Assembly (NCBI GenBank): GCA_022730075.1
Contig: DZBX01000001.1
Coordinates: 30,691-81,199 of the forward strand
Direction of reading: 5' to 3'
DNA length: 50,509 nt
From: Rhodanobacter sp.
GTDB taxonomy: Bacteria; Pseudomonadota; Gammaproteobacteria; Xanthomonadales; Rhodanobacteraceae
The notes under the pieces were generated by a model. The model did not search any database, had not been told where the DNA came from, and saw only the letters and a program-made list of their open reading frames with translations. The position numbers were made by a program, and so were the translations under genes. Of the stretch, positions 1-50,509 are shown piece by piece. Position 1 is the first letter of the stretch, and the number at the start of each line of letters is the position of its first letter.

Positions 1-287
1 TCCGGCAATGCTGCTTCGAGTTTGCGCCGCAGCAATCCGAGGCTGTGCGTCAGCTCGCGCTCGCGCTCGGCGTGGCGCTCGCGCAACTGCACCAACTCGT
101 GGGTCAGGCTCAATGCCGCGAGCACCGCGATGCGATCAAAACCGACGGTGCGCGTCGCGCCGCGCAGCTCGCGCATTTTCAGATCGAGCAAATTGGCCGC
201 GGCGGCAAGGCCGGTGCGTTCTTCCTCGGTGCAACTGACCAGAAACTCGCGGTCGAGCAGGCGTACGGTGACCGGGACAGTGCTCAT
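1..287 (-). CDS. zapA: Cell division protein ZapA (3' end outside window)
   Basis: ZapA binds FtsZ and promotes bundling of Z-ring filaments in the cytoplasm. The visible 95 codons begin MSTVPVTVRLLDREFLVSC, the beta-rich N-terminal ZapA head, with the family-typical TEEER segment following. A long charged helix (VLAALSLTHELVQLRERHAERERELTHSL) then matches the coiled-coil tail. The ATG at 285-287 is the natural start because the conserved head begins there. The gene runs off the left edge, so only the last few residues are missing. It lies 17 bp after the ZapB-like gene on the same strand and is probably cotranscribed with it. In related genomes 6S RNA follows zapA, but that would fall outside this window. 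Family call is confident. Confidence 0.9.
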   Translation of the reverse strand, partial: MSTVPVTVRLLDREFLVSCTEEERTGLAAAANLLDLKMRELRGATRTVGFDRIAVLAALSLTHELVQLRERHAERERELTHSLGLLRRKLEAALP

Positions 288-304
288 CGAACGGTCCTCA
301 TGCT

Positions 305-535
305 TCAGGCCTGCGGCGGCTGTTCCAGCGCGCGCAGGCGCTGGATCATGGCTTCGATGCGCGTGCGCGCCGTATCGTTGCGCGCGATCAGGCTGGCGCG
401 ATCGCTGGCGAGCTGTTCCTGGCTGTGGCGCAGGCTGCGGTTTTCCTCGGCCAACCGGTGCTGCTGCTGCAGCGCACGCTCGACCAGCGCGTGCAGGGTT
501 TCCAGTTCGGCACGGATCGGATCGGCGGGTGGCAT
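305..535 (-). CDS. ZapB-like coiled-coil protein (TIGR02449 type)
   Basis: A 76-residue protein that is almost wholly heptad-like helix (ELETLHALVERALQQQHRLA, then repeated Glu/Gln/Arg/Leu). This matches the small coiled-coil family encoded just upstream of zapA in xanthomonads and pseudomonads (TIGR02449), distantly similar to ZapB. ZapB links ZapA to the division site in Escherichia coli. A role as a ZapA partner is inferred here from position and coiled-coil character; there is no catalytic motif. The gap to zapA is 17 bp and the gap from the upstream GGDEF-EAL gene is 40 bp, all in one direction. Confidence 0.8.
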   Translation of the reverse strand: MPPADPIRAELETLHALVERALQQQHRLAEENRSLRHSQEQLASDRASLIARNDTARTRIEAMIQRLRALEQPPQA

Positions 536-575
536 GGCGTGACTTTAGCAGGTTGACCGCGGGCGGATGGGACGC

Positions 576-3500
576 TCAATCGTGCGCGAGCGCGCGCTGG
601 GCGCGATGCTGCTCGATGAACGCCAGACACGCCGGCCCGGGCATCGGTTGCGCCAGCAGATAACCCTGCACCTCGTCGCAATCCTTCTCGCGCAGGTATT
701 CGAGCTGCTCGGGTGTTTCCACGCCCTCGGCCACCACGTTCAGTCCCAGCGCATGCGCCATCAGCACGATGGTGCCGAGGATGGTTTCGTCATCGACGCT
801 GAGGGTGAGTTTGGAGACGAAGGTCTGATCGATCTTGAGGGTATCCAGCGGCAGGCGCTGCAGGTAGGCCAGTGATGAATAGCCGGTACCGAAGTCGTCG
901 ATGGCCAGGGTGACGCCGACATTGTTGATGGCCTCCAGAATGGCGCGCGCGCGTTCCGGATCCTGCATCAGCATGCTCTCGGTCAACTCCAGTTCCAGCA
1001 GTTCCGGGGCGATGGCGTGGCGCGCCAGTGTCTCGAACAGGTAATTGCTGATGTCACCGCGCGCGAGCTGTGCCGCCGACAGATTGACCGCCATGGTCAC
1101 GTCCTTGAGTCCGGTCGCGCACCATGTGGCCAGCTCGGCGCAGGCGCGTTCGATCACGAACTCGCCGATGGCGCTGATCAGGCCGATTTCCTCGGCCAGC
1201 GGAATGAACAGCGACGGCGGGATGCTGCCGAACTCCTCGCTGTGCCAGCGCAGCAGCGCCTCGACGCCGGTGATGCGATCTTCGGCCAGGCTCAGCTTGG
1301 GCTGATAGACCAGGTGCAGTTCCTCGCGTTTGAGCGCGCGTTGCAGCGCCGCGATCAGATCGGCGCGCTGGCGCACCTCGGTGTCCAGCGCCTCGGTGTA
1401 GACAGCGAACGTATTGCGGCCGCGTTCCTTGGCGCGGTACATGGCGATATCGGCGTACTTGAGCAGATCGGTGGGCGCCTGGCCGTGCGTTGGATAAAGC
1501 GCGATGCCGATCGAAAGCGAAATCTGCGCCTCGCGCCCGTCGCCGAGGTCCATCGGTTCGGCAAACACTTGCAGCAATTTCTGCGCGATGTCCTCGGCGT
1601 CGCTGGTTTGCGCCACGCGCTCCAGCACCACCGTGAACTCGTCGCCGCCCAGCCGCGCCACGGTGTCGTCGTCGCGCACCACCGCGCGCAGGCGGCGTCC
1701 GGCCGCCTGCAGCACGCGATCGCCGACGCTGTGGCCGTGCGCGTCGTTGACGTGCTTGAAGCGGTCCAGATCGACGAACAGCACGGCCACCAGGCGCCCC
1801 ATCTGACGTGCGCGCAGAATGGCGTCGCCGAGGCGCTCGGTGAGCAGGGTGCGATTGGGCAGGCCGGTCAACGGATCGTAGTTGGCGAGATAGTGCAATT
1901 CCTGCTCGGCGCGGCGGCGCGCGGTGACATCGGTGAGCACGGCGACGAAATGCGTGCGCTGACCATGGGCGTCGCGGATCTCGTTGACCTCGATACGGCA
2001 CAGGATGGGCTCGCCATCGCGCTTGCGTTGCCAGAGTTCGCCGTGAAAGTGGCCGCTGCTTTCGAGTTTGGCGCGTACCTGCAGGAACGCCTCGGGCTGG
2101 TCCGGACTGTCGAGCAGGCTGGAGGGTTGCCCGAGGATGTCCTGCGCGGTGTATCCGGTCATGCGCGTGAACGCCGGGTTGACCGCAACGAAGTGCATCG
2201 TTGCGTCGGTGACCGCGACCGCCTCGCCCATCGAGCGCACCACCAGGTCCGAGATCGAGCGTTCGCGCTCGCGCGCCAGCTCGCTGCTGATGTCGCGCGA
2301 GGTGCCGATGACACGCAGCGGGCGGCCCTCGGCGTCGGATTCACTGATCTTGCCGCGCGCGCGTATCCATAGCCATTGACCGTCGGCGCCGCGCAGGCGG
2401 TGCTCGGATTCGTAGAACGGCGTGTGCCCGGCGAGGTGCTCGGCGAGGTTGTGTTCCAGTTGCGGCAGATCGTCGGGGTGCACCGCGTAGCGGCGCCAGT
2501 CCTCGATGGTGAGCACATCCTCGCGCGGCCCGCCCAGCAAGTGCATATCGCCCATGCGGCTCAGCACGCCGCGCTGCAGATCCAGTTCCCACAGTGCATC
2601 ACCCGAGCCCCACAAGGCCAGCTTCAGGCGCTCCTCGCGCGCGGCGCTGTCCTGCCGATAGCGACGCTCCGTGCGACGCCGGTTCCAGGTCATGCCGATC
2701 AGCAGCAGCACACCACCACCGGCCAGCAACGCATACAGCGCGCGCATGGCCGGGCTGTCCCACCACGGCGGCACCACGCTCAGGGACAGACGCGCGGGCG
2801 GCGCGAGCTGGGCCCCGGCGCCGGTGCTGGCGGCGACCTCGAAGGTGTAGCGGCCGGCGTCGAGGTCGGCATAGGACACCCCGCGCGTTGGCGCCGGCGC
2901 GCTCCAGCGGGTGCTGCGGCCAAGCAGGCGGTAGCGGTACAGGCCCGCCTCGGGGTGGCGGTAGTCGAGGCTGGCGAAGCGGATGCGCACTGGCTGGCCC
3001 AGCGCCACGCGCAGGTTGCCGGTGCGCGGCGGCACGCGCTCGCCCTGATCACCGATGCGCAGCGCGGTCAACTGCACGTTGTCGGGCACGTCGGGTTGCT
3101 TGCGCAGTGCCGCGCCGACGGTGAAGCCCTCGGGTCCGCCGAAAGCGATGCTGCCGTCATCCAGGCGCGTGCAGGTGCCGGCATTGGATTCCATGCCATT
3201 GATGCCGTCACGCCGGCCATAACGCACGATGCGGCCGCTGGCCGTGTCCAGCGCGGCGATACCGAGATTGGTGCCGATCCACAGCGTGCCTCGTGGTTGC
3301 TCGACCAGGCAGTAGATGACGTCGTCCGGCAGGCCCTGGCGCAAGCCGTAGTGCTGGAAGCGCGCCTGTCCACCGCGCACGCCCAGCAGGCGATCCAGGC
3401 CGTCACCGGTGCCGACCCAAAGCGTTCCACCGCTACTGCGCGCCAGGCTGATCACCTCGTCGTTGCTGAGGCTGTCGGCTTGTCCTGGCTGATGTCGAAA

Positions 3501-5159
3501 CGCCTGCAATCGATCGTGTTGCCACAGCAGCAGTGCATCGTTGCTCGCGATCCATACCCCGCCCTGGTCGGCGGTGGCGAAGCCGAAGGCGTGCGGAAAG
3601 CGCGCATTGCCCGGTGGCGGCGGCAGCCACTGCGGCGCGGCCATGCCGGGGCGCCATCGCGCCACGCCGCGCACCGCGCCAGCCAACCAGAGCGTGCCGT
3701 CGGGCGCCTGCCAGACCGTGTACAGCCACTGCCCCGGCACCGGGTTGCCGGGGTCGCTGGCATAGGCGGGCTGCGTCACGCCGGTGGCCGGATCGAACTG
3801 CAGCAGGCCGGCATTGCTTGCCAGCCAGAGTTTGTCGTCGCCCGGCTGGCGCACGATGCCCTCCACCGCCAATCCGGGCACCGCGGGTGTGCCCAGCGGC
3901 GGTCTGCCTGGTGCGCGGTCGGCCAGCGCCGGCAACAGCAGCGGGGTGTAATCGTTCAATGTCTGCGTGCGCGCGTCGTACAGCATCAGACCGGCATGCG
4001 AGCCGATCCAGAGTTTGCTGGCGCCGCCGGGTGCCAGCGCACGGATGAAATTGGCGCGATCCTCGGGGTCGTTGCGATCCGGCACGGTGACCGACTGGAA
4101 GCGCGCGCCACGCGGGTCGGTATGCACCACGCCGGCCATGCCGGCGATGGCCCACAGGGTTCCGTCACGGCTGACCAGCAATTGACGCAACACGCCCGGT
4201 GGCAGTTCGCCGCGCACGCCGTGGCGCGAGGGCACGCGTTGCAGCAGATCCCCGGCCAGGCGCAGCAGGCCGCCGTCATCGGGCGCGATCCACAGCGCAC
4301 CGCTGGCATCCTCGGCCAGCGCATGCACGCCGGCAGGCGCAGCGCCCGTCTCTGGCCACAGTCGTGACCAGCCATTGCTGGCCAGCGCGAACAGGCCGGC
4401 GCGGGTGCCCAGCAGCAGTTGGCCGCGCGGCGTGCACAGCAGCGCCTGGCCACTGCCGTCGAGCTTGTCGGGCAGCGCCAGCGCGGTGGCTGCCGGCCGC
4501 GCCAGATCCACGCGCAGCAGATTGCCATCGGCCAGCGCGTAGGCGGTCGTGGTGCCGCAGGCGCTCAAGGCTTGCGCTCCCTCGGCGTCCGCAGGTGCCT
4601 GCCAGAGGACGTGCAGGCGTGACTGGCGGCCGTCCCACAGGCTCACGCCGGCCGGTCCCGCCATCAACAGGCGCGCATCCGGCAAGCTCAGCAGCGCGGA
4701 TCCCGGGCCGGGCGCGCGCAGGCCGGCCGGCAGCGGCAACGGCCCGCGCGCCGGGTCGAACAGCAGCAGTCCCGGTGCGGCCGAATCTCGGCTCGCTGCG
4801 GCCGTCGACAGCCACAGGCGTCCGTCGCCGGCGCCAGCGATGGCGGCGATGGCCGGCGCGGTGCTGCCGTGGCGGGTTCCGCCATCGAGAAACGACAACA
4901 AGTGGTGACCGTCGAAACGGTACAGCGCGGACGGCGCGGCAATCCAGATGAAACCCTCGGCATCCTGGTAAATGCTGCTGACACCGGATTGCTGCAAGCC
5001 GTCGTTGGCGCCGATGCGCTCGAAATAATAGTGACTGATCGCCACCGTGTGCCGCACCGGTACCGCCGCCTGCGCGTGATCCCGCGGCGCCAGCAGCAGG
5101 GTACCCAACCCCAGCGCGAAGGCCAGAGCGTGCAAGGCGCGCGTGGTACCTGCCGACAT
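576..5159 (-). CDS. Membrane sensor with beta-propeller, Y_Y_Y, PAS-PAS, GGDEF and EAL domains
   Basis: A 1527-residue dual-domain cyclic-di-GMP enzyme. Order: signal peptide (about 1-30); periplasmic two-component-regulator-type propeller repeats (about 35-690) with recurring GxLWxA/GT motifs; a Y_Y_Y domain (about 700-790); one membrane helix (about 798-823); two PAS domains (about 840-1085); GGDEF (about 1095-1255); EAL (about 1270-1515). The cyclase motif GGDEF near residue 1170 is intact, and an RxxD inhibitory site (RDDD) lies five residues before it. The phosphodiesterase motifs EALLRW (near 1300), DDFGTGYSS and EGVET are also intact, so both activities are possible. The reading frame stays open to 5489, but the ATG at 5159 is chosen because it directly precedes the signal peptide and lies downstream of a TACACT -10-like box (5187-5192). 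An ATG at 5204 is the alternative. The ligand sensed by the propeller is unknown. Confidence 0.93.
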   Translation of the reverse strand: MSAGTTRALHALAFALGLGTLLLAPRDHAQAAVPVRHTVAISHYYFERIGANDGLQQSGVSSIYQDAEGFIWIAAPSALYRFDGHHLLSFLDGGTRHGSTAPAIAAIAGAGDGRLWLSTAAASRDSAAPGLLLFDPARGPLPLPAGLRAPGPGSALLSLPDARLLMAGPAGVSLWDGRQSRLHVLWQAPADAEGAQALSACGTTTAYALADGNLLRVDLARPAATALALPDKLDGSGQALLCTPRGQLLLGTRAGLFALASNGWSRLWPETGAAPAGVHALAEDASGALWIAPDDGGLLRLAGDLLQRVPSRHGVRGELPPGVLRQLLVSRDGTLWAIAGMAGVVHTDPRGARFQSVTVPDRNDPEDRANFIRALAPGGASKLWIGSHAGLMLYDARTQTLNDYTPLLLPALADRAPGRPPLGTPAVPGLAVEGIVRQPGDDKLWLASNAGLLQFDPATGVTQPAYASDPGNPVPGQWLYTVWQAPDGTLWLAGAVRGVARWRPGMAAPQWLPPPPGNARFPHAFGFATADQGGVWIASNDALLLWQHDRLQAFRHQPGQADSLSNDEVISLARSSGGTLWVGTGDGLDRLLGVRGGQARFQHYGLRQGLPDDVIYCLVEQPRGTLWIGTNLGIAALDTASGRIVRYGRRDGINGMESNAGTCTRLDDGSIAFGGPEGFTVGAALRKQPDVPDNVQLTALRIGDQGERVPPRTGNLRVALGQPVRIRFASLDYRHPEAGLYRYRLLGRSTRWSAPAPTRGVSYADLDAGRYTFEVAASTGAGAQLAPPARLSLSVVPPWWDSPAMRALYALLAGGGVLLLIGMTWNRRRTERRYRQDSAAREERLKLALWGSGDALWELDLQRGVLSRMGDMHLLGGPREDVLTIEDWRRYAVHPDDLPQLEHNLAEHLAGHTPFYESEHRLRGADGQWLWIRARGKISESDAEGRPLRVIGTSRDISSELARERERSISDLVVRSMGEAVAVTDATMHFVAVNPAFTRMTGYTAQDILGQPSSLLDSPDQPEAFLQVRAKLESSGHFHGELWQRKRDGEPILCRIEVNEIRDAHGQRTHFVAVLTDVTARRRAEQELHYLANYDPLTGLPNRTLLTERLGDAILRARQMGRLVAVLFVDLDRFKHVNDAHGHSVGDRVLQAAGRRLRAVVRDDDTVARLGGDEFTVVLERVAQTSDAEDIAQKLLQVFAEPMDLGDGREAQISLSIGIALYPTHGQAPTDLLKYADIAMYRAKERGRNTFAVYTEALDTEVRQRADLIAALQRALKREELHLVYQPKLSLAEDRITGVEALLRWHSEEFGSIPPSLFIPLAEEIGLISAIGEFVIERACAELATWCATGLKDVTMAVNLSAAQLARGDISNYLFETLARHAIAPELLELELTESMLMQDPERARAILEAINNVGVTLAIDDFGTGYSSLAYLQRLPLDTLKIDQTFVSKLTLSVDDETILGTIVLMAHALGLNVVAEGVETPEQLEYLREKDCDEVQGYLLAQPMPGPACLAFIEQHRAQRALAHD

Positions 5160-5274
5160 GACGATCCGATGGGCCCCGTTGCGGCGAGTGTAGGCAATCC
5201 GCATGCGAGCGGCTAGGCTGATCGCTGCGCCTCGCCATGACACATCCGTACCGCACTGATGGATATTGCCCCGC

Positions 5275-5820
5275 ATGACCACCGCCCCTGACCACCCGGC
5301 ATTGAGCCAGGCCCTGAACGCCGCGCGCGCGCCCGTAAGCGCCAGCGAGCTGCATGGCGGCATCACCGCGCTGGCCAGCGCGCTGGCGCCGGAGCAAGCC
5401 ATGCGCGAACTGGACGCGCAATTGGAGGATGTTGCCGGAAGCGCGGCAGATGCGCTGCGCGACCTGGCACGCGCTTGCATGAGGGACACGCAACGCGCCT
5501 TGGGCGATCCCGATCTGAGCTATGTGCCACTGCTGCCGGAGGGTGAGGCGCCACTGCCGGATCAGGCCGTGGCACTGGTGGATTTCTGCCGCGGATTCCT
5601 GGAAGGTTTGGGTCTGGCCGGCGTCGGCGCGGGTCAGCGCCTGCCGGCGGAAGTCGACGAGGTGCTACGTGCATTTGCCGAGCTTGGTTCCGGCCCGGTG
5701 ATGTTGGACGACGATGCCGGCGATCTGGAAGCACTCACCGAGCTGGTCGAGTTCGTGCGCGTCGGCGTGATGCTGGTGCATGCCGAGTTGGGCGTCGACG
5801 TGGACCGCGCCGCGACATGA
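5275..5820 (+). CDS. UPF0149 (YgfB/YecA) family protein
   Basis: A 181-residue acidic alpha-helical protein. The segments ELHGGITALASAL, YVPLLPEGEAPLPDQAVAL and DFCRGFLEGLGLAG are typical of UPF0149, whose members are commonly encoded directly before pepP. Its biochemical role is unclear. The ATG at 5275 is preferred over an in-frame TTG at 5266. No ribosome-binding site is visible, but a GATATT box at 5262-5267 would place transcription start at about the A of this ATG, so the message may be leaderless. The stop overlaps the pepP start (ATGA, 5817-5820), indicating translational coupling. It is divergent from the GGDEF-EAL gene. Confidence 0.85.
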   Translation: MTTAPDHPALSQALNAARAPVSASELHGGITALASALAPEQAMRELDAQLEDVAGSAADALRDLARACMRDTQRALGDPDLSYVPLLPEGEAPLPDQAVALVDFCRGFLEGLGLAGVGAGQRLPAEVDEVLRAFAELGSGPVMLDDDAGDLEALTELVEFVRVGVMLVHAELGVDVDRAAT

Positions 5821-7154
5821 GTGCTCCGCGCTTGATCGGCGTGCGTGAATACGCGCGTCGGCGTCGCGAACTGATGCGCATGGCCGGTGCCGATGCCGCC
5901 ATCCTGCTGGCCGCCGCGCCGCCGCGCCTGCGCAATGGCGATACCGCGTGGCCGTATCGCCAGGATTCCGATTTCCTGTACCTCAGCGGGTTCGACGAGC
6001 CCGCCGCGGTGTTGGCGCTGTTGCCGGGCCGCCAAGCCGGACAGAGCGTGCTGTTCTGCCGCGAGCGCGAACCTGCGCAGGAACGCTGGGACGGCGCCTG
6101 GCGCGGTCCGGAGGGCGCGGTACGCGAACTGGGCCTGGATGACGCGTTTCCGATCGCCGACATCGACGACATTCTGCCCGGCATGCTCGAAGGCCGCGCG
6201 CGCCTGTATTGCCACTTCGGTCGCGAGGCTGCATTCGACGCGCAGCTGCTGGCCTGGCTGCGGCGCTTGCGCGCCATGCCGGGCGCGGCGCAGGCGCCGC
6301 AGGAAATGCTGGCACTGGGCCACCTGCTGCACGAGCTGCGCCTGTTCAAGTCGCCGGCCGAGCTGGGCCTGCTGCGGCATGCGGCCAACCTCGGCATGGA
6401 GGCGCACCGTGTCGCGTGGGCGGCGCTGGTGCCGGGCGCGACCGAGTTCGCCATCGAGGCCGATTTCGTGCATGCGCTGCGCCACGCGGGCGCGCAGCCC
6501 AGTTATCCGCCGATCGTCGCCGGCGGGCGCAATGCCTGCGTGCTGCACTACGCGCGTAACGACGCGCCGCTGCGCGCGGGTGAGCTGCTGCTGCTGGATG
6601 GCGGCGCCGAATGGCAGGGCTATGCCTCGGACATCACCCGCACGTTGCCGGTGAGCGGGCATTTCAGTGCGCCGCAACGCGCGCTTTATCAACTGGTGCT
6701 GGACGCGCAGCGCGCGGCGCTGGCGCGGATCCGCCCCGGGCAAAGCTGGGAGGCTTTTCATCAGGCCGCGCGCGAGGTGCTCATCGCCGGCCTGTGCGCG
6801 CTGGGCCTGCTCAAGGGCACGCCTGCGCAGGCGCTGGCCAGCGGCGTCTACCGGCGATATTTTCCGCACAAGACCGGGCATTGGCTGGGGCTGGATGTGC
6901 ACGACGCCGGTGATTACCGCATCCACGGCGAGCCGCGCCTGCTGGAACCCGGCATGGTGCTCACGGTCGAACCGGGGCTATATATCGCGCCCGATGAGCG
7001 CAACGCCCCGGCGCGTTATCGCGGCATCGGCATCCGCATCGAGGATGATGTCGTGGTCACCGCGCACGGCGCCGAGGTGCTGACCATGGCGTTGCCCAGC
7101 GATCCCGATGCGTTGGAGGACGCCCTGGCGTCCGCTCGCAGCCACACCCATTGA
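5817..7154 (+). CDS. pepP: Xaa-Pro aminopeptidase (aminopeptidase P, M24B)
   Basis: A cytoplasmic metallopeptidase that removes an N-terminal residue preceding proline. The 445-residue length is typical of bacterial PepP. The N-terminal creatinase-like domain (about 1-175) contains YRQDSDFLYLSGFDEP. The pita-bread catalytic domain carries the expected five metal ligands: Asp261 (LLLDGGAE), Asp272 (SDITRT), His355 (HKTGHWLGLDVHD), Glu385 (VEPGLYI) and Glu409 (RIEDDV). The ATG lies inside the stop codon of the UPF0149 gene, so the two are probably translated together. In many relatives ubiquinone hydroxylase genes (ubiH) follow pepP; here an AcvB/VirJ gene begins five bases after the stop. Confidence 0.96.
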   Translation: MSAPRLIGVREYARRRRELMRMAGADAAILLAAAPPRLRNGDTAWPYRQDSDFLYLSGFDEPAAVLALLPGRQAGQSVLFCREREPAQERWDGAWRGPEGAVRELGLDDAFPIADIDDILPGMLEGRARLYCHFGREAAFDAQLLAWLRRLRAMPGAAQAPQEMLALGHLLHELRLFKSPAELGLLRHAANLGMEAHRVAWAALVPGATEFAIEADFVHALRHAGAQPSYPPIVAGGRNACVLHYARNDAPLRAGELLLLDGGAEWQGYASDITRTLPVSGHFSAPQRALYQLVLDAQRAALARIRPGQSWEAFHQAAREVLIAGLCALGLLKGTPAQALASGVYRRYFPHKTGHWLGLDVHDAGDYRIHGEPRLLEPGMVLTVEPGLYIAPDERNAPARYRGIGIRIEDDVVVTAHGAEVLTMALPSDPDALEDALASARSHTH

Positions 7155-7159
7155 CCTCC

Positions 7160-8581
7160 ATGAAAATCCTGTCGAGTCCGATCATGCGCAAGCCCCGTTT
7201 CGCCCTGTTGCTGGTTGCCCTGATGCTGTCGATCGCTGCCATTGCCACGCCGCCGCGCGTGCAGGCCGCGCAGCAGCCGCCCATCGCCGACGCCACCTAT
7301 GGCGCGCACATCATCAACTACGGGCTGTTCGGCCCGGTGCGCGTGTATCAGCCGATGGGCACGCCGCGGCGTGCGCTGATCGTGTTCTCGCGTGCCTCCG
7401 GCTGGGGCGTCAACGAGGCGCGCTACGCCACCGGCCTGCAGCAGGCCGGCAGCCTGGTGATCGGTGTCGATCTGCCGCGCTATCTGAAAACGCTGGAAGC
7501 GCTCAAGGGCAAGTGCAGCTACCCGGCCGGGCATGTCGAGGAGCTGTCGCACTGGATGCAGAAGACGCTCAAGCTGCCGGTCTATCTGCGCCCGTTCATC
7601 GTCGGCTTCGACGGCGGCGCCGACTTCACCTACGCGCTGGGCGTGCAGGCGCCGGCGGGCACTTTCGCCGGCATGGCCACGCTGGGCTGGGACGGTCGCT
7701 TCACCCTGCGCAAACCGCTGTGCAAGGGCGACGCCGGCAACGCCACCGTGGCGCAGGGCAAGGCGTTCGGATTCACCCCGGTGAAACCCCTGCCGCTGCC
7801 GTGGCTGGCCGCGGGCAGCCCCGGCGCGCATGAAATCGGTCCGCCCGTGGCCTTCGGGCGTGCGCAGCGCGCACCGGCCGATGGTGCGCTGCTGGCTGCC
7901 GAACTCGATGCACTGGTGCGCAAGCCGACGCTCAGCGCCGGCGCCTTCGCCGACAAGCTCGACGACCTGCCACTGACCGAGATCGCGCCGGTCGGCAAGC
8001 CGGATGGCCGCGTGGTGATCATGTTCAGCGGTGACGGCGGCTGGGCCGGGCTGGACAAGGGCGTGGCCAAGGTGCTGTCCATGCATGGCGTGCGCGTGGT
8101 CGGGCTGAGTTCGCTGGAATACTTCTGGCACAAGAAGACGCCCACCGAAACCGCGCAGGCGCTGGCGCGCATCCTCGCCGCCTATACCGCGCGCTATCCC
8201 GACGCGCGCTACACGCTGATGGGTTACTCGTTCGGCGCCGGCGTGGTGCCGGTGGTGTACAACCTGCTGCCAGCGGAACTCAAGCAGCACATCGATGCCG
8301 AGGTGCTGGTTTCGCCCGATCCCGAAGGCTGGTTCGACATCCACATCGGTGACTGGTTCGGCACCACGCGGCACGAGTTCAATGTGCCACTGGATCCGGA
8401 GATCGCGCGTACGAAGATCCCCGTCATTTGCCTGTCCGGTCAGAGCGAGGGCCACAAGACCTATTGCGACAGCCTGGCCGAACGTCACATGGCGCGGCTG
8501 ATCACCCTGCCGGGCGGCCACCACTACGAAGGCGATTACGACCGCCTTGGCCAGGTGATCCTGCAGGCGCTGCCGAAGTAG
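7160..8581 (+). CDS. acvB: AcvB/VirJ family serine hydrolase, probable lysyl-phosphatidylglycerol hydrolase
   Basis: A 473-residue exported alpha/beta hydrolase of the long AcvB form, with two related halves. A hydrophobic signal sequence (FALLLVALMLSIAAIA) is followed by an N-terminal domain (YGAHIINYGLFGPVRVYQP). The catalytic half contains MFSGDGGWAGLDKG, the nucleophile motif GYSFGA with Ser357, and a C-terminal LPGGHHYEGDY that supplies the likely catalytic histidine. In Agrobacterium, AcvB hydrolyses lysyl-phosphatidylglycerol in the periplasm. The same role is inferred here because the gene meets mprF, the synthase gene, tail to tail with a 10 bp gap. The start is uncertain: ATG 7160 is five bases after pepP, while ATG 7184 (MRKPRF) gives a neater signal peptide. 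Transcription with pepP is likely. Confidence 0.88.
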   Translation: MKILSSPIMRKPRFALLLVALMLSIAAIATPPRVQAAQQPPIADATYGAHIINYGLFGPVRVYQPMGTPRRALIVFSRASGWGVNEARYATGLQQAGSLVIGVDLPRYLKTLEALKGKCSYPAGHVEELSHWMQKTLKLPVYLRPFIVGFDGGADFTYALGVQAPAGTFAGMATLGWDGRFTLRKPLCKGDAGNATVAQGKAFGFTPVKPLPLPWLAAGSPGAHEIGPPVAFGRAQRAPADGALLAAELDALVRKPTLSAGAFADKLDDLPLTEIAPVGKPDGRVVIMFSGDGGWAGLDKGVAKVLSMHGVRVVGLSSLEYFWHKKTPTETAQALARILAAYTARYPDARYTLMGYSFGAGVVPVVYNLLPAELKQHIDAEVLVSPDPEGWFDIHIGDWFGTTRHEFNVPLDPEIARTKIPVICLSGQSEGHKTYCDSLAERHMARLITLPGGHHYEGDYDRLGQVILQALPK

Positions 8582-8591
8582 GGCGGGCGGG

Positions 8592-11210
8592 TCAGGGCAG
8601 CAGCATGCGCCGGTAGCCGCCGGCGACCAGCGCGGCGACATCGGTGAGCAGTGCCGGCACCCACAGGCCGCGCGGATAGGCCAGGTACGCCCCGACCCAC
8701 TCGGGGCGGAATTTTTCCTTGTAGCGGCGCACGCCCTGGTAGTTGTAGAAGCGGTTGCCGTGGCGGAAGGCCAGCGCGGCCAGGCGCTCGTTGAGGCGCG
8801 CGTAGGGCGTGGTGCCGACGTTCGACAGCGGCGCCATGCCCAGGCTGAAGGATGCGTAGCCCTGCTGCTTGGCCCAGTTCAGCGCGTGCGCGAACACCAG
8901 GTCCATGGTGCCGCGTGGTGCGTCGGGCAGGTGCCGCATCAGGTCGATGGCGGCGACGCCCTGTGCGCCGTAACCGGGCATCAGACTGGCGAAGGCGATC
9001 AGCTCGTCCTCGCGGTACACCAGCGCCAGCGGGCCACGCGCCAGATAGGCCGCGTCGAAGCGGCCCAGCGAATAACCTTTCTCGGCGACGCCCTTGTCGG
9101 CCAGCCAGGCATCGGACACGCGCTCCAGAGCGGCCAGCAGCGCACTGTCGTAGGGCGCTTCCGCGAGACGGAATTCGAGCTTCTCGCGCGGCGCGCGGTT
9201 GATCGCCTGGCGCAGGTCCTCCCAGCGCTTGCCGCTCATCGAAAAATCCGCCAGCGGGATCAGCGCCAGTTCGCCCAGCTTGAACAGGTCGAAGCCGAGA
9301 TCGTGGAAGCGCGCCAGATCCGGCTCCAGTACCGCGTAGAACACCGGCGCGCAGCCCATGCTGTCGGCATGGCGGCGAAAATCGAGAATCGCCTGTGCCT
9401 GCGCCGCAGGGTCGCCGCAGGGCGCGCCCAGCGCGATCAGGCGATGACGCACGCTGCCGTAGGCGATCAGGGTGCGATGCCCGGCGCCCCAGAACAGATG
9501 CTTGTCGCCCATGAGGTTCAGGTGCGCGAACGCACCGCCGCCGTACTGCGCGTAAAACGCACGCACGCGTTCCAGTTCCGCGTGATCCGGCAGCGGCAAC
9601 TTGGGCCGGCGTATCGCGAACGCATGCCAGGCCAGGTACAAGGCCAAACCGAGCAGCGCCGCGCCCAGCCCGCGCGCCAGGCGCGAGGCGTGCGCATAGG
9701 CGCCGGTGGCGAGCAGATCGAAACTGTCCTGACCGAGAATATCCGCCACGCCCACGGCGAAGAACGCCGCGACCACCAGCAGCAGACCGAGCAGCCAGCC
9801 CAGGCTGACCGCTGAGGTCATGGCCACCGCGCGCTGGCTGAAGTCCTGGCGGCGCGCGCGCAGCAGCAGCGACACCGCCAGCAGAAACAGCGCCTCGCCC
9901 CAGTGCAGGCCCTTGAGCAGCACCAGCAGCGCGGCCAGCCACAGCAGCCACTGCACCGCGCGATAGGCCACGCGCAGACGCCCGTCGATGCCGCGCGCCA
10001 GACCCAGCAGCAGCACGCCGATGACGATGCTCAGCCAGTGCGAGCCCTCCAGCACCGGCATGCTGATGAAGCCCGCGGCATGCACGAAGCGCTGGTGCAG
10101 ACTGGGCAGCGCCGCCGAGATCAGCAGCAGCACGCCGGCGGCAAAGGTGAGCAAGGCCAGCACGCGGATGCCGAAATTGGCCAGGTAGCCGGCCGGCACC
10201 ACCAGCAGCTCGATCAGCGGATGCGCGGCCATGCGCTCGCGCAGGCGTGTCAGTGCCGGCATGCGTTGCGCCAGCATGCCGGCGCCCAGCCACAGCGCCA
10301 GCAGCATCGGCAGCAGGTAATACACCACGCGGAACAGGAACAGCCCGGCGCCCGCCGCGGCCACCGGTACGCCGGCGATGCTCAGCGCCAGCAGCAGCAG
10401 ACCATCGAACACGCCGAGACCGCCGGGGATCATGCTCACCAGGCCCAGCGTGGCCGCCGCACCGAATGCCGCCAGCAGCTGCAGCGGCGGCACCTGCGCG
10501 CCGGCCAGATGCAGGCACAGCCACAGCGTGGCCGCGGCCAGCACCCAGTCGATCAGCGACAGCAGCGCCAGGTGCGCGCGCAGCGCCAGCGGCGGTACGC
10601 CCAGGTCCGCGGGCAGCCAGCCCATCAGTTTGCGTCGCCCGGTAAGAACGAAATACAGCGGCAGGTACAGGGCCGCGGCCAGCAGCACCAGTAGTGCCAG
10701 CACGCGGCTAGCGTGGTTGGGCGTGGCCGGCAGGTGGCCGCTGGCCAAGGCAATGATGACCAGCACCGACAGGCCCAGCGGCAGCGACAGGATCTGCAGG
10801 CCGACCAGCGCGGCGCCGCTGCGCAGGGTGATGCCGTGACCCTTCAGCCCGAGCAGACGCACGCCCGAGCCCACCGCGCCGGAGAGGTTGAGCGTGTTGG
10901 CCAGCGCATTGGCCACGAATGACAGCCGCAGCAGCGGCAGGGTGGCGATGGGAAACTTCAACCAGCGCGCGATGGCCAAGTCGATCAGCCCGGTGTACGC
11001 CACCGCCGCCAGCGCGAACGCCGCCACGCCCGCGGCATCCAGCGTGGGAATGCGGATCAACGTGCGCTGCAGGCTGCGCAGATCGAACGCCGACAGCTCG
11101 CGCCCGGCCAGCACGAAGGTGACGACCAGCAGCACCAGTGGCAGCAGCCAGCGCAGCACGCGCAGCCAGGACGAACGGTGCGCCGAGGGCGCGACGGGGG
11201 TGGGTTGCAT
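8592..11210 (-). CDS. mprF: MprF: bifunctional lysylphosphatidylglycerol synthase/flippase
   Basis: An 872-residue integral membrane protein with the two-part MprF architecture. Residues 1 to about 540 hold some 13-14 hydrophobic segments, including the flippase-type LSFVANALANTLNLSGAVGSG and MIPGGLGVFDGLLLL. Residues from about 545 form the cytosolic GNAT-like DUF2156 aminoacyltransferase domain, with FSLGMAPLSNVG and the near C-terminal RYKEKFRPEWVGAYLAYP. Family members transfer lysine, or sometimes alanine, from aminoacyl-tRNA to phosphatidylglycerol and flip the product outward, lowering surface negative charge and raising resistance to cationic peptides. The amino acid used here cannot be read from sequence. 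The gene is convergent with the acvB-like hydrolase and lies downstream of a phosphoesterase gene, separated by 172 bp that contain repeat copy A. Confidence 0.95.
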   Translation of the reverse strand: MQPTPVAPSAHRSSWLRVLRWLLPLVLLVVTFVLAGRELSAFDLRSLQRTLIRIPTLDAAGVAAFALAAVAYTGLIDLAIARWLKFPIATLPLLRLSFVANALANTLNLSGAVGSGVRLLGLKGHGITLRSGAALVGLQILSLPLGLSVLVIIALASGHLPATPNHASRVLALLVLLAAALYLPLYFVLTGRRKLMGWLPADLGVPPLALRAHLALLSLIDWVLAAATLWLCLHLAGAQVPPLQLLAAFGAAATLGLVSMIPGGLGVFDGLLLLALSIAGVPVAAAGAGLFLFRVVYYLLPMLLALWLGAGMLAQRMPALTRLRERMAAHPLIELLVVPAGYLANFGIRVLALLTFAAGVLLLISAALPSLHQRFVHAAGFISMPVLEGSHWLSIVIGVLLLGLARGIDGRLRVAYRAVQWLLWLAALLVLLKGLHWGEALFLLAVSLLLRARRQDFSQRAVAMTSAVSLGWLLGLLLVVAAFFAVGVADILGQDSFDLLATGAYAHASRLARGLGAALLGLALYLAWHAFAIRRPKLPLPDHAELERVRAFYAQYGGGAFAHLNLMGDKHLFWGAGHRTLIAYGSVRHRLIALGAPCGDPAAQAQAILDFRRHADSMGCAPVFYAVLEPDLARFHDLGFDLFKLGELALIPLADFSMSGKRWEDLRQAINRAPREKLEFRLAEAPYDSALLAALERVSDAWLADKGVAEKGYSLGRFDAAYLARGPLALVYREDELIAFASLMPGYGAQGVAAIDLMRHLPDAPRGTMDLVFAHALNWAKQQGYASFSLGMAPLSNVGTTPYARLNERLAALAFRHGNRFYNYQGVRRYKEKFRPEWVGAYLAYPRGLWVPALLTDVAALVAGGYRRMLLP

Positions 11211-11299
11211 GCGGCGCTGCGGGTTGAGCGGAGCGCTATCCTCGCATCCGCGCCGTTGGCTGTCAGCAAGCCGGTCGCAAGTGGCGCGAAGGCGCTCGG

Positions 11300-11387
11300 C
11301 GCCGATGAGAAATCCCGCGTCGTGCGGAATTTCTCATCGCTCATCCGTGGCCGGGCCGAGAGGCTGAAAAATCCACAGCCTCTCAGC
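11300..11387 (-). repeat. Structured interspersed repeat, copy A (right end decayed)
   Basis: Read on the minus strand, the element begins with the TGA stop codon of the phosphoesterase gene. A perfect hairpin follows: GAGAGGCTG, a 9-base loop, CAGCCTCTC. The middle palindrome seen in the other copies is degraded here. Next comes the long hairpin GAGAAATTCCGC / GCGGGATTTCTC with one mismatch. Compared with copies B and C, the second position of each arm has changed in a compensating way (A-T pair to G-C pair). The expected right terminal inverted repeat (AGGCTCTGA) is replaced by unrelated sequence, so this copy is truncated or diverged. Confidence 0.85.
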
Positions 11388-12924
11388 CGAAGCGCGCCGC
11401 GCGCGGTGTCCGCTCGAAGTCGAGTCCGTCCAGCAGGTCGTAGGCGCCGGCATCGCGCGGCGTCAGCGGCGCCAGGCCGAAGCGGGTTTCGATCAGCTTC
11501 AGGATCGAGGCGCTGTCGGCCATGCGATGGTCCACATGGCCGGGGCGGGCATAGGCCGACACCAGCAATGCCGGAATGCGTGTTCCGCAGCCGTAGTCGT
11601 CCACGCGCGGCGGCGCCACGTGGTCCCACATGCCGCCGCCTTCGTCGTAGGTCAGCACGACCAGGGTCTTCGACCACGCCGGACTGGCCGCCAGCGCGCG
11701 CAGGATCGCGCCGGTCCACTGCTCGCCCCAGCGCGGCGTGGAGTCGGCAGGGTGCTCGTCGTGCGCGCCGGTGGCCTTGACGAAGGACACCGCGGGCAGG
11801 CGTCCGTCGCGCAGGTCGGCGAACAGGTCGTTGCTATCGCGCATGTGCCCGGCGCGCACGTTGTCGTACCAGCTCGGGTAGTACTGGAACGGATTGTGGT
11901 GCGCCGTATAGTCGTAGCTGCTGTCGAGGATGGCGGAACCATCGCCCGGACCGAAGGCACTTTTCAGCGCCCACGGTTTCACCGCATCCCAGTGCTCGTT
12001 GTACCAGGCCCAGCCGACCCCGGCCGCGTTGAGACGGTCACCGATGTTGGCGTAGCGCTGCTCGTCCGGCGGCGGCGCGATCTTCAGCTGCCGCAGCGAC
12101 GTGCTGGTCGGGCCCTGCACCGGCGACAGGTCGTTGATCAGCACGCCGTGCCGGTCATAGGGCAGGTCGAACAGCGGTGGATCGAGCTGGCCGCGCAGAT
12201 TGGCCGGCGCCTGCCGCCAGAGCGCCGAACGCGCCGCCGCCAGGCACAGTGCGTTGGCGGTCGAGCCGCCGGCGAAAGCCTGGAAGAAATGATCGAACAG
12301 CACGTAATCGTCGGCGAGCTGGTGATAGAACGGAATGTCCGCGCGCGTGTAGTGGCCCAGCACGGCGCCCGAGGGGCGTGACTGCTCGAACTCCAGGCGC
12401 ACCGCATCCGTGTCGCCCAGGCGGATCTGCTCGCTGGCCTTGCTGTGCCTGGCCAGGGCCAGCGCCACGAACAGGTCCATGCGCCCGTGGTGCATCTGCT
12501 TGAGCATGCGGAAGTGCGCGTGCTGGGGATCCCAGGGCACGCGCGCGTCGGCGGGGATGTACGGCGCGATGTGGAACGGCAGGTTGGGCAGCAGCGCGGT
12601 ATCGAAGCCGGGCAGGTTGTCCGGCAGCGGCAGATAACCGTAGGGCATGCCGGCCGGGTTCACCTGCAGATCGCGGAACCGCGCATGCACCTGGCCCGTC
12701 GCGTCGAGCAGGTTGTCCACCGCGGCGCCGCGCGGATTGCGGTAGGTGCCGAAGTAATGATCGAAACTGCGGTTCTCCTGGAACAGCACGATGATGTGCT
12801 CGATCTTGTCCTTGAGGCCGCGACGATTGCCCGGCGCGGCCGCCCATGCGTGGCGTGCCAGCGGCGCCGCGGCCAGCGCCGCGCCGCCGAGCGCCAGGGT
12901 CTTCAGGAATTCACGACGCTCCAT
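11383..12924 (-). CDS. Tat-exported phosphoesterase (phospholipase C / acid phosphatase AcpA superfamily)
   Basis: A 513-residue enzyme of the PF04185-type phosphoesterase family. A twin-arginine signal opens the protein (MERREFLKTLALGGAALAAA, cleavage near AWA), so it should be exported folded. HIIVLFQENRSFDHYFGTY is the family's N-terminal metal-site signature, and VVLTYDEGGGMWDHVAPP its C-terminal counterpart. Members act as phospholipase C or acid phosphatase; the substrate cannot be decided here. The ATG at 12924 is chosen over the upstream start because the Tat motif follows at once and GGAG sits seven bases before it. The stop codon is the first three bases of repeat copy A. The mprF gene lies 172 bp downstream on the same strand, a context that points to phospholipid metabolism. 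Confidence 0.88.
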   Translation of the reverse strand: MERREFLKTLALGGAALAAAPLARHAWAAAPGNRRGLKDKIEHIIVLFQENRSFDHYFGTYRNPRGAAVDNLLDATGQVHARFRDLQVNPAGMPYGYLPLPDNLPGFDTALLPNLPFHIAPYIPADARVPWDPQHAHFRMLKQMHHGRMDLFVALALARHSKASEQIRLGDTDAVRLEFEQSRPSGAVLGHYTRADIPFYHQLADDYVLFDHFFQAFAGGSTANALCLAAARSALWRQAPANLRGQLDPPLFDLPYDRHGVLINDLSPVQGPTSTSLRQLKIAPPPDEQRYANIGDRLNAAGVGWAWYNEHWDAVKPWALKSAFGPGDGSAILDSSYDYTAHHNPFQYYPSWYDNVRAGHMRDSNDLFADLRDGRLPAVSFVKATGAHDEHPADSTPRWGEQWTGAILRALAASPAWSKTLVVLTYDEGGGMWDHVAPPRVDDYGCGTRIPALLVSAYARPGHVDHRMADSASILKLIETRFGLAPLTPRDAGAYDLLDGLDFERTPRAARFG

Positions 12925-13002
12925 GGGCAGGCTCCGCAATCAGGTCAGAGCAGGCTAGTGCGACGCACATGACGGTTACAAGGCATGCGCATCGCAACAT
13001 GC

Positions 13003-13461
13003 TTACGCGTGGTTCGCCGTCGATGCGTCGAGCAGCTTGTCGAGGATGCGCGTGAGGCAGGCGCGCTCGTCGGCGTCGAGTCGCGCCAGCAGCTGGCGTT
13101 CATGCGCGCGCGCGCGCGGCGCGACGACGGCGTGGATGGCCCAGCCCCTGGCCGAAAGGCGCAGCACCGAGCGCCGCTTGTCGCCGCGGTGCGTGCGCCG
13201 CAGGACGCGGCCGGCGGCGATCAAGCGTGCCAGCGCGCGGCTCACCGCGACCTTGTCCATCGCGGTGCGTTCGGCCAGCTCGCGCGCCGACAGGCCCTCG
13301 GCGTCGTAGCGTGCGAGCACGGCGATCACGCGCCACTCGGTCATGCCCAGATGGAAGCGCTGCTGGTATTCGCGCGCGATCGCCTGGCTGACCGTGTTGC
13401 TCAAGATCGAAAGCCGGTAGGGCAGGAACGCTTCCAGTTGCAACGGGGCGTGATCAGGCAT
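13003..13461 (-). CDS. MarR family transcriptional regulator
   Basis: A 152-residue winged-helix regulator. The helix-turn-helix region TEWRVIAVLARYDAEGLSAR followed by ELAERTAMDKVAVSRALARL is typical of MarR, and the wing follows as RRTHRGDKRRSVLRLSARG. ATG 13461 has GGATG about ten bases upstream; an ATG at 13473 is less likely because GGATG would overlap it. The gene is divergent from hppD with 84 bp between the starts, and an inverted repeat in that gap (13476-13489) is the best operator candidate. Control of the tyrosine-degradation genes is inferred from this arrangement, as commonly seen in xanthomonads. The frame remains open far upstream through the antisense of hppD-hmgA-fahA, which is an artefact. 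Confidence 0.88.
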   Translation of the reverse strand: MPDHAPLQLEAFLPYRLSILSNTVSQAIAREYQQRFHLGMTEWRVIAVLARYDAEGLSARELAERTAMDKVAVSRALARLIAAGRVLRRTHRGDKRRSVLRLSARGWAIHAVVAPRARAHERQLLARLDADERACLTRILDKLLDASTANHA

Positions 13462-13475
13462 GGTGCGGCGCATCC

Positions 13476-13489
13476 TGCAAATGGTTGCA
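13476..13489. promoter_or_regulatory. Candidate MarR operator between the regulator gene and hppD
   Basis: A perfect inverted repeat, TGCAA-ATGG-TTGCA, lies in the divergent gap. It ends eight bases before a TATACT -10-like box (13498-13503) that could serve hppD, so a bound repressor would cover the -35 region. It also sits just upstream of the regulator start, consistent with autoregulation. Assignment is by position and symmetry only. Confidence 0.5.
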
Positions 13490-13545
13490 TCTGAAACTAT
13501 ACTGCTGCGCACGATGGCGCAAGCGCCTTGACACAGGAGATCCGC

Positions 13546-14634
13546 ATGAGCGCGCAACCCAATGTCGGCATGCAGCCGGTGCAGTTCGAAAATCCCATGG
13601 GGGTCGATGGTTTCGAGTTCGTCGAGTTCGCCGCCCCCGATGCGGCGCTGTTGCACACGCTGTTTCCCAGGCTCGGTTTCAGCGCCGTCGCGCGCCACCG
13701 CACGAAGCGGGTGACCCTGTACCGCCAGGGCGATTGCAATTTCCTGGTCAATGAAGAGCCCGGTTCCTTCGCCATGGATTTCGCGCGCCAGCACGGGCCG
13801 TGCGCAGCGGGCTTCGCGATCCGCTTCAGCAAACCGGCGGCGTGGGTACGCGCGCAGGCGCTGGCCAATGGCGGCGAGGCGATCGCCGCGCTCGAACACA
13901 CCAAGGCCATCGACGCGCCGGTGATCAAGGGCATCGGCGGCTGCATGCTGTATCTGGTCGATCGCCATGGCGCCAAAGGCAGCGCCTACGACGCCGAGTT
14001 CGAATACCTGCCTGATGTCGAGCGCAATCCCCAGGGTTCTGGCCTCACCTTCATCGACCACCTCACCCACAATCTGCGTTTTGGCCACATGCAGCAGTGG
14101 TCGCAGTACTACGAACGCCTGTTCAACTTTCGCGAGATCCGCTACTTCGACATCAAGGGCGCGAAGACCGGGCTGGTGTCCAAGGCGATGACCGCGCCGG
14201 ACGGCATGGTGCGCATCCCGCTCAACGAGTCGTCCGATCCGAAAAGCCAGATCAACGAGTACATCGACGAATACAAGGGCGAAGGCATCCAGCACATCGC
14301 CTGCTTCACCGATGACATCCACGCCACGGTTGAGGCCATGCGCGCCGCGGGTGTCGATTTTCTCGACACACCCGACGCCTATTACGAAGTGATCGACCGG
14401 CGCATACCCGGGCACCACGAGGATGTGCCGCGCATGGCGCGCAACAAGATCCTGATCGACGCCGATCAGGAAACGCACAAGAAACTGCTGCTGCAGATTT
14501 TCACGCAGAACTGCATCGGCCCGATCTTCTTCGAGATCATCCAGCGCAAGGGCAACCTCGGTTTCGGCGAGGGCAATTTCCAGGCTTTGTTCGAATCGAT
14601 CGAGCGCGAGCAGATCAAGCGCGGGGTGTTGTAA
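13546..14634 (+). CDS. hppD: 4-hydroxyphenylpyruvate dioxygenase
   Basis: Converts 4-hydroxyphenylpyruvate to homogentisate with Fe(II) and O2, the second step of tyrosine breakdown, in the cytoplasm. The 362-residue protein has two vicinal-oxygen-chelate domains. The iron triad is visible as His172 (TFIDHLTHNLRFGHM), His250 (GIQHIACFTDDI) and Glu330 (GPIFFEIIQRKGNLGFGEGN). The ATG at 13546 follows AGGAGATCCGC, a good ribosome-binding site, and is preferred over a TTG at 13528. It is first in the hppD-hmgA-fahA cluster and divergent from the MarR gene, its likely regulator. Confidence 0.97.
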   Translation: MSAQPNVGMQPVQFENPMGVDGFEFVEFAAPDAALLHTLFPRLGFSAVARHRTKRVTLYRQGDCNFLVNEEPGSFAMDFARQHGPCAAGFAIRFSKPAAWVRAQALANGGEAIAALEHTKAIDAPVIKGIGGCMLYLVDRHGAKGSAYDAEFEYLPDVERNPQGSGLTFIDHLTHNLRFGHMQQWSQYYERLFNFREIRYFDIKGAKTGLVSKAMTAPDGMVRIPLNESSDPKSQINEYIDEYKGEGIQHIACFTDDIHATVEAMRAAGVDFLDTPDAYYEVIDRRIPGHHEDVPRMARNKILIDADQETHKKLLLQIFTQNCIGPIFFEIIQRKGNLGFGEGNFQALFESIEREQIKRGVL

Positions 14635-14671
14635 CCCGGCTGGCCACACGATCTGTCCTGCCTTGTGTGAT

Positions 14672-14691
14672 ACCCGGCCGTGCGGCCGGGT
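14672..14691. other. Intercistronic hairpin between hppD and hmgA
   Basis: ACCCGGCC-GTGC-GGCCGGGT forms a perfect 8 bp stem with a 4-base loop. No T-run follows, so it is not a canonical intrinsic terminator. It lies in the 93 bp gap of an otherwise collinear cluster and could stabilise the hppD message or partly attenuate transcription. No function can be assigned from sequence alone. Confidence 0.5.
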
Positions 14692-14727
14692 CGTACCTAC
14701 TCTGACCCGCAGCAAAGGTCCCGTCCC

Positions 14728-16038
14728 ATGATCGACACGCTGCAATACCAATCGGGTTTCGGCAACGAATTCGCCAGCGAGGCGCTGCCCGGCGCACTGC
14801 CGCAAGGCCAGAATTCGCCGCAGCACGTGCCTTACGGGCTGTACGCCGAGCAATGGTCCGGCACCGCGTTCACCGCGCCGCGGCATCGCAACCGGCGTTC
14901 GTGGCTGTACCGCATCCGCCCGGCGGCGATGCACGCGCCATTCGCGCTGCTGCCCGAGGCGCGCTTGCACAACCGTTTCGACGAGGCGCCGGCCACGCCC
15001 AACCAGCTGCGCTGGGACCCGTATCCGTTGCCGTCCGCGCCCACCGATTTCGTCGAAGGCATGTTCACCATGGCCGGCAACGGCGGGCCTGCCGGGCAGA
15101 CCGGCGTGGGCATCCACATGTATGCCTGCAACCGCGCGATGCAGGGGCGCTACTTCTACGACGCCGATGGCGAGCTGCTGATCGTGCCGCAGCACGGGCG
15201 CCTGCGCATCGCCACCGAGCTGGGCGTGCTGGTGATCGCGCCGCTGGAGATCGCGCTGATCCCGCGCGGACTGCGTTTCGCGGTGACGCCACTGGATGGC
15301 GTCGCGCGCGGCTACGTCGCGGAGAACTTCGGCGCGCCGATGCGCCTGCCCGAGCTGGGCCCGATCGGCGCCAATGCGCTGGCCAACGCGCGCGACTTCC
15401 TCGCGCCGGTGGCGGCCTACGAGGATCTCGAGGGCGAGTTCGAGCTGATCGCCAAGTTCCAGGGCCGGCTGTGGCGGGCCGCCATCGACCATTCGCCGCT
15501 GGACGTGGTCGCATGGCATGGCAACGACACGCCCTGCAAGTACGATCTGGCGCGCTTCAACACCGTCGGCTCGATCAGCTACGACCACCCCGACCCGTCG
15601 ATCTTCACCGTGCTCACCGCGCCCAGCGATACGCCGGGCACCGCCAACATGGACTTCGCGATTTTTCCGCCGCGCTGGCTGGTGGCCGAGCACACCTTCC
15701 GCCCGCCGTGGTTCCATCGCAACGTGGCCAGCGAATACATGGGTCTGATCCAGGGCGAGTACGACGCCAAGGGCGCCGGCGCCGGCGGTTTCAGCCCGGG
15801 TGGCGCCAGCCTGCACAATTGCATGAGCGGGCACGGTCCCGATGCCGCCGCCCACGCCAAGGCGCTGGCGCTGGATGCCGCGCAGCCGCAGCATCTCACC
15901 GAGACCATGGCCTTCATGTTCGAGACGCGGGCGGTCATCAACCCCACCGCGCAGGCGCTGGCGTTGTCCGCACTGCAGGCCGACTACTGGCGCTGCTGGC
16001 AGGGCCTGGGCAGACACTTCGACCCCACGCGCCGCTGA
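14728..16038 (+). CDS. hmgA: Homogentisate 1,2-dioxygenase
   Basis: Cleaves the aromatic ring of homogentisate to maleylacetoacetate with Fe(II) and O2. The 436-residue length is normal for the family. The N-terminus [19 protein letters not shown] is highly diagnostic. The iron ligands are visible as His330 and Glu336 ([20 protein letters not shown]) and His369 (NCMSGHGPD). The ATG at 14728 is chosen because the conserved N-terminus starts there. It follows hppD by 93 bp and precedes fahA by 27 bp, in pathway order. Loss of this enzyme typically causes pigment build-up in other bacteria. Confidence 0.97.
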
Positions 16039-16065
16039 GCGTCGCACCGATCCGATGGAGTACGC

Positions 16066-17076
16066 ATGAAACTCGCATCCCTCAAACAAGGTGGCCGCGA
16101 TGGCAGCTTGATCGTGGTCGCGCGCGACCTGTCGCGCGCGCTGCGCGCCGATGGCATCGCGCCGACGCTGCAAGCGGCGCTGGACGATTGGCAGCGCATC
16201 GCGCCACGCCTGAACGCCCTGGCCGAAGCACTGCAGGCGGGCACCGTCGCGGGCAGTTTCGCGCTGGATTGCAGCGCGCTGGCCGCGCCGCTGCCGCGGG
16301 CCTATGAGTTCGTCGATGGCAGCGCCTATCTGCCGCACGTCGAGCGTGTGCGCAAGGCGCGCGGCGCCGAAATGCCGCCCAGCTTCTACACCGATCCGCT
16401 GATGTACCAGGCCACCAGCGCCGGCTTTTACGGCCCGCGCGATCCGCTGCTGGCGGCCAGCGAGGACTGGGGCATCGACATGGAAGCCGAGGTGATCGTG
16501 GTCACCGACGACGTGCCCATGGGGGTGACGCCGGCGCAGGCGTCCGCGCACATCCAACTGCTTGGTCTGGTCAACGATGTCAGCCTGCGCAATCTGATCC
16601 CGGCCGAGCTGGCCAAGGGTTTCGGCTTCCTGCAGTCCAAGCCGCGCTCGGCGTTGTCGCCGGTGCTGGTGACACCGGATGAGCTGGGTGCGGCGTGGCG
16701 CGACGACAAACTGCACCTGCCCATGCGCACCTGGATCAACGGCCAGTGGTTCGGTGCCGCCGAGTGCGGTGAGGACATGCAATTCAGTTTTGCCGAGCTG
16801 ATCGCGCACGCGGCGAAAACGCGCCCGCTGGCGGCCGGAACGATCGTCGGGTCGGGCACCATCGCCAACCATGACACCGCGCGCGGTGCCTCGTGCCTGG
16901 CCGAACAGCGCACGGTGGAGACCCTGCGCGATGGCAAAGCCTCCACGCCGTACCTGGTTTTCGGCGATGTGCTGCGCATCGAGATCAGCGATGCGCAGGG
17001 GCACAGCATTTTCGGCGCCATCGAGCAGCGCGTCACGCGCGCGCCGCTGCCCGCAGGCGGGGCCGAGAGGCTGTGA
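16066..17076 (+). CDS. fahA: Fumarylacetoacetate hydrolase family protein
   Basis: Performs the last step of homogentisate degradation, releasing fumarate and acetoacetate. The 336-residue bacterial two-domain form contains EFVDGSAYLPHVERVRKARG, the metal-site region DWGIDMEAEVIVVTDDVPMG and GTIVGSGTIANHD. GGAG lies shortly before the ATG. The last residues (GAERL) and the TGA stop are encoded by repeat copy B, so the natural C-terminus appears altered slightly, outside the catalytic core. No maleylacetoacetate isomerase gene (maiA), often found in this cluster, is present in the window; it may lie elsewhere in the genome. Confidence 0.94.
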   Translation: MKLASLKQGGRDGSLIVVARDLSRALRADGIAPTLQAALDDWQRIAPRLNALAEALQAGTVAGSFALDCSALAAPLPRAYEFVDGSAYLPHVERVRKARGAEMPPSFYTDPLMYQATSAGFYGPRDPLLAASEDWGIDMEAEVIVVTDDVPMGVTPAQASAHIQLLGLVNDVSLRNLIPAELAKGFGFLQSKPRSALSPVLVTPDELGAAWRDDKLHLPMRTWINGQWFGAAECGEDMQFSFAELIAHAAKTRPLAAGTIVGSGTIANHDTARGASCLAEQRTVETLRDGKASTPYLVFGDVLRIEISDAQGHSIFGAIEQRVTRAPLPAGGAERL

Positions 17077-17164
17077 ATTTTTCAGCCCATCAGCCCGGCC
17101 ATGGATGGCCGGACGCGCCGATGAAAAATTCCGCACGACGCGGAATTTTTCACAGGCTCTGAGC
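17064..17164 (+). repeat. Structured interspersed repeat, copy B (complete)
   Basis: The most complete copy, about 101 bp. The left end (CGAGAGGCTGTGAA, family form TGAGAGGCTGTGAA) matches the reverse complement of the right end (TCAGAGCCTGTGAA) at most positions, giving imperfect terminal inverted repeats. Inside lie a GGCTG/CAGCC stem, the palindrome CCGGCCAT-GG-ATGGCCGG, and a perfect 12 bp stem GAAAAATTCCGC-ACGAC-GCGGAATTTTTC. It begins within the last codons of fahA and supplies their stop. It contains no coding sequence. It resembles a REP- or MITE-type element; no transposase is nearby. Confidence 0.9.
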
Positions 17165-17235
17165 GCGGCTGAGCGCGAATGCCAGGCGGCCGTGTCCTTG
17201 CGGCACGGTCGCCATTCGCGCGGTCATGTCATGCC

Positions 17236-17769
17236 TCAGACCGCGATGCCAGGTGGCTGCGACTGCGGCTGTGGTGCGCGCGCCGGCGGCGCGCTGCGTG
17301 GCGCCGGCACGATGATCAGGGTCACCGGTAGCGGCGGGGTGAACAGCGGCATCGCGCCGATGGCCTGTCCGTAGGCAACCGGGATCAGCCCGCGCGGCAT
17401 CAGCAGCAAGGGCTGCAACTGGCGCGTCGAAAACATCTGCAAGGGCATCGACATCTGTCGGTTCATGCTGGTGACGATGGCATGCATTTGCGCCATCTGC
17501 GCCTGCATGGTGCGCATCTGCCGCATGGCCCAGGCAGACATCGCCGTGCCGCCGGTACTGCGTTGCACCACGATGCGGTCGTTGCCCTGCGGGCTGCTCC
17601 AGGTCCATGTGCGCACCTGCACGGGACCCGCCGCGCCGTGCAGTACCTGCACGGTTTCGTGCATCGGCAGATTCCTGCCGTCGAAATGCACCAGCAAGGG
17701 TTGCGCGGCCAGGGCGATGGCGGGAATGCACGTGCCCGCTAGCAGCATCCAGAGATGAGACTTGCGCAT
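17236..17769 (-). CDS. Exported methionine-rich hypothetical protein
   Basis: A 177-residue protein that I do not recognise. A signal peptide is clear (MRKSHLWMLLAGTCIPAIALA). A short beta-rich part follows (LLVHFDGRNLPMHETVQVLH, then VQVRTWTWSSPQGNDRIVV). Next comes a methionine/glutamine-rich stretch at about residues 76-113 with ten Met in 38 residues. The C-terminus is hydrophobic, then Pro/Gln-rich. Met-rich periplasmic segments are known to bind Cu(I) in some copper proteins, but no established copper motif is seen here, so that is only an idea. GAGGAG before the ATG supports the start. The gene stands alone between fahA and the carbonic anhydrase gene, and codon use looks like its neighbours. 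Confidence 0.75.
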   Translation of the reverse strand: MRKSHLWMLLAGTCIPAIALAAQPLLVHFDGRNLPMHETVQVLHGAAGPVQVRTWTWSSPQGNDRIVVQRSTGGTAMSAWAMRQMRTMQAQMAQMHAIVTSMNRQMSMPLQMFSTRQLQPLLLMPRGLIPVAYGQAIGAMPLFTPPLPVTLIIVPAPRSAPPARAPQPQSQPPGIAV

Positions 17770-17859
17770 GGGTAGCTCCTCGTCGAGCAGGGGCCATGAG
17801 GCCCGGATCGGGCGGCGGGACTTTGCGCGGGCGGAATTTGTTCCATGCCGCCGGGCCGC

Positions 17860-17871
17860 GATTCATGAATC
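17860..17871. other. 12 bp palindrome upstream of the Met-rich protein gene
   Basis: GATTCATGAATC is a perfect palindrome about 90 bases upstream of the Met-rich gene start, in the 181 bp gap before the carbonic anhydrase gene. It is unusually AT-rich for the surroundings. It may be a regulator site or chance. Confidence 0.25.
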
Positions 17872-17950
17872 AGTGAGGGTCGGATCACGGCATGCGATTG
17901 CCGACGCTGCACCTGCATGCGCGGGGAGCGTTATGCGCAATGCCCGTGAT

Positions 17951-18502
17951 TCAGCCGGGCGCAGTCGCCAGGCCGGCGAGGTAACGATCCTTCAGGCGCA
18001 CATAGTGTTGCGCCGAGTAGGCCAGTTGCTCCAGCTCGCGCGCCGTCAACTTGCGTGCGCAGCGCGCGGGGTTGCCCAGCCACAGCTCGCCCGCGCCGAC
18101 GCGCTTGCCAGGCGCCACCAGCGCGCCGGCACCGACCATCGCACCGCGCCCGACCACGGCGCCATCCAGCACGGTGGCGTGCATGCCGATCAGGCACAGA
18201 TCCTCGATGGTGCAGGCGTGCAGGATGGCGCCGTGGCCGACGGTGACATCGCTGCCCACGATCAGCGCTGCGCCGCCGGGCGTGTAGGGGCCATCGTGGG
18301 TCACATGCAGCACCGCGCCGTCCTGGATGTTGCTGCGCGCGCCGATGCGGATGAAATGGACATCGCCGCGCGCCACCGCGCCAGGCCAGAACGAGACATC
18401 CTCGCCCAGTTCCACATCGCCGATCACGCAGGCGGCCGGGTCGATGTAGCAGCGCGCGCCAAGACGCGGAACCGTGCCGGCAAACGGACGCAAATTGTTC
18501 AT
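17951..18502 (-). CDS. Gamma carbonic anhydrase family protein (left-handed beta-helix)
   Basis: A 183-residue hexapeptide-repeat protein (YrdA/PaaY type). Residues about 15-150 show the repeating I-G-x-x-x pattern of a left-handed beta-helix. The zinc-binding histidines sit in AVLHVTH and VGHGAILHACTI, as in the gamma carbonic anhydrase family. Many members have weak or unproven hydratase activity, so the real substrate is uncertain. The start is ATG 18502, with a GTG codon directly before it as an alternative. It is divergent from the aldehyde dehydrogenase gene with 81 bp between starts. Confidence 0.9.
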   Translation of the reverse strand: MNNLRPFAGTVPRLGARCYIDPAACVIGDVELGEDVSFWPGAVARGDVHFIRIGARSNIQDGAVLHVTHDGPYTPGGAALIVGSDVTVGHGAILHACTIEDLCLIGMHATVLDGAVVGRGAMVGAGALVAPGKRVGAGELWLGNPARCARKLTARELEQLAYSAQHYVRLKDRYLAGLATAPG

Positions 18503-18583
18503 CACGACAGCACCACTTCAGGCCGCGCGGCGTGCGCGAGGCGCGTATTCTCGCGCATCGGCCATGGGCCGCGGAGCCACCCG

Positions 18584-19996
18584 ATGCATAGCGACGTTTC
18601 CGAATCCGCGCTGCGCGCGCTGCTGCACGCGCAGCGCACGGCCTGGGCGCGCCAGGCACCCGATTATGCGCAGCGCATGGACGATCTGGTGCGGCTGCGC
18701 GTGGCGTTCCAGGCGCGATTCGCGCGGCTGGCGCAGGCGATGAGCGAGGACTTCGGCCAGCGCTCGCGCCACGAGAGCCAGTTGTCCGACCAGATGACCG
18801 TGCTGCACGACATCGATCACGCGCGTCGGCACCTCAAGCGCTGGATGCGGCCGCACCGGCGCTGGGCCGACATCGCGTTTTTCCCGGCGCGCATCGAAAT
18901 GCGTCCGCGCCCGCTGGGTGTGATCGGCGTGATCGCGCCGTGGAATTACCCGGTGAGCCTGGTGCTGATGCCGCTGGTCGAGGCGCTGGCCGCGGGCAAT
19001 CACGTGATGCTGAAGCCGTCCGAGCTGACCCCGCGCACCAGCGCGGCGCTGGCCGAGCTGGTCGCCGCGGCGTTTCCGCCCGAGCGCGTGGTCGTGGTGC
19101 AGGGCGACGCCGCGGTCGGCGCGATGTTCGCGGCCTTGCCGTTCGATCATCTGGTGTTCACCGGATCCACCGCGGTCGGGCGCAAGGTGGCGCTGGCCGC
19201 CGCCGCCAATCTCACCCCGGTGACGCTGGAGCTGGGCGGCAAGTCGCCCGCGCTGATCGCGCCGGGCTACGCGCTGGCCACCGCCGCCGCGCGCATCGCG
19301 CAGGGCAAGCTGCTCAACGCCGGACAAACCTGCGTGGCGACCGACTACGTGCTGCTGCCGCGTGGCCGCGCGCCGGACTTCGTGCAGGCGCTGCGCGCGT
19401 ATGTGCAAAAGCATTATCCGGCACTGCGCAGCACGCCGGACTTCAGCAGCATCATCACGCCGCGCCACTACGCGCGCCTGCACGCGCTGGTCGATGATGC
19501 GCGCGCGCAGGGTGCCGAGGTGATCACCCTGCCGGATGCCGCGGCACACGATGCGGAGCGACGCATTTTCGCCCCCACACTGCTGTTGCGGGTGGATACG
19601 TCGATGCGCGTCATGCAGGAGGAAATCTTCGGCCCGATCCTGCCCGTGCTTGAATACGACAGCCTCGAGGAAGCCATCGCCACGATCAACAGCCAGCCGC
19701 GTCCGCTCGCGCTGTATGTGTTCGATGACGATGTGCGACGCGCTGGGCGCATCATCGATGCGATACCAAGTGGCAGCGTCGCCCACAACGATACCGTGGC
19801 GCAATTCGCGCAGACGCGGCTGCCGTTCGGCGGCATCGGTGCCTCGGGCATGGGCCATCTGCATGGCCATGCCGGCTTCCTCACGCTGAGCAAGCAATTG
19901 CCGGTGTTCCGGCAGTCGCGCTGGTCGGGTCTCGGCCTGTTGCGCCCGCCCTACGGCAAGCTGGCCGAGCGCATGCTGCGCTGGCTGGCGCGCTGA
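18584..19996 (+). CDS. Coniferyl-aldehyde-dehydrogenase-like aldehyde dehydrogenase
   Basis: A 470-residue NAD(P)-dependent aldehyde dehydrogenase oxidising an aldehyde to its acid. Key residues are present: Asn121 (PWNYPVSL), the cofactor motif FTGSTAVG, Glu216 (LELGGKSP) and the catalytic Cys250 (NAGQTCVA). EEIFGPILPVLEYDS closes the fold. The hydrophobic C-terminal region (LGLLRPPYG) and overall length fit the class that includes coniferyl aldehyde dehydrogenase; membrane-associated fatty aldehyde dehydrogenases are similar, so the substrate is open. ATG 18584 follows GGAG. It stands alone, divergent from the carbonic anhydrase gene. Confidence 0.92.
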   Translation: MHSDVSESALRALLHAQRTAWARQAPDYAQRMDDLVRLRVAFQARFARLAQAMSEDFGQRSRHESQLSDQMTVLHDIDHARRHLKRWMRPHRRWADIAFFPARIEMRPRPLGVIGVIAPWNYPVSLVLMPLVEALAAGNHVMLKPSELTPRTSAALAELVAAAFPPERVVVVQGDAAVGAMFAALPFDHLVFTGSTAVGRKVALAAAANLTPVTLELGGKSPALIAPGYALATAAARIAQGKLLNAGQTCVATDYVLLPRGRAPDFVQALRAYVQKHYPALRSTPDFSSIITPRHYARLHALVDDARAQGAEVITLPDAAAHDAERRIFAPTLLLRVDTSMRVMQEEIFGPILPVLEYDSLEEAIATINSQPRPLALYVFDDDVRRAGRIIDAIPSGSVAHNDTVAQFAQTRLPFGGIGASGMGHLHGHAGFLTLSKQLPVFRQSRWSGLGLLRPPYGKLAERMLRWLAR

Positions 19997-20114
19997 GCCG
20001 AGCGACGCGAAGCATCTCGGCGTGTGCCGATTCGATCGGCGTGCCACTGCGAGACCCTTCACTGCGTTCGAGGCTGACAAGTCCAAACGGAATGCGATGA
20101 CTCCACATTGCCGT

Positions 20115-21854
20115 CTACGGGCTTTTGTCGAAGTATTCCATGGTGTAGCGATAGCCGGCTTCGACTGCGCGCGTGAATCCGCGCCAGTCCAGCAGGCCGA
20201 TGTCAGCGTGCGGCGGGGTGAGCAGATGCGTGGCCAGGCTGCGCCGCTGCGCGCTGGCGGTTTCGCTTTGCACCATCGCCGCGCGCACCAGGATGGCGAA
20301 CAGGCTGGGCCAGCGGTGACCGCGCAGCCAGCGCCAGGTCAGGCGCGGCAGGCGTGGCAGGGCGATGGCGTCGAAGCCGGCACTGAGCGTGTCATCGCCG
20401 CTGATGTCCACCGCAACCACCGTGTCGATGTCGCGGTCGCGCATGACATCGACGGGCAGGTTGTTCATCACCGCGCCATCGACATGCACCATGCCCCGGT
20501 GCAGCAGCGGCGGCAGCACACCGGGGATCGCCGCGCTGGCCCGCAGCCATAGCCACAGCGGTCCGCGCGTGTGCACATCGGCGCTGCCGCGGCTGAGGTT
20601 GGAAGACACGCAGTAATACGGCAGCGCCAGATCCTCGATGGCACGGTTGCCGAACGCCGCGCGCAGCAGGCGCGTGCTGCGTGCGCCACGGGTCAGTGCG
20701 ATCAGCGGCACGGTCATGTCGCGCAAGGGATGGCCGTCGACGAAGGCCTTGCGCATCTGCGCGAGCAATTCGGCATCGTCCCATTCGCAGGCCACGCCGG
20801 CGGCGACGATGGCGCCGATGCTGGTGCCGCCGATACTGTCGATGGGCCGGCCCAGCGCGCGCAGCGCACGGATCACGCCGATGTGCGCGAAGCCGCGCGC
20901 ACCGCCGCCGGACAGCACCACGCCGTGCGCACGCCGCGTCAGCAGGCGGGCCAGGCGCGCGCAGTCGCTGGCGCCGCGCAAGTGGTGCCAGTGCGGTACC
21001 TCGCGGAATTGCGCCAGCCAGCGCGCGGCGCGACCTTGCACGGGCGCGCCGCGATCGCCCAGCAGCAGCAGATGTCGTGGCCGGTGCAGGGCATCGTCGG
21101 CGGAGTGGCAGCCGGCATCCGGCCACGCTGCCGGGGTGCTGGCTGTGCTCGCGGCCAGGAGCAGTTGATCACATTGGCGTATGCAGGTCGCGCGCCAGGC
21201 CGGATCGCCGCCGTCGGCGACGTAAAGCAGAAACTCATGCTCGCGCTCGCGTGCGCTGAACCAGTCGGCATCGCGGTTGCGCCCGGTCGCGGCATCGATC
21301 ACCAGGGTGACACCGTGCAGGCGCAGCGCGCGGGCCAGATCCTCGGCCACGCTGCGCGCATCGACGGCATCATCGAACGGCAGCAGCGCGAAACCGCGCG
21401 ACCGTGCCAGTGGATCGCCCATGTCGTTGGCCAGCAGACGTTCGAGCACACGCCGCGATGCCGCCAGCAAGGCCTTGGGGTGGCTGTCCTGCAGGCGTTC
21501 GAAGCTGGCGCGCGGCAAGCGCAGCAAGGTGCAGTCGCGCAGCGCGCGCACCGAATGCACGCGTGCCTGATCGGTCAGCAGGCCCAGCTCGCCGACGGTC
21601 TCGCCCGGCGCAATCACGCCCAGCAGGCGTTCGCGGCCATCGCTTTGCGCCACGCCGAACGCACCGAGGCTGCCCGAGCGCAGCACATAGACGGCATCGG
21701 CGGACGCGCCGCGGGCGAACAGGGTGTCGCCGCCGTCGAGGCTGCATGGCTCCAGATACGGCAGCAAGGCGACGCGCGTGGCGGGGTCGAGCGCGCCGAA
21801 CAATGCGGTGCGTTCGAGGGTTTCGATCAGCACCGTGCGCAGCGCGAGGTCCAT
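20115..21854 (-). CDS. NTE-like patatin phospholipase with cyclic-nucleotide-binding domain
   Basis: A 579-residue protein with the architecture of neuropathy target esterase and its bacterial relatives. Residues about 10-130 form a cyclic-nucleotide-binding-like fold (GETVGELGLLTDQARVHSVR). A middle region of unknown role follows (about 150-300). The patatin domain (about 305-480) has the oxyanion motif GGGARG, the nucleophile Ser345 in GGTSIGA and the dyad Asp459 in HVDGAVMNNLP. It is predicted to hydrolyse phospholipids or lysophospholipids. Whether cAMP or another nucleotide binds cannot be judged. No ribosome-binding site is evident; a TAGCAT box (21861-21866) ends six bases before the ATG, so transcription may be leaderless. 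It is divergent from prlC. Confidence 0.92.
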   Translation of the reverse strand: MDLALRTVLIETLERTALFGALDPATRVALLPYLEPCSLDGGDTLFARGASADAVYVLRSGSLGAFGVAQSDGRERLLGVIAPGETVGELGLLTDQARVHSVRALRDCTLLRLPRASFERLQDSHPKALLAASRRVLERLLANDMGDPLARSRGFALLPFDDAVDARSVAEDLARALRLHGVTLVIDAATGRNRDADWFSAREREHEFLLYVADGGDPAWRATCIRQCDQLLLAASTASTPAAWPDAGCHSADDALHRPRHLLLLGDRGAPVQGRAARWLAQFREVPHWHHLRGASDCARLARLLTRRAHGVVLSGGGARGFAHIGVIRALRALGRPIDSIGGTSIGAIVAAGVACEWDDAELLAQMRKAFVDGHPLRDMTVPLIALTRGARSTRLLRAAFGNRAIEDLALPYYCVSSNLSRGSADVHTRGPLWLWLRASAAIPGVLPPLLHRGMVHVDGAVMNNLPVDVMRDRDIDTVVAVDISGDDTLSAGFDAIALPRLPRLTWRWLRGHRWPSLFAILVRAAMVQSETASAQRRSLATHLLTPPHADIGLLDWRGFTRAVEAGYRYTMEYFDKSP

Positions 21855-21954
21855 GACAACATGCTAGCCGCGCGTCGACAGGTCGCCATGATGCGGCGCA
21901 GCGCTTGAAATAGGCGTCCTGCAGCCCCACGCCGGGAGTCCACGGAGAACGCGC

Positions 21955-23994
21955 ATGCTCAACCCGCTGCTGGATGACGCTTTACTGCCCGATTTCGCCG
22001 CCATCCGCCCCGCGCACGTGCTGCCCGCGGTGCAGGCGCGGCTGGATGCGCTGGAGGCCGGCATCGCGGCCATCGTCGCGCCGCAGACGCCGCGCGATTT
22101 CGACCATGTGCTGCTGGCCGAGGAGCGCTTGCAGCAGGCGCTGGCGCGCACCTGGTCACCGGTGGCGCATCTGCACGCGGTTGCCGATAGCGCCGAATTG
22201 CGCGCGGCCTATGCCGAGGCCGAACAGCGCATCACCGAAGTGCAGGCGCGGCTGGGTCAGCATCGTGGCCTGTACGAAGCCGTGCGCGCGGTGCGTGAGC
22301 GCGCCGACTTCGATCAGCTCGGCGCCGCGGAGCGTGCGCTGGTCGAACACACGCTGCGCGATTTCAAACTCTCCGGCGTGGCGCTGGATGAACCCGCGCG
22401 CACGCGCTTTCGCACTATCGCGCAAGAACTTTCCCGGCTCGGCACCGGCTTCGAGGAAGCCGTGCTGGATGCCGGCGAAGCCTGGCGCGAGCACATCACC
22501 GACGAACGCGATCTGGTCGGCCTGCCGCCCTCGGCGCGCGAGATCCTGGCCGGTTATGCGCGCGCGGCCGGGCTGGACGGGTTCCTGATCACGCTACAGC
22601 AGCCCGCGGTGCAGGCGGTGCTGACCCACGCCGAGGACCGTGTGCTGCGCGAGCGCGTGTACTGGGCATGGAATACGCGCGCCTCCGACCAGGGACCCCA
22701 GGCCGGACGTTACGACAACACGCCACGCATCGCGCAGATCCTCGCGTTGCGGCACGAAGCCGCGCAACTGCTTGGCTACGCCAACGCCGCCGCGTTGTCG
22801 CTGGCCGACAAGATGGCGCCCGATGTAGCCGCGGTGCGCGCATTTCTCGATGACCTGGTGCAGCGCGCGCATGCGCGCGGCGTGGACGAGCGCGAGGCGT
22901 TGCGTGCCTACGCGGCCGCCGCGCTGGGGCTGCCCGATCTGGAATCCTGGGACGTGGCCTGGGCCGCGGAGAAACTGCGGGTGGCCCGCTACGCGCTGGA
23001 CGAAGAGCAGATCAAGGTCTACTTCCCGCTGCCGCAGGTGCTCGATGGCCTGTTCGCCATCCTCACGCGCGTGTTCGGCATCCGCGTGCGCGAATCCGGC
23101 GCGGCTCCGGTGTGGCATCCGGATGTGCGCTACGCCGAGGTGTTCGATGCCGATGGCCAATTGCGCGCCGGGATCTATCTGGACCTGTACGCGCGCCGTG
23201 GCAAGCGCGGCGGCGCATGGATGGATGTATGCCGGTCGCGCTTGCGCAGCGCGCAAGACGCGCAGCTGCCGGTGGCGTTCCTGACCTGCAACTTCGCCGC
23301 GCCCGGGCGTGATGCACCCGCGTTGCTGACCCACGATGACGTGCAGACACTGTTCCACGAGATGGGTCACGTGCTGCACCACCTGCTCACCGAGGTCGAT
23401 CTGCCCGGCGTCGGCGGCATCGATGGCGTGGAATGGGATGCGGTGGAGCTGCCCAGCCAGTTCATGGAGAACTTCGCCTGGCAGCGCGAGGCACTGGATT
23501 TATTCGCGCGCCACTACCAGACGCGGCAGCATCTGCCGGACGCGCTGTACCAGCGCATGCTCGATGCGCGCCATTTTCATGCCGGCCTGCACCTGCTGCG
23601 CCAGCTCGAGTTCGCGCTCTACGACCTGCGCCTGCACGCCGAATACGACCCCGCGCAGGGGCCGCGCACGCTGGCGCTGCTGGCCGAGGTGCGGCGCAGC
23701 GTGGCGGTGATGCTGCCGCCGGCCTGGCAGCGCTTTCCGCAGGCGTTCACGCACATCTTCGCCGGCGGCTACGCGGCCGGCTACTACGGTTATCTGTGGG
23801 CCGAGGTGCTCGCCGCCGATGCCTTTGCGCGTTTCGCGGACGAGGGCGTGTTCAACGCCACCACGGGTGCCGCATTCCGCCGCGAGATTCTGGCCGTGGG
23901 CGCCAGCCGTCCGGCCTTGGACAGCTTCCGCGCGTTCCGCGGCCGCGATCCTGATCCGCTGCCATTCCTGCACAGCTACGGCTTGGTCGGCTGA
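21955..23994 (+). CDS. prlC: Oligopeptidase A (M3 metallopeptidase)
   Basis: A 679-residue cytoplasmic zinc endopeptidase that degrades oligopeptides and signal-peptide fragments. The zinc motif is intact: His468, Glu469 and His472 in FHEMGHVLHH, with the third ligand Glu498 in AVELPSQFMENF. The N-terminal helical region (NPLLDDALLPDFAAIRPAHV) and the C-terminal FAGGYAAGYYGYLWAEVLA are characteristic, and the length is normal. The ATG at 21955 follows GGAGAA at good spacing. It is a single gene, divergent from the patatin gene. A gap of almost 700 bp follows its stop. Confidence 0.96.
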   Translation: MLNPLLDDALLPDFAAIRPAHVLPAVQARLDALEAGIAAIVAPQTPRDFDHVLLAEERLQQALARTWSPVAHLHAVADSAELRAAYAEAEQRITEVQARLGQHRGLYEAVRAVRERADFDQLGAAERALVEHTLRDFKLSGVALDEPARTRFRTIAQELSRLGTGFEEAVLDAGEAWREHITDERDLVGLPPSAREILAGYARAAGLDGFLITLQQPAVQAVLTHAEDRVLRERVYWAWNTRASDQGPQAGRYDNTPRIAQILALRHEAAQLLGYANAAALSLADKMAPDVAAVRAFLDDLVQRAHARGVDEREALRAYAAAALGLPDLESWDVAWAAEKLRVARYALDEEQIKVYFPLPQVLDGLFAILTRVFGIRVRESGAAPVWHPDVRYAEVFDADGQLRAGIYLDLYARRGKRGGAWMDVCRSRLRSAQDAQLPVAFLTCNFAAPGRDAPALLTHDDVQTLFHEMGHVLHHLLTEVDLPGVGGIDGVEWDAVELPSQFMENFAWQREALDLFARHYQTRQHLPDALYQRMLDARHFHAGLHLLRQLEFALYDLRLHAEYDPAQGPRTLALLAEVRRSVAVMLPPAWQRFPQAFTHIFAGGYAAGYYGYLWAEVLAADAFARFADEGVFNATTGAAFRREILAVGASRPALDSFRAFRGRDPDPLPFLHSYGLVG

Positions 23995-24010
23995 AGCGCG
24001 ATTCGCGTAA

Positions 24011-24024
24011 CCGTTCCGGAACGG
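24011..24024. other. 14 bp perfect palindrome after prlC
   Basis: CCGTTCCGGAACGG lies 17 bases after the prlC stop. No T-run follows, so it is not a normal terminator. It may be a protein-binding site or a weak transcript hairpin. Confidence 0.35.
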
Positions 24025-24369
24025 CGAAGCCGGATGCGCAGTTGCCAAAGTGTCGCCGCGACGGGCACGCAAATGCTCATCGCGACAAAGGTGGCGCGGC
24101 CCTGCCGCGTCCGTCTGTGCGCAAGCCGCAGCAGCATGCCCGGCGGGTCTGGATACTGATCCGTAAGCGCTTGCGGGTCCCCATCCGGCGGCACTTGCCG
24201 GACCATGCGCCGTTTGCGCGAGTAGTGCTCCGATGCGCATGCGGCGGCGTGTTTTCATCGGCGCCGCATGGCGCGATGCAGCATCTTGTTTGCATCCCTG
24301 ATCCACAATACAGTCGTGAACTGATTGCTGAAAATCGCATTTCAACAATCACGTTTGCAATTCAAATTA

Positions 24370-24385
24370 ATTACAAAAATGTAAT
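24370..24385. promoter_or_regulatory. AT-rich inverted repeat upstream of the TonB-dependent receptor
   Basis: ATTAC-AAAAAT-GTAAT is a perfect 5 bp inverted repeat with a 6-base spacer in the low-GC leader. It looks like a dimeric-repressor site, but it matches no operator consensus that I can name with confidence. It lies ten bases before the PHO-box-like repeat. Confidence 0.35.
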
Positions 24386-24394
24386 GAATGGTAG

Positions 24395-24412
24395 TTGTCA
24401 TTGCCTGGTCAT
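24395..24412 (+). promoter_or_regulatory. PHO-box-like direct repeat
   Basis: TTGTCAT-TGCC-TGGTCAT are two 7-base units with a 4-base spacer, the 11-base period of a PhoB box (unit consensus close to CTGTCAT). The first unit matches at six of seven positions and the second at five. It lies about 270 bases before the receptor ATG, which is distant unless the leader is long. The downstream phosphate-symporter-like and phosphoesterase genes make it plausible, but a chance match is possible. Confidence 0.35.
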
Positions 24413-24682
24413 CGCCCACTGGCAGAGTGCGTGTTCCATGAATCATCTCGAATCGTGGCAAGGTTCGCGGCTTGCACTGCATCGAGCGCGAAGCGACTGC
24501 GCGCCGGAAGGTACGCACCGAAAAAATCGAAAATCAACGATCAGCAATCGACATTTTCCGGCGCATTGCCGGGCGAATTGTTTATCCGACGTCATTACAT
24601 CGCATTATGCAAAGTGGTGCTCAGCCACATTCAACCCGCCCCTTTTCCGTAACTCCCAACTCCTGCCCCCAAGGAATTGACC

Positions 24683-27052
24683 ATGCACCACTACAAGCGT
24701 TCCGCCCTGTTCTTCGCACTGGCCAGTACCGGCCTGATATCCCTGCTGCCGGGCGTTGTCCTGGCGCAGACCACGGCAGCGTCATCCAGCGCCACGGACC
24801 AGCCAGCGGCCACGAAGTCCGGCAAGTCCGCACACGTGGAGCAGCTGAGCAAGATCCAAGTCATTGCCCGCGAGTTGACGCTGACCCGAATCCCGATGCA
24901 CGCCGCGTTCAGCGAGTCGGTCATCGGACCCTCGGCGATCCGCTTCGCCTCGCCCATGCTCGATGTGCAGAACCTGCTCGCGCGCACGCCCTCGGTCAAC
25001 GTGAGCACGCCCGGCGCCAACGGCATGCGCACTTACATCACCTTCCGTTCCTTCAGCGGCGGCCAGATCTCGGAAACCTTCGACGGCGTGCCGATCAACG
25101 ATCCGCTCAATGGCGGGTCCACCAACTCGGCGTCCACGCGCGACAACATCCCGCTGACGCTCAACGACATCAACAGCGTCAACATCTACCGCGGCATCAA
25201 CAACCCGGCGGTCACCGCGTACAACTCGCTGGGCGGCACGATTGCCTACGAGCCGCGCCAGCCCGATGCCGACGCGAATGCCCAGGCGACGGTGGGCGGC
25301 GGCAGTTTCGACACCTGGTTCTATGGGCTCACCGCCAATACCGGTGACATCGGTGGCGTGCGCAGCCTGATCAGCATCAATCACAACAGCAGCAGCGGCT
25401 GGCAGGCCAATTCCGGCAACCGCAATACCAATCTCTATTACGCCGGCGTGTTGCCCTATGACGAGGGTGATGGCGAGGTCTACGCCTATGCCATCTACAA
25501 CCAGAACAAGGGCTTCACCCCGCACACCATCCCGCTGCCGCTGATCCAGCAGTACGGCTACCACTACGGCTGGCCGCTGGACTGGACCAACAGCTACAAC
25601 AAGGACCATGGCGGCACCTATATCCTGGGTGACCGCATGCGCGTCAACCACCTGCTGTCGTTCAACGCGCGGGTGTATGCGCGCAACGTCAATTACCACC
25701 GTGTTTCCTACACCAATCCCGCCTATATCCAGAGCGCGACGCAGCCGTATTACCTGCCGAACACGCCCGGCAACTACGACTTCTGGCTGCCCAATCCCAG
25801 TTACGACCCGGCCGCGAGCTTCGGCAGCAAACGCGCCGGCAATGCCTATCACACCTATCTGTACAGCACCCAGCAGTACGGTTTCATGCCGCACGCCACC
25901 CTGCGCCTGCCGGACAACGAGGTGAAATTCGGCGCGGACTGGTCGCATACCAAGCTGCACTCGGCCGAGTACTGGTACGGGGCCAATCCGATGCCGTTGG
26001 TCACCGGCTACAACGATGCCTGGGACGAGCACGACGCGCGCAGCCTGGGCTCGGCCTTCGCTCAGGACACCATCCGCCTGTTCCATGGCGCGGTGCATGT
26101 GACGCCCGGCCTCAAGTATCTGTACGCGCGCACGGCCGACTTCGACAATGTCGGTTTCTTCTATCCGGCCAGCGGCACGGTGGCCAATACCGCGCACTAC
26201 ACCTCGCCGACCATAGGTCTCAACTGGCGTCCGCTACGCCACGTCAGCCTGTACGCCGCCTGGGGCAAGACCGCCAAATTCCCTGATATCGCGGCCTACT
26301 ACAACAACGTCGGCGAGCAGAATGCATCGGGTCAGATCGTCGCGGTCCCGCTGAAAGTCACGCCGGAATACGTGCGCGACATCGAGGCCGGCGTGCGCTA
26401 CGAGGCGCACGGTTTCCAGGGCGCATTCAATGTCTACCGCGAGAACTTCGCCAATACCTTCATCAAGGTCACCGATCCCGCCACGCAGTTGACCACCACG
26501 TCCAATGGCGGTTCCTCGCGCTACGAGGGCATCGAGCTGGACCTGCAGGACAGCTTCAGCACGCCACTGGGCGCTTTCAGCGTGTTCGGCAATGTCTCGC
26601 AGAACAAGGCCTTCTTCACTTCCGACTTCACCGTTTCGGCCGCCTCGGGCACATCGGCCATCGAGGGCAAGAGCGTCGTCGCCGGCCAGCCGCTGGCCGG
26701 TGTTCCCGAGCACCTGGCCAACCTCGGCATCGGCTGGAAGTGGAAGACCTGGCGCGCGAGTTTCAACGACCACTACGCCGGCTCGCAGTACGTCAACGAA
26801 TACAACGCGGGCGTAACCACGGCCCAGACCATTCCCAGCTATGCGGTGATGAACTTCACCCTGCGCGATACCGTGCACCTGGATCAGGGCATGCTGAAGA
26901 ACGTGCAACTGGCGCTGCATATCGACAACGTGCTGGATCGTCGCTATTACACGTATGGCAATGGCGACAAGACTTATTCCGGAACGCCGTTCGTGCGCGC
27001 CATCTACGAGGAGCCGCGCGCCTACTTCGGCTCGGCCACGATCGATTTCTGA
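24683..27052 (+). CDS. TonB-dependent outer membrane receptor
   Basis: A 789-residue outer-membrane active transporter. The signal peptide covers about residues 1-31 (SALFFALASTGLISLLPGVV, cleaved after VLAQ). A plug domain occupies about 55-190 (LDVQNLLARTPSVNVSTPGA, FDGVPINDPLNG, INSVNIYRGINNPAV). A beta-barrel rich in aromatic residues follows, and the protein ends in the expected phenylalanine (GSATIDF). The segment KIQVIAR near residue 57 may be the TonB box. AAGGA lies seven bases before ATG 24683. No siderophore-specific motif is visible, so the ligand is unknown. The next gene in the same direction encodes a phosphate-symporter-like permease, 199 bp away, which may hint at a phosphorylated or phosphorus-containing ligand (inference). 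Confidence 0.94.
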   Translation: MHHYKRSALFFALASTGLISLLPGVVLAQTTAASSSATDQPAATKSGKSAHVEQLSKIQVIARELTLTRIPMHAAFSESVIGPSAIRFASPMLDVQNLLARTPSVNVSTPGANGMRTYITFRSFSGGQISETFDGVPINDPLNGGSTNSASTRDNIPLTLNDINSVNIYRGINNPAVTAYNSLGGTIAYEPRQPDADANAQATVGGGSFDTWFYGLTANTGDIGGVRSLISINHNSSSGWQANSGNRNTNLYYAGVLPYDEGDGEVYAYAIYNQNKGFTPHTIPLPLIQQYGYHYGWPLDWTNSYNKDHGGTYILGDRMRVNHLLSFNARVYARNVNYHRVSYTNPAYIQSATQPYYLPNTPGNYDFWLPNPSYDPAASFGSKRAGNAYHTYLYSTQQYGFMPHATLRLPDNEVKFGADWSHTKLHSAEYWYGANPMPLVTGYNDAWDEHDARSLGSAFAQDTIRLFHGAVHVTPGLKYLYARTADFDNVGFFYPASGTVANTAHYTSPTIGLNWRPLRHVSLYAAWGKTAKFPDIAAYYNNVGEQNASGQIVAVPLKVTPEYVRDIEAGVRYEAHGFQGAFNVYRENFANTFIKVTDPATQLTTTSNGGSSRYEGIELDLQDSFSTPLGAFSVFGNVSQNKAFFTSDFTVSAASGTSAIEGKSVVAGQPLAGVPEHLANLGIGWKWKTWRASFNDHYAGSQYVNEYNAGVTTAQTIPSYAVMNFTLRDTVHLDQGMLKNVQLALHIDNVLDRRYYTYGNGDKTYSGTPFVRAIYEEPRAYFGSATIDF

Positions 27053-27251
27053 TGGCAGTCACCCGCGTCGTGCCGGCATGCGCCGGCGCGATGCGTCATT
27101 CGGGGGACTTCGTGCTGTAATCGCCCGCGCCGGAAATGGATGGCCGGTGCACTGAAGCGGCCGTCGCGACCTGTCAGCCGCGCGCCCTTGCAAGTGCCCG
27201 TGCTGGCGGCCGGGCTCCCCAATCCACCGCATCCGCACGAGGACGGCACGC

Positions 27252-28622
27252 ATGCCCACACCCAATCCGAGCGCGCTGGAGGTGCTCGACCAGCAGCGTT
27301 TTTCGCGTTTCCACGCGCGCGCGGTCATCACCACCGGCATGGGCGTGTTCACCGACGGCTACGACCTGATCTCGATCAGCGTGGTGCTGCCGATGGTGCT
27401 GCACAGCTTCGGCGTGGATCGCCTCACCGGCATGCAATCGTCACTGCTGGTGGCCAGCGCGCTGCTGGCCTCGGCGGTGGGGGCGATCGTGTTCGGGGTG
27501 ATTTCCAACGCCGGGCGCAAGCGCTTCTACGGCATCGACGTGATGCTGATGGCCGTCGCCGCGCTGGCGCAGGCGTTCTGCGGCAACATCGGCATGCTGA
27601 TCGCCGCGCGCACTCTGCTGGGCTTCGGCATCGGCGCCGACTATGTCCTCTCGCCGATGATCATGGCCGAGCACAGCAACGCCAAGGACCGCGGCAAGGC
27701 GTTGACCGTGGGTTTCTCGCTGATGTGGGTGCTGGGCGCGATCAGCGCGGCGCTGCTGCAGATCGCGCTCGAATACTTCCACGTACCGCCGGACCTGCAG
27801 TGGCGCATCACCCTCGGCGCGGGCGTGATCCCGGCCGGCGCGGTGATTCTGCTGCGCCGGCGCCTGCCGGAAACGCCGCGCTACTACGCGCACATCAAGG
27901 GCGATGGCGCGGCACTGAAGGCGGTGGTGGCACAGGTGGCGGGCGACCGCGTTGCCGCGCAGACACAGGCCGATGGCAGCCTCAGTGCCGGCATGCGCGA
28001 GTACTTCGCGCGCTACTGGCGGCGCTTCGCCATGATCAGCCTGCTGTGGTTCGTGTACGACATCGTCATCTATGCCGGTGGCCTGTTCGGTCCCAGCCTG
28101 CTGGGCAAGAGCGTGGGCTTGACCCCGGCCGAATTCCAGCTGGTCAACTCGGCGATTTTCAGCGTCTGTGGCAGCGTGGTGGCCGTGTTGCTGATCGACC
28201 GCTGGGGGCGCAAACCGCTGCAGGCCTGGGGCTTCGTGCTGATGGCCGCGATGCTCGGACTGTATGCGTACTCCTATCACCCCGGCAGCAGCGCGCCGCT
28301 GTGGGGCATCACGTTGTACGGCCTGTTTTTCTTCTTCAACCAGGCCGGGCCGGGGTCGATCAGCGGCGCCGGCATGCTCGGTGTGGAGATGGCCGCGACG
28401 CGCGTGCGCGGCCTGGTGCAGGGCTTGAGCGTGGCCGCAGGACGCCTGGGCGCGGCGCTGGGCGTTTTCGTGTTTCCGCGCCTGTTCCAGGATTACGGGC
28501 AAAGCTTCGCCGTGGCTTTTCTGGCGGCTACCGCGCTGATTGGCGCGGCGCTGACCCTGGTTGGCATTCCGGAGACGCGTCGCGTGAGTCTGGAAAAAGC
28601 CAGCGGCGAAAGCGTGGCCTGA
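27252..28622 (+). CDS. MFS transporter, phosphate:proton symporter-like
   Basis: A 456-residue inner-membrane transporter with about twelve hydrophobic segments. The opening ITTGMGVFTDGYDLISISVV closely resembles the first helix of PHS-type phosphate:H+ symporters of the major facilitator superfamily. RTLLGFGIGADYVLSPMIMAEHSN and RWGRKPLQAWG are typical sugar/phosphate-porter signatures, and a cytoplasmic loop between helices 6 and 7 covers about 205-255. Phosphate import is likely, but related MFS members carry sugars or organic acids, so specificity is not proven. GAGG precedes ATG 27252. It follows the TonB receptor and is convergent with a phosphoesterase gene, 30 bp apart. Confidence 0.85.
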   Translation: MPTPNPSALEVLDQQRFSRFHARAVITTGMGVFTDGYDLISISVVLPMVLHSFGVDRLTGMQSSLLVASALLASAVGAIVFGVISNAGRKRFYGIDVMLMAVAALAQAFCGNIGMLIAARTLLGFGIGADYVLSPMIMAEHSNAKDRGKALTVGFSLMWVLGAISAALLQIALEYFHVPPDLQWRITLGAGVIPAGAVILLRRRLPETPRYYAHIKGDGAALKAVVAQVAGDRVAAQTQADGSLSAGMREYFARYWRRFAMISLLWFVYDIVIYAGGLFGPSLLGKSVGLTPAEFQLVNSAIFSVCGSVVAVLLIDRWGRKPLQAWGFVLMAAMLGLYAYSYHPGSSAPLWGITLYGLFFFFNQAGPGSISGAGMLGVEMAATRVRGLVQGLSVAAGRLGAALGVFVFPRLFQDYGQSFAVAFLAATALIGAALTLVGIPETRRVSLEKASGESVA

Positions 28623-28652
28623 AACTGCGCGCGTGCCGCGGCGGGCGATCGG

Positions 28653-31373
28653 TCAGTCGTCGCCGTCGCCGGCGATCAGGCTTTGCAGCGGACGCTTCTG
28701 CTGCGCCGCCATGACCTTGAGCCGCGCCAGGAGCGCGGCATACGCGGTCGGCCCCTTGCTGGCCAGCCACTCCTGACGCATCTGCTCGGGACCGGCGATT
28801 TTCAGCAGCGCGGTCGGCGTGTAGCTGCGCGCGGCGGGCAAGTCGTTCCAGGCGATGTGGCTGCCGCCGGGCACGTGGTTGAGTGGCCATGATTTGAACG
28901 GTGAATCGGCGGCGCAGCGACCGGGGTTGCGCGTCATCACGGTCTGCATCGGCAGCACCGGCGCGATCGCGGTGTCGGGCGTATCACGCCAGATGCCGGC
29001 GAGCACGTGGGCGTTGGCGTCCCATTGCGACATCGGCGGGATGTCGGCCACGGCTTCGATCGTGCGCAGGAAATCCACCTGCGAGAGATGCTGAGTGTCC
29101 AGCGTGCCGGAGCGGACCCACGGCCCCAGCGCCAGCGCGAAGGTGCGGTGCGCGTTGATGTGGTCGGCGCCGGACTGCGCGTCATCCTCGGTCAGCAGCA
29201 CCAGGGTGTGCTTCCAGCTGGGCAAGGTGGACAGCGTGTGGATCACCTCGGCGGTGGCGTAGTCATTGTTGGCGACATAGCTGTCCGGGCTGGCCATGCA
29301 CGCGGCGCGGCCGGCGGTGTGGTCATCCGGCAGCCAGATGTAGATCACCCGCGGCAGGTGTTGCGCATGCGCGCGGATCCAGCGGTCGGCGATGGCCGCG
29401 CGTTGCGTATCCAGCACCAGACGGTCCCAGGCCGGGTAGTTCATCGCCAGGTGCGCGCGCAGTGCCGACGAGATGCTGCCGATCTTGTTGCGCGCGGCGA
29501 ACTCGCCGAAGTCCTCGAAGCTGACGTGGTGCGCGAGCAGATCGTTGAACAGGAACAGGCGCGCCGGATAGGTGATCCACGGATTGCTCCAGTGGCCGAG
29601 CGCGCCGAGGTTGGTATAGATCGCGTAGGGGTTGCGCGCGGCGGGCTCAGCGGGCACCAGGTCCTGCGTCCAGCCCGAGTTGGGGATATAGCCGCGCGCC
29701 GAGTAGTACAGCGACCAGGTGCGCTGCAGGAAATCCGAATCGGAGCCGGCGGTGGTCCACTGGTGGCCCTGCGAGGTCACCTCGCCGTCGGCGTAGAAAT
29801 TCACGAACAGCGCGCCGCGCGCGGCCATCGCGTACAGATTGGGCAACTGGCGCGGACCATACAGATCCAGCGCGGGGTCGGCCCAGTGACCGGCGGCGGC
29901 ATAGTCACCGAAATTCTCGTCGAAGGTTTTGTTTTCGCGCAGGATGAACACCACGTGCCGGATGTGCGCGTGCAGCCAGTCTTGCGCCTGGGCATTGGTC
30001 GCGGCCAGCGCGCTGCGCTGCGTCGCGCTGAAACCGTCATCGTGCAGCGCCTGCGCGGTCCACAGGCTGGCGTGCGCGGGCAGTTCGCGCAGGTCCACAC
30101 GCTGCAACAGGCCATGCATGAAATCACCGACCCACTGGTGTCTGAGGTTGGGGCCGCTGCCCATGCCCTTGGCGCTGACCACGTAGAGCGCGTCGCCGTG
30201 CACGCCGAGCGCGGTGGGGTACCAGCCGGTGGGGATCAGCGCCGTGCGCGTGCCGCTGGCGAGATCGAACACCGCCACGTCGTCGTTGCCGGCATTGGCC
30301 ACGAACAGCTGTCCGTGCGCGATCGCCAGCGCATCGGGATACGCGCCGGGCGGGGCATCGGGATACGGCGCGTCATCGAGCACGCGCATGACCTTCAGGG
30401 TTTGCGTGTCCACCGCGACGATGCGATCGAGATTGGCATCGGCCACCCACACCAGCGGCGTACCGGGCTGCGCGGCCAGCGCGGTCGGATGCGCGCCTGC
30501 GGCAAAGCTGCGTGCGCCCAGCACCGGCCCGGTCGGCACCTCGCCCAGCACCTTCCACGCCGCGCGATCGACCACGGTCACGCCATTGCCGCCCCAGTCG
30601 CTGACCACCAGGCGCTTGCCACCATCGGCCAGCACCACCGCGAACGGATAGCTGCCGACATTGAGATAGCGCGTCGCGCCCGAGGCCAGGTCCACCCGCG
30701 CCAGGCTGTTGGCCAGCAGCCCGGTGACGTAGGCGTGCTTGCCGGCAGGCCCGGTCACCACGCTGTCCGGGTAGAAGTGTCGCGCTTGCTGCCAGTTGCC
30801 GGCGTACTGGTACGGATACTGGCGCCGCGGAAATGCCTGCCAACGCAGCGCATAGCGCCGCTGCAGGGTCAGTCTGCCGCCCCGCGTGGTGAACGCCAGC
30901 AGATCATCACTGGCGCCGCCGGTGGCGTAGAGCATGCCGTCGGGGCCGGCACTCAAGCCCTGGAACAGGCTTTGATCCGGAATTGCAGCACTGATCGCTG
31001 CCGGCAGCTCGCCGGCGGTGCCCTGCGCTACGTTGGCACCGGGCGCCGCGACCGCGGGCGCCACCGCGCCCGACGCCGACGTCGGGCGCGTCGGACCGAG
31101 CAGCGTATCCGCCACGGCCAGCACGTGCAGGTCATCGCCGGCGTACAGGCGCAGGCTTTGCAGCTTGTTGGCGCCGCCATTGAGCACCGTCACGTGGTTG
31201 CCTTGCGCCACCACCTGGGTGGGAAAATTGGGCGTGCCGGCCAGCACACCCACCGGCGTCAGCAAGCGACCGCTGGGCAATTCCGCCGTCGTCGATGGCG
31301 CGGTTGCGGCGCCGGCACCGCGGGCGAGCAGGAGCAGGCTGGCGACGCTCAAAGCGATGGATTTGCGGGACAT
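28653..31373 (-). CDS. Secreted phosphoesterase with N-terminal YVTN-type beta-propeller
   Basis: A 906-residue exported protein. A signal peptide (SIALSVASLLLLARGAGA) leads into a beta-propeller (about 40-440) with repeats such as VVLADGGKRLVVSDWGGNGV and ALAIAHGQLFVANAGNDDVA. The phosphoesterase (PF04185-like) domain starts near residue 470 with HVVFILRENKTFDENFGDY and continues with YIWLPDDHTAG and LVLLTEDDAQSGADHI. It is probably a metal-dependent phosphatase or phospholipase; the propeller may bind substrate or surface polymer. The ATG at 31373 is the only start consistent with the signal peptide. An A-tract (31452-31460) and a TTGTCAT heptamer (31426-31432) lie upstream on its strand. 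This is the second phosphoesterase of this superfamily in the window. Confidence 0.88.
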   Translation of the reverse strand: MSRKSIALSVASLLLLARGAGAATAPSTTAELPSGRLLTPVGVLAGTPNFPTQVVAQGNHVTVLNGGANKLQSLRLYAGDDLHVLAVADTLLGPTRPTSASGAVAPAVAAPGANVAQGTAGELPAAISAAIPDQSLFQGLSAGPDGMLYATGGASDDLLAFTTRGGRLTLQRRYALRWQAFPRRQYPYQYAGNWQQARHFYPDSVVTGPAGKHAYVTGLLANSLARVDLASGATRYLNVGSYPFAVVLADGGKRLVVSDWGGNGVTVVDRAAWKVLGEVPTGPVLGARSFAAGAHPTALAAQPGTPLVWVADANLDRIVAVDTQTLKVMRVLDDAPYPDAPPGAYPDALAIAHGQLFVANAGNDDVAVFDLASGTRTALIPTGWYPTALGVHGDALYVVSAKGMGSGPNLRHQWVGDFMHGLLQRVDLRELPAHASLWTAQALHDDGFSATQRSALAATNAQAQDWLHAHIRHVVFILRENKTFDENFGDYAAAGHWADPALDLYGPRQLPNLYAMAARGALFVNFYADGEVTSQGHQWTTAGSDSDFLQRTWSLYYSARGYIPNSGWTQDLVPAEPAARNPYAIYTNLGALGHWSNPWITYPARLFLFNDLLAHHVSFEDFGEFAARNKIGSISSALRAHLAMNYPAWDRLVLDTQRAAIADRWIRAHAQHLPRVIYIWLPDDHTAGRAACMASPDSYVANNDYATAEVIHTLSTLPSWKHTLVLLTEDDAQSGADHINAHRTFALALGPWVRSGTLDTQHLSQVDFLRTIEAVADIPPMSQWDANAHVLAGIWRDTPDTAIAPVLPMQTVMTRNPGRCAADSPFKSWPLNHVPGGSHIAWNDLPAARSYTPTALLKIAGPEQMRQEWLASKGPTAYAALLARLKVMAAQQKRPLQSLIAGDGDD

Positions 31374-31526
31374 GGTCGTGGCCTCGGGCAATGGCGCAAC
31401 ACTAACCCCGTGTGCCTGCCGGCGCATGACAAATGCGGCTCGCCAGGCGCACTTTTTTTTACGATTCCGCAAGCTTGTACCGGCTTGCCGCGCGCGCATT
31501 GCCGCGTGCGCGCCTAAAATGCGGGC

Positions 31527-32291
31527 ATGAAGCTGGCCTCGTGGAACGTCAATTCGCTGAGCGTGCGTTTGCCGCAGGTGCTGCAGTGGCTTGAGGATGC
31601 GCGTCCGGATCTGCTGGCGCTGCAGGAAACCAAACTCGAGGACGCACGCTTTCCCGCCGCCGAATTCGTGGCGGCCGGCTATCACGCCGTGTACAGCGGG
31701 CAGAAGACCTACAACGGCGTGGCGCTGCTGGCGCGCACGCCGCCGCAGCAGGTGCTGCGCGAGCTGCCAGGGCTGGATGATCCGCAGCGGCGTTTTCTCG
31801 CCGCCGACATCGATGGCCTGCGCGTGGTGAATCTTTACGTGGTCAATGGCCAGTCCGTGGACAGCGACAAGTACGCCTACAAATTGCGTTGGCTGGCCGC
31901 CGTGCGCGCGTTTCTCGAAACCGAATTGGCCCGGCATCCGCAGCTGGTGGTGCTGGGCGATTTCAACATCGCGCCGGATGATCGCGACGTGCACGATCCC
32001 GAGGTCTGGCGCGACCAGATCCTGTGCAGCGCGCCCGAACGCGCGGCCTTGCAGGGCCTGCTTGATCTGGGCCTGGAGGACAGTTTCCGCGCGCTGCACG
32101 ACGAGTCCGGCCAGTACAGTTGGTGGGACTATCGCCAGGGTGGTTTTCGGCGCGATCTGGGCTTGCGCATCGACTTGATCCTCAGCAGCCGCGCCCTGCA
32201 TGCGCGCCTGCGTGCCGCCGCGATCGACCGCATCCCGCGCACCTGGGAACGGCCTTCGGATCACACACCCGTGCTGCTGGAACTGGCATGA
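31527..32291 (+). CDS. xthA: Exonuclease III family AP endonuclease (first copy)
   Basis: A 254-residue DNA-repair nuclease that incises abasic sites and trims 3' ends. The N-terminus is MKLASWNVNSLSVRLPQVLQ. Catalytic residues are visible: Glu34 (LQETK), Asp145 and Asn147 (GDFNIAP), and His246 (PSDHTPV), with LRIDLILSS nearby. A TAAAAT box at 31515-31520 places a likely transcription start at the A of the ATG, and no ribosome-binding site is seen, so the message may be leaderless. The stop overlaps the next gene's start (ATGA). A paralogue lies at 43978-44754. Confidence 0.95.
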   Translation: MKLASWNVNSLSVRLPQVLQWLEDARPDLLALQETKLEDARFPAAEFVAAGYHAVYSGQKTYNGVALLARTPPQQVLRELPGLDDPQRRFLAADIDGLRVVNLYVVNGQSVDSDKYAYKLRWLAAVRAFLETELARHPQLVVLGDFNIAPDDRDVHDPEVWRDQILCSAPERAALQGLLDLGLEDSFRALHDESGQYSWWDYRQGGFRRDLGLRIDLILSSRALHARLRAAAIDRIPRTWERPSDHTPVLLELA

Positions 32292-32953
32292 ACGACGACC
32301 TTGCCCTGTCCCTGACCGATGCCGAGCTCGATGAGCTGGATCTGTTCCTGCGCCGTCATAACAGCGATGACGGCCCGTTGCTGGATGGCGTGCATGGCCT
32401 GCTCACCGCGTTGCTGATCGGGCCGGAGCGGGCGCGACCGGACGAATGGCTGCCGGAGGTGCTGCGCGAGCCGTTCGCCGATGCCGCCGAGGGCAGCCGC
32501 ATCCTCAGCCTGCTGGCGCGGCTCAGCGATTCGATTCCGCTGGAGATCGAGCACGAGCGCTACGAGCCGATCCTCGGCGAGGTCGATGCCGATGACGGCG
32601 ACAGCGCGCTCAGCGCCGCCGGCTGGTGCCATGGTTTCGCGCAAGGCATCAACCTGCGCGCCGAGTTCTGGGAGCTGCGCCTGGAGCAGGACGCCGAGCT
32701 GATGCGCCTGCTGAACCCCGTGGTGGTGCTGGCGATCGAATCCGGCGCACTGGAAACCGACGACAGCGTCGCGGCGCTGGATGACGCCGAGTACGACAGT
32801 TATCTCGCGCAATTGCCCGAGACGGTCGGTGCACTGGCCGAATACTGGCGCGTGCATCCGCCGACCACGCGCGAGCAGGCCGCTACCGGCAGCGCATCCA
32901 GCATCGAATTTCGCGTGCCGCCCGGCCGCCGCGGCGGGCGCTGGCTGCACTGA
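32288..32953 (+). CDS. UPF0149 family protein (YecA-like, no SEC-C tail)
   Basis: A 221-residue acidic protein with the UPF0149 pattern LLDGVHGLLTALLIGPERARPDEWLPEV and SAAGWCHGFAQGI. It lacks the C-terminal cysteine/histidine SEC-C zinc motif of E. coli YecA and ends instead in a basic tail (PPGRRGGRWLH). The start ATG overlaps the stop of the exonuclease III gene, indicating coupled translation. Function is unknown. It is a second, divergent UPF0149 protein in this window besides the one before pepP. Confidence 0.85.
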   Translation: MNDDLALSLTDAELDELDLFLRRHNSDDGPLLDGVHGLLTALLIGPERARPDEWLPEVLREPFADAAEGSRILSLLARLSDSIPLEIEHERYEPILGEVDADDGDSALSAAGWCHGFAQGINLRAEFWELRLEQDAELMRLLNPVVVLAIESGALETDDSVAALDDAEYDSYLAQLPETVGALAEYWRVHPPTTREQAATGSASSIEFRVPPGRRGGRWLH

Positions 32954-32977
32954 GGCGCTTCGCGGCGCGGTAACAAC

Positions 32978-33811
32978 TCACATGCGGCCGTTGCGGAAAT
33001 CCGCGATCGCCTGTTCGATCTGCGCGCGCGTGTTCATCACGAACGGGCCATAGCGTGCCACCGGTTCGTGCAGCGGCGCGGCGGCGACCAGAATCAGCCG
33101 GCTGGGCGCATCCGCGGAACGCAGTTTCACTTGCGCGCCCGCTCCGAGCACGCCGAGTTCCTGCACCGGCAGCCACGTGTCGCCGAAATGCACGCCGGCG
33201 CCTTCGAATACATACGCGAACGCGCTGTGCGCGGCCTCCAGCGGCAGGGTCAGCGCGGCGCCAGCGGCCAGTGTGATGTCCACGAACAGCGGCTGCGTGA
33301 CGATGCCCTGTACGGGTCCTTGCGTGCCGAATGCGTCACCGGCGATGACGCGCACGCTGGCACCGGGCAGCGGGGTGAGCACGGGGATCTGTTCCGGTGC
33401 GATGTCCTGATAGCGCGGCGCGATCATCTTGTGCGTGGCCGGCAGGTTCACCCACAACTGGAAGCCGCGCATCTCGCCGTCGCTCTGTTCGGGCATCTCG
33501 GAGTGGATCAGGCCGGCGCCCGCGGTCATCCACTGCGCGCCGCCGGCGACCAGCAGGCCGCTGTTGCCGTGGTTGTCGCGATGGCGCATGCGCCCGGCCA
33601 GCATGTAGGTGACGGTCTCGAAGCCGCGATGCGGGTGTTCGGGAAAGCCGGCGATGTAATCCGTGCCGCGCTCCGATCCGAAGGCATCGAGCAGCAGGAA
33701 CGGATCCAGCATGTCCAGCGCGGGTTGGCCGATCAGGCGCGTGAGCTTGACCCCGGCGCCGTCGCTGGTGGGCAGGCCGGGGATGCGGCGAATCAGGTTG
33801 CGGGTGCTCAT
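32978..33811 (-). CDS. Pirin family protein
   Basis: A 277-residue double-cupin protein. The metal-site motifs are intact: FPEHPHRGFETVTYML supplies two histidines and GAGLIHSEMPE a histidine and a glutamate. Bacterial pirins may act as quercetin 2,3-dioxygenases or as redox-sensing partners of other proteins; which applies here is unknown. GAGGAA before ATG 33811 supports the start. It lies 122 bp downstream of the SNF2 helicase gene on the same strand and is convergent with the UPF0149 gene. Confidence 0.93.
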   Translation of the reverse strand: MSTRNLIRRIPGLPTSDGAGVKLTRLIGQPALDMLDPFLLLDAFGSERGTDYIAGFPEHPHRGFETVTYMLAGRMRHRDNHGNSGLLVAGGAQWMTAGAGLIHSEMPEQSDGEMRGFQLWVNLPATHKMIAPRYQDIAPEQIPVLTPLPGASVRVIAGDAFGTQGPVQGIVTQPLFVDITLAAGAALTLPLEAAHSAFAYVFEGAGVHFGDTWLPVQELGVLGAGAQVKLRSADAPSRLILVAAAPLHEPVARYGPFVMNTRAQIEQAIADFRNGRM

Positions 33812-33933
33812 GGCGGTGATTCCTCAAGGCGCGCTGCGCCACTGCGAGCGATGTGCGTGTGTTCGCGCCGGTCGCCAAGTGCGCCGCGGCGCACGCACTG
33901 TGCACGCGCACGCAACAGCAGCGCGGCATCCGA

Positions 33934-36900
33934 TCACTCGCTGGCGCAGGGCGCCAACAATTGATCCAGATCGTCCTGATCGAAGCTCAGCCGCTCGCGG
34001 CTGCCGCCGCCGTCGAGCACCGCCTCGACCAGCGCGGCCTTGCGCTGCTTCAACGCCTCGATGCGCTCCTCGACGGTGCCGGCGGCGACCAGTCGATACA
34101 CGAACACGGGTTTGTCCTGGCCGATGCGATGCGCACGATCGACCGCCTGTGCTTCGGCGGCGGGGTTCCACCACGGGTCGTAGTGGATCACGGTATCGGC
34201 GGCGGTGAGGTTGAGGCCGACGCCGCCGGCTTTGAGCGACAGCAGGAACAGCGGCACCTCGCCAGCCTGGAAGCGGCGCACCGGCGTGGCGCGGTCGCGC
34301 GTGTCACCGGTGAGCAAGAGATAGGGGATGCGCAGGCGTTCCAGTTCGCGCGCGATCAGCGCCAGCATGCTGGTGAACTGGCTGAACAGCAGCACGCTGC
34401 GACCTTCGTCGACCAGGGCCGGCAGCATTTCCATGAGCAATTCGAGCTTGGCCGATTCGTGCACGCCACGCGCCGCCTCGAGCTTGACCAGGCGCGGGTC
34501 GCAGCACACCTGGCGCAGCTTCAGCAGCGCATCCAGCACGATGATGCCGCTGTGCTCGATGCCGCGCTGCACGATCACCTGGCGCAATTCCTCGGTGAGG
34601 GTCAGGCGCAGTCCCTCGTACAGTTCGCGCTGGCGGCCTTCCAGACGCACGTTGCGCGTGATCTCGGTTTTCGGCGGCAGTTCGGTGGCCACCTGCGCCT
34701 TGGTACGGCGCAGGATGAACGGCGCGATGCGCTGGTTGAGCCGTGCCTGCGCCTCGGCATCGCCCTGCTTCTCGATCGGCTGGCGGTAGTGCTTGCGAAA
34801 GCCGTGTTCGTCGCCGAGCAGACCGGGCACGGTCAGATCGAGTTGCGCCCACAGCTCGCCGAGATGGTTTTCCAGTGGCGTGCCGGTCAGCGCCAGCACG
34901 CGCGGCGGCGCCAGCTCCTGCAGCGCGCGGCGTGCGCGCGTGCGCGGATTCTTGACCTGCTGCGCTTCGTCCAGCACCGCCAGCGCGAACGGTTCACGGC
35001 GCAGCGCGGCGACATCGCGCGGCAGCAGCGCATAACTGGTCAGCACCACATCGTGCTGCGCAATGCGCGTGAAATGCTCGCTGCGCTGCGCGCCGTGCAG
35101 GGTGAGCACACGCAGATCCGGGGCAAAGCGCGCGCTTTCCTGTTCCCAGTTCGGGATCAGGCTGGTCGGCACCACCAGCAGCGCCGGCGCCGGCAGCTTG
35201 CCTTGCGCTTTCAACGTGAGCAGATGCGCGAGCAGCTGCACGGTCTTGCCCAGGCCCATGTCATCGGCCAGTACGCCGCCCAGACCGGCCTCGGCCAGCG
35301 CATTCAACCAGCGCAGGCCTTCGCGCTGGTAGGGACGCAGCTCGGCGCGCAGTGCCGTGGGGGGCGCGTCGCTGGCGGCGGCGGCGGTGCGCAGCAGGCG
35401 CTGGGTGAAGTCGGCCAGCTCGACCGGCGCTTCCAGCGGACGTTCGGCCGGCAGCGCGTTGCGCAGTTCGGCCAGGCGCCCGGCCTGCACGCGCGGCAGC
35501 AGCAACTGCGCGCGTGGACGATCCAGATATTCGGCCAGCGGCGCCAGCAGCGCGCGCAGCGCGGACAGGCGCACCGGAATGCGTCGCCGCGCATCGAGTG
35601 GCGCGTACCACACCGCGTCCTCGGATTCGTGCGCGCTTGGGGAAAGGCTGATCTGGTGCTCGGCAAGCGCCTGTGCCACGGCCGGCAGCAGGTTGATGCG
35701 ACGACCGTCGAGTTCCAGTCCCACCTCCAGCGCGAACTGTTGCTGATCGGCGCTGGGTGTGGCCACGCCGTACCACTGCGGCGCGGTGTCCACTACCTCG
35801 AACGGGAAGCTGGGCGCGTAATCGAACTGCATGCCTTCGGCTTCGAGACGCGCGCGCAAGGCCAACCAGCGCGCCGGCGTATTGACCTCCAGTGCGCCGG
35901 TGTGGCCGGCGCCGGGGAACATCCATGCGTCCTCGGGCAGCGTGTCGGCCAGATCCCAGGGCAAGCCCTCGGTGTCCACCGCCGGGGTCAGGCCGGCGGC
36001 CTCGAGGCGTTCCATCGCGGCCAGCTCATCGGCGCGCTTGCGTGCGATCTCGACCAGTTTGCCCTCGCGCACGCGCCGTACCAGGCCCTCGCCGCCGCGT
36101 CCGGGCAGGCGTTCGCCGCCGTATTCGAAACTCAATCGCGCATACGCCGGCGGCGGTGCGCCGGCGGCAAGGCGGGCGTGACGGGTGAGCGCGTGCAGGG
36201 TCAGCACCGGTTTGGGACTGAGTTCGGCGCGCGCGACCGCGGCGAATTGCTGTGGTGCCGGGAAGCGCCCAGCCCAGCGCGTGCCCGGCAACAGCGTGGC
36301 CAGGGCGGCACTGGATTCAGGCGGCAATGGGGGTGCGTCGAGCAGCGCCGCGGCATCGGCCTCGCCTTCGAATGGGCACAGGTTGGCATGCTCGGCATCC
36401 AGCACCCATAACGCGCCAATGCGCAGCAGGCGCTGGCCGGGGTGCAGTGTTGGCAACAGACGCTGGCGCCCGTCGGCTTCGAGTTGCCAGTGCCAGTGCA
36501 GGGGCTTGCCGGCGCCACGCTGCATGTGCAGACCGGCAACGCCGCCAAACAGGCACGGGGCGCTGTCGAGCATTTCGTTCAGGAGCAGGTCGCCGAGTGC
36601 ACCGGCGAGACGCGCATAGCTGCGGCCCTTGCGCGGCACTTGTGGCAGTCCCAGCAGGCTCGATGCCAAACGTTGTTGCGGCAGACTCAAGCCGCCTTGC
36701 CCAAGGCGCTTGGCATCCAGCGGCAACGGCCGTGCATAACGGCTGTTGCCGAGCGCGGTCAGCAACACCGGGGCCACGTCCAGTTCGGCCGCGTTCTGGC
36801 CGTCGGAGGTGGTCAATTCGAGCAGGAAACCCAGCACGCCAGCCGTGTCCGGTATGGGTGCCGGGCGCTGAAAAAGCCTGCGCCATGCGGCCGGCAGGCT

Positions 36901-36954
36901 GCTCGGTTCCGGCTGCTCAGCCGGCGGGCGGATGCGCGAAGGCGTGCTCCCCAC
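33934..36954 (-). CDS. SNF2-family DEAD/DEAH-box helicase
   Basis: A 1006-residue ATPase of the Swi2/Snf2 superfamily. The first 500 residues form a poorly conserved accessory region, and no zinc-binding SWIM motif is visible there. The ATPase core holds Lys570 of the Walker A (ADDMGLGKTVQ), the DEAQ box at Asp662 (VLDEAQQVKN) and LTGTPLENHLGELWAQ. The C-terminal helicase half includes SVLLFSQFTSML, SLKAGGVGLNLTAAD, DPWWNPAAEAQAVDRAHRIG. Such bacterial proteins are thought to remodel protein-DNA complexes or RNA polymerase; the exact role is unknown. The start is GTG at 36954: an in-frame TAG lies ten codons upstream and GGAACGAG precedes it. It lies 93 bp after gpsA and may share its transcript. 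Confidence 0.93.
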   Translation of the reverse strand: MGSTPSRIRPPAEQPEPSSLPAAWRRLFQRPAPIPDTAGVLGFLLELTTSDGQNAAELDVAPVLLTALGNSRYARPLPLDAKRLGQGGLSLPQQRLASSLLGLPQVPRKGRSYARLAGALGDLLLNEMLDSAPCLFGGVAGLHMQRGAGKPLHWHWQLEADGRQRLLPTLHPGQRLLRIGALWVLDAEHANLCPFEGEADAAALLDAPPLPPESSAALATLLPGTRWAGRFPAPQQFAAVARAELSPKPVLTLHALTRHARLAAGAPPPAYARLSFEYGGERLPGRGGEGLVRRVREGKLVEIARKRADELAAMERLEAAGLTPAVDTEGLPWDLADTLPEDAWMFPGAGHTGALEVNTPARWLALRARLEAEGMQFDYAPSFPFEVVDTAPQWYGVATPSADQQQFALEVGLELDGRRINLLPAVAQALAEHQISLSPSAHESEDAVWYAPLDARRRIPVRLSALRALLAPLAEYLDRPRAQLLLPRVQAGRLAELRNALPAERPLEAPVELADFTQRLLRTAAAASDAPPTALRAELRPYQREGLRWLNALAEAGLGGVLADDMGLGKTVQLLAHLLTLKAQGKLPAPALLVVPTSLIPNWEQESARFAPDLRVLTLHGAQRSEHFTRIAQHDVVLTSYALLPRDVAALRREPFALAVLDEAQQVKNPRTRARRALQELAPPRVLALTGTPLENHLGELWAQLDLTVPGLLGDEHGFRKHYRQPIEKQGDAEAQARLNQRIAPFILRRTKAQVATELPPKTEITRNVRLEGRQRELYEGLRLTLTEELRQVIVQRGIEHSGIIVLDALLKLRQVCCDPRLVKLEAARGVHESAKLELLMEMLPALVDEGRSVLLFSQFTSMLALIARELERLRIPYLLLTGDTRDRATPVRRFQAGEVPLFLLSLKAGGVGLNLTAADTVIHYDPWWNPAAEAQAVDRAHRIGQDKPVFVYRLVAAGTVEERIEALKQRKAALVEAVLDGGGSRERLSFDQDDLDQLLAPCASE

Positions 36955-37047
36955 GGTCTCGTTCCAGGCGCCCGGCGGGCGCTAAACCTTTCGAGCTTAG
37001 CACCGTGGACGATGCCAGCGGCCACGACCGCGAACGGTTCACGGCAT

Positions 37048-38097
37048 TCACGGCCGGGACGTGGAATCCGCTCGGCGCGAGTCGAACAGCCCGGACGGAT
37101 ATTCGGGCTTCTGTTCGCGCGCCAACAGCGCGCGCAGGCCTTCGCTGGGCGTCATTTCACCGCGCAATACGGCGCGCACATGGAAACTGATCGGCAGGTC
37201 CAGGTCGAGGCGCTCGGCCAGGCGCACAACCTCTTCTGCGCTGAGCACGCTTTCGACGACCTGGCCGATTTCGGCCAATGCCTGCGCCAGCGGCACGCCG
37301 CGGCCCAAGGCCATGCCAAGACGGCGGTTGCGTGACAAGTCGCCGGTGCAGGTCAGCACCAGATCGCCGAGCCCGGCCAGACCCATCAGCGTTTCCGCAT
37401 GCGCGCCCAGGGCTACGCCCAGACGCAGCATTTCGTTCATGCCGCGGGTGATCAATCCGGCGCGCGCGTTCAGCCCCAATTGCATGCCATCGGCAGCGCC
37501 GGTGGCCACGGCCAGCACGTTTTTCATGGCGCCGCCCAGCTCCGCCCCCAGCACATCGGTGCCGGAGTAGGCGCGCAATGCCGGGCCGTGCAGCAGCGCG
37601 GCAAGCTGCTGCGCGAACGTGGCGTCGAGCGCATGCACGGTCAGCGCCGTGGGCAGGCCCTGCGCCACTTCACGCGCGAACGACGGACCGGTGACGACCG
37701 CGGCCGCGCGCCCGGGAAAGCGCGCGCCGACCAACTCATGCAGAAAGCGTCCGGTACCGGGCTCGAAACCCTTGGTCGCCCAGGCGATCGCCGCATGTGC
37801 CGGCAGCATGGGTTCGATCTGCGCCAGCAGCGAGGCGAAGGCGTGGCTGGGCACCACGATCAGCACCACGTCGACATTGGCCAGCGCGCGCGACAAATCA
37901 TGCGTGAACGCCAGCGTGTCCGGGAGTTCCAGCTCCGGCAGATAGCGCAGGTTGCGATGCGCTGCGGCCAGCGCCGTCATTTGCGCCGCATCGCGTCCCC
38001 ACAGGCAGGTGTCGCTGCCATGTCGCGCCAGCACCGCGGCCAGCGCGGTGCCCCAGGAACCAGCGCCCAGAACCGCGACGCGCGTGGTATCGCTCAT
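37048..38097 (-). CDS. gpsA: NAD(P)-dependent glycerol-3-phosphate dehydrogenase
   Basis: Reduces dihydroxyacetone phosphate to sn-glycerol-3-phosphate, the backbone of phospholipids. The 349-residue protein opens with the Rossmann motif [21 protein letters not shown]. It continues with [18 protein letters not shown], the catalytic-lysine region [19 protein letters not shown] and [23 protein letters not shown] 38097 follows GAGG closely. It starts four bases after the secB stop, a pairing conserved across gammaproteobacteria, so the two genes are almost surely cotranscribed. The frame stays open upstream to 38157, but that extension lies inside secB. Confidence 0.97.
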
Positions 38098-38101
38098 TGC
38101 C

Positions 38102-38590
38102 TCAGACGTGCGCGGCTGGCGCTTCCGGCATCGCCTGGCGGCGCTGCTGCTCGGCATACAGCGCGTCGAAATTGACCGGTTGCAGGAAGAAGGGCGGGAA
38201 GCCGCCGTTCTGGATCAGTTCGGAGATCACCTGGCGCGCGTAGGGAAACAGCACGTTGGGGCAGTAGGCGCCCAGGATGGCCTCGCGGTTGGCATCATCG
38301 AAGCCGGTGATGCCGAAAATGCCAGCCTGCTGCACTTCGGCCAGATACACGGTGCGCTCGTCCATGGTGCAGGTCAGGGTCAGCGTCAGCACCACCTCAT
38401 ACGCGCCTTCACCCAACTCGGTGGCCTTCTGGTTGAGATTAAGCTGGATCTGCGGCTGCGCCTCGCTGCGGCCCATGTCCTGGAACACCTGCGGCGCATT
38501 GGGTGCCTCGAAGGACACATCGCGCACGTAGAGTTTCTGCAGTGAAAGTTGCGGCTGCTCGGCCTGGCCGTTGGTGAGGGTCTCTGCCAT
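38102..38590 (-). CDS. secB: Protein-export chaperone SecB
   Basis: A 162-residue cytosolic tetrameric chaperone that holds preproteins unfolded and delivers them to SecA. Diagnostic segments are [35 protein letters not shown] and the C-terminal [20 protein letters not shown] with [18 protein letters not shown]. The ATG at 38590 has GGAG nine bases upstream. It is first in the secB-gpsA unit and divergent from rpmB, with about 284 bp between the starts. Confidence 0.97.
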
Positions 38591-38685
38591 GGGTTGGACT
38601 CCGTATGTTTGAAGGGATGTGTGGGAACAAAGGCCGGAAATCATCCCACAGCAGCGCCCGTACTGCACCTGTGCGCGGACGCCTG

Positions 38686-38715
38686 TTGCCTGCGCGCCGG
38701 CAAACTGGCTAAGCT
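38686..38715 (+). promoter_or_regulatory. Candidate promoter upstream of rpmB
   Basis: A TTGCCT -35-like hexamer (38686-38691) and TAAGCT -10-like hexamer (38710-38715) are 18 bases apart in the secB-rpmB gap. This is a weak match, about 160 bases before the rpmB start. The remaining gap shows no gene. Confidence 0.3.
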
Positions 38716-38874
38716 ATGCGGCTGTATTACGCCGACTCGTGCACTTGCCCGGGTCGCCCGCGCGACGCGATGCACGGGCTTGCGGCACATTGTCGGCATC
38801 GCGTGGCCCGCTTGGGTCGCCGGCCGCTGCCGCTCTGGCCAAGGGCGGCGTTCATGTCATCACCGGAGGTTCCG

Positions 38875-39111
38875 ATGTCCCGCGTCTGCCAAGTCACAGG
38901 CAAGGGTGTGCAGGTCGGCAATAACGTCTCGCACGCCAACAACAAAACCCGTCGCCGCTGGTTGCCCAATCTGCACGAGCGCCGTTTCTGGGTGCCCAGT
39001 GAGAATCGCTGGATCAAGTTGCGCGTATCCAGCCACGCCCTGCGCACCATCGACAAGAAGGGCATCGAAACCGTGATTGCCGAGCTGCGCGCGCGCGGCG
39101 AAAAAATCTGA
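38875..39111 (+). CDS. rpmB: 50S ribosomal protein L28
   Basis: A 78-residue large-subunit protein. [20 protein letters not shown], then [12 protein letters not shown] and [20 protein letters not shown] are unmistakable. It starts at ATG 38875, preceded by GGAGG. The frame is open further upstream, but the family N-terminus fixes this start. It forms the usual rpmB-rpmG pair, with 13 bp before rpmG. Confidence 0.98.
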
Positions 39112-39124
39112 GGAGCATGCAGCC

Positions 39125-39289
39125 ATGGCATCCAAGCGCGACAAGATTCGTCTGACGTCCTCGGCCGGCACCGGCCACTTCTACACCACGGACAAGAACA
39201 AGAAGACCACGCCGGACAAGATGGAAGTCAAAAAGTACGACCCCGTCGTTCGCAAGCACGTGATCTACAAGGAAGGCAAGATTAAGTAA
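39125..39289 (+). CDS. rpmG: 50S ribosomal protein L33
   Basis: A 54-residue large-subunit protein, [20 protein letters not shown] followed by [20 protein letters not shown], ending VIYKEGKIK. It lacks the CxxC zinc pairs, so it is a zinc-independent L33 form. GAGGAG lies before the ATG. A strong terminator follows 27 bp after the stop. Confidence 0.98.
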
Positions 39290-39315
39290 GCAGGCAACGC
39301 CGTCTGCCCACCTTG

Positions 39316-39343
39316 AAAAAGCCCGCCATGTGGCGGGCTTTTT
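39316..39343. terminator. Bidirectional intrinsic terminator after rpmG
   Basis: AAAAAGCCCGCC-ATGT-GGCGGGCTTTTT gives a 7 bp G/C stem flanked by A- and T-runs. It can end transcription of rpmB-rpmG on the plus strand and of the opposing O-antigen-ligase gene on the minus strand. Confidence 0.93.
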
Positions 39344-39355
39344 GCTGCTCGGCGA

Positions 39356-40693
39356 TCAGCCCGCAGGCAATGGAGATTCGCCGCCGCGCCAGCGCAGCGA
39401 CACCGCCATCGCGCAACCCAGCACGATCTCCAGCGGGCCGCGCATGTAGCCGTTGCTCCACGCCAGATAATCGAACAGATTGACGGTAAGCAGCACGACG
39501 CACAGCGCCAGCAACAACGCCAGTTGCGGGCGTGCATCGGCATCGCGACGCCAGGCGCACAGCAGATCGCGCAGTGGCAGCAGGAACGCGGCGCTCAGCA
39601 GCAGCAGGCCGACCAGCCCCATGCCGGCGGCGACCTGCAGTGGCGTGTCGTGCAAGTGCGGCGGCACATAACCTTGCCAGGCGATGCCGCGGGCGGCGAT
39701 GGCTGGCTGGATGCTTGCCAGACCGGAGCCGAATAGCGGGCGCTGCGCGATCAGGTGCAGGGCGAAGCGCCACAGTTCCAGACGCAGACCAATGGATGGT
39801 GCTGCGGCGGTGACCGCGCCGCCATCGAGCACGCTCAAGGCGGCCGCGCCGCCGCCATCGAAACGCTGAAGTACCGCCGGGCGCGCCATGTACGCGAACA
39901 GCGCGATAGCCAGCACGCCCACGCCAAGCCATCGGTGCCAGCGTCGCGGGGGCGGGACGCGGCGCGGAATGTGACCCAGCGTAAAAAGCAGGGTGGCTCC
40001 GATCGCTGCGGCCAGCCACGCGCCACGTGATTGCGAGAACAACAACACCAGCAGCGCCGCCAGCGTCAGCAACGCCCATGCATCGCCGTGCAAGTCCGTC
40101 GTCGGCGCTGCGGGTCCGTCGCGTCGGGACAGCCATGCGCTGCGCATGCCGATCAACAGGATCAGTGCGGCAAAAGCGCCGGTTAGATTTTCGGCATAGC
40201 CCAGACGCAGGCGCAGCGTGCCCGCGGCAAGAGCGTCCATGCGCAGCCACGGCAATTGCGCCAGTCCCCACAACAGCCAGCCCAGCGCCATCAGCTTGAG
40301 CACGCGCATGATCCACTGTGGATAGCGCCCCAGCCACCAGCCGAAGACGCAGGCGTAGATCAGCACCTTGACTGGGTCGAGATCGAGGGTGAGCTGGCGC
40401 ACGTAACCCAGGTTCGCGCCGGGCTGCGCGGTCACGGCGGCCTGGAGCAGGCTGTACAGAAGCAGCGCGAGGATCAGCTTCGGCAGCGGATGCCGACGCA
40501 ATGCCTGCCACGGCTGCGCGCCGCAGGCCAGCAGCGCCAGCAGAGACAGCGCCGCGGCGGTACTGGATTGCAGCGGCTGCGGCAGGTTGCTGACGGCCGT
40601 GAGTGCGGCCACGGCCAATGTGCCGAGCCCCAGCCAAGCCTGCCATGGCTGGCGCTGGCGCGCGCGCCAGTACGCGGCGAGGCCCTCCATCAT
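39356..40693 (-). CDS. O-antigen ligase family membrane protein
   Basis: A 445-residue polytopic membrane protein with about ten to twelve hydrophobic segments. The Wzy_C-like region holds RLELWRFALHLIAQRPLFGS and the conserved-histidine motif PPHLHDTPLQVAAGMGLVGL. Family members join O-antigen to lipid A-core, or transfer glycans to proteins; which of these applies is not clear. An alternative ATG lies at 40690. It begins four bases after the stop of the glycosyltransferase at 40698-41720, so both are one unit and the glycan built there may be its substrate. Confidence 0.88.
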   Translation of the reverse strand: MMEGLAAYWRARQRQPWQAWLGLGTLAVAALTAVSNLPQPLQSSTAAALSLLALLACGAQPWQALRRHPLPKLILALLLYSLLQAAVTAQPGANLGYVRQLTLDLDPVKVLIYACVFGWWLGRYPQWIMRVLKLMALGWLLWGLAQLPWLRMDALAAGTLRLRLGYAENLTGAFAALILLIGMRSAWLSRRDGPAAPTTDLHGDAWALLTLAALLVLLFSQSRGAWLAAAIGATLLFTLGHIPRRVPPPRRWHRWLGVGVLAIALFAYMARPAVLQRFDGGGAAALSVLDGGAVTAAAPSIGLRLELWRFALHLIAQRPLFGSGLASIQPAIAARGIAWQGYVPPHLHDTPLQVAAGMGLVGLLLLSAAFLLPLRDLLCAWRRDADARPQLALLLALCVVLLTVNLFDYLAWSNGYMRGPLEIVLGCAMAVSLRWRGGESPLPAG

Positions 40694-40697
40694 GCGG

Positions 40698-41720
40698 TCA
40701 ACGCAGACTGTGCTGCAGCGCTGAACCTACGCGCTGGTCGAAGGCAGCGCGATTGCGCTCGAAGCAGGCGCGCGCGTTGTCGCTGATTTGCCGCAGTGCA
40801 TGCGCGTCAAGACCCAGTGCATGATTCACGGTGCGCTCCAGCGCCTGCTCATCGAAGTAGTAGCGCGTGGCCAAGGCCATGGGCTCGCGCCGCGCGTAGG
40901 GCACCAGCAACCCGCATCCGGGCGTGATGCGCTCGTTCATCGGCGGCGCGTCCACGGTCAGTGTCACCGCGCCGACACCCAGCGCCTCGACGAGATAATG
41001 GCCCCAAGCGTCGGCTTCCGACGTGCAGACGTGGAACTGGTGGCTGTTTTGCAGGCGTACCAGTTCATGCAGATCATCCGGTCGACGCGGGTCGAGATAG
41101 TCGATGCGGTGGTCGATATTGGTTGCCGGGGGCGCCTTGATCGCTTCGCTGGGGTGTTGCAGAACCGTCAGGACTGGCCATTCCGGATGGCGATGCCACA
41201 GTGCCAGCAGTCGCTGCGTGCCCTTGGTGCGGCTGCCGCCGGCCAGATGCAGGAACCGGCGCTGGCGAACGATATCGCGGTCCATGCGGTCTTCGCTGTC
41301 AAAGCCGACCAGCTGCGCGTCGCAGCCCAGCGCCTGGAAGATATCCAGAGCATCACGACTCTTGGCCCACACCGCATCGACGCTGCCCAGACGACGCTGG
41401 TCGTGACGATCGAACCATTCCGGGTTGGGCAGCACGGCATTGCGCTGCGCCAGCGCGGTCTGCTCGGGCCAGAGGTGCTCGAGCATGACGTTCAAGTCAA
41501 AGCGTGGCGCATCCAGATGCCGCCGCAAGCCGCCAAGCAGCAAGCGTGGTGCCTGCAGGCACGCTGCGACGCCGCGCCGCCGGCGGCGTCGCTCGCCACG
41601 CGCATCGACACGTGTGGCGTAAACCTCGCATCCGTTGCGGCGCAGGGCGCCGGCCAGCAGACGAAAGTCGCGACTCAGGCCGAATCCGTTGTCGCGATAA
41701 ACCAGGTTGATGCTGGCCAT
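40698..41720 (-). CDS. Glycosyltransferase-like protein (GT-B type), paralogue 1
   Basis: A 340-residue protein with a GT4-like C-terminal half. Visible features are NLVYRDNGFGLSRDFRLLAG, PNPEWFDRHDQ, HLAGGSRTKGTQRLLALW and SEADAWGHYLVEALGVGAVT with NERITPGCGLLV; the last resembles the nucleotide-sugar-binding site of GT-B enzymes. Neither donor nor acceptor sugar can be inferred. GGAG lies ten bases before ATG 41720. The protein is closely similar to the next upstream gene (41943-42932), pointing to tandem duplication. It is coupled to the O-antigen-ligase-like gene. Confidence 0.8.
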   Translation of the reverse strand: MASINLVYRDNGFGLSRDFRLLAGALRRNGCEVYATRVDARGERRRRRRGVAACLQAPRLLLGGLRRHLDAPRFDLNVMLEHLWPEQTALAQRNAVLPNPEWFDRHDQRRLGSVDAVWAKSRDALDIFQALGCDAQLVGFDSEDRMDRDIVRQRRFLHLAGGSRTKGTQRLLALWHRHPEWPVLTVLQHPSEAIKAPPATNIDHRIDYLDPRRPDDLHELVRLQNSHQFHVCTSEADAWGHYLVEALGVGAVTLTVDAPPMNERITPGCGLLVPYARREPMALATRYYFDEQALERTVNHALGLDAHALRQISDNARACFERNRAAFDQRVGSALQHSLR

Positions 41721-41942
41721 GGACAGTCAGCTCCTTTCAATTCCCATGCATCCTTACAACGACCCCGTGCCCATGATGATCATCCACGAATGCAGCGGTC
41801 ACTGTGTGATTGCGTGCTGAATGCATGGGTTGGCAGACCCGTATCGCGGCATTACGGTCAAATCACGTCATGATGATTCCGTGACGCGCGGCATGATTCA
41901 TTTGCCGCGGCAATACGGAAACAAGCAAACTCGCGCAACCGT

Positions 41943-42932
41943 TCAGCGTGGCATTGCCTGCAGCGCGGCATCCACGCGTAGCGGAAACGCGCGTGCGTTG
42001 TCCTCGAACCATGCGCGCGCGGCGTCGCCCAGACGTGCCAAGTCGGCATCGCTCAGTGCCATGGCCTGCGCGATGGTTTGCTCCATCGCGGCCTCGTCGA
42101 AGTAATGCGTGGTGGCCAGGTTTTGCCGGCCGCTGCGCGTACAGGCCACGCGCAGGCCGCGTTCGGCGGTGATGAATTCGTTCATGGGCGCGGCGTCGCT
42201 GGTGATCACCACGGCGCCGATGCCCATGGCTTCGACCAGATAATGCCCGTAGCCCTCGGTCTCGGACGGGCACAGGTGGAACCAGTGCGCGTTCTGCAGG
42301 CGTTGCAGCGCCGCGTCGTCGAGGTAATCGATGCGATGCTCGATGTTGGCGGCCGGGGTGCCCGGGGTGGCGCTCCTGGGGTTTTGCACCACGGTCAGGC
42401 GCGGCCACTGCGGGTGCTTGCGCCACAGCTCCAGCAGGCGCACGGTGCCTTTGTGCTGGCTGCGCCCAGCCAGATGAAAGAAGGCACGCTCGCGCGGTAC
42501 CGCGCCATCGCGACGGTCCTCGCTGGTGAAGCCGGTGTACAGCACGCGCTGGCCGAGCTGCTCGAAGATGGCGATGGCGTGCCGCGTCTGCGCGAACACC
42601 GCGTCGATGCGTGGCAGCAAGGCGCGGTCGCTGTCGAGAAACCATTCCGGATGCGGCAACAGCACATTGTGTCGCGCGGCCGGCAGGAACTCGGGGCGGA
42701 TGTGCTCGATCAGCACATTGACGTCGTGCCGCGCCCAGCCGCGATCGCCAAGGGCGTGATTCCAGACGTTGCGCGTGCCCAGCTTGATGCGCCGTCCCAG
42801 CTTGCGCCAGTTGCCGCGGCGCAGGCCGGTCATGGTCACCTCATGCCCGTTGGCGCGCAGCGCAGCAGCAAGCAGGCGCAGATGGCGGGACAGGCCGAGG
42901 CCGTTGTCCCACGCAATGACATTGACTCGCAT
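41943..42932 (-). CDS. Glycosyltransferase-like protein (GT-B type), paralogue 2
   Basis: A 329-residue paralogue of the neighbouring glycosyltransferase, sharing WDNGLGLSRHLRLLAAAL, LPHPEWFLDSD, HLAGRSQHKGTVRLLELW, HRIDYLD and SETEGYGHYLVEAMGIGAVV. ATG 42932 is chosen because the conserved N-terminus starts there; an in-frame ATG at 42941 is possible. The 222 bp gap before paralogue 1 holds no gene and is somewhat A/T-richer than the flanks, so paralogue 1 may have its own promoter. It probably acts on the same surface glycan. Confidence 0.8.
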   Translation of the reverse strand: MRVNVIAWDNGLGLSRHLRLLAAALRANGHEVTMTGLRRGNWRKLGRRIKLGTRNVWNHALGDRGWARHDVNVLIEHIRPEFLPAARHNVLLPHPEWFLDSDRALLPRIDAVFAQTRHAIAIFEQLGQRVLYTGFTSEDRRDGAVPRERAFFHLAGRSQHKGTVRLLELWRKHPQWPRLTVVQNPRSATPGTPAANIEHRIDYLDDAALQRLQNAHWFHLCPSETEGYGHYLVEAMGIGAVVITSDAAPMNEFITAERGLRVACTRSGRQNLATTHYFDEAAMEQTIAQAMALSDADLARLGDAARAWFEDNARAFPLRVDAALQAMPR

Positions 42933-43014
42933 CGGATGCATCCGCAGTTCGCGCACAGGCGCGAGCACCGATGCATGGTAACTGCCACCTTGGGCATGAC
43001 AAGCGGGTGCGACG

Positions 43015-43173
43015 GCTCAGAGCCTGCGAAAAATTCCGCGGCGTGCGGAATTTTTCATCGGCGCGGCCAGCACAGGTCCGTACGCGCCTGCGCGAAGCAG
43101 CCACATGCGTGACCGCTACGCGTCCGGCCATCCATGGCCGGGCTGAGAGGCTGAAAAATTCACGGCCGCTCAG
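43015..43173 (-). repeat. Structured interspersed repeat, copy C (with internal insertion)
   Basis: Read on the minus strand, the element starts at the pyrE stop codon (TGA then GCGGCC) and carries an imperfect first hairpin ending CAGCCTCTCAG. The palindrome CCGGCCAT-GG-ATGGCCGG follows. About 55 bases of unrelated sequence (about 43067-43122) then separate it from the long stem GAAAAATTCCGC/GCGGAATTTTTC, perfect over 12 bp. The right end is GCTCAGAGCCTG on the plus strand. The extra sequence makes this copy 159 bp. Confidence 0.88.
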
Positions 43174-43814
43174 TCCACGCCGTACTGCGCACGATACGCG
43201 GCCAGCTCGCCGCTGATCGTGGCCAGATCGGGCTGCGAGCTCGCGTAGTCCATGATCTCGCGCAAGCCGGCAATGGACAGCACCGGCAGGCCGTGTTCGC
43301 GGGTCAGCTCCTGCGCCGCGGACAGCATGCCCTGGCCGCGCTCCTGACGATCCAGCGCGATCACCACGCCGGCGGGCGTGGCGCCGTGCGCGCGGATCAG
43401 CGCCAGCGATTCGCGCACTGCGGTGCCGGCGGTGAGGACATCGTCGATCACCAGCACGCGCCCGACGAGCGAAGCACCCACGGTCGTCCCGCCTTCACCA
43501 TGATCCTTGGCTTCCTTGCGGTTGTAGGCCAGCGGCACATCGCGACCGTGGCGCTCGGCCAGGGCAATGGCGGTGGTCGTGGCCAGCGGAATGCCCTTGT
43601 AGGCGGGCCCGAACAACATGTCGAAACCTACGCCCGCAGCTTCGATGCAGGCGGCATAGGCGGCGCCGAGACGCGCGAGACCGGCGCCCGTGGCGATCTG
43701 GCCGAGGTTGAAGAAGTAGGGGCTCTGGCGTCCGGATTTCAGCGTGAAGCTGCCGAAGCGCAGTACCCCGGAGCGGTGCGCGAGGGCGATGAAATCCTGC
43801 TGGTAAGCGTGCAT
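43170..43814 (-). CDS. pyrE: Orotate phosphoribosyltransferase
   Basis: Joins orotate and PRPP to give orotidine 5'-phosphate in pyrimidine synthesis. The 214-residue length is typical. It contains [38 protein letters not shown], the mobile-loop [13 protein letters not shown] and the PRPP motif [16 protein letters not shown]. The ATG at 43814 is the family start. A GATAAT -10-like box (43843-43848) lies about 30 bases upstream. The stop codon is the first triplet of repeat copy C. It is divergent from exonuclease III, as in other xanthomonads. Confidence 0.97.
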
Positions 43815-43977
43815 GGGGGGTCACCGCAAGCCAAAGGGGGACATTATCGAGGCGATGGTCGTGTCGCGCATCCGTGGCCCGCTGGCGCGAGTCGGGGTAT
43901 GCCGTTTGGTTCTCGTTCGTTGACTTAGCGCGCATCGGCGAGGCATGGTCGCGCCTGTTTTGCTGCCGAGTTCATGC

Positions 43978-44754
43978 ATGCGCATCCTGACCTTGAACGC
44001 CAACGGCATCCGCTCGGCTGCGCGCAAGGGTCTGTTCGAGTGGCTGCCTGCGCAGCAGGCCGATGTCGTATGCGTGCAGGAAACCAAGGCCCAGGAGGCG
44101 CAGCTCGATGGCGCGCACCGCCCCGCCGGCTACCACAGCTACTGGCACGACGCGCGCAGCAAGAAGGGCTATAGCGGCGTGGCGGTATTTTCGCGGCATG
44201 CGCCGGACTCGGTGCTGGATACGCTGGGCTGGGAACCCTTCGATTGCGAAGGGCGTTATCTCGAAGTGCGCTTCGGCACACTCAGCGTGGTGTCGCTGTA
44301 CCTGCCTTCGGGTTCCTCGGGCGAATTGCGCCAGGGCTTCAAGTTCGAGGCGATGGCGTGGCTGGCGGGCATCCTGGACGGCTGGCTGCGCAGCGGCCGC
44401 GACTACGTGTTGTGTGGTGACTGGAACATCGTGCGCAGCGAGAAGGACATCCGCAACTGGAAGTCCAACCAGAAAAACTCCGGTTGTCTGCCCGAGGAGC
44501 GCGCCTGGCTCAATCGCCTGGTCGAGGGAGCGGGTTGGATCGATACCTACCGCAGCCTGCGCCCCGGCGGTGAGGATTACACGTGGTGGTCGAACCGCGG
44601 CCAAGCCTACGCCAAGGACGTGGGCTGGCGCATCGACTACCAGTTGGTCACGCCCGGCCTGCGCGATGCGCTGCGCGACTGCGGGATCGCGCGTGCGCCG
44701 CGTTTTTCCGACCACGCACCCTACTGGGTGGACTACGCGCGGGAATTGATGTGA
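43978..44754 (+). CDS. xthA: Exonuclease III family AP endonuclease (second copy)
   Basis: A 258-residue DNA-repair nuclease. The N-terminus MRILTLNANGIRSAARKGLF fixes the start at ATG 43978. Catalytic motifs are VQETKAQEAQ, GDWNIVRSEKDI (Trp in place of the common Phe), WRIDYQLVTPGL and FSDHAPYWVDY. It is distinct from the first copy at 31527, and the two probably differ in substrate preference. The stop overlaps the GTG start of the AmpG gene (GTGA), so the two are coupled. Confidence 0.95.
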   Translation: MRILTLNANGIRSAARKGLFEWLPAQQADVVCVQETKAQEAQLDGAHRPAGYHSYWHDARSKKGYSGVAVFSRHAPDSVLDTLGWEPFDCEGRYLEVRFGTLSVVSLYLPSGSSGELRQGFKFEAMAWLAGILDGWLRSGRDYVLCGDWNIVRSEKDIRNWKSNQKNSGCLPEERAWLNRLVEGAGWIDTYRSLRPGGEDYTWWSNRGQAYAKDVGWRIDYQLVTPGLRDALRDCGIARAPRFSDHAPYWVDYARELM

Positions 44755-46028
44755 GTCCTCTGGCGCGACTGCGCACGCTCGCCGTCGCGTTCACGCAACC
44801 GGCGGCACGGACCTTGTTCTTCTATGGGTTCTCTTCGGGGCTGCCATTCCTGCTGGTCGGCGGCACGCTGTCGGGCTGGCTGAAGCAATCGCACGTCTCG
44901 CTCGACGTGATCGGCCTGGTCAGCTACCTGGGCCTGAGTTACTCGTTCAAATTCGTCTGGTCGCCGGCCGTGGACCGACTACCCCTGCCACTACTGGGTC
45001 GGCTGGGCCAGCGTCGCAGCTGGCTGTTGCTGTCGCAATGCGTGCTGGCACTGGCGCTGCTGGGCATGGCGGCGGTTCCGCCGGAAAGGCACTTTGCGCT
45101 GTTCCTGGCCTTCGTCGGGCTCGCTGCTTTCGCCGGCGCCACCCAGGATACCGCGATCGATGCCTATCGCATCGAGATCGCACCGCCTGAAATGCAAGGG
45201 GCGCTGGCTTCGACGTATGTGTTCGGCTACCGCCTGGCACTGATCGCAAGTGGTGCCATCGCGCTCATTCTGGCGCAGACGATCGGTTGGGCCGATGCCT
45301 ACCGCGCCATGGCGCTGCTGCTGCTGCCTTCCATCGTGGCCGTCCTGCTTGCACGCGAACCCGCCGAGCACCGCGCGCGCGCGCGCAACCTGCGCGATGC
45401 GCTGGAAGACAGCGTGATCGGCCCCTTCCAGCAGTTCTTCGCACGTTACTCGGCGCGCCTGGCGTTGCTGCTGATTGCATTCGTGCTGCTGTTTCAGGTG
45501 TCCGCGCAGATGCTGGCGCCGATGGCATTACCCTTTTATCTGGCCAGCGGTTTCAAACTCGACCAGATCGCGGAGATCTCCAAGATCTACGGCGTGGTGG
45601 TGGCGCTGCTGGGCGCCTTCGCCGGTGGCGCGGCGGTATTGCGCTGGGGCGCTGAACGCAGCATGCCTTGGGCACTGGCGGCGGCGGCGGCATCGAATCT
45701 GCTGTTTCCACTGATGAGCCTGCACCCGGGCAGTGTCCCGGTGTTTGCACTGGTGATCCTGGGGGACAATTTCAGCACCGGCCTGCTGGGCACGGTGGCG
45801 ATCGCGTTCTTGTCGGACCTCACGGACCATCGCTACACCGCCACCCAGTACGCGCTGCTTTCCTCGTTGACGGTTTTGGGTGGGAGGTTGCTGGCGGGCT
45901 TGTCGGGTTTCATGGTGACGGCACTGGGCTATACCCGCTTTTTCGTTTTCACCGCGCTCGCCGGCCTGCCGGCACTGCTGTTGTGGTTCGTGGTGTGGCC
46001 TGCGCTGCGGCGGCATCGCGCAGGCTGA
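44751..46028 (+). CDS. ampG: AmpG-type MFS muropeptide permease
   Basis: A 425-residue inner-membrane permease with about twelve hydrophobic segments. FFYGFSSGLPFLLVGGTLSG, YSFKFVWSPAVDRLPLPLLG and GATQDTAIDAYRIE are diagnostic of AmpG, which imports anhydro-muropeptides released from the wall. The GTG start at 44751 overlaps the upstream stop, and the conserved N-terminus begins right after it. The frame is open further upstream inside the exonuclease gene. Nearby anmK and M23 peptidase genes fit a peptidoglycan turnover role. Confidence 0.93.
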   Translation: MSPLARLRTLAVAFTQPAARTLFFYGFSSGLPFLLVGGTLSGWLKQSHVSLDVIGLVSYLGLSYSFKFVWSPAVDRLPLPLLGRLGQRRSWLLLSQCVLALALLGMAAVPPERHFALFLAFVGLAAFAGATQDTAIDAYRIEIAPPEMQGALASTYVFGYRLALIASGAIALILAQTIGWADAYRAMALLLLPSIVAVLLAREPAEHRARARNLRDALEDSVIGPFQQFFARYSARLALLLIAFVLLFQVSAQMLAPMALPFYLASGFKLDQIAEISKIYGVVVALLGAFAGGAAVLRWGAERSMPWALAAAAASNLLFPLMSLHPGSVPVFALVILGDNFSTGLLGTVAIAFLSDLTDHRYTATQYALLSSLTVLGGRLLAGLSGFMVTALGYTRFFVFTALAGLPALLLWFVVWPALRRHRAG

Positions 46029-46112
46029 GCGAAGGCCCGCGCCGCCGCAAGCCGGTACACGGGCGTGGCAGAATCGGCGTTGCAGGGGCGCATTCGCAAT
46101 GGGAGTCATGGG

Positions 46113-46403
46113 ATGCCGGACATCATGGTGCGCCAGATCGACGAGGCACTCGCCGAGCGCATCAAAGAGCTCGCGTTGGCGCGCAAGTGGTCGATCAACG
46201 ACGTGATCCTGCACGCGCTCCGACATGGTTTGGGCATGGCCAGCAGTGATCCATTTACCGGGCACGAGGTCGAATTCGGCCGGCAGATGGGCGCCGGTCT
46301 CAGTGCGGGCGAGGATCGCGTGTTCGCCGACGCCGTGGCGGCGCTGGCCGACGTGCCGGCCGGCCAATTTGCCTGCAAGCCCGAGGATGAGTCACAACGT
46401 TGA
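46113..46403 (+). CDS. Ribbon-helix-helix (FitA/Arc-like) DNA-binding protein
   Basis: A 96-residue protein whose first 45 residues (MPDIMVRQIDEALAERIKEL, then RKWSINDVILHALRHGLG) fit an Arc/FitA-type ribbon-helix-helix fold. The rest is acidic and unassigned. ATG 46113 has GGGAG nine bases upstream and is preferred over a start at 46065. FitA-like proteins are often antitoxins paired with a PIN-domain toxin, but no toxin gene follows: anmK converges eight bases away. It may be an orphan antitoxin or a regulator. Confidence 0.75.
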   Translation: MPDIMVRQIDEALAERIKELALARKWSINDVILHALRHGLGMASSDPFTGHEVEFGRQMGAGLSAGEDRVFADAVAALADVPAGQFACKPEDESQR

Positions 46404-46411
46404 TGGCGCTT

Positions 46412-47539
46412 TCATTGATCCGTGTGCGGCATCGCTGGCCACGGAGCGTGTACAGCGCCCAGTACGCGTGACCCGCGCGCGCCAGTGACGGTGGGCAGGT
46501 TGCCGGCGCGCCCGTGCAGGCGCTCGCGCGCCAGCCATGCAAACGCCATGGCTTCGATGAAATCCGGATCGACACCCGCGGCAGCGGTGCTCAGCAACGT
46601 GCATGGCAGAGCCTGATCCAGCGCATGCATCAGCACCGGGTTGTGCACGCCGCCGCCACAGGCATAAACCACCAGTGTGTCGGGCGCGTTGGCGAGCAAA
46701 GCCGCAGTGATGCTGTGCACAGTCAAGGCCAGCAATGTGGCTTGCACGTCGGCCACGCTCAGCGCGTGCCCTGCCAATCGGGCATCCAGCCAGCGCAGAT
46801 GGAAGTATTCGCGACCGGTGCTTTTGGGTGCTGGCAGTGCGAAGTAGGGGTCGCTCAGCAGTGCGGCAAGCAGTATGGGGTCGACTTGGCCACTGATCAC
46901 CAACGCGCCATCGACATCGCAGATGGCACCGGTATGGCGCTGGCACCAGGCGTCCAGCAATGCGTTGGCCGGTCCGGTGTCGAAACCGCGCACACCGCCA
47001 TCGGCGCCAAGCAGGGTGAGATTGGCGATGCCGCCGAGGTTGAGCACTGCGCGCGCTTCGCCAGGCTGTGCAAGCAACGTGGCATGCAACGCCGGCAGCA
47101 GTGGCGCGCCCTGGCCGCCGGCGGCGATGTCGGCGCGGCGAAAATCGGCCACGGTGGTCAAGCCGGTGACCTCGGCGATGACGCTGGCATCACCCAGTTG
47201 CAGACTGAATGGATATGCGCCTTGCGGACGATGGCGCAGAGTTTGGCCATGCGAGCCGATCGCGCGCACCTGCTCAGCGCGTACATTCGCTGCGCGCAAC
47301 AGCGTCATGCCGGCGTCCGCGAAGGCCGCGCCGAGGCGGACGTCCAGATGGCCGAATGCATCGAGATCGAAAGCGCCTTCGCATTGCGCCAGCGTGAGTA
47401 TCTCGGCGCGCAGCTCAGGTGCATAGGCATAGGTGGCCGCGTGCAGCAGGTGCACGCCGCGGTCGAAATCCACCAGTGCCGTGTCGATGCCGTCGGCGCT
47501 GGTTCCCGAGATCATGCCAAGGTACAGGGCTCCGCTCAT
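46412..47539 (-). CDS. anmK: Anhydro-N-acetylmuramic acid kinase
   Basis: Phosphorylates 1,6-anhydro-N-acetylmuramic acid to MurNAc-6-phosphate in cell-wall recycling. The 375-residue protein shows the family's MSGALYLGMISGTSADGIDT, GSHGQTLRHRP, LNLGGIANLTLL, FDTGPANALLD and ACGGGVHNPVLM. It starts seven bases after the stop of the M23 peptidase gene and is probably translated from the same transcript, as no strong ribosome-binding site is seen. Confidence 0.96.
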   Translation of the reverse strand: MSGALYLGMISGTSADGIDTALVDFDRGVHLLHAATYAYAPELRAEILTLAQCEGAFDLDAFGHLDVRLGAAFADAGMTLLRAANVRAEQVRAIGSHGQTLRHRPQGAYPFSLQLGDASVIAEVTGLTTVADFRRADIAAGGQGAPLLPALHATLLAQPGEARAVLNLGGIANLTLLGADGGVRGFDTGPANALLDAWCQRHTGAICDVDGALVISGQVDPILLAALLSDPYFALPAPKSTGREYFHLRWLDARLAGHALSVADVQATLLALTVHSITAALLANAPDTLVVYACGGGVHNPVLMHALDQALPCTLLSTAAAGVDPDFIEAMAFAWLARERLHGRAGNLPTVTGARGSRVLGAVHAPWPAMPHTDQ

Positions 47540-47546
47540 GCGCCGA

Positions 47547-48953
47547 TCATCGGGTGCTGGCGAGGCGTATCGTGCGGCCGTGTGCCTGATCGATCTGCGC
47601 CAACATCGGCGCGATGACGCGGTGGAACGCGACCAGTTGCGCGGCGGGCAGTGGACTTGGCTTGGGCAGCGTCACGGTCAGCGGGTCGCGCTGTTTGCCA
47701 TCGACGCGGAATTCGTAATGCAGATGCGGTCCTGTGGCGAGGCCGGTCATGCCTACGTAGCCGATCACCTGTCCCTGGCGCACGCGCTCACCCTTGCGCA
47801 GCGTGCTGACAAAGCGCGACATGTGGCCATAGGCGGTGCTGATGTCCTTGTTGTGGCGGATCAGCACGAAGTTGCCATAGCCGTTCTCCCAGCCCTTGAA
47901 CTGCACCACACCATCGCCGGCGGCGTAGATCGGCGTGCCCTGGGGTGCAGCATAATCCACGCCCTTGTGCGCGCGCATGCGGCCCAGCACCGGGTGCAAG
48001 CGCGCCACCGAGAAGCGCGAGGAGATGCGCGTGAAATCCACCGGTGTGCGCAGGAATGATTTGCGCATGGGGCGACCGTCCTCGCTGTAATACGCCACGT
48101 TGCCATCCGGCTGGGTGTAGCGGAACGCGGTGTAGCGGCGCCCGCGATTGACGAACTCTGCGGCGATGATAGTGCCCGGGCGCAGATACTCGCCGTCGCG
48201 GTACACGCTGTCGTAGACCACCGCGAAGCTGTCGCCAACGCGCAGGTCTTGGGCGAAGTCGATGTCATAACCGAACACCCTGGCCAGTTCCAGCACCATG
48301 GCGTTGCTCATTCCGGCGTGGCTGCCGGCATCGAACAGCGAGTCGGTGATCATCCCGTGTGCGATGCGCGTGCGGCGTTCGAGCACGAGTGGCTGCAGGG
48401 TTTCGGCGGCGCGGTCACCATGAAATTGCAGGGTCACGCGCTGCGCATCGTTGCGCTCGTAGCGCATCGCCAGGAGCTCGGCATTCGCGCCGCGCAAGAA
48501 TTCGAAACGCTGGCCCGGGCGGATGCGCGCCAAGTCCGACTTGCCGTGGTCGGCATCCAGTGCACGCTGCAACTCGGTCGCGCTGAGGCCCTGCTGTTTG
48601 AACAGGTCCGCCAGCGACTGCCCGGGCTGCGCCGTGGCTTGTTGCCAGGCAAGTTCTTGTCCTGGCGCGTCGATCTGGCCGGGAGCCAGGCTTGGCACGG
48701 GCAGCGCCAGCTGCATGCGTGGACCCTGCATGGCGTGCTCGCGTTGCAGAGTGGCCCACGCAGGCAGGATGGTCAGAGCCAGTATCATCGCGGTGAGTGC
48801 GGCACCAGCCACGATCCAGCGATGGCGCTTGCGTGCTAGCAGGATCTGGCGTGCGCGGCGCGCCGCGCTGAGGTAGTAGCGCACGTGGCGCCGCGAGGCG
48901 ATGGCGCGCAGAGTGAAGTGACGCATGCTGTGCGTCTGCGGGTGATCGCCCAT
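47547..48953 (-). CDS. M23 family murein endopeptidase (MepM-like)
   Basis: A 468-residue membrane-anchored peptidase that cleaves peptidoglycan cross-links. An N-terminal membrane helix ([20 protein letters not shown]) is followed by a LysM/OapA-like region with [20 protein letters not shown] and a C-terminal LytM domain. Zinc ligands His329 and Asp333 ([11 protein letters not shown]) and the HLH motif at His410/His412 (GPHLHYEF) are intact. ATG 48953 follows GAGAGG at seven bases and is preferred over 48995. It leads the M23-anmK unit; the position next to tyrS is conserved in xanthomonads. Confidence 0.93.
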
Positions 48954-48984
48954 CAAGAGGCCTCTCGTACGGAAATCGACAGGT

Positions 48985-49014
48985 ACCATAACCACCTTGG
49001 CAAAACCGCGTCAA
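48985..49014 (-). promoter_or_regulatory. Candidate promoter for the M23 peptidase-anmK unit
   Basis: On the minus strand TTGACG (49009-49014) and TATGGT (48985-48990) are 18 bases apart, about 30 bases upstream of the gene start. The fit to a sigma-70 promoter is reasonable. Confidence 0.5.
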
Positions 49015-49130
49015 CGTATTGTTTGCAAAGGCTTTGCCTGGCGCACACGCTTAACTCACAATTAACCGCATTCAGCGATTCCCGCGCCACACAGAACCCT
49101 GCGCGCAACGCTTTCATGACCGAGGCCCCC

Positions 49131-50345
49131 ATGTCTGAACACGATCACGCGCTGGCACAAATTCGCCGTGGCAGCGAGGCTATCTTCAAAGAAGATGAGC
49201 TGCGCATGCGTCTGGCACTGGGCCGTCCGTTGCGTATCAAGGCCGGTTTCGATCCCACCGCGCCCGACCTGCATCTTGGCCATACGGTGCTGCTGAACAA
49301 GATGCGCCAGTTCCAGGATCTTGGTCATCAGGTGATTTTTCTCATTGGCGATTTCACCGGGATGATCGGCGATCCCACTGGCAAGAACGTCACGCGTAAG
49401 CCGCTCACGCGCGCCGATGTCGAGGACAACGCACGGACGTATGCAGCGCAGGTGTTCAAAGTGCTCGATCGCCAGCGTACCGAGGTGCGCTTCAACTCCG
49501 AGTGGTTCGACCACATGAACGCAGCCGACATGCTGCGCCTGGCCGCGCAACACACCGTCGCGCGCATGTTGGAGCGTGACGATTTCGCCAAGCGCTACAG
49601 GGCGCAGCAGCCGATCGCCATCCATGAATTCCTGTATCCGCTGGTGCAGGGCTACGATTCGGTGGCGCTCGAAGCAGACGTCGAGCTCGGCGGCACTGAC
49701 CAGACCTTCAATCTGCTGATGGGGCGCGTGTTGCAGGAGCACTACGGGCAGCCGGCTCAAATCGTGCTGACCATGCCGCTGCTCGAAGGCCTGGACGGCA
49801 TCAACAAGATGTCCAAGTCGCTGGGCAACTACATCGGGATCGATGAGCCGGCCATCGATATCGTCAGCAAGACCATGAGGATCGACGATGCGCTGATGTG
49901 GCGCTGGATCGAGTTGCTCAGTTTCGAGATCAGCGCGGAGCAAGCGCTGCGCCTGCGCGCAGACGTGGTCGCCGGCACGCTCAATCCGCGTGATGTCAAG
50001 CTGCGCCTCGCGCGCGAATTGGCGGCGCGTTTCCACGATGACTCCGCTGCCGAGATTGCGCTCGCCGGATGGCATGCGGCGGTGCGCGGCGAGGGCGACA
50101 TCAGTGCCCTGGCGCTGCAGAGCATCACGATTCCGCTTGCTGGCTTGCGCCTACCTGCACTGTTGACTGCGGCGGGCCTCACGCCAAGCAACTCTGAGGC
50201 GAATCGCAAGTTGCGTGAACGCGCCGTGCGCATCGATGGTGAAGTGTGCGAGGACGCCGCGCGCGTGTTTCTGCCGGGATTCGAGGGCTTGCTGCAAGTT
50301 GGCAAGCGCGGATTCGTGCGAGTGCGATTGAGCCCGCCAGGCTGA
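49131..50345 (+). CDS. tyrS: Tyrosyl-tRNA synthetase
   Basis: A 404-residue class I synthetase charging tRNA-Tyr. The HIGH-type motif is HLGH at residues 48-51 ([12 protein letters not shown]) and the KMSKS loop is at 226-230. [27 protein letters not shown] and [15 protein letters not shown] mark the bacterial TyrRS form common in gammaproteobacteria, and an S4 RNA-binding domain closes the protein ([18 protein letters not shown]). ATG 49131 has GAGG before it and is preferred over 49116. It is divergent from the M23 peptidase gene. Confidence 0.97.
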
Positions 50346-50463
50346 TCCATAGCATCGTCGCGATATGAACTAGCCCCGGGCCTGCGGAAGCGCGAGTGCG
50401 ATGCGCGGTACGGCGTGAGGGCTCGGACGGGGGTGGATGTGTATGCGCGGGTGTTGAGAGTGC

Positions 50464-50491
50464 TTGACGGTAGTGGAAAGGGATGTAAGAT
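50464..50491 (+). promoter_or_regulatory. Strong promoter at right edge, probable rRNA operon promoter
   Basis: TTGACG (50464-50469) and TAAGAT (50486-50491) are 16 bases apart. A G/C-rich discriminator (AGCGGGC) follows, typical of stringently controlled stable-RNA promoters. In several xanthomonads a 16S rRNA operon lies downstream of tyrS. The transcribed gene would lie beyond the window, so this is inferred. Confidence 0.55.
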
Positions 50492-50509
50492 AGCGGGCTC
50501 ACCGGGCGA

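Follow-up and report, generated by a model that had tools for sequence, protein, structure and literature searches.

The window, which here means the whole 50,509-nucleotide stretch of Rhodanobacter sp. DNA that was analysed, probably encodes both halves of an aminoacyl-phosphatidylglycerol (aminoacyl-PG) cycle, in two genes that lie tail to tail. This reading of the sequence leaves the amino acid unspecified, takes the layout as conserved within the lineage and includes no specific antisense mechanism. The lineage, called type B below, is of the Rhodanobacteraceae type: Tahibacter, Dokdonella, Rudaea, Pseudolysobacter and MAGs, with the window among them. The central features are:

7151-8581, plus strand: virJ/acvB open reading frame, likely start ATG at 7160, 473 aa
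7160-8581, plus strand: virJ/acvB, predicted periplasmic aminoacyl-PG hydrolase with two alpha/beta-hydrolase domains, the N-terminal one degenerate, the C-terminal one with the catalytic set
8582-8591, no strand: 10 bp that separate the stop codons of the facing genes (at 8581 and 8592), tail to tail
8592-11210, minus strand: mprF, aminoacyl-PG synthase/flippase of 872 aa, type B clade

The two enzyme families are those named by the first-pass annotation. The window VirJ matches PF06057 (E 1.5e-51, 175 bits), and in a sequence search it matches the AcvB crystal structure 9xhm across both domains (E 4.6e-49). The top PDB match of its AlphaFold2 model (pLDDT 85) is domain 1 of Brucella VirJ; 9xhm is absent from the Foldseek PDB matches of this model, though the sequence search finds it. 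The N-terminus is basic and hydrophobic, with a helix at 14-26 in the model; export to the periplasm is putative. The window MprF matches NF033480 (bifunc_MprF) over its full length with 705.8 bits, above the curated equivalog cut-off of 600. It carries both the synthase and the flippase domain (PF09924 and PF03706), and MprFs in the PDB match it with E about 1e-88. The convergence of mprF (minus) and virJ (plus) across 10 bp likewise stands, given the reading frames at 8592-11210 and 7160-8581. So does the contrast with Agrobacterium, where lpiA and acvB form a collinear operon (PMC13135905, PMC13197417); the window genes converge and are not such a collinear, co-transcribed pair.

The synthase residues Ser684 and Arg742 (from PMC11630815, in B. 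licheniformis numbering and mapped by spacing) are conserved in 37/37 type B MprFs and 67/67 others, as expected of family members. On R. tropici MprF numbering, the flippase cavity (Asp234, Glu280, YRxxY) keeps Asp234, Arg304 and Tyr307 in type B, while Glu280 has become Asp and Tyr303 has become Phe in all 41 type B sequences, both conservative changes. The amino acid used by the window MprF is unreadable from sequence, and the label of lysyl-PG synthase that it had been given is not supported. In a PDB search the full-length protein is equally distant from the Lys and Ala enzymes; its synthase domain scores 261 bits with the Bacillus licheniformis Lys-PG synthase versus 206 bits with the Pseudomonas aeruginosa enzyme.

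On the hydrolase side, alignment to 9xhm places the following codons:

8228-8230, plus strand: catalytic Ser357 (AcvB Ser336) in the motif GYSFGA, conserved in 43/43 type B
8240-8242, plus strand: Gly361 at the position of AcvB Asp340, acidic residue lost
8318-8332, plus strand: Asp387 (AcvB 366) to Trp391 (AcvB Asp370), a new Asp at 366 and a hydrophobic residue at 370
8519-8521, plus strand: catalytic His454 (AcvB His433)

The window protein thus has the PF06057 domain together with the catalytic Ser336 and His433 of AcvB/VirJ. Across 43 aligned type B VirJs, Ser336, His433, Asp271, Glu410 and Trp378 of AcvB are retained. The membrane loop, Trp378-Leu379 in AcvB, is Trp-Phe in 43/43, which fits the family; an AcvB W378F/L379F variant works (PMC13197417). 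The pocket itself is altered. All 43 have Ser, Gly or Ala for Asp340 and Val or Trp for Asp370, and all have gained an Asp at 366, while 66 of 67 VirJs outside type B have Asp, Asn or Glu at 340. Two of the three acidic residues that AcvB needs for Lys-PG hydrolysis, and which surround the lysyl head group (Asp271, Asp340, Asp370), are absent: the window keeps Asp271 but has Gly at 340 and Trp at 370, and a specifically lysyl-PG hydrolase, as first proposed, is not supported. PMC13197417 describes Asp340 as a conserved residue of AcvB homologues, whether their hosts make Lys-PG or Ala-PG; it is missing here, so the substrate or its binding mode may differ.

These exchanges could also mean that what type B VirJ hydrolyses is not aminoacyl-PG but some different aminoacyl-lipid or an ester. 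This is an unlikely reading: although the loss of Asp340 and Asp370 and the gain of Asp366 are uniform in type B and set it apart from the other VirJs, type B keeps the catalytic Ser and His along with Asp271, Glu410 and Trp378 of the membrane loop, and VirJ occurs only with MprF. In addition, Asp366 may substitute for Asp340, and the combination of Ser340 and Asp366 also appears in a distant Flavobacterium VirJ.

The pairing of the two proteins goes far beyond chance. The order was sampled with 249 genomes; VirJ occurs in 89 of them, each of which encodes a full-length MprF as well (hypergeometric p about 1e-64, ignoring kinship). In type B the two proteins still co-occur where their genes lie far apart (G180, G219, G051). 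Only three genomes have MprF but no VirJ, two of them with partial or weak mprF matches, so a VirJ cycle is not obligatory for MprF. Type B VirJs form one clade (support 98), as do type B MprFs (support 100).

Synteny across the order supports convergence as a feature of the lineage, not as one unique to the window: wherever both genes are visible in a type B locus they converge (26/26), and so they do in 31/32 genomes of a second, Xanthomonadaceae-like family, f2. Outside these two groups the gene order is mprF>virJ, collinear. The type B and f2 proteins fall in separate clades, so the tail-to-tail layout probably arose twice; a single origin is unsupported by the VirJ and MprF trees. Between the type B genes the distance varies from 1 bp to 3.8 kb, which makes the exact 10 bp of the window nothing special.

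Upstream of virJ lie two further genes on the same strand:

5266-5820, plus strand: ygfB-like gene (UPF0149; PF03695, E 9.9e-27), TTG start uncertain, first gene of the likely operon
5817-7154, plus strand: pepP, Xaa-Pro aminopeptidase (PF00557 and PF05195)

Here pepP overlaps ygfB by 4 bp, and the virJ ATG lies 5 bp past the end of pepP. pepP and virJ are adjacent in 11/11 type B genomes, including those with mprF elsewhere. ygfB-pepP-virJ is thus a likely operon, going by gene spacing and synteny. With virJ as third gene of this tight cluster, a virJ promoter of its own is unproven, and the idea that each of the facing genes has one is not supported. The suggestion that virJ stands where relatives often carry ubiH behind pepP is rejected, UbiH-family genes standing beside pepP in 0/21 genomes of the order.

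It is conceivable that the adjacency is incidental: virJ would simply belong to the ygfB-pepP operon with mprF next door, the link between them being only metabolic or one of shared descent. Three type B genomes in which the two genes are separated (G051, G219, G180) point that way, in that virJ has remained next to pepP; the position of mprF is taken in G180 by a DUF1993 gene. Yet the convergent pair persists over many genera even where other DNA has been inserted between its members, and f2 has the same layout with a different flank, which leaves mere adjacency somewhat unlikely.

The close spacing had also suggested opposing control of membrane charge, with overlapping virJ and mprF 3' ends that repress each other. 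One feature of the window could serve such a scheme:

8688-8708, plus strand: stem-loop resembling a terminator, within the 3' end of mprF, 8-bp stem and T-run, weak candidate for the virJ transcript end

Regulation by convergent transcription is nevertheless very improbable. The 10-bp gap, the presence of gaps no longer than 30 bp in 10/26 type B loci and the position of this virJ stem within mprF would suit it; the other 16 pairs lie 0.1-3.8 kb apart, and in three genomes the genes are far apart or on different contigs. The stem-loop, the sole one, is not conserved in the nearest relatives (L084, L086, L065 and others), and the antisense and terminator logic was rejected. No sigma-70 promoter match was found over 5000-13600. 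Neither a conserved terminator nor another indication of antisense regulation turned up, and opposing control finds no support.

The aminoacyl-PG cycle is supported by the family assignments, the catalytic residues of both enzymes, co-occurrence, convergence, the constant pepP-virJ adjacency and the two clades. The published activities of AcvB and VirJ and the binding of AcvB to LpiA (PMC13197417, PMC13135905) also count in its favour. In this cycle MprF would take an amino acid from aminoacyl-tRNA, attach it to phosphatidylglycerol of the cytoplasmic leaflet and flip the resulting lipid to the outside. VirJ/AcvB, once exported, would stay at the membrane through its Trp-Phe loop, and its C-terminal Ser-His domain would cleave the ester, giving back PG and free amino acid and keeping the aminoacyl-lipid within bounds. 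virJ would most likely ride on the ygfB-pepP transcript, and mprF on a separate one, at the head of which a second hydrolase gene often stands; the tail-to-tail layout would separate expression of synthase and hydrolase.

That second gene encodes a free-standing protein homologous to the N-terminal domain of AcvB. In 15/26 type B loci the gene is the immediate upstream neighbour of mprF; the genome to which the window belongs has it at another place. Its best PDB match is domain 1 of Brucella abortus VirJ (9rc4, Z 22.6), which ranks first in another search too. The fold resembles that domain and the AcvB N-terminal domain. The free-standing protein has an intact Ser-Asp-His set (GYSSGA, LQGxxD, GHG). 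The N domains of type B VirJ and AcvB lack one, as does that of Brucella VirJ (PMC13135905). A survey found N domains with the intact set in VirJs of many phyla as well. In the tree, in which several branches have low support, the free-standing hydrolase clusters with N domains from other lineages that have the intact set, apart from that of type B VirJ; an origin as a split-off of the same genome's VirJ is unsupported.

Membrane charge, fitness in acid and resistance to peptides are set by the turnover of Lys-PG and Ala-PG, and Agrobacterium requires the AcvB/VirJ hydrolase for T-DNA transfer. The same two families form LpiA-AcvB of Agrobacterium tumefaciens (Lys-PG synthase/flippase and Lys-PG hydrolase, with VirJ on octopine Ti plasmids). 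The two-domain hydrolase with its degenerate N domain, catalytic Ser and His, Asp271 and the membrane-loop Trp are common to both. In the window, however, the genes converge and the hydrolase follows ygfB-pepP, VirJ has lost Asp340 and Asp370 and gained Asp366, and MprF is from another clade. Pseudomonas aeruginosa (MprF/PA0919, Ala-PG) shares the MprF architecture. Pseudomonas hydrolases also lack Asp370, with Thr or Ser instead (PMC13197417), but keep Asp340, unlike the window VirJ. f2 shares the layout with type B; its proteins form separate clades, its VirJ has Asp340 and Asp or Glu at 370, and no pepP lies beside its virJ.

The synthase/hydrolase pair is already known, and what is specific to this lineage is the facing genes, the altered hydrolase pocket and, often, a second separate hydrolase with mprF. 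Tentatively, and from sequence comparison, type B may have rebuilt the aminoacyl-lipid cycle around a head group other than Lys-PG. It would use two separately expressed periplasmic hydrolases: VirJ, expressed with the pepP operon and active through its C domain, and the free-standing N-domain type, with an intact triad, from the mprF operon. The 'dead' AcvB N domain would then have as its ancestor a functional aminoacyl-lipid hydrolase of a kind that many phyla still have in active form. Papers from 2026 call the function of this domain elusive, and one guesses that it is the remnant of an ancestral hydrolase. The type B pocket, with Asp340 and Asp370 lost and Asp366 gained, is a clear test case for the published rule of Lys-PG recognition, and the free-standing hydrolase beside mprF is a natural construct for a direct test of the AcvB N-domain question.

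The gene pair consists of a predicted aminoacyl-phosphatidylglycerol (aminoacyl-PG) hydrolase of the VirJ/AcvB family and the aminoacyl-PG synthase/flippase MprF:

7151-8581, + strand: virJ/acvB hydrolase ORF; the ATG at 7160 gives 473 aa with an exported-looking N-terminus
8592-11210, - strand: mprF, 872 aa

The genes are convergent, and their stop codons are 10 bp apart. Positions, gap and enzyme families are as the first-pass annotation had them; Pfam, NCBIfam and PDB concur on both names. By sequence comparison, MprF keeps the residues reported as required for synthesis, plus most flippase-cavity residues.

In a survey of 249 genomes from the same order, VirJ (scored by PF06057) was found in 89 and MprF in 92, including all 89 with VirJ. 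Within the window's family, 45 genomes have the two genes collinear with mprF first, as does 1 genome of another family. A second family (f2, Xanthomonadaceae-like by placement) has them convergent in 31 of 32 genomes. The third group, which holds the window and is here called type B, comprises 11 genomes: the pair converges in 8, and in the other 3 the two genes are widely separated or sit on separate contigs.

Scanning named genomes yielded 80 loci. All 26 type B loci with both genes visible are convergent, with gaps of 1 bp to 3.8 kb; these include near-duplicates and species shared with the survey, so the counts are of loci and not of independent events. Named members are Tahibacter, Dokdonella, Rudaea and Pseudolysobacter, besides MAGs. 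In the remaining lineages, which range from Proteobacteria to Acidobacteriota and Verrucomicrobiota, the two genes share a strand in every locus that shows both. The layout is real and well conserved, a new variation on a known enzyme pair and not a new kind of system.

Separate trees were built for the hydrolase C domain and the synthase domain (quick method, SH-aLRT support), and in each a starred branch sets type B apart (98* and 100*, respectively). The f2 pairs form a separate clade amid collinear lineages (99* in both), and convergence therefore probably arose at least twice. Type B MprF sits on a long branch away from nearly all other VirJ-associated MprFs, and closer to that of Bacillus licheniformis. 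The branches in that region are long, so its precise sister lineage is uncertain. Outside the order, its closest relatives share 42-46% identity with it. One (G394) has a collinear pair and a VirJ with Asp340 and Asp370, two lack VirJ, and another has it on a different contig.

The virJ ATG follows the pepP stop (7154) by 5 bp, and pepP shares 4 bp with the UPF0149/ygfB gene before it. In every one of the 11 type B genomes pepP is followed by virJ, and ygfB precedes them in 10 by the search used. The adjacency is kept in two genomes (G051, G219) although mprF is located elsewhere, and also in G180, a genome from the same genus as the window that has a DUF1993 gene where mprF would be. The simplest reading is that virJ would be co-transcribed with ygfB-pepP from that promoter. 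UbiH, earlier said often to follow pepP in relatives, is not found there: UbiH-family genes were beside pepP in 0 of 21 genomes checked. Nothing beyond the short gap speaks for the suggested antisense overlap, the sole candidate terminator is not conserved, and the proposed opposing control is unsupported.

Several neighbours may be listed:

576-5489, - strand: large propeller/PAS/GGDEF/EAL protein, divergent from ygfB; a neighbour in most type B loci
11303-11339: near-perfect inverted repeat; the PF04185 gene ends before it
11383-12939, - strand: phosphoesterase of the phospholipase C/acid phosphatase family (PF04185), immediately upstream of mprF and in the same orientation
13003-17076, + strand: homogentisate pathway genes (HPPD, HGD, FAA hydrolase) beside the mprF locus, with a MarR-type regulator on the opposite strand
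20115-21854, - strand: NTE-family patatin-like phospholipase that carries a cyclic-nucleotide-binding domain; a further lipid enzyme

The PF04185 gene looks like an insertion, since it is missing at that place in sister genomes (L084, L086, G180). In sister genomes the homogentisate cluster directly abuts mprF.

Type B VirJs (n=43) and 67 others were aligned against Agrobacterium AcvB (PMC13197417), whose numbering is used. Asp271, Ser336, Trp378, Glu410 and His433 are retained in 43/43. At position 340 all 43 have Ser, Gly or Ala, whereas 66 of the 67 others carry Asp, Asn or Glu; in type B, residue 366 is always Asp, and 370 always Val or Trp. The distant VirJ of Flavobacterium bizetiae (L162) also pairs Ser340 with Asp366, a hint that Asp366 may stand in for Asp340.

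By the published rule, Asp370 reads the lysine side chain (PMC13197417). Type B VirJ would then not be a typical Lys-PG hydrolase, and the earlier "lysyl" label is not borne out by this prediction. The f2 enzymes, with Asp or Glu370, are predicted to fit Lys-PG hydrolysis better, and enzymes from collinear loci in the window's family (Asn, Ser or Thr370) would resemble the Pseudomonas Ala-PG type.

VirJ has two alpha/beta-hydrolase domains, N and C. Weak PF06057 matches led to a separate protein of the N-domain type (ORFs of 281-383 aa, export-like N-terminus) with an intact SGDGGW / GYSSGA / LQGxxD / GHG set:

G000:C151:35079-35972 (L079:6879-8030): free-standing hydrolase, displaced from mprF in the window's genome
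L074:13004-14032; L107:18004-18849; and others: further copies

In 15 of 26 type B loci its gene immediately precedes mprF in the same orientation, as it does in three surveyed genomes (G196, G229, G231); in G180 it is also away from mprF. As a separate gene it occurs in 5/249 genomes, all type B (hypergeometric p ~6e-8, kinship ignored). The AlphaFold2 model (pLDDT 77) best matches Brucella VirJ domain 1 (Foldseek rank 1; Z 22.6, 3.3 A over 213 residues). A tree groups it with the N domains of AcvB/VirJ and apart from the C domains (100* split); there it sits beside intact N domains from other lineages, not beside the one carried by the VirJ of its own genome.

The catalytic serine is missing from the N domains of AcvB and all type B VirJs. 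About 20 of 50 other VirJs from the named-genome scan have the full N-domain Ser-Asp-His set. AcvB/VirJ proteins of many phyla (L115-L162) differ from the Agrobacterium and Brucella proteins that have been studied in having two apparently complete Ser-Asp-His sites, one per domain. The N-domain's function has been called unknown, and a remnant of an ancestral hydrolase proposed (PMC13135905); as sequences, the intact N domains and the free-standing hydrolase lend support to that idea.

Families, catalytic residues, layout, co-occurrence and clades of MprF and VirJ can be read from the sequences themselves. Type B MprF would make an aminoacyl-PG that VirJ would cleave in the periplasm, where the free-standing second hydrolase may cleave it too. 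The parts worth following are the VirJ pocket change and this free-standing hydrolase, which together with the intact N domains is natural material for testing N-domain function.
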